Assembly (NCBI GenBank): GCA_020852705.1 | Contig: JADZAP010000001.1 | Coordinates: 62,001 to 126,000, forward strand | Direction of reading: 5' to 3' | Origin: Ignavibacteria bacterium | Lineage (GTDB): Bacteria > Bacteroidota > Ignavibacteria > Tepidaquicellales > OLB5 | DNA length: 64,000 nt | In this document: one piece after another, positions 1-64,000 of the stretch | Numbering within the stretch: position 1 is the stretch's first letter | Layout: each line of letters begins with the position of its first letter | Position numbers and translations under genes: made by a program | The notes under the pieces: generated by a model | What the model was told of the DNA's origin: nothing | Seen by the model: only the letters and a program-made list of their open reading frames with translations | Databases searched by the model: none

Positions 1-44
1 GCTAACAAAAGCTAACATATAGTTGAAAGGAAACGAATAAAATT

Positions 45-227
45 ATGAATAATTGCAAAAAATGTAAATTCTGGAACAGGAAAAAAGTTATGAGGCCGGG
101 GGGATGCGGTATGTGTGAAAACAGGCATAGTGAAAATCATAAAATGGTAACTGGAATTAAATTTGAATGTCCGGATTTCAAAAAGGGAAATTTTAGTAAA
201 AAGTTCATTATCTTATTAACACAGTAG
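45..227 (+). CDS. small Cys-rich protein, 60 aa
   Basis: Unknown function. The protein has two CxxC pairs (C4/C7 and C21/C24) and a later Cys at 42 in the context FECPDF, with an aromatic KFW right after the first pair. This layout (CxxC-aromatic, a central Gly-Cys, and a final Cys-Pro-x-Phe) suggests a single metal-binding knuckle, zinc or possibly an Fe-S cluster. A purine-rich AAAGGA lies about 14 bases before the ATG, which is a rather long spacing. The basic tail has no recognisable feature. A second protein of similar design is encoded at 32533-32757. No neighbour hints at a role. Real expression is plausible but unproven. Confidence 0.5.
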   Translation: MNNCKKCKFWNRKKVMRPGGCGMCENRHSENHKMVTGIKFECPDFKKGNFSKKFIILLTQ

Positions 228-242
228 ATAATTTATAGTAAA

Positions 243-466
243 TTTTCTAAAAATAAGTATATTTATTTTAAGGCAGTTAGTAAATTCATTTTTTGTTTTG
301 AGAGTGTCGTATTTGGCTGGCTGATAAATATACCATTAATAAAATTAAAAAGGCTTTTAGGGGAAATTGATGAAATTGATTTCTTTGATGAACTACTAAT
401 TCCATAGGTTATTTGTAAAAGAATCATTGCAGCATTGCGCAACGAGATCAATGTGTGTTAGCAAAT
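243..466 (+). pseudogene. decayed protein-like reading frame
   Basis: One plus-strand frame stays open from 243 to a TAG at about 402, then continues about 20 codons to a second TAG at 464-466. The translation is protein-like, with mixed hydrophobic and acidic stretches such as LIKLKRLLGEIDEIDFFDEL, then after the stop KRIIAALRNEI. It has no plausible start codon. The opposite-strand frame here is Ser-rich, as expected of the antisense of an Asp/Glu-rich protein. I read this as a possible gene remnant of unknown origin. Confidence 0.22.
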
Positions 467-499
467 GAGTGAAGTAAATAATGTCGATTTTTCAGAATA

Positions 500-1357
500 T
501 TAACGATATGTCCGGTTGACATTAAAAGTGATTTCTACATTGCTAATCTTTTGGTAGATATCCGGTTTAGTCTGAAGATTATCTTTATAATAATAAACTC
601 CTTCATTTTTAATCAAGTCATTTGCCTTAATTCTTACTTTTTCAAGTGAATAACCGCTTATATCAACAAAAATTATATCGATATTTGTTTCATCAGCACT
701 TCTACCAAAATATTTATTATATATTTCGATATTAAAGTATAATCGATTATTTTCAAATTTTATTTTAGCATTATAATTTGTTCTTTTGAATTCCCTTTCT
801 TTTAAAATTTCTTCATTAATTTTATCTTTGACAAAAAATGATGTTAAATAACCCCTGTTAAAATACACTAAAGTTGAGAGTGATAAGACAAAAATTAATG
901 TTATAAGGATAACCAAATCTTTACGCAATAAAGAATTAAAAATATTAATTTTCTGCAGGAAAGAGATTTTATCAGATTTATGCATATTAGTTGATAGGTT
1001 TAAAGGTATACTTTTTGATAACTTATTTTCTAATTTTTCAATACTAACTTTGTTAGGTTGATAACTAATTTCTTCCTTATTTTCGATTTGTACTTTATCT
1101 ATAATTTCTTTTTTTGCCGTTATTGTATTATTAGAAAATCCGAAAAAAACACCAAGTGAAATCATAAAAGTCAAAAAACCTGTTTTAGTTGGGTCCTTAA
1201 ATATTGCTGTTAATATAAGCAACGATATAATGCCAATAATAAAAGTAGAAGCTAATCTTAAACCATTAGAATGCATTCTATCGTTATACTCCAAAGCAGA
1301 TTTCGTGAAAAACCTTGTAAGCAAGAATACTAATATGCCAATAATTACGATTGCCAT
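500..1357 (-). CDS. hypothetical membrane protein, 285 aa
   Basis: I do not recognise the family. Hydrophobic segments suitable for membrane spans lie at about residues 2-17, 35-53, 60-75 and 147-165. A polar Lys/Glu-rich linker (about 80-145) separates the first three from the fourth. The last 110 residues are soluble, mixed charged and probably beta-rich, so a C-terminal domain would sit on one face of the membrane. There is no clear ribosome binding site ahead of the ATG, which is common in this window. It stands alone, with about 200 AT-rich bases on its upstream side that include a tandem AAGTATTTTCT repeat. Base composition is as AT-rich as the rest. Function unknown. Confidence 0.6.
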   Translation of the reverse strand: MAIVIIGILVFLLTRFFTKSALEYNDRMHSNGLRLASTFIIGIISLLILTAIFKDPTKTGFLTFMISLGVFFGFSNNTITAKKEIIDKVQIENKEEISYQPNKVSIEKLENKLSKSIPLNLSTNMHKSDKISFLQKINIFNSLLRKDLVILITLIFVLSLSTLVYFNRGYLTSFFVKDKINEEILKEREFKRTNYNAKIKFENNRLYFNIEIYNKYFGRSADETNIDIIFVDISGYSLEKVRIKANDLIKNEGVYYYKDNLQTKPDIYQKISNVEITFNVNRTYR

Positions 1358-1564
1358 AATAAAATTATTCCATTATTCTTTACGTAAAGCAATAGATTTG
1401 TTATTATAAGTATTTTCTAAGTATTTTCTAAGTTCAAAATTACTACAAATTATTTACTAATACAGTACTATTTAAACTAAAATCGTTTAGGTTGTACTGA
1501 TTAGCATATTGGTAGAAGCTATATAAAACATATGATCAATGAAAATAGTAATTCATAAAAGATA

Positions 1565-1768
1565 TCATTTGCAATCGATATTCCTGAAATAATACAAACT
1601 TGGAATTTTGTATTTTTTAGCTAAATAACTATATTTCTCAGTATTACTTTTGAAAACATGATCAGCTTCAAATGCTGGTGTATCGACTTTTGAAAGGCAG
1701 GAATTAAAGATAAAAGCAGAAATGAGTAAAGATAAAAGAGCTTTCAAAGTAGTTAAATTTAAGTTCAA
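1565..1768 (-). CDS. small putative lipoprotein, 67 aa
   Basis: The first 23 residues form a hydrophobic signal ending at Cys24 (context IFNSC), a relaxed lipobox of the kind seen in Bacteroidota, followed by a short polar region of about 43 residues. The start is TTG and overlaps the stop of the upstream 71-residue lipoprotein by three bases (TTGA), so the two are probably translated together. No domain is recognisable. The protein is very short and could be the remnant of something longer; I cannot tell. Confidence 0.4.
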   Translation of the reverse strand: MNLNLTTLKALLSLLISAFIFNSCLSKVDTPAFEADHVFKSNTEKYSYLAKKYKIPSLYYFRNIDCK

Positions 1769-1980
1769 TACGGACGCATATAAGTAAATGTTTTATACGA
1801 AGGTGCAAAAGCAGGTTCGCCTGAAGGAAAACAATCATATATCTGTACACCATGTTTAAGATAAAGGATATCAATTTGTCCTTTAGCATAAGGATAATAA
1901 ACTATTGCTTTCTGGGACTGTTCAATTGAGCAAGAAATAGAAATAAAAGCAATAAAGATCACAAATAGAATAACTTTCAT
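1765..1980 (-). CDS. small putative lipoprotein, 71 aa
   Basis: Residues 1-16 are a strong hydrophobic signal (MKVILFVIFIAFISIS), followed directly by Cys17, the likely lipidation site. The mature part is about 54 residues, rich in Tyr and Pro, with a second Cys near residue 50. No family is recognised. It is the first gene of a two-gene unit with the 67-residue lipoprotein, linked by an overlapping stop/start. The ATG has no obvious Shine-Dalgarno. Likely attached to a membrane, role unknown. Confidence 0.5.
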   Translation of the reverse strand: MKVILFVIFIAFISISCSIEQSQKAIVYYPYAKGQIDILYLKHGVQIYDCFPSGEPAFAPSYKTFTYMRPY

Positions 1981-2194
1981 AATAATTAGATTAAACGTTA
2001 CTCAAAAATACTGTAGTCACCTGGTTTTGTAAATAGACGTAAATACCCAATTAACTTGAGTAATTCTACTCAATATAAGATCTGAATCCAGACGTAAAAA
2101 ATTATGTTATATTTACTTCTACATCAATATGTAGAGAAGTAGATTATCAAGTGATCACGTAGGAATTTAAGCACAGAATTTTAGCTGCAAATGA

Positions 2195-2382
2195 ATTTTG
2201 CGTCTGTTTGAAGCACGGTGGCGCAATTAGCGCCGGCCTTTAGCCAATAAGTATGAGAATGTAGCACGTGAGCGAAGTGAGAAGTCGGAATGAACGCTCG
2301 AATTGGCTGCCTGCTTTCTGCAGGCGGTCTTTACCGTGCAAGTTTCGCAAAAGAAAGGCAGATAAAATTTGAAGCGCAAAAT
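2195..2382. other. candidate structured element (multi-helix ncRNA or recombination site)
   Basis: Nested perfect inverted repeats define a branched fold. P1 pairs GCACGGT (2213-2219) with ACCGTGC (2333-2339). P2 is GGCGC/GCGCC (2220-2224/2230-2234), starting on the base after P1. P3 pairs AGCCAAT (2242-2248) with ATTGGCT (2302-2308), enclosing P4 GAGCG/CGCTC (2270-2274/2295-2299). P5 is GCCTGC/GCAGGC (2309-2314/2320-2325), starting on the base after P3. An outer ATTTTGCG (2195-2202) can pair with CGCAAAAT (2375-2382) or with CGCAAAA (2346-2352). Helices abut without gaps at two junctions, as in real RNA junctions. Strand and function are unknown; a folded single-stranded recombination site is an alternative. 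Confidence 0.45.
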
Positions 2383-2524
2383 ATCTTATAGATACTTAAT
2401 GCTTATAAAAAAGGGGACAAATGGCTTCTATCTATTTTGAAAATGAAACTTGGCAGGGTCGCAAGGGCGGGAATAAATAAAAAAGCGAACGAAGTGAGCG
2501 CGGGCGCATGGCTCTTGTAAAAAT

Positions 2525-2543
2525 GTTAAGGTTTGTTAAGGTT
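2525..2543. repeat. tandem direct repeat GTTAAGGTT x2
   Basis: Two exact copies of GTTAAGGTT separated by one T, giving a 10-base period. It lies in the noncoding stretch downstream of the minus-strand propeller gene. Function unknown. Confidence 0.5.
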
Positions 2544-2595
2544 CAAAGCCCACAATTGCGTGTTCGGTGATGTCACAACGCGTTATTTGTTGAAA

Positions 2596-3534
2596 CTAAT
2601 TTTGATAAGGTCCGTAGGTAAGTTTTCTTTTTTTTACCATCTTGCTTGAACCTGCGAATAGAAAACCGTTGTCAATCCAAAAACTATAAACATCTAAACC
2701 ATGAGGATCATCATAGTATTCACTGCCGATACTTTCACCATATTCGTCTAAAACACATATTCCTTTATTGCGAGTAGCTGCAAAAACATAACAATTGTTA
2801 AATGCAAAGGAATATATTTCTGAATTTTCATCAAAGTTAGATTTATACCATTTTTTACCTATATTAGGAGAATAATAAATACCATGTTTTGCTGTACCTG
2901 CATAAATAAAATTACCATTTATAGCCAAAATATTAATACCATAAGTACCAATATCAATATCTACATTTCCCCAGGTATCTCCATTAGTAGAAGATTTCAT
3001 AATGCCAGGGTCCTCAGTTGCTGCAAAAATAAATAGTTCATTTTTTATCAAAGATCTTACACCATGTTTGCCAATAATACTTGTATTATCAAAACTGGCA
3101 CCATAGTTTGTTGATTTTATAATACCACCTTTACTGCCTAAACCAGCGAAAACAATATTATTTTTTATCAATAAAGTGTTTACAGATTTATTCAGTAAAG
3201 TGTTAATCCAATTTAAACCAGAATTTGTCGTTCGCCAAATGCCATAAGTTTTTGTACCCGCTATTATAATGTTATCAATTACAACTATAGAAGTTATGCT
3301 TTTTTCATCCAATTCTTCCATTGAAATCTTTTCCCAGTCTGAAGTATTTATGGGAGCTCTAAAAATGCCATTACCTTGAGTACCAACAAAGTTAAATTCA
3401 TTGTTCGCAGCTACTGACTGGACTACATAATTACTGATAATTGAGGAATCATCAACCCATTGCGAATCTATTGTATTCATGAAACTGGAAAATATAACGA
3501 AAATTGACAACCAGAAAATATTGGTATATTTCAT
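2596..3534 (-). CDS. secreted beta-propeller protein, 312 aa
   Basis: A signal peptide (about residues 1-24, ending near NTIDSQ) is followed by six or seven repeats of about 40 residues. Each carries a pattern like GxxGIxRTTNSGxxW, with NSGLNW, NYGASF and NGDTW at the turn; this is the Asp-box/BNR turn of sortilin- or sialidase-like propellers. Such proteins usually bind ligands at the cell surface. Unlike most secreted propellers in this window it lacks the NYPNPFNP sorting domain and ends in a short basic tail (KKRKLTYGPYQN). It is therefore either periplasmic or cut short at its 3' end, next to the unusual noncoding stretch at 1981-2595. No catalytic residues are evident. Confidence 0.7.
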   Translation of the reverse strand: MKYTNIFWLSIFVIFSSFMNTIDSQWVDDSSIISNYVVQSVAANNEFNFVGTQGNGIFRAPINTSDWEKISMEELDEKSITSIVVIDNIIIAGTKTYGIWRTTNSGLNWINTLLNKSVNTLLIKNNIVFAGLGSKGGIIKSTNYGASFDNTSIIGKHGVRSLIKNELFIFAATEDPGIMKSSTNGDTWGNVDIDIGTYGINILAINGNFIYAGTAKHGIYYSPNIGKKWYKSNFDENSEIYSFAFNNCYVFAATRNKGICVLDEYGESIGSEYYDDPHGLDVYSFWIDNGFLFAGSSKMVKKRKLTYGPYQN

Positions 3535-3638
3535 AGTTTTATTTAAAATTTATCAGATTTTCTATTAAATCAGACTGTTTTGTTACCCATTTGTTACTCA
3601 ACAAAAACTTAATATGTAAAATACAATAATTTGACTTG

Positions 3639-4343
3639 CTATTGAGGGTTAGTTGCCCACACTCCTGCCTCTGGAATAAATCCTCGGTCATCAAGCTCAA
3701 GCATTGATTTAATTAAATGTGCTATGTGAAATCCTTCTAACTTGGTTTTATTAAATTCCCTTTTTTTGCCTCCGGCATTTATATTGAAATTTGTCTGTAC
3801 TTCACTTGGATTTACAAGCATAACCCTGATATTATTTTTCCTCAGCTCTGCTCTCCAGCATTCAGTCATACCCCGTAAAGCAAATTTTGTAGCACAATAT
3901 GGGCTGCCGTTTGCAAATCCATTCTTTCCCGCACTCGAGGCAATATTTATTATATTACCGTAATTTTTTTCAGTGAAATATTTTGCTGATTCTCTGCCGC
4001 ATATCATTGCACCCGTGATATTTGTCATAAGCACATCATTAAATTTTTTGGTTTCAATCTGTGTTAACTGACTGAAATATCCGTATGCAGCATTATTTAT
4101 TAAAACATTAAATCCGCCAAGTTTATCTATTGTATATTTTACAAGATTTTTTGCATCACTTTCAATAGAAACATCTGCTATAAACGATATCGCCCCAAGT
4201 TCAGTAGCGGCTTTATTTAATCTTGCTTCATCTCTTGAGCAAATTACAACTTTTGCACCGCATTCAACAAGTAATTTTGCAGTTGAATATCCAATTCCAA
4301 TACTGCTGCCTGTTATTAATACTTTTGCCTCATTTAAATCCAT
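3639..4343 (-). CDS. short-chain dehydrogenase/reductase, 234 aa
   Basis: Classical SDR fold for NAD(P)-dependent oxidation or reduction of an alcohol/ketone. Visible signatures are TGSSIGIG at residues 11-18 (cofactor-binding glycine motif), NNAA at 83-86, a catalytic Ser at 136/137 (NIASSAG), and Tyr149-x3-Lys153 (YCATK). Ser36-Arg37 after the second strand suggests NADPH preference, which is an inference. The length is normal for the family. A good Shine-Dalgarno (AGGGGAG) sits eight bases before the ATG. It is divergent from the alpha/beta hydrolase gene. Substrate cannot be told; two more SDRs occur at 11987 and 12810. Confidence 0.9.
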   Translation of the reverse strand: MDLNEAKVLITGSSIGIGYSTAKLLVECGAKVVICSRDEARLNKAATELGAISFIADVSIESDAKNLVKYTIDKLGGFNVLINNAAYGYFSQLTQIETKKFNDVLMTNITGAMICGRESAKYFTEKNYGNIINIASSAGKNGFANGSPYCATKFALRGMTECWRAELRKNNIRVMLVNPSEVQTNFNINAGGKKREFNKTKLEGFHIAHLIKSMLELDDRGFIPEAGVWATNPQ

Positions 4344-4473
4344 TTTTCAGCTCCCCTTGTTTAATCATAATTAAATTTTAAGTATTTTTGCAATTATAAT
4401 TTGAAGTATATTAATCTAACAAGGCATTTTGCTGTATGATACAATTTACAATAAATTAAATTATCCGGATATA

Positions 4474-5256
4474 ATGAGTAATTCAAATTTTAAAAGCGGT
4501 TATTCTGATGTGAATGGGATTAAAATGTATTACGAAATTTGCGGTGAAGGAAAACCATTGGTGTTAATTCATGGCGGAGGTTCTTTCATTCAAACTTCGT
4601 TTGGGAATTTAATTCCCTATCTTGTTAATCACAGGCAGATTATTGCAATGGACCTTCAGGCACATGGACGTACTGGTGATAGAGATGCAGATCTTAGTTT
4701 TAAACAGGATGCAGATGATATTGCCATGCTTTTAAAAAATCTTGGGATCAAAAAAGCTGATTTTCTGGGTTTCAGCAACGGTGGGCAAACTGTAATTGAG
4801 TTAGCTTTAAGGTATGGTGATTTTATAAATAAACTTATTATCTGTTCTGCATTATATAAAAGAGATGCCGCAGCTCCTGAATTCTGGAAGGGATTTGAAA
4901 ATGCAAAATTAGAAGTTATGCCGCAAAATTTAAAGGATGAATTTCTTAAAGTTAATAACAATAAAAGTGCTTTGCAGAATATGTTTGATAAAGATGTGAA
5001 ACGAATGAAGAATTTTAAAGGTTGGAGTGATGAAGAAATTTCTTCCATTAAATTTCCTGTATTAATAATGACCGCTAATAATGATGTTGGCAGCCCCGAG
5101 CATGCTGTTGAAATGTACCGGTACATTTCAGGTTCTGAACTTGTAATTTTACCCGGAAATCACGGTGAATATCTTGGTGCAATTGATTTATTATCCGGAA
5201 GAAAATGGAAACAAACTTATTCAGTTGAAATCATTGTTGATTTTTTAAATAAGTAA
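4474..5256 (+). CDS. alpha/beta hydrolase, 260 aa
   Basis: Soluble alpha/beta-hydrolase fold enzyme. From the ATG at 4474 the oxyanion-hole motif HGGG is at 33-36, the nucleophile Ser at 101 in GFSNGG, the acid Asp at about 204 (NNDVGSP) and the His at about 230 (PGNHGEY), a complete triad in the expected order. The frame can be extended upstream to a TTG at 4429, but those 15 residues are not conserved-looking and this ATG gives the standard N-terminus just before the first strand. It has no signal peptide, so it is cytoplasmic. The substrate (ester, lactone or similar) is unknown. It is transcribed away from the neighbouring SDR gene. Confidence 0.88.
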   Translation: MSNSNFKSGYSDVNGIKMYYEICGEGKPLVLIHGGGSFIQTSFGNLIPYLVNHRQIIAMDLQAHGRTGDRDADLSFKQDADDIAMLLKNLGIKKADFLGFSNGGQTVIELALRYGDFINKLIICSALYKRDAAAPEFWKGFENAKLEVMPQNLKDEFLKVNNNKSALQNMFDKDVKRMKNFKGWSDEEISSIKFPVLIMTANNDVGSPEHAVEMYRYISGSELVILPGNHGEYLGAIDLLSGRKWKQTYSVEIIVDFLNK

Positions 5257-5333
5257 ACTTCTCAAATGCCAAAAAGTTTTAAAAAATTTTGGGAAAGTAG
5301 ATATATATTTTATACATAATAATCAAATAAATA

Positions 5334-5349
5334 GGGCACCGAAGTGCCC
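5334..5349 (-). terminator. UUCG-capped hairpin terminator of gdhA
   Basis: GGGCAC/GTGCCC stem; on the minus strand it is capped by the very stable TTCG tetraloop and followed by the AT-rich run TATTTATTTG. It lies about 30 bases past the gdhA stop. Confidence 0.75.
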
Positions 5350-5381
5350 CGCTATTATTATTCATTGCAATTATAAATTAC

Positions 5382-6749
5382 TTATAAAATACCGTAAGAA
5401 AGCATTGCATTTGCAACTTTTATAAACCCGCCTATATTTGCTCCTGTTAAATAATCACCTTTCGCTCCATATGCTTCTGCATTATCAAGGCATGTTTTAT
5501 GAATGCTCTTCATTATTCCAAGAAGTTTGGCATCAACTTCTTCTCTGCTCCACATTAAACGCATACTGTTCTGGCTCATTTCCAACCCTGAAACTGCTAC
5601 GCCACCTGCGTTTGCTGCTTTTGCAGGTCCAAATAAAATTCCGTTATTCTGAAAAATTTTAATTGCCTCAGGGTTACTTGGCATATTTGCACCTTCTGAA
5701 ACACAATAACAGCCTGCCGTAACCAAACCTTGTGCAGTTGCTTCGTTAAGCTCATTTTGAGTTGAACAGGGTAAAGCAATATCAACTTTTATTCCTTCAT
5801 CCTTTATCACTTCCCATACACTTTTGCCTTCATAATATTTTACTTTATGTTCTTGAGCGTATTCTTTTATTCTTCCTCTGCGGTTATTCTTAAGCTCCAG
5901 CAAATATGCAAGTTTTCTTGTATCTATCCCTGATTCATCTATTATTGTACCATTTGAATCTGATGCTGTTATAGGTATTCCGCCAAGCTGATTTACTTTT
6001 TCAATTGCATACTGCGAAACATTTCCCGAGCCGCTTATAGCAACTCTCTTTCCGCTGAAATCATTTCCTCTTGTTGCAAGCATTTCAGCTGCAAAATAAA
6101 CAGTACCGTATCCGGTAGCTTCAGGTCTTATTAAACTTCCTCCGTATTCAAGTCCCTTGCCGGTTAAAACACCTGTATGCTCATTTACTATTTTTTTGTA
6201 GTAACCGTATAAGTAACCAATTTCCCTTCCTCCAACACCAATATCACCGGCGGGCACATCTCTGTTGGGACCTATATGCCTGTATAATTCTCTCATAAAT
6301 GAATAGCAGAATCTCATAACCTCATCATCTGATTTTCCTTTAGGGTCAAAATCACTTCCGCCTTTACCTCCGCCCATTGGCAATGTGGTTAAAGCATTTT
6401 TAAAGATCTGTTCAAATCCAAGAAATTTTAGTATCCCCAAATTTACTGAAGGATGAAACCTTAATCCGCCTTTATACGGTCCAATTGCATTATTAAATTC
6501 AACCCTGAAACCTCGGTTTACCTGAACCTCTCCTGTATCATCCACCCATGGTACTCGGAACAATATGGCTCTGTCTGGAATCACAATTCGTTCATAAATT
6601 TTTGCTTTAACAAATTCAGGATGTTTTGCTACGGTGGGTTCTAAGGTTGTTAGTACTTCTTCTACTGCTTGATGAAATTCCGGTTGTGCTGTTTCTTTGG
6701 TTTTAACTATATCTATTACGTCTTTTATTACTGATGACGATTTTGCCAT
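5382..6749 (-). CDS. gdhA: NADP-type glutamate dehydrogenase
   Basis: Reversible reductive amination of 2-oxoglutarate with ammonium to L-glutamate, linking nitrogen and carbon metabolism in the cytoplasm. At 455 residues it matches the hexameric small (about 450 aa) family. Landmarks are GPYKGGLRFHP (about 90-100, substrate binding), LPMGGGKGGSDFDPKG (about 123-138, with the catalytic Lys), PAGDIGVGGREIGY (about 166-179, with the catalytic Asp), the nucleotide-binding GSGNVSQYA (about 240) and a C-terminal GANIGGF. A Shine-Dalgarno AAAGGAG precedes the ATG. It is a single-gene unit with its own terminator. NADP preference is inferred from similarity to the bacterial anabolic type. Confidence 0.96.
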   Translation of the reverse strand: MAKSSSVIKDVIDIVKTKETAQPEFHQAVEEVLTTLEPTVAKHPEFVKAKIYERIVIPDRAILFRVPWVDDTGEVQVNRGFRVEFNNAIGPYKGGLRFHPSVNLGILKFLGFEQIFKNALTTLPMGGGKGGSDFDPKGKSDDEVMRFCYSFMRELYRHIGPNRDVPAGDIGVGGREIGYLYGYYKKIVNEHTGVLTGKGLEYGGSLIRPEATGYGTVYFAAEMLATRGNDFSGKRVAISGSGNVSQYAIEKVNQLGGIPITASDSNGTIIDESGIDTRKLAYLLELKNNRRGRIKEYAQEHKVKYYEGKSVWEVIKDEGIKVDIALPCSTQNELNEATAQGLVTAGCYCVSEGANMPSNPEAIKIFQNNGILFGPAKAANAGGVAVSGLEMSQNSMRLMWSREEVDAKLLGIMKSIHKTCLDNAEAYGAKGDYLTGANIGGFIKVANAMLSYGIL

Positions 6750-6968
6750 TGATATGCTCCTTTTAGCATGTTTTGTTTTATTGGTTCTTGTTGTATCAAA
6801 AAATTTCCTTTTAAATACATTTACAAAGTTACGGTTTTTTAACTATTTCATACAATGATATTAATAATAAATTACAAACATTTGCATTTAGTTTTCTTTG
6901 GAAAACTTACAAATTGTGTTTAAATTGGTTGAAATTAATTTTTTATTCTTTTAATAAATCAGATTTTT

Positions 6969-7889
6969 ATGAAAATTAAGAAATTTACATGTATAAATTG
7001 CGGGGCTCCAAAGGTAAACGAATATAAATCACCCTATATTATGTGTGACTATTGCGGTTCTTTTACTGATATTGACTTCACACTTGGACTTGATAAATGG
7101 AATGAATCGGGAATTAAAACTATGAATTATCAGATGACCAAAATGGCGCTTATGAACAAAATGCAAACAGCTTTACAGCGCGGAAACAAAGATGAATACA
7201 AAAGTCTTCAGAGGGATTACTGGGATTATTACTACCGTACATATCCCGCTTATCTGCCTCCTTCTATTGATGATGGCTATAAGTATCGCGACTACCTTGA
7301 TGTTTGTGCTGAGTCCAGCACAGAATACGGCTTTGATCCCAAATGGCAGAATTACGGAACTGAACAGCAAAGATTACAGCAGTCCCTTGCATATTATAAT
7401 GATGGCACAGGCAACAAAGTTGAAAGCACCAGATTTTTCCATTTGGCAGATTTTTTTATCAACATGACAAAAGACGGCATGAGGGTTTTTTATTCAAATC
7501 CAAAGTACGCCGTAATGAATGACCTTATTCCTGAACAGGTTCACATGAAAATGAAGCTTTCAATGTTTGTGCAGGTCTGGCTGCCGTATTTAACCGAAGC
7601 TGACCAGGAAAAATTACTTAAAATGTCCGGATTTAGTTTACAGTATGTTGATATTGAGCGTCCCAAAGGCAGAACAGGTGAATGTGAACATTGCAAAGCT
7701 GAAATTTATATTCCCGAGGGTTCTTATAAAGTGCATTGCGAAAGCTGCCATAAAAATACTAAGGTTCAGCAGGCATTTAATTGCATGTCCTGCGGTGCGG
7801 AAAATAAAGTACCCGATTTCCCGGCAAAACCAATTGATTGCGAATTCTGCGGTGTGGAAAACCGTCTTATTCAAAGATTATTTGGGTAA
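6969..7889 (+). CDS. zinc-ribbon protein of unknown function, 306 aa
   Basis: Three CxxC-based zinc ribbons frame a helical middle. The N-terminal one is CINC (8-11) with CDYC (26-29). At the C-terminus CEHC pairs with CESC and CMSC pairs with CEFC within the last 80 residues. The central 200 residues are rich in Tyr, Lys and Glu and have no signature I recognise. There is no signal peptide or membrane segment, so it is likely cytoplasmic. The double ribbon at the end suggests nucleic-acid or protein binding, but nothing in the sequence proves it. It stands alone between gdhA (divergent) and the aldehyde dehydrogenase gene (convergent). Confidence 0.75.
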   Translation: MKIKKFTCINCGAPKVNEYKSPYIMCDYCGSFTDIDFTLGLDKWNESGIKTMNYQMTKMALMNKMQTALQRGNKDEYKSLQRDYWDYYYRTYPAYLPPSIDDGYKYRDYLDVCAESSTEYGFDPKWQNYGTEQQRLQQSLAYYNDGTGNKVESTRFFHLADFFINMTKDGMRVFYSNPKYAVMNDLIPEQVHMKMKLSMFVQVWLPYLTEADQEKLLKMSGFSLQYVDIERPKGRTGECEHCKAEIYIPEGSYKVHCESCHKNTKVQQAFNCMSCGAENKVPDFPAKPIDCEFCGVENRLIQRLFG

Positions 7890-7980
7890 GTCATCACATT
7901 ACTTCCATCAATAGGAAAAAAACAGAATATCAAATTGCATATAATACCATCAGTAAGTATAAATAATTATAAATAATAAT

Positions 7981-8005
7981 TCCCTCCCCTTCAGAGAGGA
8001 AAGAT
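7981..8005. repeat. decayed copy of CCCTCCCC palindromic repeat
   Basis: The sequence CCCTCCCCTTCAGAGAGG repeats the left arm and loop of the intact palindrome at 8048, about 65 bases further on, but the right arm is mutated (AGAGAGG in place of GGGGAGGG). Confidence 0.5.
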
Positions 8006-8047
8006 ATTACTACATCAACAATAGTAAAAAAGATTGTAAATTTGTTT

Positions 8048-8076
8048 CCCTCCCCTTCGGGGAGGGCTAGGGAGGG
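8048..8076. repeat. intergenic palindromic repeat, CCCTCCCC family
   Basis: Perfect eight-pair hairpin CCCTCCCC-TTC-GGGGAGGG, followed by CTAGGGAGGG, a further copy of the right arm. It has no T-run, so it is not an ordinary terminator, although it sits between two convergent genes. It resembles the CCCCTC...GAGGGG elements at 19004, 20492 and 32283 and is probably a dispersed repeat. Confidence 0.6.
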
Positions 8077-8079
8077 TTC

Positions 8080-9501
8080 TTACATCACCAAAATCTTCTC
8101 TTCGGTCATTTCAATAATTGAATAGCGTACTCCTTCGCGTGTATTACCTGAATCCTTTACTCCTCCATAGGGCATTGAGTCCATTCTGTATGCCGATACC
8201 TCATTTACTATTACACCTCCGGTGTTTAAATTATTATACGCATACATTATTGCCTTCATATCATTTGTAAATAACCCTCCTTGTAAGCCAAAGCGTGAAT
8301 CATTTACTTTTGCAACAGCATCTTCAAATTTTTCAAACTGTTCTATTGCTATAACCGGAGCAAAAACTTCAGCACATTTTACCTTTGAAGTATCGGGTGC
8401 ATCTTCAATCACAGTTGGCTCAAGGACTGCTGAATTTCGGTTTCCTCCACATAATATTTTGGCACCTGCTGATTCAGCTTCTTTAATCCAACTTTCTGCA
8501 CGTATTGCCTCATCTTCAGTTATCATTGGACCTGCTACTGTATTTTCTTCATAAGGGTCACCGTATTTTGTTCCTTTAGCCGCTTCAATCAACTTGGCTC
8601 TGAATTCATTGTAAACTTTACTGTGTACATAGACACGCTGAACAGAAATACAGCTTTGACCTGCCTGATAAAATCCGCCAACAGCAATTTTTGCAGCGGC
8701 TGCTGTTATATCTGCGTCAAGATTTACAATCACACCGGCATTACCGCCTAACTCAAGCGATACTTTTTGTTTTTCAGCTTTTCGCTTTAAACTCCAGCCA
8801 ACATCGCTTGAGCCGGTAAAACTTATATGTTTTATTCTGTTATCTGAAACTAACTTATCTATTTTACTTCCTGCAATCGGCAGTATATTAAGCGGAACAA
8901 AGTTTAATCCAATTGCTTTTGATTCATCATAAACTATTTTGCCAAGTGCCAACGCTGTAAGTATTGAGCTTGATGAGGGTTTTATCATAATTACATTGCC
9001 GCATGCAAGTGCGGGTGAAATTTTGTGTGCCGCTAGATTTACCGGAAAATTCCACGGAGTGATGCCAAGTACTAACCCAACCGGATACCTGCGTATAATA
9101 CCTGTTTTCCTTTCAGAACCGGGCAGCAAATCTAACGGAAGTACTTCACCGTATATGCGTGATGATTCCTCAGCACCAAGTCTGAATGTAAATATTGCCC
9201 GCTCAATTTCAATCAATGAAAATTTTATAGGCTTACCTGTTTCATCTGTAATAAGTTTTGCAAGTTCATTTTTTCTTATTTTAACTGCTTCAGATATCCT
9301 GCTTAAGAGTTCCTGTTTTTTATATAATGGCGTTAAGGCATATTCCTTTGAAATTGAAGTTAAATAATCTGCTGATTTATTAAATTCATTTTCATTTCCC
9401 ATATAAACCTCGCCCGCCTGCTTTTTTGTATAAGGATTAAAAAGGGTTTTTGTTTCATTTGTTGAAATGAACTCGTTACCAACTAATATTTTTTCTGCCA
9501 T
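8080..9501 (-). CDS. NAD(P)-dependent aldehyde dehydrogenase, 473 aa
   Basis: Oxidises an aldehyde to the acid with NAD(P)+. All key residues are present: Asn151 (PWNFP), Lys174 (MIKPSSS), the FTGSSDVG cofactor motif (228-235), the general-base Glu250 (LELGGN) and nucleophile Cys284 (GQSCIS). The length is typical. The overall style is closest to the lactaldehyde/succinate-semialdehyde/phosphorylating-independent group, but the substrate cannot be assigned. It is a cytoplasmic, single-gene unit. Its 3' end abuts the palindromic repeat at 8048-8076, which begins four bases after the stop on the minus strand. The start ATG has no strong Shine-Dalgarno. Confidence 0.93.
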   Translation of the reverse strand: MAEKILVGNEFISTNETKTLFNPYTKKQAGEVYMGNENEFNKSADYLTSISKEYALTPLYKKQELLSRISEAVKIRKNELAKLITDETGKPIKFSLIEIERAIFTFRLGAEESSRIYGEVLPLDLLPGSERKTGIIRRYPVGLVLGITPWNFPVNLAAHKISPALACGNVIMIKPSSSSILTALALGKIVYDESKAIGLNFVPLNILPIAGSKIDKLVSDNRIKHISFTGSSDVGWSLKRKAEKQKVSLELGGNAGVIVNLDADITAAAAKIAVGGFYQAGQSCISVQRVYVHSKVYNEFRAKLIEAAKGTKYGDPYEENTVAGPMITEDEAIRAESWIKEAESAGAKILCGGNRNSAVLEPTVIEDAPDTSKVKCAEVFAPVIAIEQFEKFEDAVAKVNDSRFGLQGGLFTNDMKAIMYAYNNLNTGGVIVNEVSAYRMDSMPYGGVKDSGNTREGVRYSIIEMTEEKILVM

Positions 9502-9584
9502 AATAATTGTTATTAATATTTTAAATTAATAAATTATTATAAGCTATAAAATGTAATTAGCAGGTTTAGTATCATTGAAAATAA

Positions 9585-9614
9585 AAAAGGAGATTGAATT
9601 TTCAATCTCCTTTT
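9585..9614 (-). terminator. intrinsic terminator
   Basis: A 14-pair stem AAAAGGAGATTGAA/TTCAATCTCCTTTT. It lies about 20 bases past the minus-strand HMA-like gene, with T-runs on both sides. It could also shield the aldehyde dehydrogenase gene from upstream read-through. Confidence 0.85.
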
Positions 9615-9635
9615 GTGAATTTTAAAATTTTAAAT

Positions 9636-10163
9636 TTAAAGCTCTTTAGAATCGTTTGATTTTTTCATTTTATCACCCGGGCATTTGCTTTTATCTTCGC
9701 ATCCGTTTTTGTTATTGCCTGATTTAACTCCGTCTTTATCACATCCGGATTTTGTTGAACAGTCATAACTGTTATCTTTTATGTATTTTGCAATTGCCTC
9801 TTCATTAGTTTCGCCTGCAGCATATTTTACTGTTACATTTGTCATTTTTGATACATTGCATGTTGAACTAAAGTTAACTTCCTTTACACCGGAAAATGAA
9901 AGCAAATTCTTTTGCAGATCCGATTTCATTTCTTCACAGCAGGCTTTATCTGTGGTGAATTCATAATTTGAATAATCTCCGCCTGCTTTAATGCTTTTTT
10001 TATTATCACAATCTTTTTTTACATTTGAAGTTTTCTCGGTGCATTCACTGCTGCAATTCTTGCCGTCTTTATCATTTGCTATTAAATATGACTGATTAAG
10101 ATACAGAAATGTAACTGCAAATATTACAACCAAAGCTGCTGCCGCAATTATTTTTTTATTCAT
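9636..10163 (-). CDS. secreted/anchored HMA-like Cys-rich protein, 175 aa
   Basis: An N-terminal hydrophobic segment (about 4-22) acts as signal peptide or anchor. Residues of about 66-135 have the length and hydrophobic pattern of a heavy-metal-associated ferredoxin-like domain: a strand ending at TTDKACCEEM, a helix, then LLSFSGVKEVNF, as in the GVxxVxV strand of HMA domains, and TNVTVKYAAG. The Cys pair sits where HMA domains put their metal ligands. Both flanks are Cys- and Lys-rich (CSSEC, CDKDG, CEDKSKCPGDK). A periplasmic metal-binding or detoxification role is likely but inferred. Alternative: a structural Cys-rich protein. It is a single-gene unit with a strong terminator. Confidence 0.7.
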   Translation of the reverse strand: MNKKIIAAAALVVIFAVTFLYLNQSYLIANDKDGKNCSSECTEKTSNVKKDCDNKKSIKAGGDYSNYEFTTDKACCEEMKSDLQKNLLSFSGVKEVNFSSTCNVSKMTNVTVKYAAGETNEEAIAKYIKDNSYDCSTKSGCDKDGVKSGNNKNGCEDKSKCPGDKMKKSNDSKEL

Positions 10164-10362
10164 GGTGCATCCCTATTATTTTTATTAAAATTAATTCAGC
10201 AAAGATATTAATTTTTTGCCGTTTATCCAAGTAAGTTAAAAATTTAAATTTCGTAAACTATAGTAAAACCAAATCTTAATCATACTATTTATATTCAATT
10301 ATAGCTATTTTTGTAAAGAAATATATGCAGCTGAAAAATATTGGGCAAAGGATTAAAAATTA

Positions 10363-11943
10363 ATGAAAGAATTAAAATTCAGAAAAGAAAAATTTGTTAC
10401 ATCCTCAGGTATTGAAATTCCCCCTTTCATTGAAAAAAATTCTGATGAATATAAATCAAAATTAAATAACCCGGGGCAGTATCCATATACTCGCGGTGTA
10501 CATGAACAAATGTATCGCAGCAGATTTTGGACTATGAGGCAATATGCAGGTTTTGGAAATGCCGAAGAATCTAACAAACGGTATAAATTCCTGCTTCAGC
10601 AGGGGACAACCGGTTTAAGCATTGCTTTTGATTTGCCAACACAAATCGGCTATGATAGCGACGAAGCAGCCGCAGATGGTGAAATTGGCAAAGTTGGCGT
10701 TGCAATTGATACTTTAAAAGATATGGAGATACTTTTTGAGGGAATTTCTCTTGAAAAAATAAGTACATCAATGACAATTAACTCAACAGCAGCTGTGTTG
10801 CTTTGTATGTACGTTGCGATTGCAAAAAAACAGGGTGCTGACCTTCAAAAAATTTCAGGTACAATTCAAAATGATGTACTAAAAGAATATATAGCTCGCG
10901 GAACATTTATCTATCCGCCAAAACACTCTATGAGACTTATTACCGATATTTTTGCATGGTGTAATAAAAATCTGCCTGCATGGAATACAATTTCAATTAG
11001 CGGTTACCATATCCGCGAAGCCGGAAGTAATGCTGTTCAGGAAGTTGCATTTACTTTGGCAAATGCAATTGCATACATTCAGTCTGCAATAAACGCCGGA
11101 CTTGATGTAGATGAATTTGCTTCAAGACTTTCATTTTTCTTTAATGGCCAGATAAACCTGCTTGAAGAAGTTGCAAAATACCGAGCAGCACGCAGAATTT
11201 ATGCTAAAATAATGAAAGAGCGTTTTAATGCAAAAAGCAGTAAAAGCATGATGCTCCGTTTTCACTGTCAAACTGCCGGTTCATCACTTACAGCACAGCA
11301 GGTTGAAAATAATGTTGTTAGAACAACCATTGAAGCTTTAGCAGCAGTGTTTGGCGGATGCCAGTCACTGCATACAAATTCTAAAGATGAAGCTCTTGCT
11401 TTGCCTACTGAAGATTCTGTTACTACCGCTTTAAGAACTCAGCAGGTTATTGCGTATGAAAGCGGAATTGCAGATACCGTTGATGCCTTTGCAGGTTCAT
11501 ATTATATTGAGTATCTTACAGATGAAATTGAAAAAGGCGTTTGGGAATATTTAAATAAAATTGAAGAATTGGGCGGGGCTGTTAAATGCATTGAACTTAA
11601 TTTTCAGCAGGATGAAATTGCAAACAGTGCTTATGAGTTTGAAAAAGAAATTGAATCGCAACAGCGCATTATTGTTGGTGTTAACAAATTTGCCGATGAA
11701 TCACAGCAGGAAAAAATTGAACTGCTGCATATAGATGAAGAAATTGGTAAAAAGCAGATTGAAAAACTAAAAGAAATTAAAGCTGCCAGAAATAATGATG
11801 AAGTTATAATAAACCTTACTGAATTAAAAAAAGCAGCTGAAGGCACCGATAACATGATTCCGTATATTCTTAAATGTGTTGAAAGTTACTGCTCAATTGG
11901 TGAGATTTCAAATACGCTCCGCACTGTTTGGGGCGAATATTAA
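10363..11943 (+). CDS. methylmalonyl-CoA mutase large (coenzyme A-binding) subunit
   Basis: Interconverts methylmalonyl-CoA and succinyl-CoA with adenosylcobalamin. At 526 residues it contains only the TIM-barrel domain; the B12-binding DxHxxG domain is missing and no small subunit gene is near, so its partner must be encoded elsewhere. By counting from the GYH motif, Tyr61 (RQYAGFG), Arg179 (ARGTFIYPP) and His216 (SGYH) match Tyr89, Arg207 and His244 of the Propionibacterium enzyme, and Met50, Arg54 and Thr57 match its CoA-tunnel residues. Isobutyryl-CoA mutases carry Phe and Gln in place of the Tyr and Arg, so methylmalonyl-CoA is the likely substrate. The next gene, 43 bases on, is an SDR. 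Confidence 0.93.
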
Positions 11944-11986
11944 TGTAATACAATTTTAATCTGAAATTTAAATAAAAATATTTTTT

Positions 11987-12694
11987 ATGAATCGTGTCGT
12001 TTGGATAACAGGAGCTTCTACAGGTATTGGATTTGAGCTTGCAAAGGTATTTGCCAAATCCGGATATGTTATTGTTGCTACAGCTAGAAGGAAATCAAGG
12101 CTTGTTAGTCTTGTAAACGAAATACGCTTTGCCGGACATGAAGCTTATGCTTTTGTATGCGATATTCGCTCTGAACGGAGTATTGTAAGTACAAAAAAGA
12201 AGATTTTGGAAAAGTGCGGAACTATTGATATTCTTATCAATAATGCTGCTATAACTGCATTCAAATCATTTACTGATACCAAACCGGCTGAATTTGATGA
12301 TATAATAAAAACTAACCTTAGAGGCAGCTATCTTACAAGCAGATCAATTCTGCCTGTTTTTATCAAAAAAAAACGGGGGCATATTATAAATATTCTATCA
12401 GTAGCCGCCAAAACTGTTTTTAAAAACAGCTCTGCCTATGCTGCTTCTAAAGCGGGAATGCTTGCAATGTTTAATGTACTAAGGGCTGAATTGAGAAAAT
12501 ATAATATAAAAATTTCTAATGTAATGCCCGGGGCTACCGATACCCCAATGTGGAGCAGCACCACTCGCCAAAAAAATTCTTCCAGAATGATGACACCAAA
12601 AGAGATTGCAGAAATTGTTTTTACTATTGCAAACCAGCCCAAAAAGGTTGTTATTGAAGATATTGTGATCAAACCTGTTAAAGGTGATCTGTAA
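11987..12694 (+). CDS. short-chain dehydrogenase/reductase, 235 aa
   Basis: Classical SDR: TGASTGIG near residues 8-15, NNAA near 85, catalytic Ser in INILSVAAK, and YAASK (Tyr-x3-Lys) near 148-152. Arg after the second strand (TARRKSR) suggests NADPH use. It follows the mutase gene by 43 bases on the same strand with no terminator between, and precedes another SDR by about 115 bases, so the three may be co-transcribed. The two SDRs are clearly different in sequence, not a recent duplication. Substrate unknown. Confidence 0.88.
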   Translation: MNRVVWITGASTGIGFELAKVFAKSGYVIVATARRKSRLVSLVNEIRFAGHEAYAFVCDIRSERSIVSTKKKILEKCGTIDILINNAAITAFKSFTDTKPAEFDDIIKTNLRGSYLTSRSILPVFIKKKRGHIINILSVAAKTVFKNSSAYAASKAGMLAMFNVLRAELRKYNIKISNVMPGATDTPMWSSTTRQKNSSRMMTPKEIAEIVFTIANQPKKVVIEDIVIKPVKGDL

Positions 12695-12809
12695 TTTTTT
12701 AATATTATTATGATTTTGTTATTACTGTAAAACCCCGATTCTTTTTTTATAAATTTAACTTTATAAATCTGTTATATTACACAAGTTCAAATTAATATTT
12801 TAAATTTCT

Positions 12810-13535
12810 ATGAAACTTCAAAATAAAACAGCAATTATTACCGGTGCGGGTAAAGGTATTGGGAAAGCTGCAGCTGAGCTATTTCTTAAAGAAGGCGCAA
12901 AGGTTATTTTAAATTCGCGAAGCAAAACAGAGCTTGAGCAGATTATCAGCGAAAATAAAAATCTACGGGGAAATATAGCTGTAGTTCCAGGCGATATTTC
13001 CAAAGAAGATACCATAAATAAAGTTACTGATGAAGCCATTTCTAAATTTGGCGGAATAGATATTCTTGTTAATAATGCCGGCTTTGGTAAGTTCGGAAAT
13101 TTAGTTGATTCTAAAACAGAAGATTTTGATGCTGTTTTTAATACCAACGTTAAGGCATTATACATTATGACAAAAAAAGTTCTGCCTTACATGATAAAAC
13201 AAAAATCAGGTACAATAATCAATATTGCTTCTATTGCAGGAAAAGTTGGAATTGCATCAGGCAGTATATATTGCGCAAGCAAACATGCTGTTATGGGCTT
13301 AAGCAGAGCATTAATGCTGGAAGTAAGAAAGTATAATATCAGAGTAATTGCAATTTGCCCCGGCAGTGTTGCTACTGATTTTTTCAGACCTGAGTCTATG
13401 ACAGAAATTGGCTGGAAAAAGGAAACTGTTCTGCAGGCAAATGATATTGCGGAATCTATTCTTCTTGCAGCTTCGCTGCCGGAATCTGCAACAATAAGTG
13501 AAATTGAATTAAGACCTACAAACCCGAGTAAATAA
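12810..13535 (+). CDS. short-chain dehydrogenase, 3-oxoacyl-ACP reductase-like, 241 aa
   Basis: SDR with TGAGKGIG (residues 11-18), NNAG (88-91), catalytic Ser in NIASIAGK and YCASK (Tyr-x3-Lys, about 152-156). NSRSK after the second strand is compatible with NADPH. The TGAGKGIG/NNAG combination is usual for FabG-type 3-oxoacyl reductases, but many SDRs with other substrates share it, so FabG itself is not claimed. About 115 bases separate it from the preceding SDR gene. A ribosome binding site is not obvious. Confidence 0.88.
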   Translation: MKLQNKTAIITGAGKGIGKAAAELFLKEGAKVILNSRSKTELEQIISENKNLRGNIAVVPGDISKEDTINKVTDEAISKFGGIDILVNNAGFGKFGNLVDSKTEDFDAVFNTNVKALYIMTKKVLPYMIKQKSGTIINIASIAGKVGIASGSIYCASKHAVMGLSRALMLEVRKYNIRVIAICPGSVATDFFRPESMTEIGWKKETVLQANDIAESILLAASLPESATISEIELRPTNPSK

Positions 13536-13569
13536 AATCTGCATTTCCCTGAAAATTAAAACCCAAGAA

Positions 13570-13648
13570 AGTTATATTTAGTTATAGAATGTTTAAAAAA
13601 AAAGCCACTTGCATTCTATAACAATTAGTTATATATTAGTTATAGAAT
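13570..13648 (+). promoter_or_regulatory. repeated GTTATAGAAT operator-like sites
   Basis: Three copies of GTTATAGAAT lie just before the HTH-GHKL gene: forward at 13581-13590, inverted at 13613-13622 and forward at 13639-13648. The first two form an 11-base perfect inverted repeat (GTTATAGAATG/CATTCTATAAC). The forward copies sit within a longer direct repeat, AGTTATAT(A)TTAGTTATAGAAT, at 13570-13590 and 13627-13648. The last copy ends about 20 bases before the start codon, where a bound repressor would block transcription or translation. Autoregulation by the gene's own HTH is an inference. Confidence 0.5.
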
Positions 13649-13667
13649 AATTGAAAATAATTATAAA

Positions 13668-14717
13668 ATGCAATCTATAACTAAAAATAGCGATATTTCC
13701 TCCATAATTCTTAAATATGTTAGTGAAAAACAGATATTTAAGATTAAAGATATTGTAAAAGTTACAGGCCTATCGCAGCCATACATCAACAGAATTGTAA
13801 ATATACTCATCGAAAACGGTTTATTGGTAAAATCAGGCAATGGTAAAAATACAATTTACACTAAACCGGGATATAATTTATCTAAAGATACCGATAAAAT
13901 AAAACTGCGTTTTATTAATAAAGGTCTTTCAGAAAGTGATGTTCTTGAGGATATTAACAGAAGAACTTCAATTTTTAATTCTTCAAAAAAAAATGTTCAA
14001 TCAATAGCTGAATATGCTTTTAATGAAATGCTCAATAATGCAATTGAACACTCTAACGGAGAAAATATCACAATTTCCGCAGAAAGAGCAAACGGGATAA
14101 TTAGATTTGATATTACAGATAACGGTATAGGTATATTTAATAATCTTGCAAAAAAGTTTAAGCTGAAAAATGAAATCGAAGCAGTACAGGAGCTCTTAAA
14201 AGGCAAGAAAACAACATTTCCTGCGGCTCATTCCGGTGAAGGGATATTCTTCACTTCCAAAGCATCTGATACTTTTATTATTCAAAGCTCCGGTAAAAAA
14301 TTATTTGTAAATAATCTGATAAATGACTTAATCTTAACCAACTCAAAAGTGAACACAGGCACAAAAGTTACATTTACGTTATCTGAAAAATCAGTTAAAG
14401 AATTAAATAAAATATTTGATGAATATACTGATGAAGACTTTGAATTCAATAAAACTAAAATTCATGTAAAGCTATATAAGCATGGTACTGAATACCTTTC
14501 ACGCTCACAAGCCCGGAGAATATTAGCAGGGCTGGAGAAGTTTAAATTCATCTTACTTGATTTTAAGGATGTAATAGAAGCAGGGCAGGCATTTTCTGAT
14601 GAAATTTTCAGAGTATTTAAAAATTCCAACCCCGATAAAAAAATAGAATATATTAATGCAAATGATAATGTAGAATTTATGATAAAACGGGCATTAGCTA
14701 ATGATATTTGGAAATAA
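13668..14717 (+). CDS. HTH - GHKL ATPase - STAS-like (DUF4325) regulator, 349 aa
   Basis: Three parts in order. A winged-helix HTH (about 10-65; SQPYINRIVNILIENGLL is the recognition region). A GHKL/HATPase domain with N-box NEMLNNAIEHS (119-129), DNGIGI (151-156) and a GEG loop (190-192), resembling anti-sigma or histidine-kinase ATP domains but with no phospho-accepting His. A C-terminal STAS-like domain (about 260-345, LLDFKDVIEAGQAFSDEIFR) of the DUF4325 kind. It likely binds DNA and switches state with ATP, by analogy with SpoIIAB/SpoIIAA partner switching placed in one chain. It is coupled to the PLD gene: its stop lies five bases before that gene's likely start. Confidence 0.82.
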   Translation: MQSITKNSDISSIILKYVSEKQIFKIKDIVKVTGLSQPYINRIVNILIENGLLVKSGNGKNTIYTKPGYNLSKDTDKIKLRFINKGLSESDVLEDINRRTSIFNSSKKNVQSIAEYAFNEMLNNAIEHSNGENITISAERANGIIRFDITDNGIGIFNNLAKKFKLKNEIEAVQELLKGKKTTFPAAHSGEGIFFTSKASDTFIIQSSGKKLFVNNLINDLILTNSKVNTGTKVTFTLSEKSVKELNKIFDEYTDEDFEFNKTKIHVKLYKHGTEYLSRSQARRILAGLEKFKFILLDFKDVIEAGQAFSDEIFRVFKNSNPDKKIEYINANDNVEFMIKRALANDIWK

Positions 14718-14721
14718 TATT

Positions 14722-15927
14722 TTGAAAAAACTGATTTTTGTATTCGTACTGTTTTTTTTCACCTCCGTCTATTCACAAAATAGTATTGAACTTGTTGAAA
14801 GCATCCCAATAGAAACAACTCTTGATAACCCCGATATTAAAAATACGCAGGAAGTATGGCTTGAGATGATTAATTCAGCACAAAAAACCCTTGATATTGA
14901 ACAATTCTATATATCAAATGAAAAGGGTGAACCGCTTGATACAATTTTAAATGCAATTGTAGCAGCAGCAAAAAGGGGAGTAACAGTTAGAATAATCATT
15001 GATGCCGGTATGTACAAAACATATCCTGAAAGCGCAGATGAATTTGATAAATTTGATAACATTGAAGTCCGCGAAATTGATGTAAAAAGTCTCGCTGGCG
15101 GAATTCAGCATGCCAAATATTTTATTGTTGATAGTAAAGAAGTTTTTCTTGGCTCGCAGAATTTTGACTGGCGGGCACTTAATCATATTCATGAACTTGG
15201 CGTCAGAATTAAATCAGATATTTATATTCCATTCCAAAATATATTTGAACTTGATTGGAGATATGCCGGCAGTAAAGATAATGTAAAATGGATCTCTGAT
15301 ACTACTTCAATTTTAGCAGTAAATAAAAAACGATCTCAAATATTCTCTGATTTATTTGGTACAATTTATCCCAAAGCTGTATTTAGTCCGCATGGTTTTA
15401 TTATACAGAATATTTATTCAAATTGGGACCTTAATTCAATTTTAAAAATGATTTATGATGCTAAATCAGAAATTAACCTTCAGTTTCTTTCTTACAATCC
15501 CGTTACAAAAGATGGGTACTGGGAAGAAATTGATACAGCTCTTATCAATGCATCAAAAAGGGGAGTGAAGGTTAAGTTAATTGTTTCTGACTGGAACTTA
15601 GGCAAAACCGCTGTTGAACATTTTAAAGAACTTATCCATTTCCCCAATTTTGAGATAAAGTACACATCTATTCCTGATTATTCAGGCGGATACATTCCTT
15701 TTGCCCGGGTTGAGCATTGTAAATTTATATCAGCTGACTCCGTTTGCTGGATTGGCACTAGCAACATGAGTTATGATTATTTTTATGAATCACGTAATGC
15801 AGGTGTTGTTATTGAAAACGGCAAATTTACTCAAAGGGTAAGAGATATTTTTTACAAAAGCTGGAGAAGTGAATATGCTCACCGGATAGAACCTAATGGC
15901 GAATACATACCACGTAAGAGAAACTAA
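14722..15927 (+). CDS. secreted phospholipase D superfamily protein, PLD3/4-like
   Basis: Two HxKx4D catalytic motifs, His130/Lys132/Asp137 (HAKYFIVD) and about His332/Lys334/Asp339 (HCKFISAD), each followed by a GSxN/GTSN motif. The stretch GSQNFDWRAL...HELGV is the style of the PLD3/PLD4/poxvirus K4 family rather than of cardiolipin synthases. The signal peptide starts MKKLIFVFVLFFF and ends near TSVYSQ, so it acts outside the cytoplasm. The frame opens with an ATG at 14701, but the TTG at 14722 gives a proper signal peptide, with GGAA eight bases before it. Activity may be phosphodiesterase, transphosphatidylase or 5' exonuclease; not decidable here. Confidence 0.85.
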   Translation: MKKLIFVFVLFFFTSVYSQNSIELVESIPIETTLDNPDIKNTQEVWLEMINSAQKTLDIEQFYISNEKGEPLDTILNAIVAAAKRGVTVRIIIDAGMYKTYPESADEFDKFDNIEVREIDVKSLAGGIQHAKYFIVDSKEVFLGSQNFDWRALNHIHELGVRIKSDIYIPFQNIFELDWRYAGSKDNVKWISDTTSILAVNKKRSQIFSDLFGTIYPKAVFSPHGFIIQNIYSNWDLNSILKMIYDAKSEINLQFLSYNPVTKDGYWEEIDTALINASKRGVKVKLIVSDWNLGKTAVEHFKELIHFPNFEIKYTSIPDYSGGYIPFARVEHCKFISADSVCWIGTSNMSYDYFYESRNAGVVIENGKFTQRVRDIFYKSWRSEYAHRIEPNGEYIPRKRN

Positions 15928-16017
15928 ATATCTTTAAAGAATCCTGCTTTTATATTAAAGCCAAGCCCATGCTTTGATAAAAATTTGAATTTATTTATTT
16001 AATTAATTGTAAATTAA

Positions 16018-16043
16018 AAAGCCCCGAATTTCTTCGGGGCTTT
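16018..16043. terminator. bidirectional terminator (pld / groEL)
   Basis: AAAGCCCCGAA/TTCGGGGCTTT stem with a four-base loop, A-run on the left and T-run on the right. It lies between the convergent PLD and groEL genes and can serve both. Confidence 0.85.
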
Positions 16044-16090
16044 AATTGCTAATAGCTCATTACTAATTATTAATTGAATTACTAATTGAA

Positions 16091-17740
<1,650 letters not shown>

Positions 17741-17773
17741 TTATATCTCCTTTTACTATTTTATTTTTATTTA

Positions 17774-18061
17774 CTATCCTATCACAGCGTAAACATCGCT
17801 TTCGCGCATTATTAAATATTCTTCATCATTTACCTTAACTTCAGTGCCGCTGTATTTTCCGTAAAGTACATTATCACCGACTTTTAAATCCATTGCAACT
17901 TTTTTGCCTGTATCATCGGTTTTGCCATTGCCAACTGCTACAACTTTACCTTCCATTGGTTTTTCCTGTGCTGTATCAGGTAAAATTATACCGCCTTTGG
18001 TTTTTTCTTCAGGAGCTTTCGGTTTTACTATTACCCTGTCTCCAAGTGGTTTTAAATTCAT
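17774..18061 (-). CDS. groS: co-chaperonin GroES
   Basis: Heptameric lid of GroEL, 95 residues, the usual size. The mobile loop is [18 protein letters not shown] (about 18-35); [10 protein letters not shown] at the start and [11 protein letters not shown] near 67-77 are standard. A strong AGGAGG Shine-Dalgarno precedes the ATG. It is first in the groESL operon, with CIRCE about 55 bases upstream of the start codon, so heat-inducible repression by HrcA is expected; hrcA itself is not in this window. Confidence 0.98.
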
Positions 18062-18115
18062 TATTAACCCTCCTAATTTATTGATATTTATATAATTATA
18101 ATTTTTAGAAATGTA

Positions 18116-18142
18116 TTAGCACTCAGATTATATGAGTGCTAA
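18116..18142 (-). promoter_or_regulatory. CIRCE operator (HrcA site)
   Basis: Exact match to the consensus: TTAGCACTC, nine bases, GAGTGCTAA. Its position upstream of groES implies repression by HrcA released on heat shock. Confidence 0.97.
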
Positions 18143-18169
18143 TATAATGTAATTAAATTTTTTAATCAA
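18141..18169 (-). promoter_or_regulatory. groESL promoter (-35 TTGATT, -10 TATATT)
   Basis: On the minus strand TTGATT (18169-18164) and TATATT (18146-18141) are 17 bases apart. The -10 box overlaps the upstream edge of CIRCE by two bases, so bound HrcA would cover the start point. The form is that of a vegetative sigma-70-type promoter. Confidence 0.6.
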
Positions 18170-18265
18170 TAGTTCCAATTTTACCTAAAAATCTGGTATT
18201 ATTGAATTACAAAATCAGCATTTTATGATTATATTTAAATAACCACACTAACAACTGGAGGTGGA

Positions 18266-19249
18266 ATGAAATACCTTCTATACATTTTACTCGGATTTAC
18301 TCTTACCGGCAGATTAATGGATATTTATGCATGGGATTCAACTGCGGCAAAATATATGCCGCTTCAAGTTGGAAACCAATGGGTATACATGGGTTCGGCT
18401 CATGCATATATTCAGAACGGAAGGTCATACACTGTTTATAAAATTACAGGAACTGCCGATACACTTGGTCACCATTATTACAGGATTGAAACTAGGGTTT
18501 ACATGATAAGCGGTACTATCAGCTCAGGGGTTATGCAATTTTCAAACATGGTAAGGATAGATTCCTTATCAATGAATTTTAAAAAGCTTTGGTTTTATTG
18601 TAATGTTAATGAAACCTCAATTGACAGCTTAAGCTCAAAAAAAACGGATTCATTAAAAATTTGTCCGCAGCAGTTTTATACATCAAGCAGTTATTGTTAT
18701 GATACATCAGCATATTCAATTTTTGGTGTTAGTTATCCGTCAAAAACATTTCATGAATTCTTTGGGCCGGGATATAGTACAATATATGTAAAAGGTATTG
18801 GTATAGTTTTCAGCAGCTATGGTTATCAAATGAACCAATCTACGGATACATTAATAGGCTGCGTTATAAACGGAGTTGTTATTGGTGATACTTCAATTCT
18901 GGTAGGCTTACAACAGATCAATTCAGAAATTCCTGAACGATTAGTGCTTTCCCAAAACTATCCCAACCCCTTCAACCCGGTTACAAAAATAAAATTTCAA
19001 ATTCCCCTCTTAAGAGGGGTGAATGCCGAAGGTGGACGGGGTGTGTTTACTAATCTCACAATCTACGATGCCCTCGGCAAAGAAGCTGCCGTTTTACTTA
19101 ACCAACAACTACAACCCGGCACTTACGAAGCTGACTGGGATGCATCAAATTATCCAAGCGGCATTTATTATTATCAGATATCAATCCATTCAGGTAAACT
19201 TGAAACTGAAAACTATACTGAAACCAAAAAAATGGTTTTAATAAAATAG
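18266..19249 (+). CDS. secreted protein with T9SS sorting domain, 327 aa
   Basis: A signal peptide is followed by about 215 residues of unknown fold, Ser/Tyr/Thr-rich and beta-like (WVYMGSAHAYIQNG, KNGRS-type turns). The last roughly 100 residues are the T9SS sorting domain: SQNYPNPFNPVTKIKFQIP, then LTIYDALGKE, LQPGTYEADWDA, YPSGIYYYQI and KKMVLIK. It should be exported across the outer membrane and attached to or shed from the surface. An extra peptide of about 14 residues (LLRGVNAEGGRGVF), absent from other sorting domains here, is encoded by a palindromic element (see 19004). The final 318 bases nearly duplicate the end of the next gene. A GGAGGT Shine-Dalgarno precedes the ATG. Confidence 0.82.
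   Translation: MKYLLYILLGFTLTGRLMDIYAWDSTAAKYMPLQVGNQWVYMGSAHAYIQNGRSYTVYKITGTADTLGHHYYRIETRVYMISGTISSGVMQFSNMVRIDSLSMNFKKLWFYCNVNETSIDSLSSKKTDSLKICPQQFYTSSSYCYDTSAYSIFGVSYPSKTFHEFFGPGYSTIYVKGIGIVFSSYGYQMNQSTDTLIGCVINGVVIGDTSILVGLQQINSEIPERLVLSQNYPNPFNPVTKIKFQIPLLRGVNAEGGRGVFTNLTIYDALGKEAAVLLNQQLQPGTYEADWDASNYPSGIYYYQISIHSGKLETENYTETKKMVLIK
19004..19045. repeat. palindromic element inserted in frame in a T9SS domain (copy 1)
   Basis: A perfect 16-base palindrome CCCCTCTTAAGAGGGG (19004-19019), followed by TGAATGCCGAAGGTGGACGG and GGTGTG. It adds the peptide LLRGVNAEGGRGV between the first two strands of the sorting domain without breaking the frame. Palindrome arms resemble the intergenic repeats at 8048 and 32283. 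Confidence 0.7.
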
Positions 19250-19297
19250 GAAACAATAATTCAAAATGAATTATTTTTAATACCATTTGGAGGAATT

Positions 19298-20737
19298 ATG
19301 AAAAAAGTATATCTATCACTCTTTATAATATTATTTATTTTTGCTGATATTTATTCGCAGTATGGTAATCAGAAAATTTATAGTGATGATACATCCGGAA
19401 AAGGTATATTTAAAATGAATTCTATTAAAATGAGCTCAACCGGCTTAAACCAAATTTACATTCAGCGTGGTGTTTCATTTCCTGATGGTAATCCAAACAC
19501 AAGCGGGCAATACCTTAAATTTAACAGGCAAAATGGCAGTTGGTATGTTCCGTTAAATGGTTTTGCAAATGCAAACTGGTGTTTTTGTACCTGTCCTTTC
19601 TTTTGTAATCCCCCAAGATTTGTTTGTAACAGGGTATTAATTTTTGTTCCTTCTCCGGTTGATACACAATATGCAATTAAAAATTTAATGGGTAGTTGCG
19701 GATGTGATGCGGGTGATATTGTTTTTTATACTGTCAAAAACGGTACAAATTCAATAGATCTACCTCAGTTTAGTAATGGTTTTTTAGGGCAGCTGTGTTT
19801 TGGTATTGATATTGATCCTGTAAATGATGCAGTTGCTTATATTGGATACCCAATAATAGGCACAAGTTATAAGGTTATTTATAAAACAACAAATAGAGGA
19901 GGTTCATGGAATCCTGTTGATACAAATGCAAATTTCTCTAGCTATATTAAAATAAATCCATTAAAAAGGACTAACGTATTTTGCAGATCTTTCAGTCAAA
20001 TGTTATTAAGTACAAATTCAGGCGCTGACTTTTTTCCTGTGGGGGGGCAGGGTTTTACTGATATGAAATTCTGCTATTCTGATAGTACAATTTATGGAAT
20101 GACTTATAGCGGCGTTTACAAGTCCACCAACCATGGATTTAACTGGACTCAGGTTTCCAATTTTGGTTCATTAAGATGTATTGAGGTATCTCCCGAAAAC
20201 AGCAATATTGTTTATGCCGGAAATTCTTCGGGACTTTACAGGTCATCCAATGGCGGAATTAACTTTGTACTGTACAATGATCATTTTTTGCCATCTAGAA
20301 ATGTATTGGGTATTTCCAAAGATGTTTCATCCGGTGATACAGTAATAGTAGCTACTAGTGATGCAGTTTATAAAGTTTGGGGAAGTTATGTAGGGTTAAG
20401 CAATATTTCAAACGAAGTTCCTGAACGATTTTTACTTTCCCAAAACTATCCCAACCCCTTCAACCCGGTTACAAAAATAAAATTTCAAATTCCCCTCTTA
20501 AGAGGGTTGAATGCCGAAGGTGGACGCGGTGTGTTTACTAATCTCACAATCTACGATGCCCTTGGCAAAGAAGTTGCCGTTTTACTTAACCAACAATTAC
20601 AACCCGGCACTTATGAAGCTGACTGGGATGCATCAAATTATCCAAGCGGTGTTTATTATTATCAGATATCAATCCATTCAGATAAACTTAAAACTGAAAA
20701 CTATTCTGTAACCAAAAAAATGGTTTTAATAAAATAG
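19298..20737 (+). CDS. secreted propeller-like protein with T9SS sorting domain, 479 aa
   Basis: A signal peptide (about 1-20, ending DIYSQ) precedes a roughly 370-residue body holding a Cys-rich stretch (CFCTCPFFCNPPRFVC near residues 97-112) and four BNR-like turns (TNRGGSW, TNSGADF, TNHGFNW, SNGGINF), which suggest a partial beta-propeller. The C-terminal sorting domain (NYPNPFNPVTKIKF to KKMVLIK) marks it as T9SS cargo. It carries the same in-frame palindromic insert (LLRGLNAEGGRGVF) as its upstream neighbour. The last 318 bases of the two genes are nearly identical while the bodies are unrelated, so the domain was copied or gene-converted as a cassette. A GGAGG Shine-Dalgarno precedes the ATG. 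Confidence 0.85.
   Translation: MKKVYLSLFIILFIFADIYSQYGNQKIYSDDTSGKGIFKMNSIKMSSTGLNQIYIQRGVSFPDGNPNTSGQYLKFNRQNGSWYVPLNGFANANWCFCTCPFFCNPPRFVCNRVLIFVPSPVDTQYAIKNLMGSCGCDAGDIVFYTVKNGTNSIDLPQFSNGFLGQLCFGIDIDPVNDAVAYIGYPIIGTSYKVIYKTTNRGGSWNPVDTNANFSSYIKINPLKRTNVFCRSFSQMLLSTNSGADFFPVGGQGFTDMKFCYSDSTIYGMTYSGVYKSTNHGFNWTQVSNFGSLRCIEVSPENSNIVYAGNSSGLYRSSNGGINFVLYNDHFLPSRNVLGISKDVSSGDTVIVATSDAVYKVWGSYVGLSNISNEVPERFLLSQNYPNPFNPVTKIKFQIPLLRGLNAEGGRGVFTNLTIYDALGKEVAVLLNQQLQPGTYEADWDASNYPSGVYYYQISIHSDKLKTENYSVTKKMVLIK
20492..20533. repeat. palindromic element inserted in frame in a T9SS domain (copy 2)
   Basis: Same element as at 19004, with one change in the right arm (AAGAGGGT for AAGAGGGG) and a few differences in the tail. 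The reading frame is kept (LLRGLNAEGGRGV). Confidence 0.68.
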
Positions 20738-20974
20738 TTATTTATTTTTATTTCCTTAATCAATTAAGAACCATATATGAATAAATTTAAAAATATAGAT
20801 TATAAAAAATCAATTTATAACAAATTCTCCTAACTTAAATTCTGTATTAATTCAATCAATAATCAATTATTATTAATTAATTTAGATTAATTTCTTACTT
20901 TATAATTGACTTTGAGTTTTGTTTTTTTACTCATATTATAAGGTATAATTATTAATTTTTTTATTGATAACTGA

Positions 20975-22771
20975 ATGAAATACTTTTGCTCCGCATTGAT
21001 TTTCCTTCTTTTTGTATCTGCTTTAAAATCACAGGTTTACAATCAAAACTTTGATTACCTTGACCCTCTGCCAAATTCAAAATATATTAATGAGGAGGCA
21101 TCAATAATTATTCGTCCAAAAACAAACATTAACATTAATACTATTATACAATCAGGGGCAATCAGATTATTGGCAAATAATGTTTCTGAGCTGCCTTTTA
21201 ATTATAAAATTGCTGATAGCGGAAAAGTAATTCTTTTAAAACCTTTAATGAATTTTAAAACCTTTGATAGTATTTATGTTTATTTTACTGACTCAATTAA
21301 AACAACAAATGGTGAATCGATTACTCCTTTTAACTATAAATTTTATATAACCGGTAATTCTACTAATAAAGGATTATTTTCAAAATATGAGAGAAATTTT
21401 TATAATGATGAATACAATTTTATAAAACACAATTCGCAAATTACAAGCGGAGTACCTCAGCTTACAGTAACTTATTCATCATTCCCTTCTCCGGGAAAGT
21501 TATTTTTTAATAATTTAACCCGAATGCCTGACCCAAATAATACACCTTGTTTATTGATAGCTGATAATGACGGAAATTTTGTATTTTCCAGGCAAATGCC
21601 CGAAGAATGTTACGATTTCAACATTCAGCCAAACGGAATGCTTACTTATTTTGATGGTCAAAAAAATAAATACTATGCTTTAAACAGCAGTTACAATATA
21701 ATAGATAGCTTTTACTGCGGAAACGGTTATACAACTGATTTACACGAATTGAGAATTTTAAATAATGGTCATTTTCTTCTCCTAAGCTACGATGCCCGGG
21801 CATTAATTGATATTGGCGGTGAAAACCCCATGAATGCTACCGTAATTGGTGTTATTGTTCAGGAACTTGATGAAAATAAAGATGTAATTTTTCAGTTCAG
21901 AAGCTGGGATCATTTTCTTATAACCGATGCTACACATGAAAATTTCTCTGCGGCAAAAATTGATTACTGCCACTCTAATGCTATTGAATTTGATAACGAT
22001 GGCTACCTATTGCTTTCTTCAAGAAATATGGATGAAATTACAAAAATTAACAGAGTTACAGGAAAAATTATATGGCGAATGGGAGGGAAAAATAATCAGT
22101 TTACGTTTATTAATGATACAATTGGTTTCTCTCATCAGCATGCTATAAGAAGAATTAAAAACGGTAATGTAACTCTATTTGATAACGGTAATTTTCATAA
22201 CCCGCCGTTTTCCAGAGCTGTTGAATACAAATTAGATGAAGTAAATAAAACTGCAACGCTTGTTTGGCAATTCCGTAACTCCCCCGATATTTATGCACCT
22301 GCCACTGGTTATGTACAAAGACTTGATAACAATAATACCATCATTTGCTGGGGGCTTACTAATCCAACTTTAGCCGAAGTCAGATATGACGGTACCAAAG
22401 TTCTTGAAATGTCATTGCCTCAAGGTGTATTCAGCTACAGGGCATTTAAATATCCTTGGAAAGAAAATCCTAACAGTGAAATTTTACCTCAAAATTTCAG
22501 TCTGCTGCAAAACTATCCTAATCCGTTTAATCCGGTTACAAATATAAAATTTACAGTCCCTAAACTTGAGCAGGAAATTTCAACAGTAAACGTAACTATT
22601 AAAATTTATGACATTACAGGAAAATTGGTTAAAAATCTTTTAAACGATAATTTTTCTGCGGGTACCTATACTGTAAAATTTGACGGAGCAAATTTACCGA
22701 GTAATGTTTATTTTTATGTTTTAAAAAGCGGCAATTACACTGAAACAAAAAAAATGGTGATGGTTAAATAA
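20975..22771 (+). CDS. arylsulfotransferase-family secreted protein with T9SS domain, 598 aa
   Basis: A signal peptide is followed by a short immunoglobulin-like part (about 30-125), then an arylsulfotransferase (Arylsulfotrans_2) propeller. Characteristic pieces are HSNAIEFDNDGYLLLSSRN, ITKINRVTGKIIWRMGG, FSHQHAIRRIKNGNVTLFDN, SRAVEYKLDE and VQRLDNNNTIICWG, with His residues of HSN and SHQH as the likely sulfate-handling ones. Such enzymes move sulfate between phenolic compounds without PAPS. A sorting domain (NYPNPFNPVTNIKF to KKMVMVK) sends it to the surface. This copy lacks the palindromic insert of the two neighbours. Activity is inferred; some relatives are only binding proteins. Confidence 0.85.
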   Translation: MKYFCSALIFLLFVSALKSQVYNQNFDYLDPLPNSKYINEEASIIIRPKTNININTIIQSGAIRLLANNVSELPFNYKIADSGKVILLKPLMNFKTFDSIYVYFTDSIKTTNGESITPFNYKFYITGNSTNKGLFSKYERNFYNDEYNFIKHNSQITSGVPQLTVTYSSFPSPGKLFFNNLTRMPDPNNTPCLLIADNDGNFVFSRQMPEECYDFNIQPNGMLTYFDGQKNKYYALNSSYNIIDSFYCGNGYTTDLHELRILNNGHFLLLSYDARALIDIGGENPMNATVIGVIVQELDENKDVIFQFRSWDHFLITDATHENFSAAKIDYCHSNAIEFDNDGYLLLSSRNMDEITKINRVTGKIIWRMGGKNNQFTFINDTIGFSHQHAIRRIKNGNVTLFDNGNFHNPPFSRAVEYKLDEVNKTATLVWQFRNSPDIYAPATGYVQRLDNNNTIICWGLTNPTLAEVRYDGTKVLEMSLPQGVFSYRAFKYPWKENPNSEILPQNFSLLQNYPNPFNPVTNIKFTVPKLEQEISTVNVTIKIYDITGKLVKNLLNDNFSAGTYTVKFDGANLPSNVYFYVLKSGNYTETKKMVMVK

Positions 22772-22810
22772 TTTATTCAGAAAAATGCATTTGATATGAT
22801 TTAAATTGTA

Positions 22811-22848
22811 ACACCCCGGATTAAATTTATTTCCGGGGTTGTTTTTTT
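22811..22848 (+). terminator. intrinsic terminator
   Basis: ACCCCGGA/TCCGGGGT stem with an 11-base loop, followed by GTTTTTTT. It ends the three-gene T9SS cargo block, before the ABC exporter genes. Confidence 0.85.
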
Positions 22849-22906
22849 CTGCAATCTATATCTTTTGGTATAGTTTGAGGACAAAAATTAAATTAAATTA
22901 GTAAAT

Positions 22907-24664
22907 ATGTATCTAAAACGACTGCTTCCATATTTAAAACTTTACAGGAAAAAGCTTATAATTGGTTTTATTGTAATTGCATTTAGTGCAGTTTTTACTA
23001 ACCTAATTCCCTTTGTTCTATCTAAAGCAATTGATGAGATTAAAAATCATGCAGAGGGAACATCCTTATTGAACTATGCATTGTTGACTGTTGGCTTTGC
23101 AGCTATTAGCGGTGTTTTTCTTTACCTCACAAGGCAGATGATAATTATTGCATCCCGTGAAATTGAAAATGACCTGAGAAATGATTTTCTTAAACATATT
23201 CTTTTTCAGGATCAGCAGTATTTTCATTTCCATTCCACAGGAGATATAATGGCTTTGGCTACTAATGATATTTCTGCTGTCCGTAATTTTCTCGGTCCGG
23301 GAATTATGTACACAGCTGAAACATTGATCAACTTTACAATTGCCGTTTCACTTATGATCTCTTTTAATTTTCAGTTAGCTGTTATTGCTGTTATTCCTAT
23401 ACCATTTATTTCTTATTTAGTTTACCGAATCGGCAAAAGCATTAATTATAAATTTGAAAAAGTTCAGCAGCAATTCAGCGAACTTACAACGCGTGCACAG
23501 GAAAATTTATCAGGCGTAAAAGTTGTTAAAGCTTATGTTAGAGAGCAAAGTGAAACCGAGAGTTTCAGAAAACTTTCCGTTGATTATATGAATAAGAATC
23601 TTGAACTTGCCAAAGTACAGTCTTTTTCATTTCCAATGATGTTATTGCTTACCGGTTTTTCTGCTGTTATTGTACTTTATTTTGGAGGTAATAAAATTAT
23701 CAATGGTGAGCTTACCATTGGCGAGCTTACTGCGTTTATTATTTATCTTGGACTTCTTACCTGGCCAATAATTTCTCTTGGATGGATAATTAACCTTACC
23801 CAGCGTGCCGAAGCTTCCATGAAAAGACTCTGTGAAGTTTTTGATAATAAACCATCTATTAATGATCCTGTTAAAGTTGATACTGTTTTGGCTGTTAATA
23901 ATAAAAATATCACCGGAAACATTGAATTCTCTAATGTTAACTTCAGGTATCACCCCAATTTTCCCTATGTGTTAAAAAATATTAATTTTAAAATTAATGC
24001 AGGCGAAACTATTGGAATAATTGGGCATACCGGTTCGGGTAAGTCAACATTTGTAAATCTTATTTCAAGATTGTTTGATGTTGAAGAAGGAGAAATTCTT
24101 GTTGACGGTAAAAATATTAAACAATATGAACTTAATAAACTTAGATTGGCTATAGCTTATGTGCCTCAGGAAACATTCCTGTTTTCTGATACTATTGAAA
24201 ATAATATAGCTTATGCTGAAAAAAGTTTTGATAAGGAAAAAGTTGTTGAAGCTGCAAAAATTTCTCAGATTTATAAAGATGTTGATAATTTTCCCCGTCG
24301 TTTTGAAACAATACTTGGCGAACGCGGAATAAACCTTTCTGGCGGGCAAAAACAAAGAACTTCTATCGCAAGAGCCATACTTTCTGACCCGCGTATTCTT
24401 ATTCTTGATGATGCGTTTTCTGCTGTTGATACTTATACCGAAGAAGAAATTTTAACAGGCTTAAATGGTGTGATGAAAGGCAGAACAACTTTACTTATCA
24501 GCCATAGGATTTCTACCTTAAAAAACTCTAATAGGATAATTGTATTTAAAGATGGAAGCATTGCTGAAGAAGGAACACACGAATCCCTTATCCAAAAAGA
24601 AGGAATATACGCTGATATATACTTTAAACAGCTGCTTGAAGATGAATTAAGGGATTTGGATTGA
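22907..24664 (+). CDS. ABC exporter, degenerate-site half, 585 aa
   Basis: Type IV ABC exporter half: six membrane spans (residues 1-310) followed by a nucleotide-binding domain with Walker A GHTGSGKST (about 372-380), signature LSGGQ (about 477) and an H-loop in ISHRIST. Walker B reads ILILDDAFSAVD: the catalytic Glu after the Asp is replaced by Asp, so this half has a weak ATP site. It pairs with the next gene, 12 bases on, which has a normal site. This is the arrangement of TM287/288-type and BmrCD-type heterodimers. It exports lipids, drugs or peptides, substrate unknown. Confidence 0.93.
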   Translation: MYLKRLLPYLKLYRKKLIIGFIVIAFSAVFTNLIPFVLSKAIDEIKNHAEGTSLLNYALLTVGFAAISGVFLYLTRQMIIIASREIENDLRNDFLKHILFQDQQYFHFHSTGDIMALATNDISAVRNFLGPGIMYTAETLINFTIAVSLMISFNFQLAVIAVIPIPFISYLVYRIGKSINYKFEKVQQQFSELTTRAQENLSGVKVVKAYVREQSETESFRKLSVDYMNKNLELAKVQSFSFPMMLLLTGFSAVIVLYFGGNKIINGELTIGELTAFIIYLGLLTWPIISLGWIINLTQRAEASMKRLCEVFDNKPSINDPVKVDTVLAVNNKNITGNIEFSNVNFRYHPNFPYVLKNINFKINAGETIGIIGHTGSGKSTFVNLISRLFDVEEGEILVDGKNIKQYELNKLRLAIAYVPQETFLFSDTIENNIAYAEKSFDKEKVVEAAKISQIYKDVDNFPRRFETILGERGINLSGGQKQRTSIARAILSDPRILILDDAFSAVDTYTEEEILTGLNGVMKGRTTLLISHRISTLKNSNRIIVFKDGSIAEEGTHESLIQKEGIYADIYFKQLLEDELRDLD

Positions 24665-24676
24665 AATAAAATTATT

Positions 24677-26485
24677 TTGGCAGAAGAAAAGAAAATAAAT
24701 ATCATTGAGCCTGATGAAAATGAGCAGGAAGAAGTTTTAGGCAAGGCATACGATACCCGCCTTATGAAACGGCTTATAAAATATCTTAAACCTTATGTAA
24801 AATGGGTTGTTTTTTCTGTTCTTCTTACTGTTGGTGTTGCATTATTAAGTACCTTAAGACCTTATTTAACCAAAATTGCAATTGATAATTACATTGTTAA
24901 TAAAGATACCGTTGGTTTACGCAATATTATCTTAATTCTTCTGGCAACTCTTGTATTTCAGGGATTGATGCAATATTCCATGACTTACCTTACTCAGTGG
25001 ATTGGACAGAAAACTATATTTGATCTGCGTATGGAGCTTTTTAACCACATACAGAAACTTTCAATGAGTTTTTTTGATAAAAATCCGGTTGGCAGATTGG
25101 TTACCAGACTTACTAATGATATTGAAGTTTTAAATGAAATGTTTTCTTCCGGAATTGTAATGGTTTTTGCCGATGTTTTTATTATTGCAGGTATATTGTT
25201 CTTTATGTTCAGTTTAAGCTGGCAGCTCACTTTAATTTCTTTATCAGTAATTATTCCGTTAATATATGCAACTGTAATTTTCAGAAGAAAAGTTAGAGCA
25301 GCTTTTAGAGATGTAAGGTTTTACCTTGCTAAGATGAATGCTTTTCTTCAGGAACACATTAGCGGCATTATGGTAGTTAAAATTTTCGTAAAAGAAAAAA
25401 AGACTGTTAATGAATTTAAAGAAATAAATTTTGATCATACTAAAGCCAATAAAAGATCTGTAAAGTATTATTCAGTATTTTTCCCTGTGGTTGAGCTAAT
25501 TGGAGCAATATCAGGTGCTTTAATTATCTGGTACGGCGGAGCTAAAGCTCTAGAGGGTGTTCTAACTATCGGGATTCTTGTTTCCTTTATTCAGTATTCT
25601 GAAATGTTTTTCAGACCTATTAGAGATCTTTCTGAAAAGTATAATATTATGCAAACAGCTATGGCATCTTCAGAAAGGATATTCAGACTGCTTGACAGAA
25701 AACCGCAGATTGTTGATCCCGAAAACCCCGTTAAGTTTGAAAACTGCAAAGGGGTTATCTCCTTTAAAAATGTTTCATTTGCTTATGTAAAAAAGAATTT
25801 TGTGCTGAAAGATATTTCTTTCAATATTAAACAGGGTGAAAAAGTTGCATTTGTTGGTGCCACCGGAGCAGGTAAATCATCTATTATGAACCTGCTTTGC
25901 AGGTTTTATGATGCTCAATACGGCGAAATAACTATTGATGATATTAATATTAAAGATATCAGTCAGGATGATCTTAGAAAAAATATCGGACTTGTGGTGC
26001 AGGATATTTTTCTCTTTTCTGATTCAATTGGTAATAATATAAGTCTTAAAAACAATTTGATAACTGAAAGCAAAATCAAAGAATCAGCTGAAATAATAGG
26101 TATTGATAAATTTATTTCAAAACTTCCGCTAGGTTACAGGCAAAATGTTAAAGAAAGGGGAGTTACACTTTCGCAGGGTGAGCGTCAGCTTATCACCTTT
26201 GCAAGGGCTCTTGCCTATGATCCCAAAATACTTATTTTAGATGAGGCAACTTCTAGTGTTGATACTCACTCCGAATTATTAATTCAAAATGCTATTGATA
26301 AACTTATGGAAGGCAGAACCTCTATAATAATTGCACACAGGCTTTCTACAATTCAAAAATGTGATAAAATTATTGTTATGCATAAAGGTGAAATAAGAGA
26401 AATGGGTACTCACATGCAGCTGCTTGAGCTTGGCGGAATTTATTCTAAACTTTACCAGCTGCAGTATAAAGAATCTAATGCCTGA
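24677..26485 (+). CDS. ABC exporter, catalytic half, 602 aa
   Basis: Partner of the preceding gene. A cytoplasmic N-terminal stretch (about 1-35, acidic) is followed by six spans and a nucleotide-binding domain with Walker A GATGAGKSS (about 393-401), signature LSQGE (about 498; the G-to-Q change is usual in such heterodimers), Walker B ILILDEATSSVD with intact Glu, and the H-loop IIAHRLST. The start is TTG at 24677; the first in-frame ATG is over 20 codons on and would remove the conserved-looking N-terminus. It lies 12 bases after its partner, so the two are co-translated. Confidence 0.94.
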   Translation: MAEEKKINIIEPDENEQEEVLGKAYDTRLMKRLIKYLKPYVKWVVFSVLLTVGVALLSTLRPYLTKIAIDNYIVNKDTVGLRNIILILLATLVFQGLMQYSMTYLTQWIGQKTIFDLRMELFNHIQKLSMSFFDKNPVGRLVTRLTNDIEVLNEMFSSGIVMVFADVFIIAGILFFMFSLSWQLTLISLSVIIPLIYATVIFRRKVRAAFRDVRFYLAKMNAFLQEHISGIMVVKIFVKEKKTVNEFKEINFDHTKANKRSVKYYSVFFPVVELIGAISGALIIWYGGAKALEGVLTIGILVSFIQYSEMFFRPIRDLSEKYNIMQTAMASSERIFRLLDRKPQIVDPENPVKFENCKGVISFKNVSFAYVKKNFVLKDISFNIKQGEKVAFVGATGAGKSSIMNLLCRFYDAQYGEITIDDINIKDISQDDLRKNIGLVVQDIFLFSDSIGNNISLKNNLITESKIKESAEIIGIDKFISKLPLGYRQNVKERGVTLSQGERQLITFARALAYDPKILILDEATSSVDTHSELLIQNAIDKLMEGRTSIIIAHRLSTIQKCDKIIVMHKGEIREMGTHMQLLELGGIYSKLYQLQYKESNA

Positions 26486-26493
26486 ATTAATTT

Positions 26494-27093
26494 ATGCTTA
26501 AAAAAATATTTATAGCATCTAAAAACAAAGGCAAAGTTCAGGAAATTAGTTTTGCTTTAAAGAAATTAAATTATGAGATTTTTTCTCTTATAGATACTCC
26601 TAATATTGATGATATTCCTGAAACTGGAAACTCCTTTGAAGAAAATGCTTACTTAAAAGCTAAATCTGTTTTTGATATTGTAAAAATTCCTGTCATTTCT
26701 GATGATTCCGGTTTGGAAGTGGATTTTTTAAATGGAGAACCGGGAATCTATTCTGCCCGTTACAGCGGTGCAGAATCTGATGATACAAAAAATATCAAAT
26801 TACTCCTTAAAAAGCTTGGTAACACTTTGATTAATAAAAGAACAGCAAGGTTTAAGTGTGTTATGGTTTTATATGATGGCATTAATAAAAGGGTTTTTGA
26901 TGGTGAATGTGAAGGTGTAATTTTATTTTCTCCTAAAGGTGAAAATGGCTTTGGGTATGATCCGGTTTTCCAGCCGATTGGATACGACCAAAGTTTTGCC
27001 CAAATGAAAATTGAGGAAAAGGAAAAAATTTCTCACAGAGGTAAAGCTCTTAAAAGTCTTTTTAAATATTTAGAACTTGAAAGCAATATGTAG
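26494..27093 (+). CDS. rdgB: XTP/dITP diphosphatase (RdgB/HAM1)
   Basis: Hydrolyses deaminated purine nucleotides (dITP, XTP) to the monophosphates, protecting DNA and RNA. At 199 residues it is the normal size, with SKNKGKVQEI (start), SDDSGLEVDFLNGEPGIYSARYSG (metal and base binding), FGYDPVF and SHRGKAL near the end, all family hallmarks. It lies eight bases after the ABC gene and is probably in the same transcript, with no functional link evident. Confidence 0.96.
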   Translation: MLKKIFIASKNKGKVQEISFALKKLNYEIFSLIDTPNIDDIPETGNSFEENAYLKAKSVFDIVKIPVISDDSGLEVDFLNGEPGIYSARYSGAESDDTKNIKLLLKKLGNTLINKRTARFKCVMVLYDGINKRVFDGECEGVILFSPKGENGFGYDPVFQPIGYDQSFAQMKIEEKEKISHRGKALKSLFKYLELESNM

Positions 27094-27162
27094 ATTTTTA
27101 AGTCTTGAAGGTTTTTATTTAATGTTTTATTTTTGTAATCTGTTTTAAAATATGTATTTATT

Positions 27163-27238
27163 GCTGGCGTAGCTCAGCTGGTAGAGCAGCGCACTTGTAA
27201 TGCGCAGGTCGGGGGTTCAAGTCCCTTCGCCAGCTCCA
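27163..27238 (+). tRNA. trnT: tRNA-Thr (anticodon TGT)
   Basis: Full cloverleaf: acceptor GCTGGCG/CGCCAGC, anticodon stem GCGCA/TGCGC with loop CTTGTAA (anticodon TGT, reads ACA), T-loop GGTTCAAGTC, discriminator T, and encoded CCA. A terminator follows directly. About 45 bases further on a broken second copy begins (27321). Confidence 0.97.
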
Positions 27239-27242
27239 GAAG

Positions 27243-27266
27243 CCCGTTAATTTAGCGGGTTTTTTT
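27243..27266 (+). terminator. terminator of tRNA-Thr
   Basis: CCCGTTAA/TTTAGCGGG stem with a G-T pair, then seven Ts. It is repeated exactly 182 bases further on as part of the broken tRNA copy. Confidence 0.85.
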
Positions 27267-27332
27267 ATGAGTATTATCCTTGCAGAGATCAATTTGAAAT
27301 CAAAATTAAACAATTTTTTTGGTAGAGCAGCG

Positions 27333-27348
27333 TCCCGAGTTCTCGGGA
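27333..27348. repeat. 16-base palindrome TCCCG...CGGGA, copy 1
   Basis: TCCCGAG-TT-CTCGGGA, seven pairs. It replaces the six anticodon-loop bases CACTTG of the duplicated tRNA-Thr. Confidence 0.85.
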
Positions 27349-27368
27349 TAATGCGCAGGTCGGGGGTT

Positions 27369-27384
27369 TCCCGCTAAAGCGGGA
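27369..27384. repeat. 16-base palindrome TCCCG...CGGGA, copy 2
   Basis: TCCCGCT-AA-AGCGGGA, seven pairs, the same length and the same outer five bases as the copy 21 bases upstream, but different inner bases. It replaces part of the T-loop of the duplicated tRNA-Thr. Confidence 0.85.
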
Positions 27385-27458
27385 TTTCGCAGAAGCTCAA
27401 CAATTCCTTCGCCAGCTCCAGAAGCCCGTTAATTTAGCGGGTTTTTTTATGAGTATTA

Positions 27459-27823
27459 ATTTAGTAAACTCTGGTCTATTTACATTTTACCAAAATATTT
27501 GTTGCATAATCTAATTTTAAATAATTAAATATGTTTTTGATATCCCTTATCTGTTATCTATGTTTATAAAAATCAATCTTTAAAAAATACATACTAAAGA
27601 GTTCAAATGTTTTTCAAAAACATGAAATCACATTTTTGAATAATATTTTGTGTTAATTAGTATATTTAGTGTAATTCGTGTTCAAAACTATTACTGTATA
27701 TTAGATGAATGTGTGATCTTTTTTTAAACCACTTTAAATTATTATTTATTAGGTGGTTTTTTAATTATATTTGTATTTAATTTGTTTTTACATTAAAAAA
27801 GTTCAGAACTAATCTGAAAGTCT
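27459..27823. other. 365-base AT-rich gap, no gene seen
   Basis: No coding frame, RNA gene or strong repeat is visible between the broken tRNA copy and the histidine kinase gene. The sequence TATATTTG at 27766-27773 fits the Bacteroidota -7 pattern TAnnTTTG, but I find no matching -33 element. Confidence 0.5.
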
Positions 27824-30493
27824 ATGCCTATTGCCAAAATATTTATTGTGGAAGATGAAGCCATAACAGCACTTGATATTAAAAATACTCTTGAAAAGCT
27901 GAAATATGAAGTAGTCGGTATTTGCAACAGGGGAGATACTGCTGTTAAAGAAATTAGAAAAGCCAAGCCGGATCTTGTTTTAATGGATATATTTCTCAAA
28001 GGAGAAATTGATGGTATTGAAACTGCCCGTCTTTTAAATGTTGCGGGGAAATTACCTGTAATTTATTTATCTGCCCGTACTGATGATGAAACTATTGATC
28101 GTTCAAGATCAACTAATCCTTATGGGTACCTTCTGAAACCTTTAAATGACCGCGATTTGAATTCATGTATTAAATCTGCAATTTACAGAATTGAATCAGA
28201 AAAACGTGTAGATGAAGCAGAAGAATTGCTGAAAGATTCCCGCAGAATGAATATTGCTTTGCTTAACTCAATACCTTCTACAGCTTTTCTGGTAAATCAA
28301 ACAGGACTTGTTACAGCCGTAAATAATCATGCAAAAATTGAAAATTTTCCGACATCTCATTTTCTTAATAAAAAGATTCAAAATCATTTCCCCGGTAATA
28401 CCGGTATAAAGTTTAATGCCTTAATAAAGGAAACATTTGAAACTGGGCTTGAGCAAAAACTTGAGCATTATATTAATTTAGGAAGCGAAAAATTAAAATA
28501 TGAAACCCGCTTTATCAGATGCTCCAAAAACGATTTACTTGTATTGTTTAAAAATTTAAGCAGCAGTAAAAATTATGAAAGTGAACTTAAAAAATCTGAA
28601 GATAAATATAAAAATCTAGTTCAAAATTCCCCTTTTGCTATTACACGGCTGATTATTAAAAATAACAGGTATGAATTTGTAAATGATGAGTTTGTAAAAC
28701 AGTCAGGTTATACTTTAGATGAATTCAACTCACTTTCAAATGAAGAATATCTTAATATGATGCATCCGGATGACCGAAAAATGGTTAACAAAGAATATTC
28801 AAAATGGCTTAATAACGGATGCAAGGGGGTTAAAACTTTAACATACAGAATTTACAATAAAAATAAAAATCTTATTTGGTTAGATAGTTTTCATTATGCT
28901 GATGTTAATACAGACGGATCAATTGAAGCCGTAAATCAGATTTATCTTAATATCAGCAAACAAAAAGAAAATGAAGAATACCTTTTAGAATCAAAACAAT
29001 ATCTCGATGCATTTTTTCAGCAGTCTTTAGACGGCATTTTTATTGCAAAACTCAATCCCCCTGTACTATGGAATAATAATAATACTGATGAAAATCTTGA
29101 TAATATTATAAAAAATATAAAAATTATCCGCTCAAACTCACCTCTTGCAGTACAGTTTGGAGTAAATTCCGATGAAGTTGTAAATATTGCCACTGAAAGA
29201 TATTTTAAAGGAAATATGGATGAAGCAAGAAAAAGATGGAGATATTTTCTTAAAAACGGTCATTCTCATACAAAAGAATATTATCAGCGCAATGACGGAA
29301 GCAGGATTTTTATTGAAGGAGATTATTTCTGCCTGTATAACAGTAACGGTTTATTTTCCGGTTATATGGGAATTCAAAGAGATATAACCGAAAAACATTC
29401 TGCTGATGAATTGATTAAAAAAAGTGAAGAAAAGTATAGAAACTTTGTAAAACACAGTTCAGAAGGTATTTTCAGACTGGAATTTTCTCAAAAAATATCC
29501 GTTAACCTTCCTGTTGATAAACAGGTTGAATTGATAATTAAATATGTTCATATTGCTGAGTGTAACACTGTTTTTGCAAAAATGTATGATGAAAATGACC
29601 CTGCTAATTTAACAGGTAAACCTGTATTTAATTTAAAATATACAAATCTTGATCTTAAGGGACGAATTCTAAAATTTGTTATAAATGATTATAATATTAC
29701 AGAAGATGAAATAAACGAACATGATAAAGATGGAAATGTAAAATCGTTTGTTATTAACGCAGCCGGAGTTATTGAAGATGGAATTTTAACAAGTATATGG
29801 GGTATTCAAAGAGATGTTTCTGAGAAAAAAAGATCTGATGTAGCTTTAAAAAAGTCGTTAACAGAAAAAGAAATACTCCTTAAAGAAATTCACCACAGGG
29901 TTAAAAATAATCTTCAGGTTGTTACTAGCTTGTTAAAGCTGCAAGCCGGGTATATTAAAGATGAAAATATTAAGCTGCTTTTCAAAGAAAGCCAGGATAG
30001 GGTAAATGCAATGTCCCTTATTCATCAAAAGCTTTATCAGTCTAAAGATCTGGGTCAAATTAATTTTAACGAATATATTGAAACTGTTACAACTCATTTA
30101 CAGCACTCCTATGGAATCCTGGAAGACAGAGTAAAGATAAATACCGATTTTAGCAATATTAAAATGTCAATTGATAATGCTATTCCTGCCGGTTTAATTA
30201 TTAATGAGCTTGTTTCAAATGCCCTTAAACATGCTTTTCCCGGTAATATGAAGGGCTGTATTAATATAAGTGCGGCTTACGATAATTACAGCAAAGAATA
30301 TTGGTTTGTAATAAGAGATAATGGTATAGGTATAAAAAACAAAGTGAATAATGCTAACTCTGAATCATTTGGACTAAAACTTGTTAATACCCTCGTTCAG
30401 CAGCTTGATGGCATAATTGAAATTATTAATTTAAATGGTACAGAGTTTAGAATACATTTTAATAATGCAGACTACAGTGAAAGAAATAATTAA
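27824..30493 (+). CDS. REC - multi-PAS - HisKA_2 sensor histidine kinase, 889 aa
   Basis: Signalling protein with an N-terminal response-regulator receiver (1-125; acidic pair near 11, phospho-Asp55 in LMDI, Lys near 108 in LLKPLN) followed by several PAS-type sensor regions (roughly 130-250, 260-385, 390-530, 545-675). A HisKA_2 dimerisation region holds the phospho-His in EIHHRVKNNLQ (about 687-697), followed by a HATPase with ELVSNALKHAF (N-box) and DNGIGI. There are no membrane segments, so it is a cytoplasmic sensor. The receiver at the start suggests a relay from another kinase. No output regulator lies next to it. Confidence 0.9.
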   Translation: MPIAKIFIVEDEAITALDIKNTLEKLKYEVVGICNRGDTAVKEIRKAKPDLVLMDIFLKGEIDGIETARLLNVAGKLPVIYLSARTDDETIDRSRSTNPYGYLLKPLNDRDLNSCIKSAIYRIESEKRVDEAEELLKDSRRMNIALLNSIPSTAFLVNQTGLVTAVNNHAKIENFPTSHFLNKKIQNHFPGNTGIKFNALIKETFETGLEQKLEHYINLGSEKLKYETRFIRCSKNDLLVLFKNLSSSKNYESELKKSEDKYKNLVQNSPFAITRLIIKNNRYEFVNDEFVKQSGYTLDEFNSLSNEEYLNMMHPDDRKMVNKEYSKWLNNGCKGVKTLTYRIYNKNKNLIWLDSFHYADVNTDGSIEAVNQIYLNISKQKENEEYLLESKQYLDAFFQQSLDGIFIAKLNPPVLWNNNNTDENLDNIIKNIKIIRSNSPLAVQFGVNSDEVVNIATERYFKGNMDEARKRWRYFLKNGHSHTKEYYQRNDGSRIFIEGDYFCLYNSNGLFSGYMGIQRDITEKHSADELIKKSEEKYRNFVKHSSEGIFRLEFSQKISVNLPVDKQVELIIKYVHIAECNTVFAKMYDENDPANLTGKPVFNLKYTNLDLKGRILKFVINDYNITEDEINEHDKDGNVKSFVINAAGVIEDGILTSIWGIQRDVSEKKRSDVALKKSLTEKEILLKEIHHRVKNNLQVVTSLLKLQAGYIKDENIKLLFKESQDRVNAMSLIHQKLYQSKDLGQINFNEYIETVTTHLQHSYGILEDRVKINTDFSNIKMSIDNAIPAGLIINELVSNALKHAFPGNMKGCINISAAYDNYSKEYWFVIRDNGIGIKNKVNNANSESFGLKLVNTLVQQLDGIIEIINLNGTEFRIHFNNADYSERNN

Positions 30494-30582
30494 AATTATT
30501 TTTAAACATTTTAATAACTAAATTTATAATAAGTAATTATTTTTGAATTATTGCTGTCCTTTAAAAGCAGCATCATTTATCC

Positions 30583-31875
30583 ATGAAAAAAATCCATATT
30601 AACAGTTCTTTTTTTATTAATAACCGTGATAAACTTTCAAAACTGCTTTTAAAGAACAGTGTTGCAGTTATTAATTCCAATGATATTATGCCCAGTAATG
30701 CTGATGGTACTATGCGTTTTTTGCAGAACAGTGACCTTTTTTATCTTACCGGAATTGAGCAGGAAGAAACTGTATTGCTTCTTAATCCGGATAACAGTGA
30801 TCCTGAAAGCCGGGAGATCCTCTTTATTAGAGATTACAATCCCGATCTTGAAGTTTGGGAAGGTAAAAAACTTTCTCCTGAAATGGCATCTAAAATTTCA
30901 GGCATTAAAAATGTAGTTGAGCTTTCAAGGTTTGAATTTGTTTTGCATGACATGCTTTGTTATTCAAATAACATTTACCTTAATACCAATGATCATAGCA
31001 GAGCTTTTAACAGTGTTCAATCAAGGGATATGCGGTTTATTTCTTACTGCAAAAAAAATTACCCTCTGCATAATTATCAAAGAATTTCTCCATTACTTTA
31101 CTCCCTTAGAGTTTACAAATCTCCCGAAGAAATTGAACTTATCCAAAAAGCTTGTGATATAACCGGTGATGGATTTAAACGGCTGTTAAAGTTTGTTAAA
31201 CCCGGTGTTATGGAATACGAAGTGCAGGCAGAATTAGCACATGAATTCATAAAACAGGGTACTTTATTTGCTGATTATGAGCCAATTATTGCCTCCGGTG
31301 AAAATGCCTGCTTTTTGCATTACATAAAAAATAATGATAAGTGTAATGAAGGTGATATACTGCTTATGGATTTTGCTTCTGCATGGAGTAACTATAATGC
31401 TGATATGACAAGATCAATTCCCGTGAATGGTAAATTTACAAAAAGACAAAAAAAAGTATATAACGCAGTTTTAAGAGCCTTTAATGGTACAGTAAAAGAA
31501 ATTAAACCCGGTAAAACTGTTAGAGATATTTGTATGATAGCAAGAGAATTAATTTCTAAAGAATTAGTTGTTCTTAAACTTCTAAAAACGAAGGATGTAA
31601 AAGATATAATAATTAAATCTCCCGAATTTAAAAAATATTATCCTCATGATGTTTCTCACTTTTTGGGATTAGGTGTGCATGATGTTGGAATTTTTAATGA
31701 ACCTTTAAAAGCAGGTGCAGTTTTAACCTGCGAACCCGGTATTTATATCAGAGATGAAAAGCTGGGGATAAGATTAGAAAATGATATCCTGTTAACTAAA
31801 AACGGAAATAAAGATTTAATGTCTAATATTCCCATTGAAGCTGATGAAATTGAAGAATTGATGAATTCAAGATGA
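30583..31875 (+). CDS. pepP: Xaa-Pro aminopeptidase (M24B), 430 aa
   Basis: Removes the N-terminal residue before proline from peptides with a two-metal centre. It has an N-terminal creatinase-like domain (about 1-165) and a pita-bread domain whose five metal ligands can be read: Asp near 262 (MDFASAW), Asp near 273 (NADMTRS), His near 357 (VSHFLGLGVHD), Glu near 383 (CEPGIYI) and Glu near 399 (RLENDILL). Length and motifs fit aminopeptidase P. Cytoplasmic, with no signal peptide. It lies 89 bases after the kinase gene and upstream of tRNA-Ser. Confidence 0.94.
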   Translation: MKKIHINSSFFINNRDKLSKLLLKNSVAVINSNDIMPSNADGTMRFLQNSDLFYLTGIEQEETVLLLNPDNSDPESREILFIRDYNPDLEVWEGKKLSPEMASKISGIKNVVELSRFEFVLHDMLCYSNNIYLNTNDHSRAFNSVQSRDMRFISYCKKNYPLHNYQRISPLLYSLRVYKSPEEIELIQKACDITGDGFKRLLKFVKPGVMEYEVQAELAHEFIKQGTLFADYEPIIASGENACFLHYIKNNDKCNEGDILLMDFASAWSNYNADMTRSIPVNGKFTKRQKKVYNAVLRAFNGTVKEIKPGKTVRDICMIARELISKELVVLKLLKTKDVKDIIIKSPEFKKYYPHDVSHFLGLGVHDVGIFNEPLKAGAVLTCEPGIYIRDEKLGIRLENDILLTKNGNKDLMSNIPIEADEIEELMNSR

Positions 31876-31977
31876 TTTAATTTTATGAATATTTTGGATT
31901 TCTGGAAAATTCTTACCCTTTATTAAAAACAATATATTTAGTAAATTTGCAAACTATTGAGCTATTTTCATCAATTC

Positions 31978-32067
31978 GGAGAGGTGGGTGAGTGGCTCAA
32001 ACCAACGGTTTGCTAAACCGTCATAGGGGGTTAACCTCTATCGAGGGTTCGAATCCCTCCCTCTCCG
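31978..32067 (+). tRNA. trnS: tRNA-Ser (anticodon GCT)
   Basis: Class II tRNA with a long variable arm: acceptor GGAGAGG/CCTCTCC, anticodon stem ACGGT/ACCGT with loop TTGCTAA (anticodon GCT, reads AGC/AGT), and T-stem GAGGG/CCCTC with loop TTCGAAT. Discriminator G. CCA is not encoded, unlike tRNA-Thr in this window. A TAAATTTG box (31942-31949) lies about 30 bases upstream and fits the Bacteroidota -7 pattern. Confidence 0.97.
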
Positions 32068-32088
32068 CATTAAAGTAGAATCGTTAAG

Positions 32089-32122
32089 GCAGAGTCTCCT
32101 GATAAGGGACTCTGCTTTTTTT
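32089..32122 (+). terminator. terminator of tRNA-Ser
   Basis: GCAGAGTC/GACTCTGC stem with inner CC/GG pairs around TGATAA, followed by seven Ts. Confidence 0.88.
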
Positions 32123-32123
32123 A

Positions 32124-32222
32124 TGGCTCAAACCAATCCCGAGAGCCGAGAATTAAACGTGTGATTAATTTAACCCTCAACTGCCCGGCAGTTCAATCGA
32201 GGGTTCTCCCCAAGGGACTCTG
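32124..32222 (+). pseudogene. broken tRNA-Ser copy with palindromic replacements
   Basis: Directly after the terminator T-run, pieces of the tRNA-Ser unit recur in order: TGGCTCAAACCAA (13 bases, from 31993), TTAACC (from the variable arm), ATCGAGGGTTC (11 bases, from 32040) and AAGGGACTCTG (11 bases, from the terminator at 32104). Between them the anticodon arm is replaced by a 33-base stretch beginning TCCCGAG, and the base of the T-arm is interrupted by the palindrome AACTGCCCGGCAGTT (32179-32193). The acceptor stem is absent. It is not a functional tRNA. More decayed than the tRNA-Thr copy. Confidence 0.7.
32179..32193. repeat. 15-base palindrome in broken tRNA-Ser copy
   Basis: AACTGCC-C-GGCAGTT, seven pairs, placed between the variable-arm remnant and the T-arm remnant. 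Confidence 0.75.
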
Positions 32223-32282
32223 TTAAGTCCTTAAGTCCTATGGAGAGATCTTGCCTTGCGAAGAAGAAGTTTAATAATTTCT

Positions 32283-32315
32283 CCCCTCTCCTATTAGGAG
32301 AGGGGCAGGGGAGCG
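32283..32315. repeat. intergenic palindromic repeat, CCCCTCTCC family
   Basis: CCCCTCTCCTA-T-TAGGAGAGGGG (32283-32305), eleven pairs, followed by CAGGGGAG, a further piece of the right arm. It has the same architecture as 8048-8076 and as the in-frame element at 19004. Just upstream, TTAAGTCC is repeated in tandem (32223-32238). The rest of 32223-32532 shows no gene. Confidence 0.65.
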
Positions 32316-32532
32316 GTGATAATCTATTCTTCATATTAGGGTCAAATCCGAAGGGAACTCTACGTAGTGGATTGTCTTGTAAATGATAGGTCATAAATCA
32401 AACTCCCATTTTTGTTACTTTACAAAATATTTTATAAAGTATCAATTAATGATACTTATTTAAAAATATATATTTTTATTTTTAAACTTTACTAATATTG
32501 AAATATTAATTTAAATTGTTTTTTTTAAATAG

Positions 32533-32757
32533 TTGATAAGTAAAATTTATTTACCGCATTTTGCTGATTTAAACAAGCCGTGCTTAGCATGCCGCTACTA
32601 TTGCAGAAATACAACTGTTTATGATGCAATGAATTTATTTGAGAGATTAAAAAATGAAGGTGAAAAAATTGAATATGAATATGGTCAGAAATACTGCTTA
32701 AAACAAAAACAGTTTGTTTACTTTAACTGGAACTGTCCTTATTTCAGCAATTGGTAA
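32533..32757 (+). CDS. small Cys-rich protein, 74 aa
   Basis: Unknown function. CxxC at residues 17-20 followed by an aromatic pair and another Cys (CLACRYYC), a helix-like charged middle (MNLFERLKNEGEKIEYEYG) and two further Cys at the end in KYCLKQKQ...NWNCPYF. The CxxC-aromatic start and terminal C-P-x-F are shared with the 60-residue protein at 45-227, although little else is. The start is TTG. Metal binding by four Cys is likely. It sits between the tRNA-Ser region and the convergent agmatinase gene. Confidence 0.55.
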   Translation: MISKIYLPHFADLNKPCLACRYYCRNTTVYDAMNLFERLKNEGEKIEYEYGQKYCLKQKQFVYFNWNCPYFSNW

Positions 32758-32772
32758 TGCAAATATAAATAA

Positions 32773-33669
32773 TCAGAATTTATAATTTAAAATTTTATAT
32801 ATAAGCTTAGCCGTCATAAAATCAGGGAATTTATAATCTTCTTGCGGAGCTAATTCAACAACATCAAAACCTACAAGATTCCGGTTAACGCATACTTCCT
32901 TAAGCAGACGCATTGTTTCATCCCAGTAAAAACCGTTTGGTTCGGGTGTGCCTGTTGCAGGCATAATTGATGGATCAAAATAATCTACATCAAAGGTAAT
33001 ATATACATTTTTCTTCAAAGTACTTATAATTTTTTCTATAAGTTCAGAATTAAATCCCTCATTTCGCATTTGATAGGCATAAAATGTATTTATGCCTTTT
33101 TGTTTTATAAATTCAAATTCCTCTTTACATTGTGCACGGATACCTACCTGAGTAATTTCAGTGGTAAACTCTGCTACCCTTGCTGCAAATGAAGCATGTG
33201 AATATTTTGTGCCATCATATTCGCTTCGCAAATCTGAGTGAGCATCAAAATGAAGTATAGAAAGCTCTTCGTAATTATCAAAATGTGCTTTAATTGGTGC
33301 AGTTGAAATTGAATGCTCACCGCCCAAAGTTACAACAAACTTCCCGTTTTTTATATGTTCTGATACATTATTGTAAATAACATCAAGCACATTTCTTCCC
33401 GAAAGTTTCGCCAAGTTCATTGCTCTAAGTGCCGCGATACCATGTGAAAAACAAACTTCTTTCTCGGTTTCCTCATCAAAAAATTCTACATAGTGCGATG
33501 CTCTTAATATTGCAGCGGGTCCCTTTGCAGTGCCTCTGCCATAAGATGTTGTTTTTTCGTACGGAACTGAAAGTATTACGATTTTAGAATTATCGTATGA
33601 ACTGAACTCTTTTTCGATTGCAAGAAAATTACTTTTTAAGGGAAGTGTTTTGTAGCTCTTTTTTATCAT
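32773..33669 (-). CDS. speB: agmatinase / ureohydrolase, 298 aa
   Basis: Arginase-fold enzyme with a two-manganese centre. All ligands are present: His119 (GGEHS), Asp142, His144 and Asp146 (FDAHSD), Asp227 and Asp229 (FDVDYFDP). The family converts agmatine to putrescine and urea. SYGRGTAKGPAAILRAS near the start and GTPEPNG near 240 support the agmatinase rather than arginase branch, but formiminoglutamase cannot be ruled out. It follows dnaX by 20 bases on the same strand and may share its transcript. Confidence 0.9.
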   Translation of the reverse strand: MIKKSYKTLPLKSNFLAIEKEFSSYDNSKIVILSVPYEKTTSYGRGTAKGPAAILRASHYVEFFDEETEKEVCFSHGIAALRAMNLAKLSGRNVLDVIYNNVSEHIKNGKFVVTLGGEHSISTAPIKAHFDNYEELSILHFDAHSDLRSEYDGTKYSHASFAARVAEFTTEITQVGIRAQCKEEFEFIKQKGINTFYAYQMRNEGFNSELIEKIISTLKKNVYITFDVDYFDPSIMPATGTPEPNGFYWDETMRLLKEVCVNRNLVGFDVVELAPQEDYKFPDFMTAKLIYKILNYKF

Positions 33670-33689
33670 TAAAAAATTATTAAATCAGT

Positions 33690-35444
33690 TTATTTATGAA
33701 TTATTTCCTTAGCATTAAAATCTTTAAGCAGAATATTTCTTATTTTATCAAAGTTATTTGCTTGAGGTGTTTCATTTTCCAAAACACTCTGGCTTTCTGA
33801 CGGCTGAAAATAATCATTCCCGCTTGAACTTGAAATGAATTCAGAACTTTTAACAAGCCCTATTGTTAATGATTGCCCAAAATATTTGGATATTTTACCT
33901 GTAAGATAGTCTCTGTATCCGTCAATTAATTCGTATGTTGTATCATCTACCCTTATCAGAAGATTTTCGTTATCATCTTTTTCAAATGTAGTATCTTTTA
34001 TTATACTGTAAACCCATTTACGTTCGGTTTTTATCTGGTCTTTAATGGAAATCCAGTGTGAATTAAGATCAACTGTTTCAATATTTATATTGGTTGTTTC
34101 ATTTGATTGTAATTCATCATTTGTAGTTTCAGGTTTGTTTACAGAAGAAGTTTTTTCATCAGTATCAATTTTTTTACTGCTGTAATTTACTTTTATTTGC
34201 GTTTCATTGGTTTTGGATGATGCCTTTTTTTCTGCTGAACCGGATTTAATTGCTGTACTTTCAGAATAATTTCCTGATTTAAGCTCCTTAAGCTCATCAA
34301 TCAATTGAGAAATATCACGGGTATCTGTAAATTTTATCATCTCAACCAGCAATGCCTCTATCAATGTCCTTTGATTGGATGAATATTTAAAAATATATTC
34401 TGTTTGCAGTATCAGTTTAAGTGAGTTTAAAATTTCAAGCTGAGTGAATTTACTTATATTTTCGGTATATGATTGTTTTACTGCCTCAGATTCAATAATA
34501 AGTTCACTAGAACCCGTTGAACATGCTACCAGCAGATTTCTGTAATGTTCAGTTAATCCCTCTAGAAATATCTGCATATCATAACCTTTATCCATCAGAC
34601 TGTCAAAGTAATTCAGTAATCCTTTTGCATCACGTGCTTTAATCAGGTCAGTAATTTCAAAATAAACATCACTCTCAGTCAGATTAAAGAAAGATTTCAG
34701 CTTTTCAAATGTTATTTTATTATCACAATATGCAGCAGACATATCAAACAAACCCTGTGCATCACGCATTGAACCATCGCCTTTTTTAGATATAAAAAAA
34801 AGTGATTCTTTATCAACTTTTATTTTTTCATTCTCTGCAATAAACTTAAGTCTTAAAGATATTTCTTCAATTGTTAGCCGCTTAAAATCAAATTTCTGGC
34901 ACCTGCCAAGGATTGTTAGCGGAACTTTTTCTGGTACTGTTGTTGCAAAAATAAATACTACATAAGCCGGCGGTTCTTCAAGTGTTTTAAGCAGTGCATT
35001 AAATGATGCTCCGGTAAGCATGTGAACTTCATCAATTATAAATATCTTGTATTTTGATCTGACCGGACCGTATTTTACTTTCTCTTTCAGCTCACGCACA
35101 TCTTCTATATTCCTGTTAGAAGCACCGTCAATTTCAAATACATCGGGATGATTGCGGTTATCATTATTAATTTCTTTGCAGCTATCACATTTATTGCATG
35201 GCTCACCGTTTGCATTGCGGTTATTGCAGTTAAGCGATTTTGCCAAAAGTCTTGCTACTGTTGTTTTCCCAACACCCCGCGGACCAGAAAATAAATATGC
35301 ATGTGAAATCCGGTTGTTTTTTACCGCATTCCTAAGGGTTTTTGTAATAAAATCCTGTGATGTTACATCATCAAAATTTCTGGGACGCCATTTGCGGGCG
35401 GTTACTTGAAATTCGGGTTCTTTATTAATTAATTCTTCAGCCAT
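33690..35444 (-). CDS. dnaX: DNA polymerase III subunit gamma/tau
   Basis: Clamp-loader ATPase of the replicative polymerase. Walker A GPRGVGKT (54-61), zinc module Cys73, Cys83, Cys86 and Cys89 (GEPCNKCDSC), Walker B IIDEVHML (136-143), and the arginine-finger region LGRCQKFDFKR. The remainder is a Ser/Thr/Asn/Lys-rich linker and a C-terminal domain expected to bind the polymerase. At 584 residues it is full length. I saw no obvious programmed-frameshift site for a short gamma form. It is downstream of no other replication gene here. Confidence 0.96.
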   Translation of the reverse strand: MAEELINKEPEFQVTARKWRPRNFDDVTSQDFITKTLRNAVKNNRISHAYLFSGPRGVGKTTVARLLAKSLNCNNRNANGEPCNKCDSCKEINNDNRNHPDVFEIDGASNRNIEDVRELKEKVKYGPVRSKYKIFIIDEVHMLTGASFNALLKTLEEPPAYVVFIFATTVPEKVPLTILGRCQKFDFKRLTIEEISLRLKFIAENEKIKVDKESLFFISKKGDGSMRDAQGLFDMSAAYCDNKITFEKLKSFFNLTESDVYFEITDLIKARDAKGLLNYFDSLMDKGYDMQIFLEGLTEHYRNLLVACSTGSSELIIESEAVKQSYTENISKFTQLEILNSLKLILQTEYIFKYSSNQRTLIEALLVEMIKFTDTRDISQLIDELKELKSGNYSESTAIKSGSAEKKASSKTNETQIKVNYSSKKIDTDEKTSSVNKPETTNDELQSNETTNINIETVDLNSHWISIKDQIKTERKWVYSIIKDTTFEKDDNENLLIRVDDTTYELIDGYRDYLTGKISKYFGQSLTIGLVKSSEFISSSSGNDYFQPSESQSVLENETPQANNFDKIRNILLKDFNAKEIIHK

Positions 35445-35527
35445 CTGATATTTTTTCGTAATATTTTAATTTCAAACAAATAAATTTTATACAGATTAAA
35501 ATTTATCCGGGGTAAAGCTTATTCGGA

Positions 35528-36805
35528 CTAAAATTTATTCCCTGCAAATATAACACTTAAATTCCTGCTATCCATACGCTGCCAAATACAGGCAGCAAAG
35601 TCATTATATGCACATACCCCTATATAATCTCCAAAAAAGACCCTCTCATGCGGTGTAAACGGTTTTTCAGAAATTTTTGTGTTATTAAATGTTTCACCGC
35701 CATCAGTTGATCTGGCTAAATATACATCAGTTTCAGTATCTTCATAATTTCTCCTGTCATAAAAAATAATATAGATGTTCCCTGTTACAGGGTCAACAGA
35801 TATCCAGCTCATAAACTGCTGTTTACCATTTCCAATATTGTCATCATTAACTCTAATTGGTTTGCTCCAAACATTCCCGCCGTCTGTTGATCTCAACAAA
35901 AATATATCTACATCATTGCTTCCGTTAGTTTGATCTGAATAATTTATATATATATTTCCTCTATAAGGTGAATTGCTTATATCACATGCTGTTATTGGCA
36001 AACCGTTGCATCTGTAAATACCGGGAATATCATAAACCCAGCCCCCGTATTGCCCGCCTGCTGTTATATCTTCATCAAGCCATGTTTTTCCGCCATCTGT
36101 TGAGCGGTCAAAATATAATTTATCCATTGCAGACCAACCAACATAAATTTCTCCGTTTGGTCCAACACAAGGCACTGCACCTTCTGTTGTGTTTGATGAG
36201 TCCATACAATCACCCGAAAATTGATTTATTTTTAATGCTTCGCTCCAGCTTTCTCCGAAATTGCTGCTAAGAGAAAAATAAATGTTAGATTTATCTTCAG
36301 GTTTACTGCTTTCGTAAGCATCAAATTGCGTCCATGTAACATAAATATTATTTTTCCACTGACTTTCGGTAAAATCAACGCATGCCCATGGTTTATCCTG
36401 CTTTTTAGGCGGATTTAAACCCATATATGTACCCGGATCAATAAATGTTATACCTCCATCTGTAGATTTTGCACATACAATTCTGTCTATCCATTCTCCT
36501 TTTACAGGGCGTGATAAATGAAAATAATAAACCGAACCTTTTTTATCAAATATTATTACAGGGTCTCCCCAAACTCCGTTTTCTTTGTCCGTAATTTCTT
36601 TGTTAGTCCATGTATTGCCTCTATCAAATGAAAAATAATAATTATTAATATTTGCTCCTGCAACCAGATTTTCAGGATGAAGCGGATTGATTGCTATAGA
36701 AACTTCTTCGGGAGAATTGTTAATTTTATTAACCTTTATATTCTTAAACTGAGTAAAAATTAAATTAGGCAGAAGCAATAATAAAAAAAATAACCGGATT
36801 TTCAT
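35528..36805 (-). CDS. secreted sialidase-like BNR propeller, 425 aa
   Basis: Signal peptide (about 1-18, ending IFTQ) followed by a six-bladed propeller with Asp-box turns SFDRGNTW, STDGGITF, RSTDGGKTW, RSTDGGNVW and RSTDGGETF. Blocks such as GVWGDPVIIFDKKG, YFHLSRPVKGEW, YRGNIYINYSDQ and FYDRRNYEDTETDVYLARS are shared with the next two genes, so the three are paralogs. The Arg triad and Tyr/Glu of true sialidases cannot be placed, so enzymatic activity is unproven. It has no T9SS sorting domain, ending at the propeller. It lies 18 bases after the 527-residue paralog and is last in the array. Confidence 0.82.
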   Translation of the reverse strand: MKIRLFFLLLLLPNLIFTQFKNIKVNKINNSPEEVSIAINPLHPENLVAGANINNYYFSFDRGNTWTNKEITDKENGVWGDPVIIFDKKGSVYYFHLSRPVKGEWIDRIVCAKSTDGGITFIDPGTYMGLNPPKKQDKPWACVDFTESQWKNNIYVTWTQFDAYESSKPEDKSNIYFSLSSNFGESWSEALKINQFSGDCMDSSNTTEGAVPCVGPNGEIYVGWSAMDKLYFDRSTDGGKTWLDEDITAGGQYGGWVYDIPGIYRCNGLPITACDISNSPYRGNIYINYSDQTNGSNDVDIFLLRSTDGGNVWSKPIRVNDDNIGNGKQQFMSWISVDPVTGNIYIIFYDRRNYEDTETDVYLARSTDGGETFNNTKISEKPFTPHERVFFGDYIGVCAYNDFAACIWQRMDSRNLSVIFAGNKF

Positions 36806-36823
36806 TAACTCCTTTTATTAAAG

Positions 36824-38407
36824 TTATTTTGTTAATATCATTTTGATTGTATTTGTATAACTGCCTGAAACTAATTTGCAGAAATATACCCCGCTTGGAT
36901 ATGCAGATGCATCCCATTCATATTTATATGAACCGGGTGAAAGTTTACCGTTTACAATTACGGCTGTTTCATTTCCAAGTATATCGTAAACCTTAATAGA
37001 AACATCCTGCTGAGTGCCTGTAATGGCAGGTATATCAAAATCTATTCTTGTTACAGGGTTAAATGGATTTGGATAATTCTGTTTTATGCTGAATTTATCA
37101 GGTATTTCTGTTGTTACCGGCTCAACACCTATCGGCATATTTACAATGGCAGTATAACAGCTTAATGTGCCTGATGCCAACCGTATCCATATTGGTCTTA
37201 TTACTCCGTTATGTGCAGAAATATTTGTGTAATCTCCAAAAAATGTCTCTGAATTCGGAGTGAATGGTGATGCACTCAATCTTTCATTAATCCACGTTGC
37301 TCCGCCATTAGTTGATCTAGCCAGATAAACATCAGTTGATGTATTTGTATAATTTCTTCTGTCATAAAATACGCAGTAAAGGTATCCGGTAACCTGATCA
37401 ATGCACATCCATGTAAAAAATTGTTCTTTACCGGCAGGGTCATCATTAATTCGTATCGGTGCACTCCAGGTAGTACCGCCATCTGTTGATTTTACCACCA
37501 TTACGTCATGGTCTGCAGGACCTGCGCTATCAGTATAATTAATATATATTGTACCCCGGTAAGGTGAATTGCTGATATCACATAATGTAACCGGCAGGCC
37601 GTTACTTCTATAAATTCCGCTGACTAAGTAATCCCATCCTCCCCGCTGTGTTCCTGCAATTATATCATTTTCCAGCCAGGTATTTCCTCCATCAGTAGAA
37701 CGGTCAAAAAATAATTTAAAATTGTTTGTTCCGAGCGGACCTGACCATGCAACATATACTTCTCCGTTTGGTCCTACGGCAGGTACAGAACCTTCCGTTG
37801 TGTAATCTTCATCAACACAGTTTCCTCCGTATCTGCTTAATCTCTTAATTCCGGTAAAAGATGCACCTTGATCGGTTGAGCGAGCAAATAATATCCTTGA
37901 ACTATCCGAAGGGCTACTACTTCCGTATTCATCAAATTCAGTCCATGCAACATAAATCCAGTTGCCGCGGGGACCGTGAGTAAAATCTGTAATTGCCCAT
38001 TCCTTATCCTGCTGTTTTGGCGGATTAAACTGCCAGTATGTTCCGGCATTCCATGTTACCCCTGCATTGGTTGATTTATTTACCCCCATTCTGTCAATAA
38101 ATCCCCCACCATTTACTAAATGGAAATAATAAAAGTTACCTAAAGTATCTGTTATTATACAGGGATCTCCCCAAACTGTATATGTTCCCGTTAAGATACT
38201 GCTTGCCCATGTTTGTCCTCCGTCAGATGACCTGTAAATTTTATCAGTGTTAGCACCTGCTACTATTTGATTAGTATTTTTAGGGTTTATCATTATCGAA
38301 GGTTCATTTGGTCCTCCGGTTCCGCTGATTAAAATGTTGGTATATGATGATTGTGAGTATAAAGATGCTGAAAAGATAACAAGAAATAAAAATAGTATAA
38401 TTTTCAT
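36824..38407 (-). CDS. secreted sialidase-like BNR propeller with T9SS domain, 527 aa
   Basis: Middle member of the three-gene array. Signal peptide (ending SLYSQS), then the same propeller as its neighbours (RSSDGGQTW, RSTDQGASF, RSTDGGNTW, KSTDGGTTW, RSTNGGATW), then a T9SS sorting domain: NYPNPFNPVTRIDFDIP, VSIKVYDILGNE, LSPGSYKYEWDA, YPSGVYFCKL, KMILTK. It is the only one of the three with a sorting domain, so it alone has a clear route to the surface. Ligand or substrate unknown. 18 bases to the 425-residue gene, 72 from the 441-residue gene. Confidence 0.86.
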   Translation of the reverse strand: MKIILFLFLVIFSASLYSQSSYTNILISGTGGPNEPSIMINPKNTNQIVAGANTDKIYRSSDGGQTWASSILTGTYTVWGDPCIITDTLGNFYYFHLVNGGGFIDRMGVNKSTNAGVTWNAGTYWQFNPPKQQDKEWAITDFTHGPRGNWIYVAWTEFDEYGSSSPSDSSRILFARSTDQGASFTGIKRLSRYGGNCVDEDYTTEGSVPAVGPNGEVYVAWSGPLGTNNFKLFFDRSTDGGNTWLENDIIAGTQRGGWDYLVSGIYRSNGLPVTLCDISNSPYRGTIYINYTDSAGPADHDVMVVKSTDGGTTWSAPIRINDDPAGKEQFFTWMCIDQVTGYLYCVFYDRRNYTNTSTDVYLARSTNGGATWINERLSASPFTPNSETFFGDYTNISAHNGVIRPIWIRLASGTLSCYTAIVNMPIGVEPVTTEIPDKFSIKQNYPNPFNPVTRIDFDIPAITGTQQDVSIKVYDILGNETAVIVNGKLSPGSYKYEWDASAYPSGVYFCKLVSGSYTNTIKMILTK

Positions 38408-38479
38408 ATGTGATTTTTATGTTTATATACTAAAAATATATAATAAAGTAACAATTATAAAGGCAGAAACCTGAAGAAA

Positions 38480-39805
38480 TTATTTATCTATTATAGCTGT
38501 CCAAACACTTAACAAATTGCTGTCTAGTCTTGTCCATACTGGTCTTATCATACCATTGTATGCTATAATATTAGTATAGTCACCCATAAAAGTTTTTGTT
38601 TCAGGTTTAAATGGTTTTTCGCTGATTTTTTCATTTTCAAAAGTCTTACCTCCATTTTTTGAAGCCGCCAGATAAACATCTGTATTTTCATCTGTGTAAT
38701 TTCTTCTGTCATAAAAAACAATGTATATGTAACCGCTTTCAGGATCAACTGTTAGCCAGTTAAAAAATTGATGTCTCATACCGTTATCATCATTTACTTT
38801 TGATGGCTCGCTCCAGTTCACACCCATATTTGTTGAGCATGAAATAAAAATATCAGAATTATCATATCCGTTTCTTTGGTCACACCAAGAAATATATAAA
38901 TTCCCGCGGTATGAACTGTTACTGTAGTCACATGCCATAGATGGAAACCCAAAACATCTGTAAACTCCGGGTACTGTGAATTTGAAACTGCCCGGAAGGT
39001 CAGAGACCTTTACATCTTTATCCCAGAATGTAATTCCTCCATCGGTTGACCTATCAAGCATTAAGCCATAGGGTGAAGCCCAGGTAACATAAACTTCACC
39101 GTTTATGCCAATACACGGCATTGCTCCTAAAACGGTAGCACCTGAATAAGAACACTCAGCACCGGTTAATTCATTTATCCTTTTTCTTGTACTCCAGGTT
39201 TCACCCATATCTTCTGAATATGCAAAAATAATATTTGAAGCACTATCAAGAGGGTCAATTGAAGCTGTTACATCGTAGTTATTTTTCTGACCGCATTGTG
39301 TCCATACTGCATAAATATTATTTCTGTATGGCGAGTAAGTATTATCAACAGTTGCCCATTCTTTATCCTGCAGATGAGGATAGTTTGTCCCAAGATGTGA
39401 TTCGTTGTTAAATGTTATGCCTCCGTCTTCTGATCTTTGGCAAATTATCCTGTCAAGCCATTTTCCTCCTTCACTGTTTGAGTTTGATAAATGAAAGTAA
39501 TAAAAATTACCCCTTATATCAGAAACAACGCAAGGGTCTCCCCAAACACCATAACTTGAACTAAGTTTTCTGACTTCCCAGGTATTGCCGCCATCAAAGC
39601 TATAAAAATAATTATCAATATTTGCTGCAGCAACTAGATTCAGCGGATTTATAGGATTATAAGCAATTGTTACTTCGCTTGGCTCAAATTCATTGGATAT
39701 CATTATGTTTTTATACGGGGATTGTGAATTTAACAGTTGGTTAGAAAATATTAAATTAAATACACTCAGCAAAATTAATATGAAGATTTTACAGGAACTT
39801 TTCAT
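38480..39805 (-). CDS. secreted sialidase-like BNR propeller, 441 aa
   Basis: First gene of the array on this strand. It starts with a signal peptide (about 1-27), then a propeller with SFDGGNTW, RSEDGGITF, RSTDGGITF, STNMGVNW and SKNGGKTF turns. Like the 425-residue paralog it ends at the propeller with no sorting domain; the last residues (LLSVWTAIIDK) match the last propeller strand of the middle gene, just before where the sorting domain starts there. So a sorting domain was either gained by the middle gene or lost by the two others. Role unknown. Confidence 0.82.
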   Translation of the reverse strand: MKSSCKIFILILLSVFNLIFSNQLLNSQSPYKNIMISNEFEPSEVTIAYNPINPLNLVAAANIDNYFYSFDGGNTWEVRKLSSSYGVWGDPCVVSDIRGNFYYFHLSNSNSEGGKWLDRIICQRSEDGGITFNNESHLGTNYPHLQDKEWATVDNTYSPYRNNIYAVWTQCGQKNNYDVTASIDPLDSASNIIFAYSEDMGETWSTRKRINELTGAECSYSGATVLGAMPCIGINGEVYVTWASPYGLMLDRSTDGGITFWDKDVKVSDLPGSFKFTVPGVYRCFGFPSMACDYSNSSYRGNLYISWCDQRNGYDNSDIFISCSTNMGVNWSEPSKVNDDNGMRHQFFNWLTVDPESGYIYIVFYDRRNYTDENTDVYLAASKNGGKTFENEKISEKPFKPETKTFMGDYTNIIAYNGMIRPVWTRLDSNLLSVWTAIIDK

Positions 39806-39903
39806 ATAACTGTAATTATTATTTGTTTATTTATACCTGTATTTAATATATAAGTTCCGATAAATTATATATTCCCTGAATCAGATAACAGATACTTTTT
39901 TAT

Positions 39904-42519
39904 TTAATATTTTATATCAATTCCGTCTGAGTTGGTTTCATCAATTCCAAACATATCAATTAAATAAGTGCTTAAATAATTTAAAACAGAGGAAGTAATT
40001 ACCTCATTTATCTTGTTCCCTCCGGGAACAGCATAATAAACAATTTTATATCTTTGGTTTATTCCCGCTTCTTTACGTGCATATTTTAATGCCTCATAAA
40101 GTCCGCCTATTTCATCAACCAGCTTTTTATTGTACGCATCTGTACCAAGCCATACTCTTCCCTGAGCAATTGCTTCAACTTCTTCGCGGCTCATTTTTCT
40201 GCCTTCTGAAACTGCTAAAGTAAAGCGGTCATAATAATAATCAATAATCCCCTGAATAATTTCTATATCTTCTTTGTCAAGCGGTTTGTAAAATGTCCCG
40301 ATATCTGAATTTTCTCCGCGTTTAAAATTTTCAACTTTTATTTTTTGCCATTTTAATAAACTGTCAATATTTGGTCTTGCTGTAAATACGCCAATGCTTC
40401 CTGTTACAGTTAATCCGTCAGAAAATATTTTATCAGCACTTGCTGATACATAATACCCCCCCGAAGCTGCAGCTCCGCCCATTGAAACAATGAAAGGTTT
40501 TTTATATTTCTTCTTTAATCTGATTATTGCAGCATTAATTTCTGCTGAACCAAGCGCAGAGCCGCCCCCTGAATCAACCCGCAATACTACTGCTTTAATT
40601 TTCGGATTACTGAAAGCATCTTCAAGCTGTTTAACTACCGATTCACTTCCTGTTGAACGGCTTCCGCCTACATAAGGAATAGGGAGTGTAACAGGAGGCG
40701 GGGGCTGGCTGTTACCCGTTGTTATAGTTGAATATACTCCTATAACTGCAATCTGATCAGGTTCACCCCAAATATTATCCCACTCACTTCTGTTAAATGT
40801 ACTTACTATATTATTTGTTTTAGATTTATTTTCAGCAATACTTTTTGCATCATCATACCAACCAAGTTTATCCACAAGTTTAAGTCTTAATGCCTCGTTT
40901 CCTGTTAAGGGCTGCGAAAGTTTATCTCTTAAGTAATCATCAACATTCAAATTCCTGCCCTTTGTAACTCTTCCTATCATTTTTTCATATATTATATCAA
41001 GTATTCTATCTATTACTTCCTTGCCCTGCTGTGTGGTTGAGTCTAATAAACCCTGAAAAGTTAATTTATATTTACCTGCATAAAATGTCTGCAGGTCAAT
41101 TCCGTATTTTTCTAGCAGTGAATTATAGTTAAATATATTTATACTTAAACCATAAAAAAATAATGCCTCAGGGGGCATAACAATATCATCTGCATAAGTA
41201 GCTATATAGTACCCTCCGGGTCCTGCATCCTGCGGAAAGTATGCTGTTATTGATTTTCCTTTTGCACGAAATCTGTTCATAGCATCTGTTAGCTCTTCAA
41301 TCTGTGCATTAACTTCAAATCTGCCGGCTGCAAGCGGATATATTTTTAATAGCATTCCCTTTACAGAGGGGTCTTGTGATGCGTAATCTATATCTGCAAT
41401 AACTTCATGAATGCTTCTCTTTCCGTTACCCAATAGTCCAAAAAATATATCATCTGTATTATAATCCTGCAAACTTCCGGATAATGTAATTTCTATTATC
41501 TTTTTCTTCTCTGGAATTAAACTTTTTCTTCTTTCAAGGTTATACGATAATGAAAATTGTGAACCTATGAATGCGTATTTGTTTCCAGATGTATTTTTAT
41601 AAACAGAGTATTGTGGATTTGAATAATTAGAATAAAACAAATTTGTTCTGCTGTTGTTGAAAAATTGATTATATCTTAAACTTCCGTTGGGAAAATCAAA
41701 TCTTAGCCCTGCTCCTAAAAATTGATTTTTAATTACCTCGTTATTTTGAGTATAATTAAAGTTTAAAAATAATCCGTTGGTTAATTTAACTTCCAATCCC
41801 GCTTTTAACTGATTTGTTTTAATAAAATTCCCTTCATATCTGAACACAGAAAAATCACTCATAACAGTTATTCTGTCATTCTTTAAAGGTCTAACGGCAA
41901 TACCAAATGTATATTTATCGGTTGTATAATTCATAACAGTAAGTGCATCATTGCTTCTGTAATTCAGAGCTATTGATAAATAGGGTGATGGTCTAAAAAG
42001 CAATCCTGCACCAAATCTGAACGATGGTATTGATGAATTTACATCAGTTGGCGACCTGTATCCGCCGCGGTGAAGCAATTCAAATAGCAGCCCTGCAGTA
42101 ATTGATTTATTCCCAAAGCCCATTCCCAATGAATATGTATTTATATTGAATTTGTTATTATAACCTATTCCTGTGTACTCAATTAAATTTCCTAAGGAAT
42201 CTGTATCATGATTTCTGATGAAATCTTTATGACCGGTGTATCTGCGGTATGCTAAACCAAGGAAACCCGCATTAAATGATACATCAAACTCATTTAATCC
42301 GTAAAACTTGCCAAACTGCATTAATCCGTTTATTGTAAAATTAAACCTGTGACCTAACCCTAATACAGCTGGATTGTATCGGAAAGCATTTGATCCTTCA
42401 TCATGTGCAGAAAATAAATACAGCTCATTTGCCGAATTAAATAAATTAAAATCCTGTGAGAAAATATTTACAGAAACTAACAGCAGAAATAAACCAATAT
42501 GTATTATAGATTTTTTCAT
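39904..42519 (-). CDS. sppA: outer-membrane-barrel / SppA protease IV fusion, 871 aa
   Basis: Starting at the ATG at 42519, which gives a clean signal peptide (MKKSIIHIGLFLLLV...FSQ), the first roughly 340 residues look like an outer-membrane beta-barrel: FNSANELYLFSAHDEGSNAF, then alternating Gly/Tyr-rich strands (GLNEFDVSFNAG, LGLAYRRY, LSIALNYRSND). The rest is a 67K-type SppA signal-peptide peptidase with both halves: catalytic Lys in AGKYKLTFQG (near 482) and Ser in GGAAASGGYY (near 685). SppA normally has a membrane anchor instead of a barrel. The frame could be extended 23 residues upstream, but that stretch has no signal-like start. Cleaves signal or other peptides in the envelope. 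Confidence 0.85.
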   Translation of the reverse strand: MKKSIIHIGLFLLLVSVNIFSQDFNLFNSANELYLFSAHDEGSNAFRYNPAVLGLGHRFNFTINGLMQFGKFYGLNEFDVSFNAGFLGLAYRRYTGHKDFIRNHDTDSLGNLIEYTGIGYNNKFNINTYSLGMGFGNKSITAGLLFELLHRGGYRSPTDVNSSIPSFRFGAGLLFRPSPYLSIALNYRSNDALTVMNYTTDKYTFGIAVRPLKNDRITVMSDFSVFRYEGNFIKTNQLKAGLEVKLTNGLFLNFNYTQNNEVIKNQFLGAGLRFDFPNGSLRYNQFFNNSRTNLFYSNYSNPQYSVYKNTSGNKYAFIGSQFSLSYNLERRKSLIPEKKKIIEITLSGSLQDYNTDDIFFGLLGNGKRSIHEVIADIDYASQDPSVKGMLLKIYPLAAGRFEVNAQIEELTDAMNRFRAKGKSITAYFPQDAGPGGYYIATYADDIVMPPEALFFYGLSINIFNYNSLLEKYGIDLQTFYAGKYKLTFQGLLDSTTQQGKEVIDRILDIIYEKMIGRVTKGRNLNVDDYLRDKLSQPLTGNEALRLKLVDKLGWYDDAKSIAENKSKTNNIVSTFNRSEWDNIWGEPDQIAVIGVYSTITTGNSQPPPPVTLPIPYVGGSRSTGSESVVKQLEDAFSNPKIKAVVLRVDSGGGSALGSAEINAAIIRLKKKYKKPFIVSMGGAAASGGYYVSASADKIFSDGLTVTGSIGVFTARPNIDSLLKWQKIKVENFKRGENSDIGTFYKPLDKEDIEIIQGIIDYYYDRFTLAVSEGRKMSREEVEAIAQGRVWLGTDAYNKKLVDEIGGLYEALKYARKEAGINQRYKIVYYAVPGGNKINEVITSSVLNYLSTYLIDMFGIDETNSDGIDIKY

Positions 42520-42595
42520 ATAGCTGAATATTTGTTTACAATATTCAAATATAATTATAATTTTAAATTGAAAATCAATAAAACACAAATAAAAA

Positions 42596-42621
42596 AACCC
42601 GGCTAAAAAACTTGCCGGGTT
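42596..42621 (-). terminator. terminator of the 660-aa propeller gene
   Basis: AACCCGGC/GCCGGGTT stem with a ten-base loop, followed on the minus strand by a run of Ts. Confidence 0.85.
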
Positions 42622-42646
42622 AAATTTATAAACCTTTTTGTTTATG

Positions 42647-44629
42647 TTATTTTATTAAAGTCATTTTACGTACGTCACTAAACTCACCTGCAGATAATTT
42701 ATAGAAATATATACCGCTTGGTATATTTGCAGCATTAAAATTAAATGTGTAATTTCCTGCTGCAAGATTTTGATTGTTTACAAGTGATGCAACTTCTCTT
42801 CCAAGCATATCATATATCTTTAAAGTTACCAATGAACTCTTTGGCAGTCCGAATTTAATATTTGTAGCCGGATTAAACGGATTAGGATAGTTCTGTGAAA
42901 GTGAATATGCTGCAGGAACCTCAGAACCGTTTTGCTGAATACCAATTGAATTATCCAGATATATCTGATAAGACCTCTGATGAGTTCTTGGTCCGGATGA
43001 CTCTGTGCCCGTAACAGTTACAGTATATAAACCCACCGGTACATCATTTGTTGAAGATGTGCTTATTACTACAGAATCCGCACTTCCTGTAAATGTTCTT
43101 ACATTACCCGGTGAAAATGACGGTGTTAAAGTACCGGGTGCAGGTGATGGTGTTATATTTGTTGTATATGTAACTGTTCCCGAATAAGGTCCCATTACCG
43201 GATTTAACATAGTTACAACAGATGTAGCACCAGGTGTGATAGTATCAATTGTTTTGCTGAACTGCATTCCAAAATCAGGCAGATATGCTGTAAAATCCTG
43301 CAATGTATTATTTTGTCCGGTATAAAAAGGAAATGTTATAGTTCTTCCTGCCATACCCTGATAGTCACCCAAATAATAATGATCACCCTGATTAATCTTA
43401 ATTACTGACGGATTAAAGTTTTGATTTGATACTTTAAAATTTGTAAATGTTAAACCTGCATCTGTAGAAACAGCTCCCCATGTTTCTGTTAACAGGTTAT
43501 TAGGGTCATCATTTCTGGAATCCCACCAGTAAGCCCAAACTCTGCCCTGTAAATCTACCGATACATCGCACATCCATTGATCCATAAATCCTGTATCATC
43601 ATTAACTCTTACAGGGGACCCGCTTGACCAGGTTAAACCTCCATCGGTTGAACGTGTGCTGTATATATCAGCAGCATCAGGTCCCGGAGGGTTAGTTGCA
43701 TAAACTAAATATACATTCCCCCTTGTTGAAGTAGCTGACATATCTACAGCAATTTGAGGCATTCCGTTTACACGGATATTTGTTTTAAGTACGTTTCTTC
43801 CGGTGCCGCCAAGGATTGTACCTGGAATTGAATGCAATGAGCCAATAACCTGTGCTGAAAATGTTGCTCCGCCATCTGTTGATACCCTAATTCCTGTTCC
43901 GCCGCCTGTGTGCCATGAAAGATACACAATGCCGCCAGGACCTACACAGATATTTGGACCCGGATTTGTTGTGCTTGAACCCATATTGCCTACAAAACTC
44001 CATGAACCGCCGTTATTTGTACTCCTCCAAAAATCAACACTGCCGCCTGTTGCAAAATTTACATAAGACATATATACATTATTCTGAAACGGTCCCGAGG
44101 TCTGATCAGCTGCAATCCATTCCTTATCAGCATTTGCATTTGTTACTATATTGCCAAGGTTTACCCACGATGCTCCGCCATTGGATGATTTTAAAAGTCT
44201 GATTCCATTAGATAGAACTGCCAGATAAAAATTGCCTAAACTATCGGCACAGAAAACAGGGTCGCCCTGATTTCCTGCAATTGCAGAATTGCCCCATGTA
44301 ACACCGCCGTTTGTAGTAAAATATACCCATGGAGTGCCCGAAAAACCGGTAACTCGGTTATCGCTTCCTACAAAATTTAACGGGTCTCGTGGATTAACAG
44401 CAATATCTGTTTCAGCAAATCCATTGTTTGTTGAAACCTGATAATTATCAAATGCACCAACTGAAATAACTGCATCCATTCCGTATGGCTGCGGTGTATA
44501 AGCCATAGGCAAAACAAATCTTAAAGGCAATGGACCGTTAGGAAGCGGTTCGTTTGGGTCAATTTGTGAATTTAATTTAAACCCATGAGAAAACAACAAT
44601 AAAGCTGTTAATATAATAAATTTTTTCAT
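42647..44629 (-). CDS. secreted BNR propeller with T9SS domain, 660 aa
   Basis: Signal peptide (1-21), then a propeller with Asp-box turns (TTNGGVTW, SSNGGASW, STNNGGSW, STDGGATF, STDGGLTW, STDAGLTF). It shares GDPVFCADSLGNFY and WDSRNDD-type blocks with the array at 35.5-39.8 kb but is more distant. A beta-rich domain with a TVTYTTNITP...TVTGTESSG stretch (about 450-560) follows; it looks immunoglobulin-like. The sorting domain is NYPNPFNPATNIKFGLP to RKMTLIK. Exported to the surface by T9SS. Ligand unknown. It is divergent from the TPR lipoprotein gene. Confidence 0.85.
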   Translation of the reverse strand: MKKFIILTALLLFSHGFKLNSQIDPNEPLPNGPLPLRFVLPMAYTPQPYGMDAVISVGAFDNYQVSTNNGFAETDIAVNPRDPLNFVGSDNRVTGFSGTPWVYFTTNGGVTWGNSAIAGNQGDPVFCADSLGNFYLAVLSNGIRLLKSSNGGASWVNLGNIVTNANADKEWIAADQTSGPFQNNVYMSYVNFATGGSVDFWRSTNNGGSWSFVGNMGSSTTNPGPNICVGPGGIVYLSWHTGGGTGIRVSTDGGATFSAQVIGSLHSIPGTILGGTGRNVLKTNIRVNGMPQIAVDMSATSTRGNVYLVYATNPPGPDAADIYSTRSTDGGLTWSSGSPVRVNDDTGFMDQWMCDVSVDLQGRVWAYWWDSRNDDPNNLLTETWGAVSTDAGLTFTNFKVSNQNFNPSVIKINQGDHYYLGDYQGMAGRTITFPFYTGQNNTLQDFTAYLPDFGMQFSKTIDTITPGATSVVTMLNPVMGPYSGTVTYTTNITPSPAPGTLTPSFSPGNVRTFTGSADSVVISTSSTNDVPVGLYTVTVTGTESSGPRTHQRSYQIYLDNSIGIQQNGSEVPAAYSLSQNYPNPFNPATNIKFGLPKSSLVTLKIYDMLGREVASLVNNQNLAAGNYTFNFNAANIPSGIYFYKLSAGEFSDVRKMTLIK

Positions 44630-44872
44630 TTGTGAATTAAGTTAATTAATGTAAATTTAATTAACTATAATATTATTAAATTTTACCAAAAACAATTAAC
44701 AAATCATTATCTAAATTAATCAATTAAATTAAATTATTTGGTATAAATAATTAATTAAAATTTGAAATTATTTAAGGAAAAATAAAGTTTAAAAAATAAA
44801 GTTTAATAGGTTGAATGTAATATTGTATTATATCTTCATTGTTATTTCTCTTTAAATAGCTTAATTTTATTT

Positions 44873-47158
44873 ATGAATTTCAGCAAATTTCTTAACATTT
44901 CATCAATTGGTGTAATTGTTTTTCTGCAGGCTTGTTCAACTTTTAACTACAAGACTTATGATGAAAAATATTATAAAGATGTTGATGACCCCGAACCTAA
45001 TTATGAAATAACCCTTGATAGAAACTTTCAGGATTTTACAAGTTTTATGTTTATTGGCAACAGAATTGAGAATTTTAGTACTTATTTTAATACTTATTTT
45101 AATGCTAACGAAAAGTTTAACGAAGCTTATGATGATTATGTTACCCGTGTGCTTGTAAATTACAGCGAAAAACAGGATTCTATTTTTGCTAAACCTCAGC
45201 TTTCGCAGGAAGCTATTGATAAATTTACTGTTGCTATTGAAAAAGCTTCAAAGGTTATACAATATCACAAAAGCAGTCTTTACATGGATAATGCTGTATT
45301 GCTTGTTGGCAAATCTTATTTTTACCTTGGCGACTACCTTAAAGCTGAGCGTAAGTTCAGCGAGTTTATTTCAAAGTTAAAAGCAAGCACTCTTCTTGAT
45401 GAAGCATTGCTGTTTCTTGCCAGAACTCAATTAAGATTAGAAAATGATAAACCTGCCTTAGAAAGACTTAATGAACTTATAAAAAATTCAAAGGATAATA
45501 ATATTGTTTCAGGCAGTTATCAGTCACTTGCGGAGTATTGGCTGAATAAGAAAGATTATGAAAATGCTGTTAAAAATTTTAAAAAAGCTATTCAGTACTC
45601 AGATGATAGTGAGTTTAAAGCTCAAATGCAGTTTTTAGTCGCATCAGTTGAAGCTAAATCAAATCCTAAATTAGCTGCAGCTGAATTTGACAAGGTCCTG
45701 GATTTTAATGCCTCTTATGACCTTGAGTACTTAGCAAAGCTCAACCGAGCTAAATATCTTATTGCCTGCGGCAAATACAGCAGTGCAAAAGATCTTATTG
45801 AAGATATGGAGGTAAAATACAAAGATGAACCGCAAAGTTTAAGCAGAGTGAACTATTTGCATGCCGTATATTATGAAGAAAGAAAAGATCAAAAAAACTC
45901 ATTAAGCTCTTTTTATGAAGTGATTAAAGATTTTCCCGCTACTGTTTCTTCTGCGGATGCAAGTTTTAAAATAGGAAAATATTTTGAACAAAATAATAAT
46001 TATCTTAACGCTTTAATGTATTACAGATTTTCAACCGAGCAAAGCAATAAAGGAACATATTACAGCGATGCTTCTAAAAAAGCCGGGATATTTAAAAGAT
46101 ACTTTGAGCTTCGCTCAATTATTACAGGAAACACTATTAAAACTGAATATGACGATGAATTTAAGAAGAATACAACTAAGGAAAACAAACAAGACCCGGG
46201 TAATCCAATTAAAGGACTTGATAACGGTAAATCTGGCGGAATTAAATCGCAGTTTACTGATAGTACAATAAATTCAGAAGATTCCACTATCACAATTGCC
46301 GATACAACTCATGCGCAGGAAAAAATTATTTCTGCTGCAAAATTTGAACTTGCTGAATTATTTTTATATGACCTTAACCGTACTGATTCTTCTGAAATAT
46401 ATCTTAAAGAAGCTTTAAATGAATCTTATGATTATGACTTTAGTGCAAAAGTACTTTTTGCACTTTCTGCACTTTACAGAAAAACTGAAGAGATTGCCAA
46501 AAGCGATGAAATTTTACGGACTATTATAAAAGACTATCCCTACTCTCCCGTAGCAAACTCAAGCAGAAAACTGCTTAATATTTCCGTTGAAAATGAATAC
46601 AGGGGAGACCCCGGTGATTCAATTTACAGCACTGCAGAAAATAATTTTGTAAGCGGTAATTATACTGCTTCTTTAAATGATTTCATAACCCTGATAAATA
46701 AATACCCTGCTTCCGTTCATTTAGATAAAGCTTATTACGGTGCAGGGTGGATTTATGAAAATGTTTTATTTAAAAATGACAGTGCTTATAATTATTACAG
46801 CTTGCTTGTTAACGGAAGCCCGGGCAGCGAAGCTGCTGCAATGGTAATTAAAAAGGTTGAAGAATATGAATCATTCAATAATCTTAAAGATACTTCTTCA
46901 GTTAATAAACAAAACCAGGAACCTTTAAACAACAATCAGCCCTCAAACAATGAAGAACTAAAAAAAAGTGATACCGAGCAAAAAGAAAATAAAGAGAATG
47001 ATAATATACCTAACAAAGAGCAAATTAACGATGATAACCCTAATAATGATGGAAATGTAGATCCGGGGGAATTGAATAAGCAGCAGGAAGAGAAAAAGGA
47101 AAATCCGGATAATAATAATAATGAAGCTCCTAATGAAAAATCTCCCAAAGATGATTAA
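44873..47158 (+). CDS. TPR lipoprotein, SprE/PorW-like, 761 aa
   Basis: Signal peptide with a lipobox (VFLQACST), then IENFSTYFNTYFNANEKFNEAYDDY, which resembles the YN-x-YFNA-x-E start of T9SS proteins SprE (Flavobacterium) and PorW (Porphyromonas). Then many TPR-like helical repeats (for example AERKFSEFISKL, AVKNFKKAIQYS, FYEVIKDFPATV). The last roughly 80 residues are an Asn/Glu/Lys/Pro-rich low-complexity tail. SprE/PorW are outer-membrane lipoproteins needed for T9SS, and this window has seven T9SS cargo genes, so the assignment is reasonable but rests on a short motif plus architecture. Confidence 0.7.
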   Translation: MNFSKFLNISSIGVIVFLQACSTFNYKTYDEKYYKDVDDPEPNYEITLDRNFQDFTSFMFIGNRIENFSTYFNTYFNANEKFNEAYDDYVTRVLVNYSEKQDSIFAKPQLSQEAIDKFTVAIEKASKVIQYHKSSLYMDNAVLLVGKSYFYLGDYLKAERKFSEFISKLKASTLLDEALLFLARTQLRLENDKPALERLNELIKNSKDNNIVSGSYQSLAEYWLNKKDYENAVKNFKKAIQYSDDSEFKAQMQFLVASVEAKSNPKLAAAEFDKVLDFNASYDLEYLAKLNRAKYLIACGKYSSAKDLIEDMEVKYKDEPQSLSRVNYLHAVYYEERKDQKNSLSSFYEVIKDFPATVSSADASFKIGKYFEQNNNYLNALMYYRFSTEQSNKGTYYSDASKKAGIFKRYFELRSIITGNTIKTEYDDEFKKNTTKENKQDPGNPIKGLDNGKSGGIKSQFTDSTINSEDSTITIADTTHAQEKIISAAKFELAELFLYDLNRTDSSEIYLKEALNESYDYDFSAKVLFALSALYRKTEEIAKSDEILRTIIKDYPYSPVANSSRKLLNISVENEYRGDPGDSIYSTAENNFVSGNYTASLNDFITLINKYPASVHLDKAYYGAGWIYENVLFKNDSAYNYYSLLVNGSPGSEAAAMVIKKVEEYESFNNLKDTSSVNKQNQEPLNNNQPSNNEELKKSDTEQKENKENDNIPNKEQINDDNPNNDGNVDPGELNKQQEEKKENPDNNNNEAPNEKSPKDD

Positions 47159-47199
47159 TAAAAAAACAGGTTTTTATACTAAAATTAATTTATAATTTT

Positions 47200-47538
47200 A
47201 TGGATAATTGTTTATTCTGTAAAATAATAAATAAACAAATACCGGCTGCAATTGAATATGAAACCGATGACCTGCTTGCATTTAATGATATTTCGCCTCA
47301 AGCACCTGTTCATATACTTATTATTCCCAAACAGCATTTTAATACCCCTGCTGAACTAAATAATTCTTATGTTGAAATTGCAGGTAAAATTACTGCTGCA
47401 GCTGCTGAAATTGCTGCAAAAAAACAGCTTAACAGCTATCGGCTTGTTATGAACTGCAATGAAGATGCAGGACAATCTGTTTTTCATGTTCACATGCACT
47501 TACTTGGCGGCAGAAAAATGAACTGGCCCCCCGGTTAA
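47200..47538 (+). CDS. HIT family (HinT-like) protein, 112 aa
   Basis: Nucleotide-phosphoramide hydrolase of the histidine-triad family. CLFCKIINKQIPA at the start (Cys-x2-Cys zinc pair as in HinT) and HVHMHLLGGRKMNWPPG at the end hold the triad. Small and cytoplasmic, with all typical landmarks. It lies 41 bases after the TPR gene and 25 before the S9 peptidase gene; a shared transcript is likely. Confidence 0.95.
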   Translation: MDNCLFCKIINKQIPAAIEYETDDLLAFNDISPQAPVHILIIPKQHFNTPAELNNSYVEIAGKITAAAAEIAAKKQLNSYRLVMNCNEDAGQSVFHVHMHLLGGRKMNWPPG

Positions 47539-47563
47539 TTTCTTTAAACTTAAATTTTAAAGA

Positions 47564-49450
47564 ATGAAAATTATCTTCTTATTATCTGTTTTCATCTTTT
47601 CTTATATTCGGTTAAATACCATTCTTGCTCAGCAATATACAATACAGCAATACTTAAAAATTAGTGGTGCAGCATCGCCCGGCTATTCATTTGATGACAG
47701 CCGGATATATTTCACAATGCGTAAAACGGGCACTTCGCAGATTTACTATGTAAATAATCCGGGTGATATACCTGTTCAATTTACCTATTTTAACGAACGA
47801 ATTACCGGTTACTCTCCTAATCCGGTTAACGGCAGCATATTAATAGAAAGCGATGAGGGAGGGTCTGAGTATGACAGGTTTTACTTAACAAATCAAAACG
47901 GCAGCGCATTTAATCTTATAACGGCTGATGAACCAAATGTATTAAACGGTTTTGGCAAATGGTCGCCGGACGGCAGTTTTTTTACTTATTATTCCAATAA
48001 AAGATCACCCTATTTTTACGATATATATAAATATGAAATTAACTTAGGTGCAGGTGAAATAATTTACAGCAGTGATAACAGTAATTTTACATCTGTAATT
48101 TCACCCGACGGAAACCTTATTATTATTACCCGTTCTTATTCCACTTATGATAATGACCTGTACTTGCTGAACAGAAAAAGTAATGATTTAACTTTGTTAA
48201 CCGGGCACGATAACTATAACAGCCCTGCTGAGTTTTATGCCTCTGATTTTGATGCAGATGCAGAAAACCTGTATATAATTACAAATTATAAAAGTGATTT
48301 TTTTAAACCATGTATAATTAACATAAGCAGCAAAAAACTTTCCTTTCCCCAATTCAGTTTTCTTAAACCTTATTCAAATAATGAAGTTCAGCGGCTTGTA
48401 ATTTCTCCTGATAAAAATTATATGCTTATTCAGATAAATGATAACGGTTACGATAGACTGTTTATGTGTGAAACCAACTCCGGAAAAGAAATTAAACTGC
48501 CTGATATTCTTTCAACTCTAAGCATTACGGCAATAAGTTTTGCAAATCAAAAGAGCAAAGTTATTATTGGAGTTAACTCCGCAGCTAATCCAAGTGTTTT
48601 ATATGAGTGGGATTTTATCACAGGAAATGTATTGCAGGTAACTAAACCCGATCTTGCGGGAATTGACCCGGTTTCTTTTATCGAACCCACTTTAATTTCG
48701 TATAAATCATTTGACGGTTTGGAAATACCATGTTTTATTTATAAGCCGCAAAATCTATTATCAAAAAAACTGCCGTGTATAATTATGATACATGGCGGAC
48801 CCGAAAGTCAGGCAACCTATGGTTTTGAACCTGTTTTCCAATATTTCTTAAATGCTGGGTATGTTATTGCTGAACCAAATGTCAGAGGAAGCTCCGGGTA
48901 TGGTAAAATTTATGCTGCTTTGGATAATGTTAGAAACAGAGAAAATTCAGTTAAAGATATTGCCTTCCTTGTTGAGTATTTAAAGCTGCAGCCTGAAATT
49001 GAAAGCTCTAAAATTGCTGTATATGGCGGCAGTTATGGCGGGTATATGGTGCTTGCATGTCTTACTTTATATCCTGAACTTTTTGCTGCCGGTGTTGATG
49101 TTGTTGGTATAAGTAATTTTGTCTCTTTTCTGCAAAATACCAGTGATTACAGAAAAAATAACAGGCAAAGTGAATACGGCAGTATTGAAGATGACAGAGA
49201 ATTTTTAGAAAGTATTTCTCCATTGAATAAAGTTAACAACATTAAAGCTCCTTTGATGATAATTCACGGACGCAATGATCCGCGTGTTCCTGTTAGTGAG
49301 GCAGAACAAATGTATAATGCCGTTATTAATAACGGAGGTATTGCTGAGCTGCACATTTATGAAGATGAAGGTCATGGTATTTCTAAACAAAAAAACAGAC
49401 TTGACCTTTACCCCAAAATAGTTGAGTTTTTAAACAAAAATTTAAAATAA
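47564..49450 (+). CDS. secreted S9 family prolyl oligopeptidase, 628 aa
   Basis: Signal peptide (ending TILAQQ), WD40-like/propeller N-terminal half (about 25-370; FTMRKTGTSQIYYV, SPDGNLIIITRS) and an alpha/beta-hydrolase C-terminal half. Triad: Ser near 490 (GGSYGGY), Asp near 570 (NDPRVP) and His near 602 (EGHGIS). MIHGGPESQ and NVRGSSGYGK are typical of acylaminoacyl- or dipeptidyl-peptidase-like S9 enzymes. It probably trims peptides in the periplasm. Specificity not decidable. Confidence 0.93.
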   Translation: MKIIFLLSVFIFSYIRLNTILAQQYTIQQYLKISGAASPGYSFDDSRIYFTMRKTGTSQIYYVNNPGDIPVQFTYFNERITGYSPNPVNGSILIESDEGGSEYDRFYLTNQNGSAFNLITADEPNVLNGFGKWSPDGSFFTYYSNKRSPYFYDIYKYEINLGAGEIIYSSDNSNFTSVISPDGNLIIITRSYSTYDNDLYLLNRKSNDLTLLTGHDNYNSPAEFYASDFDADAENLYIITNYKSDFFKPCIINISSKKLSFPQFSFLKPYSNNEVQRLVISPDKNYMLIQINDNGYDRLFMCETNSGKEIKLPDILSTLSITAISFANQKSKVIIGVNSAANPSVLYEWDFITGNVLQVTKPDLAGIDPVSFIEPTLISYKSFDGLEIPCFIYKPQNLLSKKLPCIIMIHGGPESQATYGFEPVFQYFLNAGYVIAEPNVRGSSGYGKIYAALDNVRNRENSVKDIAFLVEYLKLQPEIESSKIAVYGGSYGGYMVLACLTLYPELFAAGVDVVGISNFVSFLQNTSDYRKNNRQSEYGSIEDDREFLESISPLNKVNNIKAPLMIIHGRNDPRVPVSEAEQMYNAVINNGGIAELHIYEDEGHGISKQKNRLDLYPKIVEFLNKNLK

Positions 49451-49480
49451 AAAAGGGCTGTCTATTAGAACAGCCCTTTT
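49451..49480. terminator. bidirectional terminator
   Basis: AAAAGGGCTGT/ACAGCCCTTTT stem, eight-base loop, between the convergent S9 peptidase and cytochrome genes. Confidence 0.88.
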
Positions 49481-49496
49481 TGAAATATAAAACAAA

Positions 49497-50480
49497 TTAA
49501 TTTAAACCCTTAAGAGTTACCGTTTCAACTTTATGGTTTACAGGCGGCTGTGCCATCAGATAATCATATATAGCCCCTAAATCATCATCTGTTGCCGTAT
49601 TGGCAATAAATGACCATGCCATTGGAGTATTAAATCCATGAACTTTGGGATCTAAGTTAGCTGCATCTTTATATGCATGAAATTTTGCAATAAATAATTC
49701 CTTTGTAAAATTACCTATTCCGGTTTCTTTATCAGGTGATATATTTGCTGAGTGTATTACTCTTCCATCAGGTAGCGGGAACTCCACACCTCCTGAAAAT
49801 TCTTTACCGGGGATATATTCACCTTTATCACTTGGCGAATGACAGAATTTGCATCCTACCCCAAGATATTCGCCCAGTTTTATTTTATCTAAACCGTCCG
49901 GCTTTTTACCAAAATCTTTTACATCAGCAGGTATGGTTCTGAAAATTAAATTTACAGGAAATTTTAATTTCTTATCCTTTACTTTATTAGTAATGGGTTT
50001 TAAGGTTTTTATATATGCAATAATGGAGTATATATCTTCCTTATCCAATTTTGAAAACAATGTATAAGGCATCATCGGAGCAAGAAATTTGCCGTCTTTG
50101 TTTACCCCTGATGTTATTGCCCGGAAAATTTCACCATCTGTCCAATTCCCTATACCGGTTTCTTTATCAGGTGTTATGTTTGCTGCAGGTACAAAACCAA
50201 CATCAGCTCCGTAATCAAATCCGCCTTTGCCTTCAGTGCCCGGTATTGGCGGATAGCCGAATTTACTTGCATCACGCTCACTATGGCAGTCTAAACAAAA
50301 TGCAAAACTGTTGGCAAGGTATTTACCGCGTTCAATCCTTTCTGCTGTTGGCTCTATTTTTATATCAGGTGCTGCGCTTACCTTTGGATATGCAGCATTA
50401 AGATAAATATATCCGCCAATGGCAAATACAACCACTATTATAAGCAATATTCCCAGAATTTTAAATAACTTCTTCATCAT
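49497..50480 (-). CDS. diheme c-type cytochrome, 327 aa
   Basis: Membrane-anchored by an N-terminal hydrophobic segment (about 5-28). It carries two heme-binding sites, CLDCH (62-66) and CKFCH (210-214), each in a cytochrome c domain of about 140 residues with a candidate Met ligand (APMMPY near 134; NTPMAW in the second half). The repeated phrases NITPDKETGIGNWTDGE and NISPDKETGIGNFTKE show the two domains are homologous. It transfers electrons in the periplasm. A Shine-Dalgarno (AGGAGG) precedes the ATG. No partner oxidoreductase is adjacent. Confidence 0.9.
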   Translation of the reverse strand: MMKKLFKILGILLIIVVVFAIGGYIYLNAAYPKVSAAPDIKIEPTAERIERGKYLANSFAFCLDCHSERDASKFGYPPIPGTEGKGGFDYGADVGFVPAANITPDKETGIGNWTDGEIFRAITSGVNKDGKFLAPMMPYTLFSKLDKEDIYSIIAYIKTLKPITNKVKDKKLKFPVNLIFRTIPADVKDFGKKPDGLDKIKLGEYLGVGCKFCHSPSDKGEYIPGKEFSGGVEFPLPDGRVIHSANISPDKETGIGNFTKELFIAKFHAYKDAANLDPKVHGFNTPMAWSFIANTATDDDLGAIYDYLMAQPPVNHKVETVTLKGLN

Positions 50481-50540
50481 TTACCTCCTTTAGATAATAT
50501 AAAGTTATGTTTTTTATATTTTAAAATCAATGTTTTAAAA

Positions 50541-50580
50541 AGAAGATAATAATCATAATGGTTTATGATTATTATCTTCT
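50541..50580 (-). terminator. terminator of the 714-aa propeller gene
   Basis: 18-pair perfect stem (AGAAGATAATAATCATAA and its complement), four-base loop TGGT, followed on the minus strand by a T-run. Confidence 0.9.
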
Positions 50581-50591
50581 ATATTGATTTA

Positions 50592-52736
50592 TTATTTTAT
50601 AAGGATCATTTTCTTTGAATCCTTGTAAGAACCCGTTTTTGTTTGTATTGTTAACGAATAAAAATATACTCCGGATGAAAAATCAGAAAGATCTGCTGAA
50701 AAGTTATGTTCGCCTTTATTCAAATTACCATTGAATATTGTTTTGACTAATTTTCCTTCTATATTATATATCTTTAAATCAGCATAACCCGAAAGTGCCG
50801 TTGAAAATTTTATTTTTGTTACCGGGTTGAACGGATTTGGATAATTCTGGTATAATTTAAAAACAGTCGGTCCGGTTTCATTTGGCTCTGAAACATTTAA
50901 AAATGTCATATCAAGATATCCAATGTATGCATAAGCTCCGGCGGTGTAAAATTTATCCGGTGAAGTAAATGCAATTGCATTAAGTGTTTCTATATAAATA
51001 GCAGAGTGATTTATCCAGTTAGCACCGCCGTTTGTAGTGATAAATCTTGCACCATTATCGCCTACTGCACACCCTTTCAAATCTGTACTGAATTTTACAT
51101 CATATAGATCATTTATTGAAACTCCCTGTATATTCCAGTTAATTCCTGAATTTGTTGTTTTTAATACTTTTCCAAATTCACTGCATGTATAACCTGTATT
51201 TGCACTTGGAAAACTTAAAGAGTGTAATGTGGTAGTTACAGGTGTAGAATAAGTATTCCAGTTAGCACCGCCGTTTGTGGTTTTTATTATCTTGCCGCTA
51301 TCACAGCTGCCCCAGCCAGTGTTTGCATCAGTAAAATATATATCTCTAACGGTAGTTGTAGTATTAAATTGTGTTACCCAGTTTAAACCGCCATTAGTGG
51401 TTTTATAAATTGTTTTAGCAGAAGGATTATCAGAATTACTTGAACCGCATTCAAAACCTGTATTTTCATTTACAAAATAAGATGAGAAATAATTATTAAA
51501 AGCGGTAATATTGTTATTTATCCAGTTATTTCCTCCATTGGTAGTTTTCAGGAATGAAAGACTACCATTACCATCAAGAGGTGCACTTTGATCTCGGGCA
51601 AAAAGGATTCCGGTATTTGAATTAAAAAATTGAATTTTTTCAAAAACCCAGTCTTCAAATGTATTATTAACCTGCCATGTAGTTCCTGCATTTGTGGTTT
51701 TGTAAATCAAGTTTTCTTCATCGCAGGCATAACCCGTTAAATTATTTGGAAAACTTAATGATTCAATTACCGCTGATAAACTATTACCGGAAGTTATGCT
51801 CCAATTTTCACCTGAATTTGTACTCTTCAGGATAATTCCATATCCACCCATCGCAATTAAATCATTTCCGCTTCCGGAAATTAATTTAAGTGTATTTAAA
51901 TCATATTCATTGTTGTTATCAAATTTAATTACCCAGTTTAATCCCGCATTAGTAGTCTTATATATTTTACCTGTTTGAATACATGCGTAACCGGTATTAG
52001 GATTATAAAACTCAATTGATGTTATCATTCCTGGATTGATGTTAGCAGATATTTGCCAGTTTATTCCTGCATTGGTTGTTTTATAAATTTTTGAATTACC
52101 GCCGCAATAAAATGTTGAAAGTTCAGTATATGCTAATATACCCATACCTATTCCTGACCCGGTTGAGTAAGTTGCCCAGTTATTGCCCCCGTTTGTTGTA
52201 ACTTTAACCTGATCGTTATTATTACCGCACATCATACCGGTATTGGCATCTTTAAATTTTACACTTTCATAATAATTACCCGGAACAGATATAAAATTCC
52301 AGTTTGAACCCGAGTTTGTTGTTTTTAGTACACCATTATTAGTTGTAATGAAACCTGTTGATGGGTTTACAAAGTCAACTGCGGTAAGTACAGATGAAAC
52401 ACCAGAAGATTGGTAATCCCAGTATGCACCGCCATTAGTTGTATATCTTATTTCTCCATTATATCCAATTGTCCACCCGGTATTATTATTTATAAAATAT
52501 ACATTAGTAAAAATTTCACTTACATCTCCTATAAGATTGTTTTCCCAGGTTTGCCCCCCGTTGGTAGTTTTTTTGATAAGTTTTTCATTGCAAATTGTAT
52601 ACCCTGTTGATGTTCCTGGAATAAAATAAGATTTTTCATATTCAGGCCAAAATTGCTGATCTACCCACTGAGAAGTTACCTTATTACCTGTAATTAGCAA
52701 AATAGTAAAAATAAAATAATAATGTATTTTTTTCAT
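50592..52736 (-). CDS. secreted YCF48/BNR propeller with T9SS domain, 714 aa
   Basis: Signal peptide (1-22), then about fourteen repeats of about 42 residues with the pattern IYKTTNAGxNWxxxxxxxxxLxxIxFxNxNTGYxC, the hallmark of YCF48/photosystem-assembly-type propellers, here probably two propellers. The sorting domain NYPNPFNPVTKIKFSTALSG to KKMILIK ends the protein. It is the largest cargo protein in the window. Surface binding or stress-signalling roles are known for the fold, but none is evident here. Confidence 0.87.
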   Translation of the reverse strand: MKKIHYYFIFTILLITGNKVTSQWVDQQFWPEYEKSYFIPGTSTGYTICNEKLIKKTTNGGQTWENNLIGDVSEIFTNVYFINNNTGWTIGYNGEIRYTTNGGAYWDYQSSGVSSVLTAVDFVNPSTGFITTNNGVLKTTNSGSNWNFISVPGNYYESVKFKDANTGMMCGNNNDQVKVTTNGGNNWATYSTGSGIGMGILAYTELSTFYCGGNSKIYKTTNAGINWQISANINPGMITSIEFYNPNTGYACIQTGKIYKTTNAGLNWVIKFDNNNEYDLNTLKLISGSGNDLIAMGGYGIILKSTNSGENWSITSGNSLSAVIESLSFPNNLTGYACDEENLIYKTTNAGTTWQVNNTFEDWVFEKIQFFNSNTGILFARDQSAPLDGNGSLSFLKTTNGGNNWINNNITAFNNYFSSYFVNENTGFECGSSNSDNPSAKTIYKTTNGGLNWVTQFNTTTTVRDIYFTDANTGWGSCDSGKIIKTTNGGANWNTYSTPVTTTLHSLSFPSANTGYTCSEFGKVLKTTNSGINWNIQGVSINDLYDVKFSTDLKGCAVGDNGARFITTNGGANWINHSAIYIETLNAIAFTSPDKFYTAGAYAYIGYLDMTFLNVSEPNETGPTVFKLYQNYPNPFNPVTKIKFSTALSGYADLKIYNIEGKLVKTIFNGNLNKGEHNFSADLSDFSSGVYFYSLTIQTKTGSYKDSKKMILIK

Positions 52737-52923
52737 GATTTTCTTTCTGTTTAATTGTTTTTGTAAATTTAAAATTTAAACACCGATTAAAAAAAGAAAA
52801 ATATTGGTATTTGTGAGGAAGATTATTGAAATTATTTTGTAAAAATATATTTAAAATGAATAAATTGTATTATATTATTTAAAATTTATTAGTAATTTGT
52901 GAGGAAATAATTTACTTTATTAT

Positions 52924-54387
52924 ATGCATAATTCCAAATTAATCAAGATTTTACAGCATTTTTCTGATGAGGAAATTAAGGAGTTTAGAAAATTTATTGA
53001 CTCCAGCTTTTTTAATAAAGAAGGCTCTTATATTGTGAGGGTTTTTGATGAAATAAAAAAATACTATCCGGTATTTGACTCTGATGCTTTAATGAAAGAA
53101 AAACTTTATAAAAAAATTTATAAAGATAAAACCTACAATGATGCTATTATGAGAAAAGCCGGCTCTGCCTTAATTAAACTTTGTGAAGAATATATAAAAT
53201 TCAGGGCTTTTAAGGAATCAGAGACTGAGAGCAGCATTTTATACCTGCGAAAGTTAAGAGAAATGAGAATCCAGAAACTCTTTGAAAGTGAATCAGTATT
53301 GCTGGAAAAACAGCTCAATATTACAAACAACTCAGTTGATAGTGAATATTTCAGGAACAGATTCAGGCTTGAACTGGAAAAAATAAATTACTATTTAGAT
53401 CACAGCAGCTTGATTTCTTTGCAGCAAAAATCTATGCAAAATATTCAAAGATATATTGTTTACGATTGTATTGTGAATCTGCTTGATATTGGATATAATA
53501 TTCTGGTTGGAATAACAACAATGTATAAAGGTGAAAAAAATATATCATTGCGGCTGCTTGAAAGCATTGAACTGGATTCTTTTGGTGAAATACTAAGCGT
53601 TAAAGACCCTGAATTATATCCTGTGTTTAACCTGTTCTACAAAAGGTATCTTGGCTTTAAAAATTTTGATGATGATAACTTCTATTATGAATATAAAAAA
53701 ATTGCACTGGAAAATCTTAAGTTACTTACTTGGGATAATCAGTTTGCCGTATTTATAAGTCTGCAGAATTTTTGCACTCGCAAATTTATTGAAGGCAAAA
53801 GATTTTTTAAAACTGAATTGCACGAAGTGCATAAGGAAATGCTTGATAGAGGTTTGTATGTGCAAAAAAAAGATGATTATATGAATCTGCATACTTTCCG
53901 CAATATTGTCTTAACTGCAAGTAATCTGCAGAAAAATGACTGGATAATTGAATTTATGAACCAATATATCTCAAAAATTCTGCCCGAACAGCGTGAATCT
54001 CTGCAGGCATGGACAAAAGCACTTGTTCACTATAATACCGGCAAATTTTCTGAGGCACTAAATGAACTGCAGTCAGTTAAAAATGATCATTTCCTTACCA
54101 AACACGAAATTAAAGCCCTTACTATGAAAATGTTCTATGAATTAAACGATTTTGAACCGGGAATTTCATTTGCTGAGAGTTACAGAAAAATGGTGCAGAA
54201 TGATAAAACCTATGCCGAGCTTCACAGAACTTCATATACAAATTTCTCTTTGCTTTACCTAAAACTAATTAAACTTAAAGCTGATAAAAAATACAGGGAT
54301 GCTGATATGCTTAAGCTTGAAATTGAAAAAACAGTAACTAATTCAAAAGAATGGCTTCTTGAAAAAGTAAATGAATTGATTAAGTAA
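52924..54387 (+). CDS. hypothetical all-helical protein, 487 aa
   Basis: No domain recognised. The whole protein is predicted helical and charged, without signal peptide or membrane segment, so it is cytoplasmic. The start (LQHFSDEEIKEFRKFIDSSFFNK) and a segment YNDAIMRKAGSALIKLCEEYIKF look like a family common to this bacterial group, but I cannot name it. Repeating helix pairs (for example LYKKIYKDKTY, HNTGKFSEALNELQSV) suggest TPR-like folding in the C-terminal half. It lies alone between two unrelated minus-strand genes, with an AT-rich upstream region of about 185 bases. Confidence 0.65.
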   Translation: MHNSKLIKILQHFSDEEIKEFRKFIDSSFFNKEGSYIVRVFDEIKKYYPVFDSDALMKEKLYKKIYKDKTYNDAIMRKAGSALIKLCEEYIKFRAFKESETESSILYLRKLREMRIQKLFESESVLLEKQLNITNNSVDSEYFRNRFRLELEKINYYLDHSSLISLQQKSMQNIQRYIVYDCIVNLLDIGYNILVGITTMYKGEKNISLRLLESIELDSFGEILSVKDPELYPVFNLFYKRYLGFKNFDDDNFYYEYKKIALENLKLLTWDNQFAVFISLQNFCTRKFIEGKRFFKTELHEVHKEMLDRGLYVQKKDDYMNLHTFRNIVLTASNLQKNDWIIEFMNQYISKILPEQRESLQAWTKALVHYNTGKFSEALNELQSVKNDHFLTKHEIKALTMKMFYELNDFEPGISFAESYRKMVQNDKTYAELHRTSYTNFSLLYLKLIKLKADKKYRDADMLKLEIEKTVTNSKEWLLEKVNELIK

Positions 54388-54458
54388 TTAAATTATATTC
54401 TTATATTTAACTTGCAGTGAAGTGGTTTTACTAAGAAATTGAAATGTTACATTATGTT

Positions 54459-55514
54459 TTATACCTTAAAATTATTTAAAACTTTAAATAATTTCTCTTT
54501 GCGGGTTGTTAACGAAAAATTTACTTCTGCACGCTCTCGTGCTTTTATGCGGAGGTTTTCATGTTTTTTATCAAGTATTTCCTTTATTATCCTTAAATAT
54601 TCTTCCATGTTATAGTCTTTAACTGCAAATCCTGCATTGCCTATAACTTCCGCAATTGCCCCGCCCTTATTTGATACCGGTATGCACCCATAAAGCATTG
54701 CTTCAACCTGTGCAATTCCAAATGCCTCGTAATATGAAAGCTGCATATATATGCTCGCAGTTTTATAATATTCAATCAGCTCTTCAACCGAACTTGTTGC
54801 AACTTTAATCTCAACATTTTCCGAATTTATAAGTGATGATAAAAATTTCAGGGTTTCAGTACCTTCATTGTGACCAATTGCATAAAATTTAACTTCATAC
54901 TCTGGGTATCTTTTGGTGAACTCCTCACCTAATTTTATGAAAAAATCAAGACGTTTGCGTTTAGCTTCCTTTATAAACTCACCTCCGCCTCCAACTGTTA
55001 TAATAATATTTTTTTTAAGCGGAATAATTTCAGCAGGTACAAATTTTAATGTATCTACACAGCAGTATATGGTTTCAATTTTTTCTGCAGGCACTGCCTG
55101 CTGAAGGTAGCTGTTTATTATTTCAGATACAGCAAACAGTTTTGTGCAGTTTTTAACTGAGTATGTTACACAAAACTTCCTGAACTTTTCCTTTAAGCCC
55201 TTCGGGCTGCCAGGCAGAATTTCATCTGCATCATATCCGCCAATATTTATTATACAAATTTTTCCAAACAGCTTTGCAAAAAATACGGGCAGTAATGAGT
55301 GATAATCAGCAAACCAGATAAATACTACCTTATAGCGGTAAATATTTAACAGCAGCCAGAACAATTGTTTTATTAAAGCAATAAAAAATCCCGCACCTTT
55401 AGTTGTATTAACCTCATACATTTCTACCGAAAACTTCTCGGAAAGTATTAAAACATCGTTTTCAACTGTACGAGCATTAAAACCTTTATGTTTTATGAAT
55501 AGCAGGGGAGTCAA
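54459..55514 (-). CDS. glycosyltransferase family 4, 351 aa
   Basis: Transfers a sugar from an activated donor with retention, GT-B fold. The C-terminal half has the donor-binding region QVEAMLYGCIPVSNKGGAIAEVI (about 270-295) with the catalytic Glu of the E-x7-E motif, and YYEAFGIAQVE before it. The N-terminal half shows KPKGLKEKFRKF-type basic helices near the membrane interface. It overlaps the methyltransferase gene by four bases (stop/start) and is translated with it. Likely acts on the same surface polysaccharide as its neighbours. Confidence 0.88.
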   Translation of the reverse strand: MTPLLFIKHKGFNARTVENDVLILSEKFSVEMYEVNTTKGAGFFIALIKQLFWLLLNIYRYKVVFIWFADYHSLLPVFFAKLFGKICIINIGGYDADEILPGSPKGLKEKFRKFCVTYSVKNCTKLFAVSEIINSYLQQAVPAEKIETIYCCVDTLKFVPAEIIPLKKNIIITVGGGGEFIKEAKRKRLDFFIKLGEEFTKRYPEYEVKFYAIGHNEGTETLKFLSSLINSENVEIKVATSSVEELIEYYKTASIYMQLSYYEAFGIAQVEAMLYGCIPVSNKGGAIAEVIGNAGFAVKDYNMEEYLRIIKEILDKKHENLRIKARERAEVNFSLTTRKEKLFKVLNNFKV

Positions 55515-56380
55515 TTGTTTTTTCTGTATAAAATAAATTTACTGTTTTTGCTGTATTTTTGAAATGGTGTAATAACTGAATCCAGAACCGAAAGGGGATA
55601 GCCAGCTAACTTACCAATAAAGTCATTATTTCTGAATACCGTCAGCCCCCCGTTTAACAACCAGAAAAATGGTTTATTAAGTAAATCAAATACCGGATAT
55701 TTGAAATCAAAGTTTTTATTAAGTAAATAATTATATCTGTGATATATTTTTAAATTTTCAGCTCCGCCATTATTAAATTGTTCATTAAGATAATCAATGT
55801 GTCTTGATACATCATGTGTATATTTACTTCCTTCGGCATGATTGGTTTTTCTGTATATACTTATTGCATCACCAACTATTATAAAACCTCCGGGCTTTAC
55901 CAAACTGCTAATATTTTTTACAGCCCTTTTAAATTTTGTATCATCTGTTATATGCAAAAGAACATCAACAATGCATATCAGGTCAAACTTGCCTGTATTA
56001 TCTTTTACAAACTCATCATCTTCAGAAATATCTTTTCTTACAAAATTAAATTCAGTGTATTTTACTTTGAGGTTTTTAACCGATTCCTCGCTAATATCTG
56101 CACCTGTATAATTTTTAACTCCGGCACGGTAAAAATAATTTGTATAAAATCCTGTGCCCGGTCCTGTTTCAAATACATTAATTTTATCATTCAGCAAAAA
56201 AGAATAATTTTTACTTAGTTCATTAATTACATTTTCAAAACCCTTAAGATATTTTTTATAAAGGATTAAATTATATGATTCAGGCCAGTTAGGCCAGCCA
56301 ACTCCTTTAAGTGAAGTGTTTTGGCTCAATAGCTTATCCCAATACTCCTGTGTTAAATTATTAGCAGTTTTTTCAGACAT
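55511..56380 (-). CDS. SAM-dependent methyltransferase, 289 aa
   Basis: Class I methyltransferase. Motif I is VFETGPGTGFYT (about 70-81) with an unusual Thr/Gly-rich loop; the acidic residue of motif II is GADIS (about 94-98), and post-motif I CIVDVLLHITDD follows. It has no signal peptide. It is translationally coupled to the glycosyltransferase (four-base overlap) and overlaps the flippase gene by eight bases, so the three form one operon. It probably methylates a sugar or lipid of the surface glycan. Confidence 0.88.
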   Translation of the reverse strand: MSEKTANNLTQEYWDKLLSQNTSLKGVGWPNWPESYNLILYKKYLKGFENVINELSKNYSFLLNDKINVFETGPGTGFYTNYFYRAGVKNYTGADISEESVKNLKVKYTEFNFVRKDISEDDEFVKDNTGKFDLICIVDVLLHITDDTKFKRAVKNISSLVKPGGFIIVGDAISIYRKTNHAEGSKYTHDVSRHIDYLNEQFNNGGAENLKIYHRYNYLLNKNFDFKYPVFDLLNKPFFWLLNGGLTVFRNNDFIGKLAGYPLSVLDSVITPFQKYSKNSKFILYRKNN

Positions 56381-57842
56381 TTATTTTAAGATATTTTCTT
56401 ATAATTTTCTTTGCAGTTTCAATTTCAATACTTTCATATATATTTAATGGTAAAAGCAATAAAGGAAATACTATGCTTGTAATTATTCGTAAAGAAATAT
56501 CAAGCCATTTTGGCTGAATATTAAAATATTGGAAAACAAATATAATAATTCCCGCTAAAATAAATATAATGCTTAATTTTAGAGTTTCATATTTAATAAA
56601 GTAAAATTTCTTTGAAAAAATATACATTGAAACTATTAGTATAAAAAATGATACAAAGGTTGAAATTGCAGCCCCATACATTCCAATTAAAGGAATTAAT
56701 AAATAGTTTAATAATATATTCAGCAGCAATGCTCCGCATTGAAAATAAAATATCAGGTCATTGCGTTTTGCATGATGATAGCTCATATATGAAATTGTAA
56801 GCATACCGTAAAATACCAATGACATTGATAATATTGAAACAAGTTTTTGCGATTCCCAATATTCCGGTTTTGTTGGGATATAAATTTTTATTATGTATGG
56901 TATCAATAAACTTATAACAATCGCACCCCAAACATATAATAAAAATGAATACGTTACTGATTTTGTAAAAAATCTGGCAGCATTAGAATCTTTCAATTTT
57001 TGCCAAAATATTGCATTAAATGCCAGCTGAAACGGTGAAATTAAAACAAATGTTAAAATACCGCTTATATTTGAGGCAAGACTGAATAAACCAACATCAT
57101 CGGGCTTGCCAATAAATCCCAGAATAAACCTGTTTACACTGTTCAAAAGCATTGAAACAACTCCGGTTAACATTAAAGGAAATGAAAATGCAATCAATTC
57201 TTTTAAATGTGCAAAACTAAAGTTAAAATTCAATCTCTTTAAAAGAAATGGCAGAAGAATAATAAATGTTATACACGGCGCAGCAAATTTAGAAATAAAA
57301 ATACCTTCAAGTTTATTATTTGTATAAATTAAAAAATATAGCTGCATAAGCAAAGCTATAACGGTTGATGTAATTGTAATAAGCAGATATTTCACGGGCT
57401 TATTTTCTGCCCGTAAAAGTGAAAGTGGTATCACCATTAATGCTTCAAAGCATGCAATTAAAAAAGTTAATACAATTATATTGCGGAATGCTGGGTTATC
57501 AAAAATAATTATTGATAATGATTCTGAAAAAATATATCCGGCTAAAATCAGTACAAGGTTTAATCCTGTAAGATACACCAGAATTGTAAATATTAATGAT
57601 CTTTTTTCCTGTTTGTTTTCAGTAAGTGTATACCACCTTAATAGTGCAGTTTCCATTCCAAATAGTGAGATGGCAAATATTATTTGCCAGAATCTCTCAA
57701 ATCTATCCAGAATACCATACTCGCTGACTGTAAAATAAATTGATATAACGGGGGTAATTATAAAAGATACAAATTTAAGTGAAATCCTGCTCAATCCGTA
57801 GATTGCGGATTGTTTAATTGTATTTTTAATATCCTGTAGCAA
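56373..57842 (-). CDS. Wzx-like polysaccharide/oligosaccharide flippase, 489 aa
   Basis: MOP-type transporter with 12-14 hydrophobic spans across its length (for example IFAISLFGMETALL, LIVLTFLIACFEAL, LLLNILLNYLLIPLIG) and a basic first loop. The family moves lipid-linked glycans across the inner membrane. First gene of the operon with the methyltransferase and glycosyltransferase. Substrate unknown. Confidence 0.9.
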   Translation of the reverse strand: MLQDIKNTIKQSAIYGLSRISLKFVSFIITPVISIYFTVSEYGILDRFERFWQIIFAISLFGMETALLRWYTLTENKQEKRSLIFTILVYLTGLNLVLILAGYIFSESLSIIIFDNPAFRNIIVLTFLIACFEALMVIPLSLLRAENKPVKYLLITITSTVIALLMQLYFLIYTNNKLEGIFISKFAAPCITFIILLPFLLKRLNFNFSFAHLKELIAFSFPLMLTGVVSMLLNSVNRFILGFIGKPDDVGLFSLASNISGILTFVLISPFQLAFNAIFWQKLKDSNAARFFTKSVTYSFLLYVWGAIVISLLIPYIIKIYIPTKPEYWESQKLVSILSMSLVFYGMLTISYMSYHHAKRNDLIFYFQCGALLLNILLNYLLIPLIGMYGAAISTFVSFFILIVSMYIFSKKFYFIKYETLKLSIIFILAGIIIFVFQYFNIQPKWLDISLRIITSIVFPLLLLPLNIYESIEIETAKKIIRKYLKINV

Positions 57843-57880
57843 TCTGCAAAATTATTTAAAAAATTAGTCTAAATAAATGA

Positions 57881-57911
57881 AAAAGGCAGGGTTATTTGCC
57901 CTGCCATTTTT
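57881..57911 (-). terminator. terminator of the ASPIC/VCBS gene
   Basis: GGCAGGG/CCCTGCC stem with loop TTATTTG, flanked by A-run and T-run. It separates this gene from the flippase operon. Confidence 0.85.
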
Positions 57912-57928
57912 GGTATAAAATTCTGATT

Positions 57929-59647
57929 TTATTTTAAAATTATCATTTTCTTTGTTTCATAGAAATCAGCAGTTTTTAATTCATAAATGTAAATACCGCT
58001 TGATAATCCTGAACCGTCAAAATCAAATTTATAAGTTCCATAAGACTGGTTTTCATTAACAATATTCTTTACAAATTTCCCGTTAATATCATAAACTTTT
58101 AATGTAACAAAACCTGTTTTAGACAAAGAATATGCTATTTGAGTTACAGGATTAAATGGATTCGGATAATTCTGTTTCAATTCAAATTTCACAGGTAATT
58201 CACTGTTTAAAATTCCGGTGGGGCATTCTGTAACAGTTAAAAACTGATTTACAGCTACATTTGTTAATATCTTGGTAATACCTATTGTCCAGTTAATTAA
58301 TATAGAGTCAATTATTGAAGCTGTACCCAAACCAAAATGCTGCCATAACATACTTTGCGATCCGTTACCTCCCTGAACATAACGAAGCATTCTTTTCCCC
58401 CCGGCAACTACTGTAACTTTTGTACCAATTGCAGATTTATTTAATGTGCATCCTTTTAATTTTATAACTATATATTTGTTGCTGTTTGATGTTATATTTT
58501 GATAAAAATAATTATTGATCGGGTTAGAAGTGCTTCCGTTTGCTACAAAAAGATCCAGTTTACCGTCGTTATTAAAATCTGCCAATGACCCGGCATCACT
58601 TGCACCGCCTCCCAATGCTACTATATCATTATTTACCTTTGTAAAACTCGCCCCGTTATTATTTATATATAATGCATTAAAACTGCCGGATCTTTTGGGG
58701 ACAAACAGGTCAATATAACCATCATTATTTATATCTCCCCATGCAGGATAGTAGCTGTAACCAAATTCCTGTGAAGGTGCCAGAGAGGTTAAAGTAAAAG
58801 TACCGTTTCTTTCATTGTGATATAATCTGTTATTATCGTTATTGTATGTAACTAAAAGGTCAAGCCACCCGTCATTATCATAATCAGCCCAGGAGCAACC
58901 TGCCCCCCACCCGATATATTGAACCGGAGCAACATTTGTGATTTTTGTAAAAGTGCCGTTACCATTATTCTTATATAAAAAACATTTTTGACTCTGGTAA
59001 TTAACAACAAACAGATCAGGCCATCCGTCATTATCGTAATCTCCCCATTGACAGCTTCTGCTTTCACCGCCATCCGTTACAATTGCTCCTGTAGTAATTT
59101 TTGTAAAAGTACCATTTCCGTTATTTTTATATAAACAGTTATTTTGATTCTGACCGTTTGAAACAAACATATCCAGCCAGCCGTCTTTGTTATAATCACC
59201 CCATGAACACCCGGTACTACTGTTTTGATCAGTAACTATATTCCCGGTAACAATCCTGGTAAACTCAGTTGAATCATTCCTGAATAGAAAATTTACATTA
59301 CTGAAATATCTGGTAATATACAGATCCAGTTTACCGTCATTTGTATAATCTCCCCATGTAACTCCGTTGCAGCTTAAATTTACATCTATCAATGTATTAT
59401 TTCCGCGGCCAAAAGTTCCGTTACCGTTATTCACATAAACCAAGATCGGACTTCTGCAGGACCAGCAGCCGTCATTCCAGGGTACAACAGCAAGATCCTG
59501 AAATCCGTCATTGTTATAATCACCCCAGGCAGACATGGAATATGAACCAACATCTGTAGCTATTATACCTGTTGTTATTCTGTTAAAATATGGCTGTGCA
59601 ATTGAAACCGATGTGCAAATAAAAATCAGTAAGATAATCTTTTTCAT
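57929..59647 (-). CDS. secreted VCBS/FG-GAP propeller with ASPIC domain and T9SS domain, 572 aa
   Basis: Signal peptide (1-18), then about seven FG-GAP/VCBS repeats with calcium-binding DYNNDGWLDLFV-type loops (GDYNNDGFQDL, GDYNKDGWLDM, ADYDNDGWLDLLV, GDINNDGYIDLFV, ADFNNDGKLDL). An ASPIC/UnbV domain follows (about 400-470: GTKVTVVAGG, RYVQGGNGSQSM, WQHFGLGTA, ILINWTIG), the combination seen in CRTAC-type surface proteins. The sorting domain is NYPNPFNPVTQIAYSL to KKMIILK. It probably binds glycans or other ligands at the surface, fitting its place among glycan genes. Confidence 0.88.
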   Translation of the reverse strand: MKKIILLIFICTSVSIAQPYFNRITTGIIATDVGSYSMSAWGDYNNDGFQDLAVVPWNDGCWSCRSPILVYVNNGNGTFGRGNNTLIDVNLSCNGVTWGDYTNDGKLDLYITRYFSNVNFLFRNDSTEFTRIVTGNIVTDQNSSTGCSWGDYNKDGWLDMFVSNGQNQNNCLYKNNGNGTFTKITTGAIVTDGGESRSCQWGDYDNDGWPDLFVVNYQSQKCFLYKNNGNGTFTKITNVAPVQYIGWGAGCSWADYDNDGWLDLLVTYNNDNNRLYHNERNGTFTLTSLAPSQEFGYSYYPAWGDINNDGYIDLFVPKRSGSFNALYINNNGASFTKVNNDIVALGGGASDAGSLADFNNDGKLDLFVANGSTSNPINNYFYQNITSNSNKYIVIKLKGCTLNKSAIGTKVTVVAGGKRMLRYVQGGNGSQSMLWQHFGLGTASIIDSILINWTIGITKILTNVAVNQFLTVTECPTGILNSELPVKFELKQNYPNPFNPVTQIAYSLSKTGFVTLKVYDINGKFVKNIVNENQSYGTYKFDFDGSGLSSGIYIYELKTADFYETKKMIILK

Positions 59648-59735
59648 AACTATAGTTGTTTAGTTATAAAAACAGTGAATTTATGTTCTATAAAATAGCA
59701 AATAAATTTGCTGTAAACAATATATAATTATATTT

Positions 59736-62342
59736 CTATTGGTTTTCGGCTGTTTCTGTGGTTTCTTGCTGTTTTTTTCTGCGGAAATACAGCCCGCCTA
59801 TGCCTATACCAAGTATAGCAGCAAGAAGTATATTTGAACCCATTGCAATATTTTTGCCGGTGTAATATGTTGAAGATTCAAATTTAAACTCAACTTTATG
59901 TTTGCCTTTAGGCACAACAACACCGCGGAATAAATAATTGGTCTTTAATATTTCCGCCTGTTTATCATCTATATATACCTTCCAGTCAGGATAGTAAACT
60001 TCGCTGACATAAAGCAGATTATTACCTGATGCATTTACATCTAAAGTAACATCATGTATATCATACGAGGTAATTACAGCCGATGCTGTTGAGTCAGCCG
60101 GCTCAATAACACTTCCCGGATCTTTTTCCAAAAATGCTGTTTCTCTTGGGTCAACCGTTCCCGCTTTTATGGTATTTAAAATTTCCAGTCCGCCCGAAGT
60201 TTTAACATTCTTTACAAAATATGCTTTTGGCAAATAATTATTGTTCCGTAAAACATACTTGCTCCCTTTAAATACAGGGGTAAACATTGAGTCACTATAG
60301 GGCTGATCGGTAATTATATATTTAGTGCTCATCAGCCGCCATGCAGCGGGATTTGTTAATCCAACAACATCATCCATATCCTGATATATTCTCAGCTTCG
60401 CGCCCTGATAGCCGTATATATTCTGCAATCGCCAGTATGCAAGTGTGTTTTCTCTAACCGGCTGTCCTTTCTGCAGATTCAGCACTCTGAAATCATAAGT
60501 ATTTTTTTCGTTCTTTAATATCCAGTCAACATAATCAGGTGTTTTAAAGTATGCTTCGCTGTCGGTTTTGTTATCCCAATGCAGAGTTTTAAAATCAATG
60601 TGCCACAGGTCAATTAAACAAATCAGTATCAGCGAAAGTATGAATATCTGATATTTAATATTACCCTTTATATAGAGATATATCATACCAAACGATACAA
60701 GCAGCAGCAATCCAACAACAAGCATTTCTGATTTTACATTATCATACGCAATCTGTGAAATTTGCCCGATATATTGCTGTATCTGCTGCTGATTTGCACC
60801 CTGTGCAGTCAGTTTCTGCACTAAAGTGCTTGATGCAACCTGTTTAAAATAAAAATCCTGAAATCCGATTATTGAAAATAATATTGGCAGTGCCAATATA
60901 GGAAATATAAATTTTGATGAATTTAAAAATTTTGCTGTAATTGCTTTATCTTTTGTTATATCAATCACTGATTTTATCCCAAATGCGGCAAGAATTACAA
61001 ATGCCGCATTTATTAGAATATGTATCATTACAGGTGCACGGAAACTTGAGAAGTAGGGCATATTATAGAATAAAATATCATATAACAGAGGCCACGTTCT
61101 GCCAAATGAAAGCAGCAGCGATAAAAAGGCAATTACAACCATTGCCTGTACCATTGCACTTTTTTTAAAGTTGTAATAAATCCCAATAAATGCCAGCATT
61201 ATTGTTATCACACCAAAATACATAGGCATTGTGTTAAACGGCATTTGTCCCCAGTATGTATTTGTTCTTTGACCTTTTACTTCAACATCGCCAAATCCTA
61301 CCCAATAGGGAACAACAAATGTTAATACTTCTTCAGGTGAAAATGACCAGTTAGTTGAATATTCATAATCAGCCGCACCCTGAACATTATTATTACCCTG
61401 CTGCTGTGTTATTGCGGGTGCCCCGCGAATTGAATATTTATTGTATTCACGGCTTGCCATGTATGAGTCAGCATACATTGCAGCACTTAGCCCTGCGCCA
61501 AGCCCAAACATAATTAGCAGGTAAAGTGCGGGCTTAAAATCAATTTTCTTTGCTAAATTAAATATCAATCTGTAAAGCAAATATACACCTGTACCTCCAA
61601 AAAAATAAAAAAGCATCTGCACGTGGTTACTGCTCATTTGCACATGAATAAAGAAAACCATTATACCAAAATATAGTAAAACCCTGAAAATATTTTCCTT
61701 AATTTTTCCTTCTGAAATAATATCATACAGCTTTTCAAGCATCAGAAGTACTGCGGGAAACATCATTACAGCTATTAGTTTACTGTTATGACCAACAATT
61801 ATCATTTGTATAATTGGTGTTATAAATACCGAGGCAATTGCTGAATATAGAGCAATAAGTTTATTTTTAAATTTATATTCAATCAAAAAATAAAATGAAA
61901 AGCCAAAAATAATATAAAACACAACAATTGCCCAAACATCATTTCCGCTGAATAGCAGATATACGGCATCGCGTAAATATACCCACACTGCATGTGAAAG
62001 GTCATACATTCTTTCCAGATGCGGAACAAGTGCAGCAAAACTTGGCATTCCGTTGAATATGTAAGGAACCCACAGCGGAAACTCGCCTTTTGCTTTGGCA
62101 TCATCAAGGAAAGTTTTAAAACTTCCCGAGGCAATATTATCCGCTGAAGAAAATACCTTACCGCCAAACAACCCCTGATTAAAAAATATCATTATTAATA
62201 TCAAAATTACTGCTAAAAACAGGGGAGTTTGCCATTTTTCCGGAATTAAATCAATTGTGTAACTTCTTGATGTATCCTTTTTTAAGGGATTAGGTTTTGC
62301 AGTACTTGTTTTTGCCTGCGATTTGTTTGTTTGTTTTGCCAT
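59736..62342 (-). CDS. YfhO family membrane protein, 868 aa
   Basis: Large integral membrane protein with about 12-14 spans in the first 600 residues, a long periplasmic loop between spans (about 280-340, rich in Gly/Asn/Gln) and a soluble C-terminal domain of about 200 residues (YFVKNVKTSGG, EVYYPDWKVYIDDKQ, HKVEFKFES). FSSADNIASGSFK and GMPSFAAL near the start and the YPDWKVYIDD phrase fit the YfhO family, thought to glycosylate lipoteichoic or other envelope polymers. A last span lies near the end. Exact substrate unknown. It lies downstream of the 449-residue glycosyltransferase (72-base gap). Confidence 0.9.
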   Translation of the reverse strand: MAKQTNKSQAKTSTAKPNPLKKDTSRSYTIDLIPEKWQTPLFLAVILILIMIFFNQGLFGGKVFSSADNIASGSFKTFLDDAKAKGEFPLWVPYIFNGMPSFAALVPHLERMYDLSHAVWVYLRDAVYLLFSGNDVWAIVVFYIIFGFSFYFLIEYKFKNKLIALYSAIASVFITPIIQMIIVGHNSKLIAVMMFPAVLLMLEKLYDIISEGKIKENIFRVLLYFGIMVFFIHVQMSSNHVQMLFYFFGGTGVYLLYRLIFNLAKKIDFKPALYLLIMFGLGAGLSAAMYADSYMASREYNKYSIRGAPAITQQQGNNNVQGAADYEYSTNWSFSPEEVLTFVVPYWVGFGDVEVKGQRTNTYWGQMPFNTMPMYFGVITIMLAFIGIYYNFKKSAMVQAMVVIAFLSLLLSFGRTWPLLYDILFYNMPYFSSFRAPVMIHILINAAFVILAAFGIKSVIDITKDKAITAKFLNSSKFIFPILALPILFSIIGFQDFYFKQVASSTLVQKLTAQGANQQQIQQYIGQISQIAYDNVKSEMLVVGLLLLVSFGMIYLYIKGNIKYQIFILSLILICLIDLWHIDFKTLHWDNKTDSEAYFKTPDYVDWILKNEKNTYDFRVLNLQKGQPVRENTLAYWRLQNIYGYQGAKLRIYQDMDDVVGLTNPAAWRLMSTKYIITDQPYSDSMFTPVFKGSKYVLRNNNYLPKAYFVKNVKTSGGLEILNTIKAGTVDPRETAFLEKDPGSVIEPADSTASAVITSYDIHDVTLDVNASGNNLLYVSEVYYPDWKVYIDDKQAEILKTNYLFRGVVVPKGKHKVEFKFESSTYYTGKNIAMGSNILLAAILGIGIGGLYFRRKKQQETTETAENQ

Positions 62343-62413
62343 TTACTATTTAATAATTGCTGTAAGCTTATTTTTAATTTTATATTTTTAATTGCTGATT
62401 TGTATTTTCTGAT

Positions 62414-63763
62414 TTATATTTGCTGTGCAAACACTTCGGCAAGCTTTTGTGTTAAAAGCTTTCTTTCATATTTATCAGCAGCATTTTTATTTTGAGATGG
62501 TAAAATTGCCGTATTATTTTCAAAAAAACCATTATATAATTTAAGGTAATTTTCTTTTAATATTTCAGGGCGGTTATGCGGTGTAATTATTCCGGCATTT
62601 GTTTCAATTAGCAGGTCTTTTGCTTCGCCATCTCCGGTGATTGCAAATATCGGCTTACCTGTTATAGCAGCCGCACCAAGATACTCAAACACTTTTCCGC
62701 TTAGTATCATTTTTGAATATTTATCCTCGTCAATCAATAACAGCATTGCATCGGCTTTCATTAAATAATCAATGCTTTTGGAGTGGGGGACGTATGGAAT
62801 AAGCTCAATACATTCTTTAAGCGGAGAATTATTTATATAACTTAAAATATCACTTCCCAATCTTCCAACAAATATAAATTTAATCTTATCCTTTTCAACT
62901 TTATTTTCATTCACAAGTTCACCAACAGTATTTAAAAGGTAAAACGGATTTCGTTTGCCGTACATTGAGCCAGTATATACAATAGTAAATTTATCATTTT
63001 TTTTATTCGGAACTGAGGCATTTGTATAATCCTCTTTATCAAAACCGTTTCTTAAGAGTATAAAATTTGTTTTTGCAGCAATTTTTGGATATTTCCGCTC
63101 AAAATCTTCTTTCATTCCGCCTGCTACAATTGTTACTGCATCAGCATTATCAAGAGTAGTGCGTTCATATTTCTTATCAATTTTTTTTGGCAAAAACCAC
63201 CTGTTAGGTGTTGTTAAATAATCTGTCCACGCATCGCGGAAATCAGATACCCACGGTATTTTTTTGCCGAGCAATTTTTCTGAATACTTTTTCAGCTCCA
63301 TTGCAATTAACGCGCAGGTATATGGCGGTGATGATGAAAATATTATATCAGGTTTATGTTTTTCTATAATTTTTTTGCCTTCTTTTACTGCGTATTTCTT
63401 CCAGCCAATTCTTGCATCGGGTATAAAAAATGTTGCTCTTACAAATTCAGCTAATTTATCTCTTATGCCTGATTTATTACCGCCATCTATATTATTTACA
63501 TCAACTGCAGTATCTTTTGGCTTACCTGTTAACTTGCGGTAATGGCTGTATGGTTCAAAAATATCTGTGCGGTAAACAGTAATTTCCGGTGGAATTTCCT
63601 GTAACAAAGATTCATCTCTTGCCGGAAAATCACCATCTTTCACTGTAAGTACAATTGGCTGCCACCCAATAGCAGGCAGGTATTTTACAAACTTTAATAC
63701 CCGCTGAACTCCCGGTCCCCCGGAAGGAGGAAAGTAATATGATATGATTAATGCCTTTTTCAA
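62414..63763 (-). CDS. glycosyltransferase family 4, 449 aa
   Basis: GT-B fold sugar transferase. The N-terminal donor/acceptor half starts MKKALIISYYFPPSGGPGVQR, the usual FPP...GG...R opening of this family, with SSPPYTCALIA near 145 and VSDFRDAWTDYL near 165. The C-terminal half has FTIVYTGSMYGKRNPFYLLN (start of the donor domain), SKMILSGKVFEYLGAAAITGKPIFAI (E-x7-E region) and a final helix. It precedes YfhO on the same strand; the pair likely acts on one polymer. Confidence 0.9.
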   Translation of the reverse strand: MKKALIISYYFPPSGGPGVQRVLKFVKYLPAIGWQPIVLTVKDGDFPARDESLLQEIPPEITVYRTDIFEPYSHYRKLTGKPKDTAVDVNNIDGGNKSGIRDKLAEFVRATFFIPDARIGWKKYAVKEGKKIIEKHKPDIIFSSSPPYTCALIAMELKKYSEKLLGKKIPWVSDFRDAWTDYLTTPNRWFLPKKIDKKYERTTLDNADAVTIVAGGMKEDFERKYPKIAAKTNFILLRNGFDKEDYTNASVPNKKNDKFTIVYTGSMYGKRNPFYLLNTVGELVNENKVEKDKIKFIFVGRLGSDILSYINNSPLKECIELIPYVPHSKSIDYLMKADAMLLLIDEDKYSKMILSGKVFEYLGAAAITGKPIFAITGDGEAKDLLIETNAGIITPHNRPEILKENYLKLYNGFFENNTAILPSQNKNAADKYERKLLTQKLAEVFAQQI

Positions 63764-63869
63764 CTATTTTAATTTAAAACAAAACAATATATCGCAGTAA
63801 ATACAGAAAGTATTAATTTATAAATGGTTTTTCTTTGAGCCCTAGCCGCTTAGTCTGTGGCTTTAGGTT

Positions 63870-64000
63870 TTAAGCTTTTTTACCAACAACCAAAACCCCC
63901 GTTCCTTCGGGTTTGTTTTTATCATTTACATCAAGCAGCATAAACAGCAGTGTCCACCAGATTGTTAATGAATAATAAAAGGGAAGTATTATAAAAAATA
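63870..64000 (-). CDS. C-terminal end of a membrane protein (partial)
   Basis: A minus-strand frame runs off the right edge and ends at TAA 63870-63872. The visible 42 residues are a hydrophobic span (FFIILPFYYSLTIWWTLLFM) followed by LLDVNDKNKPEG and a short tail ending VVGKKA. The charged tail after a last span is typical of an inner-membrane protein; the family cannot be told from this piece. It is upstream of the glycosyltransferase and probably in the same operon. Confidence 0.6.
   Translation of the reverse strand, partial: FFIILPFYYSLTIWWTLLFMLLDVNDKNKPEGTGVLVVGKKA

Follow-up and report, generated by a model that had tools for sequence, protein, structure and literature searches.

We found that a patch of predicted helices at positions 2195-2382 of a 64,000-nucleotide stretch of Ignavibacteria DNA (the window) is the 5' domain, and less than half, of a conserved element that is noncoding and about 400 nt long. 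The element occupies approximately positions 2173-2590 of the + strand, both ends being approximate, and was delimited by homology with three further copies. The four copies lie in three genomes of one Ignavibacteria family: one in the window, one in G010, which belongs to the window's own genus, and two in G013, which belongs to another genus and carries them as paralogues on C12 and C48. The element does not encode protein, its 5' domain is closed by a covarying helix that we call P1, and it is carried by integrative islands. We favor, at roughly even confidence, the explanation that the islands encode it as a structured RNA serving their mobility or maintenance, and we infer that it is transcribed and read from the + strand.

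In blastn searches of the window against 197 relatives, G013 matched positions ~2430-2567 with E values of 1.1e-13 and 4.6e-12; of the 24 rows returned, the short ones were set aside except for a 29-nt 5' piece lying in line with the C48 copy. The G010 copy was found through the G013 sequence, in a blastn search with the C12 copy that gave seven rows, three of them (26-30 nt) set aside. Searching with the G010 copy gave 26 rows, of which 23 (22-51 nt) were set aside, and did not recover the window copy. The two G013 paralogues are 82% identical over 436 alignment columns and have unrelated flanks. The earlier note had proposed building a covariance model from homologs and scanning with it. Among 391 genomes of the class, such a model of the element's 3' part (R1) found four places, in three genomes; over 395 genomes of the phylum it found only the window genome's own copy. 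With laxer filters in 39 relatives, R1 gave 30 rows, and the 26 at E 0.2-9.9 were discarded, 8 after their alignments showed no conserved blocks and 18 without inspection. An exact gapped pattern, which was built from the known copies and is therefore biased, as the R1 scans also are, toward near copies, matched three loci in 84,980 genomes: two in Chlorobiota bacterium PMV_1.34 and one in Ignavibacteria bacterium BIN7, which are the known G013 and G010 copies.

Comparison with described RNA families gave no identity. Among 4227 Rfam models, including those of large noncoding RNAs, only two tRNAs reached the gathering cut-off in the window; around the element, four weak matches at E values up to 5 were far below their cut-offs, and loci L043 and L044 gave one tRNA only. 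No Ignavibacteria island RNA was named in the titles returned by a literature search. The element, unmatched in Rfam, is probably a new family within a known kind. No match to the window stretch turned up in blastn searches of phages and plasmids. The C12 copy had nothing there beyond 28-47 nt matches with E values of 0.03 or higher, and a 3' piece of the C48 copy had none in plasmids.

Aligning the four copies resolved six common blocks, A1 to A6, with intervening stretches that differ in length and sequence. All features given here are on the + strand. The arms of P1, identified from the energies of the arm duplexes and, for the 3' arm, also from pairing in a fixed register, lie at 2176-2188 and 2358-2370, so that the domain runs from 2176 to 2370 (195 nt) and P1 encloses 169 nt in the window copy. 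Inside P1, a second helix, P2, joins TTTTGCG (2196-2202), within block A1 (GARTTTNCGNCTGTYYRAA type, 2193-2212), to CGCAAAA (2346-2352), within block A2 (GTTTCGCAAAAGAAA, 2342-2356). P2 is present in three copies; the G010 version includes one compensated pair and one mismatch. Inside P2 lies a variable region, P3 (2213-2339), which is much longer in the window copy than in the other three and there folds into a stem (2213-2219 with 2333-2339) bearing hairpins at 2220-2234, 2270-2299, and 2305-2329. The linker contains block A3 (ATGCTTWTA, 2399-2407) and leads to the 3' domain, in which block A4 (GGCWGGG...CGCAAGGGYGGGAATA..AAAA, 2452-2482) includes stretches invariant in all four copies. A 19-nt insertion found only in the window copy (2483-2501), with the palindrome-like motif GCGAACGAAGTGAGCG, is followed by block A5 (GGGCGYATKGCTYTTG, 2502-2517), which folds as a short hairpin, and by block A6 (AAAGCCCACWATTNGCGTGTT, 2545-2564). 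A terminal hairpin at 2562-2589 has a different sequence in each copy.

The noncoding status and unusual composition reported for the patch in the earlier note were both borne out. The sole open reading frame of at least 40 amino acids inside 2195-2382 lies on the minus strand (2227-2379), is 50 amino acids long, and matches no Pfam family above the cut-off, and the conserved 3' block has single-base insertions and deletions between copies. The GC content rises from 0.20-0.32 in the bins before position 2200 to 0.455 at 2201-2400.

Next, we compared folding with that of shuffled sequences. The helices described earlier are present. RNAfold of 2195-2382 gave -63 kcal/mol, with a z score of -2.25 against dinucleotide shuffles, the comparison that the note had suggested (2 of 200 as good). 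The reverse strand gave a z score of -2.66, again with 2 of 200 shuffles as good; both strands fold equally well, and energy alone therefore cannot name the strand. Over the whole 5' domain the window copy had a z score of -2.15 (3 of 200 shuffles as good), the G013 copies -1.39 and -1.44, and the G010 copy -5.17, with similar values on the minus strand. A 396-nt stretch of the window copy showed no excess folding (z score of +0.31, 58 of 100 shuffles as good), and the other full-length scores were -1.07 for C48 and -2.58 for C12. Thus, the folding signal of the window element sits in its 5' domain. The 3' domain (2452-2564) gave z scores of +0.45, +1.63, +0.70, and -0.46 over the four copies, none beyond shuffles, and it is the element's best-conserved sequence; its lack of excess folding is as compatible with a DNA or protein site as with an RNA. 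The 5'-domain folds contained 14 G-T pairs on the + strand versus 5 on the minus strand, summed over the four copies, a difference in favor of the + strand. Promoter- and terminator-like sites were at shuffle level in all four.

The evidence for a kept structure comes from P1. Its arms differ in sequence between lineages yet pair inside each copy, at -14.1 kcal/mol in the window, -12.4 in C48, -12.0 in C12, and -10.0 in G010. When arms were swapped between lineages (n = 10), the duplexes reached -2.4 to -8.1 kcal/mol; swaps between the near-identical G013 copies gave -11.5 and -12.4, as expected. Mononucleotide shuffles did as well in 1, 1, 3, and 8 cases per 1000. With the arms held in a single register, 37 of 44 cells pair, compared with a mean of 27.0 over 24 dealings of the arms and with 18 to 23 cells when the register was slid by one to four columns, and 8 of the 11 pairs have changed on both sides. 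In the window copy, only 6 of the 11 pairs form in this register, and its full helix requires a bulge. Since two of the four copies are paralogous, this covariation rests on three lineages, across which P1 is a helix of the kind by which structured noncoding RNAs are recognized. Minimum-energy folds computed independently for the copies also show the P1-P2 layout, most clearly in G010. A further outer helix that had been proposed to enclose the patch (2195-2202 with 2375-2382) did not hold up: its 3' strand is missing in the relatives, and its 5' strand pairs instead in P2, enclosed by P1.

To place the element in its genomic setting, we examined the DNA around each copy. Three of the four copies sit in tyrosine-recombinase integrative islands with defined ends. 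One is in G010, whose contig is colinear with those of G008, G012, and G004 except for an insert at 9946-19499. The insert ends in a 15-bp repeat, ATTAATTCAATTGAG, at 9946 and 19485; this sequence occurs once in G004 and, minus its last base, once in G008, which is the empty site. A 17-bp repeat lies near both ends. An integrase gene (18249-19331) and a gene for an HTH_17 protein are at one end of the insert, and the element is at the other. Adjoining the G010 element is a gene for a 213-amino-acid protein without a Pfam match, flanked by two minus-strand occurrences of TTATTGCGCCTTCA (L059, ~6495-6510 and ~7265-7280).

The window itself begins inside an island. As read from the sequence, this island would extend over C2:44677-65658 (~21 kb), and window positions 1-3645, with the element, form its right part, as judged from arm and core repeats. 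Its ends were found by comparison with G010, a k-mer search having given none. An arm-type repeat, GTTACYYATTTGTTAC, lies on the + strand at 3582-3597 and has its only other copies at C2:44797 and C2:44808, beside the integrase, making three occurrences in the 101.5 kb read. The right attachment core, GGGTTAGTTGCCC (3646-3658, + strand), lies within a short-chain dehydrogenase gene (3639-4343), at the gene's 3' end; its only other copy, matching at 12 of 13 positions, is at C2:44677, and GGGTTWGTTGCCC likewise occurs twice in the 101.5 kb, at C2:44677 and at window position 3646. The island integrase (C2:44857-45909) and the G010 integrase share 38% identity, and the two islands also have related HTH_17 and HNH proteins. 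The empty site of the window island is unreadable because none of 14 relatives has the neighboring hydrolase at E 1e-40. The island encodes a type I restriction system with R, S, and M genes, and its part of the window has small open reading frames at 45-227, 500-1357, 1565-1768, 1765-1980, and 2596-3534. This explains the patch of unrelated small genes noted earlier, which is the end of an integrative island.

On G013 C48, a tRNA-Val gene is followed by an integrase gene, and the last 50 bases of the tRNA recur at 5519, where there is no whole tRNA. The genes of the C48 island (L108, 9046-15243) include those for a DNA methylase, a PRTase-CE protein, an ORC-CDC6-like protein, and Thy1, a set that looks like a conflict or defense cassette. 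Around the C12 copy are two integrases, a HEPN protein, and a methylase-restriction fusion, with no sensible end repeats of at least 15 nt. The integrase nearest the C12 element is apparently split into frames of 319 and 52 amino acids (L061, 7945-9062), so this island may be decaying. Drawn as circles, the window and G010 islands would share one order and direction of element, attachment core, and integrase. The C48 element starts 28 nt after the integrase gene, as the other copies do not, and because its position relative to the integrase differs there, the element behaves as a unit of its own and not as an integrase-gene leader. The carriers belong to the integrative islands with a tyrosine recombinase and an HTH_17 excisionase-like protein. 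They resemble known integrative islands in having an integrase, direct-repeat ends, and targets in tRNAs or the 3' ends of genes, and they differ in having a noncoding element aboard. Pfam relaxases were absent from the subset of island open reading frames that was scanned, and PF03432, the one relaxase family covered in the genome scan, was absent from all 15 genomes of the bacterial family.

We asked what such an element might do. A closing P1 that covaries across ~170 nt in the window copy, the fixed sequences that it presents, and the variable decoration of the linker are features expected of such an RNA. In the proposed mechanism, the element would be transcribed from the + strand, and the covarying P1 would close a 5' domain that displays A1 and A2 as fixed sequences on either side of a variable stem. 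Next would come a flexible linker, its hairpins differing from copy to copy, and the sequence-conserved 3' domain, A4 to A6, could be a contact surface. The RNA might then serve island excision, replication, or transfer, much as sgm-sRNA does for SGI1. SGI1 transfer requires an sRNA whose gene lies beside oriT, and the SGI1 mobilization proteins, MpsA/MpsB, are tyrosine recombinases (PMC9299015). That sRNA and our element share the location on an integrative island and a conserved stretch beside island functions; they differ in that the former is known to be transcribed and needed for transfer, whereas the latter is a sequence-based candidate. GOLLD and ROOL (PMC12286853) are likewise long structured noncoding RNAs on mobile DNA. 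The element is about half the size of GOLLD and lies in integrative islands rather than in phage tRNA arrays, and it differs from both GOLLD and ROOL in having no Rfam match. The suggestion in the earlier note of a new structured RNA thus stands as a candidate, on the strength of its lack of an Rfam family, the covariation of P1, and conservation in four copies. Counting against it are promoter and terminator signals at shuffle level, the lack of excess folding in the 3' domain, equally strong folding of the minus strand, modest 5'-domain scores in the G013 copies, and the varying place of the element relative to the integrase.

In the main rival explanation, the element acts in cis as DNA: it would be an oriT, a replication origin, or a packaging site recognized by the proteins of a helper element, and its hairpins would form in single-stranded DNA or bind proteins. 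We regard this as unlikely, at perhaps half the probability of the RNA reading. It would account for a 3' half conserved in sequence without excess folding and for promoter and terminator signals no stronger than in shuffles, and islands with no relaxase of their own among the scanned frames could borrow a helper's. On the minus strand, A5 reads ATGCGCCC/ATACGCCC, which may resemble the MOB-Q nick region, a point for the DNA site. However, a P1 that covaries around 169 nt is unusual for a nick-site hairpin, the lack of PF03432 in the family's genomes speaks against a relaxase at hand as far as that single family goes, and plasmids and phages gave no significant match. A non-autonomous, MITE-like mobile element or relic hopping between islands would explain two paralogues with unrelated flanks in one genome and the presence of the element in only 3 of the 391 class genomes sampled. 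We consider this improbable, because no copy has a terminal inverted repeat beyond chance (145, 387, 189, and 374 per 500 shuffles as good), no target duplication is evident by eye, and P1 has been kept through covariation.

Still less probable is an ordinary spacer with REP-like palindromes that folds by chance. Its attractions are a z score of only about -2 for the patch, the full-length score of the window copy, and two GAAGTGAG-type motifs in that copy; conservation to another genus at the E values found in G013 and the covariation of P1 argue against it. The earlier note had also raised a folded recombination site of the attC kind. Integron attC sites carry the R boxes GTTRRRY and RYYYAAC. 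The element folds as a single strand and has unrelated small genes and tyrosine recombinases nearby, in keeping with attC sites, which are likewise folded elements beside tyrosine recombinases. But in none of the four copies, on either strand, is there a GTTRRRY/RYYYAAC pair 40-220 nt apart, and the window domain, at 195 nt, exceeds the 57-142 nt that PMC2727003 gives for attC. The best integron integrase match (TIGR02249) in the window genome scored 113.7 bits against a cut-off of 265, an absence that is not absolute in a genome 97.6% complete, and the likely attachment core of the island lies 1.1 kb from the element. We give this reading hardly any credence.

Visible transfer genes are missing from most integrative islands, whose mode of spread is an open question in the field. 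The islands with the element are otherwise different and carry defense-type genes: type I restriction in the window, a methylase with a restriction domain at C12, and the PRTase-CE/ORC-CDC6-like set at C48. A conserved, folded noncoding unit common to such different islands points to a shared, testable function that is not that of a protein. Should the element be an RNA, it would join the few examples of islands dependent on an RNA of their own; as a DNA site, it would indicate how helpers recognize these islands. More tentatively, and with only modest expectation of being right, we propose that it is the first known family of a large structured RNA (~400 nt) encoded by integrative islands of Ignavibacteria for moving or persisting, a second and unrelated case beside sgm-sRNA. 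Were this so, it would suggest that relaxase-less islands commonly rely on a large RNA.

In viral contigs, GGTTCAAAGCCCACAATT and two further patterns had no occurrence. A 17-mer from A4 occurred in five viral contigs that are unrelated over 400 nt on either side. The A6 pattern matched one GC-rich phage contig, L131, where R1 scored 12.5 bits (E 0.17); the 21-nt exact match (653-673) lies shortly after the end of a gene and 1.4 kb ahead of terminase-like genes, the contig has none of the element's other blocks, and blastn of the stretch in phages gave a single 24-nt match at E 4. The A1 pattern matched L132, inside a long phage open reading frame, and we took the L131 and L132 matches to be chance. 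Finally, the palindrome-like 20-mer around GCGAACGAAGTGAGCG (window 2484-2503) recurs in two genomes of the same genus, at G002:C13:131376-137225, partly with 48-base spacing, and at G012:C21:46901-52503.

Follow-up and report, generated by a model that had tools for sequence, protein, structure and literature searches.

A partial tRNA-Thr copy with hairpins in place of tRNA arms, and a candidate class of small GIY-YIG units at bacterial tRNA genes

The window, the whole stretch of 64,000 nt from an Ignavibacteria bacterium analyzed here, contains an intact tRNA-Thr(UGU) gene with an encoded CCA at 27163..27238, which was called by ARAGORN and by the Rfam tRNA model (70.7 bits); this gene and the other tRNA and tRNA-copy features of the window described below lie on the + strand. 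Sequence and fold reveal an intrinsic-terminator-like hairpin with a T run 3' of the gene (27243..27266), and a similar terminator, CCCGTC..GGCGGG, is found in relatives. After an ORF-less spacer of 43 nt (27277..27319), an incomplete second copy of this tRNA spans 27320-27458, downstream of the intact gene. This broken copy starts in the D loop, as do the GIY-YIG loci described below, with a D-loop/D-stem part corresponding to tRNA positions 17-29 (27320..27332), followed by the perfect 16-nt hairpin TCCCGAGTTCTCGGGA at the position of the anticodon arm (27333..27348). It continues with the 3' side of the anticodon loop and stem, the variable loop and the 5' strand of the T stem (27349..27368), and then with a T-loop insert (27369..27405) composed of the hairpin TCCCGCTAAAGCGGGA (27369-27384) and a TTTCG..CTCAA tail. 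The remainder (27406..27458) comprises the 3' strands of the T stem and the acceptor stem, CCA, the terminator and 10 nt of flank, and is identical to 27224-27276. The flanks of the first hairpin are AGCG/TAAT and those of the second GGTT/TTTC. The tRNA-Thr region folds much more stably than shuffled sequences (z -3.96), an excess due mostly to the terminator and both hairpins. Neither ARAGORN nor Rfam called the broken copy as a tRNA, the first copy alone being called, and nothing except tRNA and rRNA reached the cut-off in a search for known RNA families. Because the terminators 3' of the two copies are the same, the direction of events cannot be read from the window.

An initial annotation had described three exact blocks of 12, 20 and 53 nt shared by the two copies; the two longer blocks were recovered (27198-27217 = 27349-27368; 27224-27276 = 27406-27458), and the first measures 13 nt (27179-27191 = 27320-27332). 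Its statement that both inserts begin with a palindrome of the form TCCCG-N6-CGGGA holds: the window has two occurrences of this pattern, both inside the broken copy, against 0 expected from 100 shuffles. The first insert had been read as replacing six bases of the anticodon loop; the replaced CACTTG is instead made up of 2 nt of anticodon stem and 4 nt of loop. For the second insert the T-loop site was correctly identified, but an insertion between TT and CAA with a small subsequent change in the next bases fits better than the proposed replacement of 6 bases by 37, on comparison with tRNA-Leu(GAG), whose copy in this genome reads GGGGGTT^TCCCG..CGGGATTTCG..CTCAA^CAAGTCC. The T-loop inserts of these two copies have the same form; a search of the genome with the insert of the Thr copy, allowing up to 3 mismatches, returned no second site. 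We agree with the earlier description of the change as precise, located at tRNA hairpins and recent-looking.

The arrangement recurs phylum-wide rather than being one isolated event, and on this point the earlier reading was wrong or incomplete. We read all 40 tRNA genes of the window genome (G000) for adjacent partial copies and found hairpin-bearing copies downstream of Thr-TGT, Leu-GAG, Val-TAC, Asp-GTC, Arg-ACG, Arg-TCT and Ser-GCT and upstream of Ala-GGC, Leu-CAA and Glu-CTC. TCCCG-N6-CGGGA is present at just 10 sites in this genome, half of them in tRNA copies: beyond the two in the Thr copy, 3 lie in partial copies beside tRNA-Val, tRNA-Leu(GAG) and tRNA-Glu, 2 in or beside the repeats of a CRISPR array and the remainder elsewhere. 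When tRNA-adjacent copies were counted uniformly in five genomes by a 13-mer criterion, same-strand partial copies accompanied 8/40 tRNA genes in the window genome, 5/37 in the two-contig genome G008, 7/27 in a genome of another genus of the same family, and 1/25 and 1/27 in two genomes of the order; opposite-strand copies numbered 0 in all five by the same criterion. A stringent signature of the exchange, GAGCR-TCCCG-N2-14-CGGGA-AGG, was found in 33 of 395 sampled genomes of the phylum, representing 29 of 170 genera, with 0 matches to a reversed-pattern control; the signature requires TCCCG..CGGGA by design and thus says nothing on how universal that stem is. At least 11 nt are shared with the adjacent intact tRNA in 34 of the 42 signature copies, and a few matches in G+C-rich genomes may be due to chance. 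Beside the tRNA-Gln (CTG) of G008 lies a tandem array of four 111-bp units, each made up of a terminator, a degenerate 5' tRNA half, a hairpin where the anticodon arm would be, and an exact 3' half. Phage origin was considered and dropped; viral contigs gave two weak matches and no match to the pattern.

Aligning the copies to the intact tRNAs and their ARAGORN structures placed the hairpins at two main positions, the anticodon arm and the T loop. The entire anticodon arm was exchanged for a hairpin, within 1 nt, in 10 of the 13 scored cases involving different tRNAs: Ala-TGC and Arg-TCT in G002; Ile-TAT, Pro-CGG, Gln-CTG, Leu-TAG and Pro-TGG in G008; Ile-GAT and Gly-TCC in G013; and Thr-GGT in G022. 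Under a simple random-breakpoint null, and with junctions partly entered by hand, such agreement has P of about 4e-20. The 3 less exact cases include Val and the Thr copy of the window, where the exchange is off by 3 and 8 nt. At the T loop, two consecutive hairpins are sometimes found, as in Val and Ile of G012. Across nine 16-mer hairpins of differing sequence, 100% of cells were paired, a level reached in 0 of 500 shuffles, in a sample chosen beforehand as hairpins. Orthologous Ile-GAT copies have TGGCGCCGTAGGCGCCA in G002 and TCCCGCCAAAGGCGGGA in G012 at the same place between otherwise similar flanks, a difference that points to either compensated change or replacement. One hairpin, TCCCGACAC..GTGTCGGG, is common to the Pro-CGG, Gln-CTG and Pro-TGG copies of G008. 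The tRNA-Asp copy has TCCCG-ATTAAATCGGGA in G013 and TCCCG-[CCTGCCCCGATAAAATCGGGG]-ATTAAATCGGGA in the window genome, a nested insertion whose insert also occurs in repeats beside the CRISPR array.

Several loci carry, between the intact tRNA and the broken copy, an ORF that is about 80-110 codons long and encodes a GIY-YIG domain (Pfam PF01541, 55-64 bits). Such loci are Asp and Arg-ACG in the window genome; Pro-CGG, fMet and Ser-GCT in G008; Gly-TCC and Asp in G013; Thr-GGT in G022; and Asp in G026; an Ala locus likewise has a unit with a GIY-YIG ORF. Of 25 small GIY-YIG matches in three genomes, 12 lie within 300 bp of a tRNA, where 0.21 were expected, and about half of the small GIY-YIG ORFs are situated away from tRNA genes. 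Among the signature loci, 10/30 contain the ORF. The ORF can also be fused to the tRNA copy: 7 of 17 GIY-YIG ORFs end on the TAG in the D stem of the broken copy (TAG before AGC), directly before the hairpin, and at 3 tRNA-Asp loci from three genera the frame runs through ..CACTCAGGAGGTCGTCCCGA.. or a closely similar sequence, read as HSGGRP, to a stop codon within the hairpin. The Thr unit of the window has no GIY-YIG ORF, the 43-nt spacer occupying the position that the ORF takes at other loci of the class. The second tRNA of the window, tRNA-Ser(GCU) at 31978..32068 (ARAGORN, Rfam), is followed by a degenerate partial copy of itself at 32124..32206 (end coordinate approximate) with a hairpin (TGGCTCAAACCAA, TCCCGAG..., ATCGAGGGTTC). 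In G008 the orthologous site has both a GIY-YIG ORF and a copy of the 3' end; in G002 a GIY-YIG ORF lies at a distance of 145 bp. An intergenic palindromic repeat around CTCCCCTCTCCTATTAGGAGAGGGG occupies 32170-32394, and a mechanical ORF listing gives 74 aa there.

Comparison of orthologous sites showed that the units are present in some genomes and absent from close relatives. Around tRNA-Thr(TGT) in five same-genus genomes the neighbors are conserved and the second copy is absent in 5/5. The Arg-TCT/His site is filled in G000 and G002 and empty in G008, G011 and G012; the Ile/Ala spacer, which belongs to an rRNA operon in G002 and G012, is filled in those two genomes and empty in G008; and the Val-TAC and Pro-TGG sites also differ among relatives. 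The broken copies at Val-TAC and Pro-TGG are followed by a flank or terminator resembling that of the empty relatives, and at Val-TAC the intact tRNA has a different terminator from the broken copy, a pattern that would be expected if a unit bringing a new 3' half with its own terminator had entered the gene. Ordinary drift in relatives, with no palindromes at the loops, had been named beforehand as contrary evidence; the relatives examined gave the opposite picture.

The anatomy, recurrence, empty and filled sites, ORF association, stop-codon fusion and exactness of the arm exchange are consistent with a homing-like element, and we give about an even chance to the reading that the copy in the window is an ORF-less relic of a small, tRNA-anchored GIY-YIG element of a phylum-wide class. 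Although it lacks the ORF, the window copy is placed in this class because it has the same D-loop start (TGG-TAGAGC-AGCG-hairpin), and the unit is accordingly viewed as non-autonomous or decayed. In a complete unit, the intact tRNA is followed, in most cases after a terminator, by a single-domain GIY-YIG ORF and then by the broken version of that tRNA. The latter begins at the D loop, its anticodon arm (or T loop) has given way to a hairpin of the TCCCG..CGGGA type, and its tRNA 3' end and flank are exact. We infer that the units are mobile: the nuclease would cut element-free tRNA genes, donor-templated repair would install a working tRNA 3' half together with the ORF, and the old 3' half would be displaced and persist downstream. 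The hairpin may then mark the former cut region, leaving a remnant that could neither be cut again nor act as a defective tRNA. This reading requires the intact tRNA to escape the nuclease. The finding of tRNA-Asp loci in three different genera hints at homing specific to particular tRNA targets. Simple 3' displacement does not cover the 5' copies upstream of tRNAs, of which Ala-GGC, Leu-CAA and Ile-GAT of G013 keep the 5' half. At G000:C2:25900-27100, the flank on the promoter side is repeated in tandem together with the first 11-12 nt of tRNA-Ala(GGC), each repeat having a palindrome at the would-be D arm. In a more far-reaching version, which we hold only tentatively and think somewhat less probable than its negation, a minimal GIY-YIG nuclease would home into many tRNA isotypes of Bacteroidota-type bacteria and leave hairpin-armed decoys, forming a widespread, undescribed tRNA-parasitic class in which the arm swap is a DNA process at the base of a cruciform or hairpin arm, by a mechanism other than those known.

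The main rival of the homing-like element, or a second contributor beside it, is the insertion of palindromes into hairpin loops. Under this explanation, REP-like mobile palindromes insert into the loops of existing hairpins in single-stranded DNA, the duplicated tRNA copies being dispensable targets. The initial annotation had raised this possibility, and it fits the T-loop inserts and the nested insertion in the tRNA-Asp copy but not the anticodon position, where usually the complete arm is replaced rather than interrupted. Further in its favor is a double-hairpin family of the genus, TCCCGC..GCGGGA-CTTCG-hairpin-CTTG (written TCCCGCYNNRGCGGGA-CTTCG-hairpin-CTTG), which is dispersed in G002, G012, G008 and other same-genus genomes at 1-40 copies per genome where present. 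Its stems covary, the second with compensatory changes, and several of its members lie inside the loop of CTCCCCTCC/GGAGGGGAG palindromes. The T-loop insert is a doubtful full member of this family; window positions 27369-27410 matched the double-hairpin model R1 weakly (24 bits), with the first hairpin matching and the second absent. REP palindromes and REP dimers within palindromes are described in PMC3733652, and the former also in PMC6006769. Like the REP/BIME elements associated with RAYT (TnpA-REP) transposases as presented there, the palindromes considered here are short, dispersed and sometimes found in the loops of others, and same-genus relatives of the window genome carry Y1_Tnp genes (PF01797; 1-9 matches in each of the 12 searched). 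They differ in that the window hairpins lack the GTAG- or CGTC-type foot by which those papers define REP/RAYT, in that their placement is tied to tRNA arms, and in that the window genome, which is 97.6% complete, has 0 Y1_Tnp matches. A REP/RAYT system as the sole cause was rejected on this last ground and on the finding that none of 12 Y1_Tnp genes of relatives had a double-hairpin match beside it. The scarcity of TCCCG-N6-CGGGA sites also speaks against loop insertion, which in addition leaves the GIY-YIG association and the fused stop codons unexplained. We therefore think it unlikely as the whole account; it may have acted together with the homing-like element.

Alternatively, the broken copies may be functional and under selection, either as anticodon-less tRNA-like RNAs or as protective or regulatory DNA signals in which the hairpin would be maintained. 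Pairing is kept while the sequence varies in the nine preselected 16-mers, the orthologous Ile-GAT copies have different hairpins at one position, and the distribution over 33/395 genomes is wide. Set against this, the orthologous sites of close relatives are empty, the copies vary in extent, side and number, and downstream copies have lost or altered the 5' strand of the acceptor stem, so that they form no cloverleaf; selection for function is accordingly an improbable explanation. We place slightly less weight still on template switching or slippage at tRNA hairpins during replication, producing the copy and the palindromes together. The long unmutated blocks adjoining drastic changes and tandem arrays such as that at the G008 tRNA-Gln are as this process would leave them, but the recurrence of TCCCGACAC..GTGTCGGG at unrelated tRNAs of G008 means that this hairpin was not built from a local template, and the association with GIY-YIG ORFs has no place in the scheme.

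A relic of an integrative element that had used the tRNA 3' end was also part of the initial annotation. Its direction was right; no integrase turned up, and the partner that recurs is a single-domain GIY-YIG nuclease ORF. As the attachment-site remnant of a tyrosine-integrase element, the locus would have its 53-nt direct repeat of tRNA 3' end plus flank explained, and attR relics typically take the form of partial tRNA copies (PMC9897764). We rejected this candidate as very improbable: the ORFs of 22000-33500, read by eye, include no integrase, the copies are far too close (merely tens to a few hundred nt apart), and the exchange of an arm for a hairpin is foreign to att sites. Misassembly, which the initial annotation had wanted excluded, or contamination might be suspected in a draft of 75 contigs but is extremely improbable, given independent recurrence at many tRNA genes here and in further genomes, among them assemblies of 1 (G026), 2 (G008) and 4 (G022) contigs.

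GIY-YIG homing elements, both free-standing and intron-borne, are well known. The units described here resemble them in having a small nuclease ORF, in being present or absent at a fixed site and in preserving the function of an essential gene; they differ in lacking an intron, in regenerating the host gene, and in being closed by a hairpin-armed partial tRNA copy that supplies the stop codon of the ORF. Partial tRNA copies left by integrase elements are likewise well known, and integration of ICEs, phages and islands at tRNAs (PMC9897764) also yields an intact tRNA plus a partial 3' copy with an identical 3' end. In the present units, however, the spacing is tens to hundreds of bp, an integrase was not found, hairpins replace the anticodon arm or occupy the T loop, and copies may be multiple, tandem or 5'. 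Hairpin elements are known from mitochondria, and the double-hairpin and repetitive hairpin elements covered in the available part of PMC2800124 are similarly dispersed, non-coding and preserved in their pairing, but are not tied there to tRNA arm exchange or to GIY-YIG/tRNA units. Rickettsia palindromic elements, as cited in the available part of PMC3733652, are also palindromes within genes; these reside in protein-coding genes, and an exchange of arms in tRNA copies is not described in that part. In literature outside subscription journals we found no account of a tRNA-anchored GIY-YIG unit closed by a hairpin-armed tRNA copy, and the element class is apparently undescribed.

The share of examined tRNA genes that carry hairpin-swapped copies reaches roughly a fifth to a quarter in some genomes, and the swap in the broken copies is often precise to a single base, although tRNA genes are among the most constrained in the cell. 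If driven by the nuclease, the units would rank among the smallest elements in essential RNA genes, with an ORF of about 80 codons plus pieces of tRNA, and would have non-autonomous derivatives. Should a DNA process underlie the swap, the spread of palindromes and the placement of hairpins would become testable. Tails of GIY-YIG proteins such as SGGRPD or SGGRPE are explained as the translation of a stretch of tRNA gene, and a tRNA fragment next to a tRNA gene does not necessarily imply an integrase attachment site.

Two further observations concern features other than tRNA copies. At G000:C6:10300-11100 and 13300-14200 in the window genome, a CRISPR array has end repeats with palindromic inserts (GTGCCTGCCCCGATAAAATCGGGG), and a degenerate relative of the region lies 3 kb away. 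At about 48.9 kb of G002:C4, a double-hairpin element separates the 3' end of a cytochrome-c-like gene from a partial second copy of that end, and the order of intact sequence, hairpin and partial copy at this protein gene resembles that of the tRNA cases.

Follow-up and report, generated by a model that had tools for sequence, protein, structure and literature searches.

Palindromes in displaced tRNA gene copies of an Ignavibacteria genome and their possible link to small tRNA-targeting GIY-YIG elements

We analyzed a window of 64,000 nucleotides from an Ignavibacteria bacterium (GenBank assembly GCA_020852705.1, contig JADZAP010000001.1, positions 62,001 to 126,000 of the forward strand), in which two short palindromes interrupt a displaced copy of a tRNA-Thr gene. 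With moderate confidence, we read the palindromes as plugs in this copy, and the copy together with its terminator and plugs as either a relic or a small non-autonomous representative of a tRNA-targeting GIY-YIG element family. The tRNA-Thr locus has the following features.

27163..27238, + strand: intact tRNA-Thr(TGT) gene (ARAGORN; Rfam RF00005, 70.7 bits)
27242..27276, + strand: terminator-like hairpin GCCCGTTAATTTAGCGGG, T-run and ATGAGTATTA, 3' of the intact tRNA-Thr (from the sequence; repeated at 27424-27458)
27277..27319, no strand: AT-rich spacer of 43 bp (from the sequence), without a GIY-YIG gene (no GIY-YIG match in the genome falls here)
27320..27332, + strand: start of the tRNA-Thr copy, D-loop to 5' anticodon stem (TGGTAGAGCAGCG; match to the intact tRNA)
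27333..27348, no strand: palindrome 1, TCCCGAGTTCTCGGGA, in place of CACTTG of the anticodon region (junctions 29|35)
27349..27368, + strand: tRNA-Thr copy, 3' side of the anticodon to T-stem (TAATGCGCAGGTCGGGGGTT; match to the intact tRNA)
27369..27384, no strand: palindrome 2, TCCCGCTAAAGCGGGA, inserted in the T-loop (junction comparison with the intact tRNA)
27385..27400, no strand: rest of the T-loop insert (TTTCGCAGAAGCTCAA), 16 bases (from the sequence)
27401..27417, + strand: tRNA-Thr copy, T-stem and 3' acceptor strand (CAATTCCTTCGCCAGCT; match to the intact tRNA)
27424..27458, + strand: duplicated terminator-like hairpin, T-run and ATGAGTATTA (sequence and positions)

Both palindromes are perfect over 16 bp with 7-bp arms, and the fixed TCCCG/CGGGA ends and differing but paired centers given in a preliminary description of this DNA are exact in the sequence; the spacing, given there as 21 bases, is 20. 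The copy is truncated at its 5' end and runs from 27320 through the same terminator-like hairpin as the intact gene, and it was read from an assembly of 75 contigs. At this locus, Rfam gave no match above threshold besides the intact tRNA. The gene and its copy are separated by 81 bp with no gene, and hence no integrase gene, within, and no nuclease gene or recognizable remnant of one was found at the Thr and Ser loci of the window. In each of the 12 genus relatives this tRNA-Thr gene stands without a copy, and the gene after it is in nearly all of them the same PAS/response-regulator kinase gene, so the copy and its palindromes are derived in the lineage of the window. A tRNA-Thr(TGT) copy from a different family of the class also bears a TCCCG palindrome ahead of the same TAAT. 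The T-loop inserts of tRNA-Thr (27385-27400) and, at the same place, of a tRNA-Leu copy from another part of the genome (locus L010, near 1517-1543) continue past the palindrome in a common frame, TCCCGN6CGGGATTTCG...CTCAA. Further GC-rich perfect hairpins in the window are found at 8048-8066 (CCCTCCCC arms), 16018-16043 (AAAGCCCCGAA arms), and 19004-19019 (CCCCTCTT arms).

The second displaced copy in the window belongs to a tRNA-Ser gene.

31978..32068, + strand: intact tRNA-Ser(GCT) gene (ARAGORN)
32124..32365 (3' end approximate), + strand: broken tRNA-Ser copy (match to tRNA-Ser; same CCAA junction in three related species)

This copy is interrupted three times: by a degenerate TCCCGAG palindrome at 32137, directly after ACCAA, by AACTGCCCGGCAGTT at 32179-32193, and by a long T-loop insert bearing CCCCTCTCCTATTAGGAGAGGGG at 32283-32305. 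The degenerate palindrome had been listed in the preliminary description as a further member of the family, and its place in a broken tRNA copy makes it the same kind of thing. The CCAA junction of tRNA-Ser copies holds a palindrome in 4 species, and the palindromes differ; the nuclease gene accompanies the palindrome in two relatives, is absent at the window's locus, and is not nearby in one more relative.

At least nine tRNA genes of the genome have palindrome-interrupted copies, located 5' or 3' of them (Thr, Ser, Val, Leu(GAG), Leu(CAA), Arg(TCT), Arg(ACG), Asp, and the tRNA at C54:38993-39066). Most copies are without the 5' acceptor strand or without the 3' end, and in the tRNA-Asp copy one palindrome is nested inside another. 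The expectation that such palindromes would lie in hairpin-forming and duplicated genes was borne out, the duplicated genes being tRNAs. At locus L080, a palindrome from a different family, TTGGAAATGCTTCGCATTCCAA, is present in a 5' copy of tRNA-Leu and in an incomplete repeat of that copy (about 1234-1370), both 5' of tRNA-Leu(CAA). At L102, L135, L137, L143, and L148, GIY-YIG genes are adjoined by long tandem arrays of repeats that bear hairpins and derive from tRNA-Leu(CAA).

The genome searched, an incomplete assembly of 2.94 Mb in 75 contigs (97.6% complete), has 10 TCCCGN6CGGGA sites, while about 0.2 are expected (0.21 under a first-order Markov model fitted to the window). The reversed control of the genome has 0 sites, and no match appeared in any of 100 dinucleotide shuffles of the window. 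Pairing extends past the five fixed bases at 9 of the 10 sites. Five of them are in broken tRNA copies, two are in or at CRISPR repeats, one is within a protein-coding gene and is probably a coincidence, and two are unexplained; with settings this mixed, the bare 16-mer defines no clean family.

Related palindromes are also found beyond tRNAs, in CRISPR repeats, at dispersed sites (dispersed also in relatives), and inside other repeats. In the CRISPR array of locus L005 (G000:C6:12149-15164) and in L004, some copies of the repeat GTTGTGATTTGCTTTCAAATTGTTCTTTGACGATATTTGTTACAAC are interrupted by the palindrome CCCCGATAAAATCGGGG, and TCCCGATTTATCGGGA interrupts at the array edge. One order-level relative (G022, loci L186-L197) has 143 TCCCG palindromes, and most of the 15 inspected are REP-like (GAT)TCCCGC..GCGGGAATGAC repeats, so the bare 16-mer is not diagnostic. 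More than 10 TCCGCC palindromes per genome were seen in only two genomes of the genus, both with closely related tRNA-Met nucleases, which is a weak association (n=2).

A search of 395 genomes across the phylum for a D-stem followed by a TCCCG palindrome returned 97 matches, while its reversed control returned 17 (both totals added up by hand from a table). The gap between D-stem and palindrome is exactly one base in 70 of the 97, and in 66 of the 97 the gap base is A or G, the palindrome arms are at least 6, and the palindrome starts directly after tRNA base 26. In these 66 clear cases, TCCCG/CGGGA palindromes with variable but paired centers stand in place of the anticodon arm. An intact tRNA is close by in nearly all of the fetched loci of this type and in none of the clearly non-palindromic matches. 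Among the 46 distinct palindromes at this position, the sixth pair can be A-T, C-G, or T-A, more pair types occur further in, and 43 of the 46 pair past the fixed five bases (the p-value is only indicative, assuming 0.3 per pair and independence), in agreement with the earlier claim that pairing and not sequence is conserved.

The junctions are fixed per isotype. In Bacteroidota, Met copies keep the tRNA to 36/37 and resume after 46/47, Asn copies in Patescibacteria have the junction 13|16, and Lys copies 23|31, while in Ile and Pro copies the palindrome replaces exactly the anticodon arm, and in Arg(ACG) it is a pure insertion at 22, both in this genome and in Marinoscillum. Between 0 and 17 nt are lost at the junctions, and the palindrome position (D-loop, anticodon arm, T-loop) differs between isotypes. 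We dropped a strict rule that only loops are interrupted, since several palindromes replace stems or whole arms. Hairpins of other kinds are found in the elements at Leu(CAA) and Ser(GGA).

The genome has 4 small GIY-YIG genes, each no more than about 130 bp from a tRNA gene. For 34 of the 72 GIY-YIG loci in the genus, there is a tRNA within 400 bp, where about 1% would be expected (45 tRNAs in a 3 to 4 Mb genome). At 20 GIY-YIG loci without an ARAGORN tRNA, there is a tmRNA about 1 kb away in three (L118, L122, L113), a weak tRNA in one, and no known RNA in the others. Many GIY-YIG genes of a longer, 100-130-residue group have no tRNA nearby. Related loci with an 80-96-residue GIY-YIG gene between an intact tRNA and a plugged copy are found in Bacteroidota, Cloacimonadota, and Patescibacteria; in a scan of the collection with a single-protein query (ten GIY-YIG proteins made too heterogeneous a profile), most of the homologues with names from other phyla were likewise tRNA-adjacent, among them those of Chitinophagaceae, Ferruginibacter, Lutibacter, Bacteroidales, Cloacimonadota, and many Patescibacteria. 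Carriers among cultured Bacteroidota include Marinoscillum pacificum and Mongoliibacter ruber. In one of the two layouts seen, an intact tRNA is followed by the nuclease gene and then by a palindrome-bearing 3' fragment; in the other, a 5' fragment that bears the palindrome comes first, followed by the nuclease gene and the intact tRNA. The short inserts measure about 80 bp to 0.5 kb, and no integrase was seen in them. The nucleases tested have 81-96 residues and one GIY-YIG domain, with UPF0213 and SLX1 as the nearest solved relatives. Viral contigs yielded one relative, so this subfamily is not carried mainly by phages.

On a tree of 73 tRNA-adjacent nucleases, the clades follow tRNA isotype, which changes 24 times, compared with 51.6 (sd 1.8) when shuffled, and within the genus there are 11 changes for 12 isotypes, which is the minimum; part of this signal may come from vertical inheritance at a fixed locus. 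For the 50 nucleases with a palindrome of the TCCGC, TCCCG, CCTGC, or one other family within 450 bp, palindrome family changes 4 times, compared with 17.4 (sd 1.4) when shuffled, across different isotypes and positions, on a nuclease tree that has 81 columns only and many open forks. Palindrome families follow nuclease lineages, and the palindrome is most simply read as belonging to the element.

Complete members of the proposed family carry a small GIY-YIG nuclease gene, which lies between an intact tRNA and a palindrome-bearing tRNA fragment in either orientation. The nuclease, by analogy with the phage enzyme SegB, would cut the tRNA gene of one isotype, and repair would copy the element in and rebuild an intact tRNA on one side, with the host's own piece staying on the other. 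The palindrome would be the cis-acting hairpin of the element, substituting for whichever tRNA arm or loop the cut falls in or close to, and the displaced piece with its plug would presumably no longer be cut and no longer make tRNA. Because pairing is strict, with fixed ends and a free center, the palindromes suggest that a protein, most likely the nuclease, reads them as hairpins. The data show the anatomy, relatives with empty sites, GIY-YIG genes associated with such loci, nuclease clades specific to isotypes, and palindrome families linked to nuclease lineages. The account of how the palindrome may work, including cutting, homing, immunity, and hairpin reading, is a proposal, and we infer the descent of the window's Thr and Ser copies from nuclease-bearing elements from their shared architecture and, for tRNA-Ser, the shared junction. 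Several observations weigh against the explanation. The intact neighboring tRNA still contains the presumed target, which leaves the immunity of a locus with the element unaccounted for; the Thr and Ser loci of the window have no nuclease gene; palindrome positions vary and some palindromes replace stems; other hairpins are used at Leu(CAA) and Ser(GGA); and related palindromes occur outside tRNAs. A bolder version, which we put forward only tentatively and with considerable doubt, is a new class of minimal mobile element in which an 80-96-residue SLX1-like GIY-YIG nuclease recognizes DNA hairpins, swaps an arm of a tRNA gene for its own palindromic hairpin, leaves plugged copies behind, and mobilizes nuclease-free copies, such as the two in the window, in trans.

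The palindromes could instead be independent nano-palindromes, comparable to REPs or to the GC clusters of yeast mitochondria, inserting wherever they are tolerated and preferably in hairpin loops, in which case the broken tRNA copies only tolerate and reveal them and the nuclease is a neighbor, not a partner. The palindromes of CRISPR repeats, those inside repeats or nested in palindromes, and their dispersal in relatives would fit, but junctions fixed per tRNA isotype over species and phyla, the sharp start after tRNA base 26, the tracking of nuclease lineage by palindrome family, and the failure to detect a Y1 transposase in the genome would not, and we consider this possible but doubtful. 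GC-rich hairpins near tRNA genes are expected in an AT-rich genome, yet that the palindromes are ordinary transcription terminators or the product of chance is hardly credible, given that there is no T-run behind those at 27333 and 27369, that both are inside a tRNA copy with its own terminator-like hairpin, and that chance is refuted by the genome counts.

We regard it as unlikely that the copies are transcribed as functional tRNA-like RNAs, in which the swap of hairpin for arm keeps a tRNA-like fold and which serve as decoys or regulators, for example against tRNA-cutting toxins or as an antitoxin to the nuclease. Such a role would explain the replacement of stem-loop by stem-loop with exact boundaries in several isotypes, the conserved pairing, the tandem arrays that adjoin tRNA, and the location of the window's copies 3' of terminator-like hairpins, one of them with its own; however, a cloverleaf is impossible in most copies, which are missing the 5' acceptor strand or the 3' end, and the palindrome position is not constant. 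Repair scars, with cut tRNA genes mended using any hairpin DNA at hand and palindromes as functionless by-products, would be consistent with the 0 to 17 nt lost at junctions, but the same stems at the same junctions over phyla, with ends and pairing conserved, and the association of palindromes with nuclease lineage make them very improbable.

Among the closest known systems is SegB of T-even phages, described in PMC13096335 (which cites Brok-Volchanskaya 2008 for it) as a free-standing GIY-YIG homing endonuclease of tRNA gene regions that cuts inside tRNA genes at the motif RAWTSGAAC (by our reading, the T-loop in reverse complement) and multiplies tRNA and nuclease gene as tandem copies. As with SegB, a GIY-YIG nuclease gene adjoins tRNA genes in the family and at four loci of this genome, although not at the Thr and Ser loci of the window. 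In contrast to the phage-borne SegB, the bacterial elements are chromosomal and their proteins are single domains of 80-96 residues, and the passages on SegB in PMC13096335 do not mention palindrome-plugged tRNA fragments. Fragments of tRNA genes in prokaryotes are the subject of PMC9897764. Integrase-type elements at tRNA genes, such as ICEs and prophages, likewise restore an intact tRNA on one side and leave a displaced fragment on the other, but no integrase was seen in the short inserts here, and some of the fragment has given way to a palindrome.

REP elements with RAYT (TnpA-REP) are also small palindromes in many copies, but as characterized in the REP passages of PMC3733652 they are GTAG/CGTC-tagged, 20-40 bp long, and high in copy number, whereas the palindromes of the window are 16 bp, have 10 sites in the genome, and sit inside tRNA copies. 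There is no GTAG/CGTC foot at the window palindromes, which are flanked by tRNA sequence (CAGCG| and GGTT|), and Y1 transposase (PF01797) had 0 matches in the window's genome (97.6% complete) and is present in 12 of 12 relatives. The reading of the palindromes as structure-dependent elements is supported as to conserved pairing and duplicated genes, while a REP/RAYT-type system is not supported, and the candidate enzyme near related loci is the GIY-YIG nuclease. Mitochondrial GC clusters and other repetitive hairpin elements share small size, GC-richness, AT-rich host genomes, mobility, and conserved pairing (PMC4478555, PMC2800124), but GC clusters belong to eukaryotic organelles and are larger (42 nt for GC42), and the accounts of them in these two papers report no link to a nuclease lineage. 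The open-access literature that we searched contained nothing direct for bacterial chromosomes on tRNA-associated GIY-YIG elements or on palindromes in bacterial tRNA copies, and a selfish, tRNA-targeting element family of this kind across many bacteria is apparently undescribed.

A widespread family of selfish elements of very small size appears to reside at the chromosomal tRNA genes of Bacteroidota, Cloacimonadota, and Patescibacteria. The model directly predicts cutting of tRNA genes. If it is right, a single catalytic domain of about 80 residues would be enough for site-specific spread. The palindromes would then be plugs or tags that go with a nuclease lineage, and this would account for the origin of many GC palindromes and tRNA fragments that so far lack an explanation where they lie near tRNA genes.
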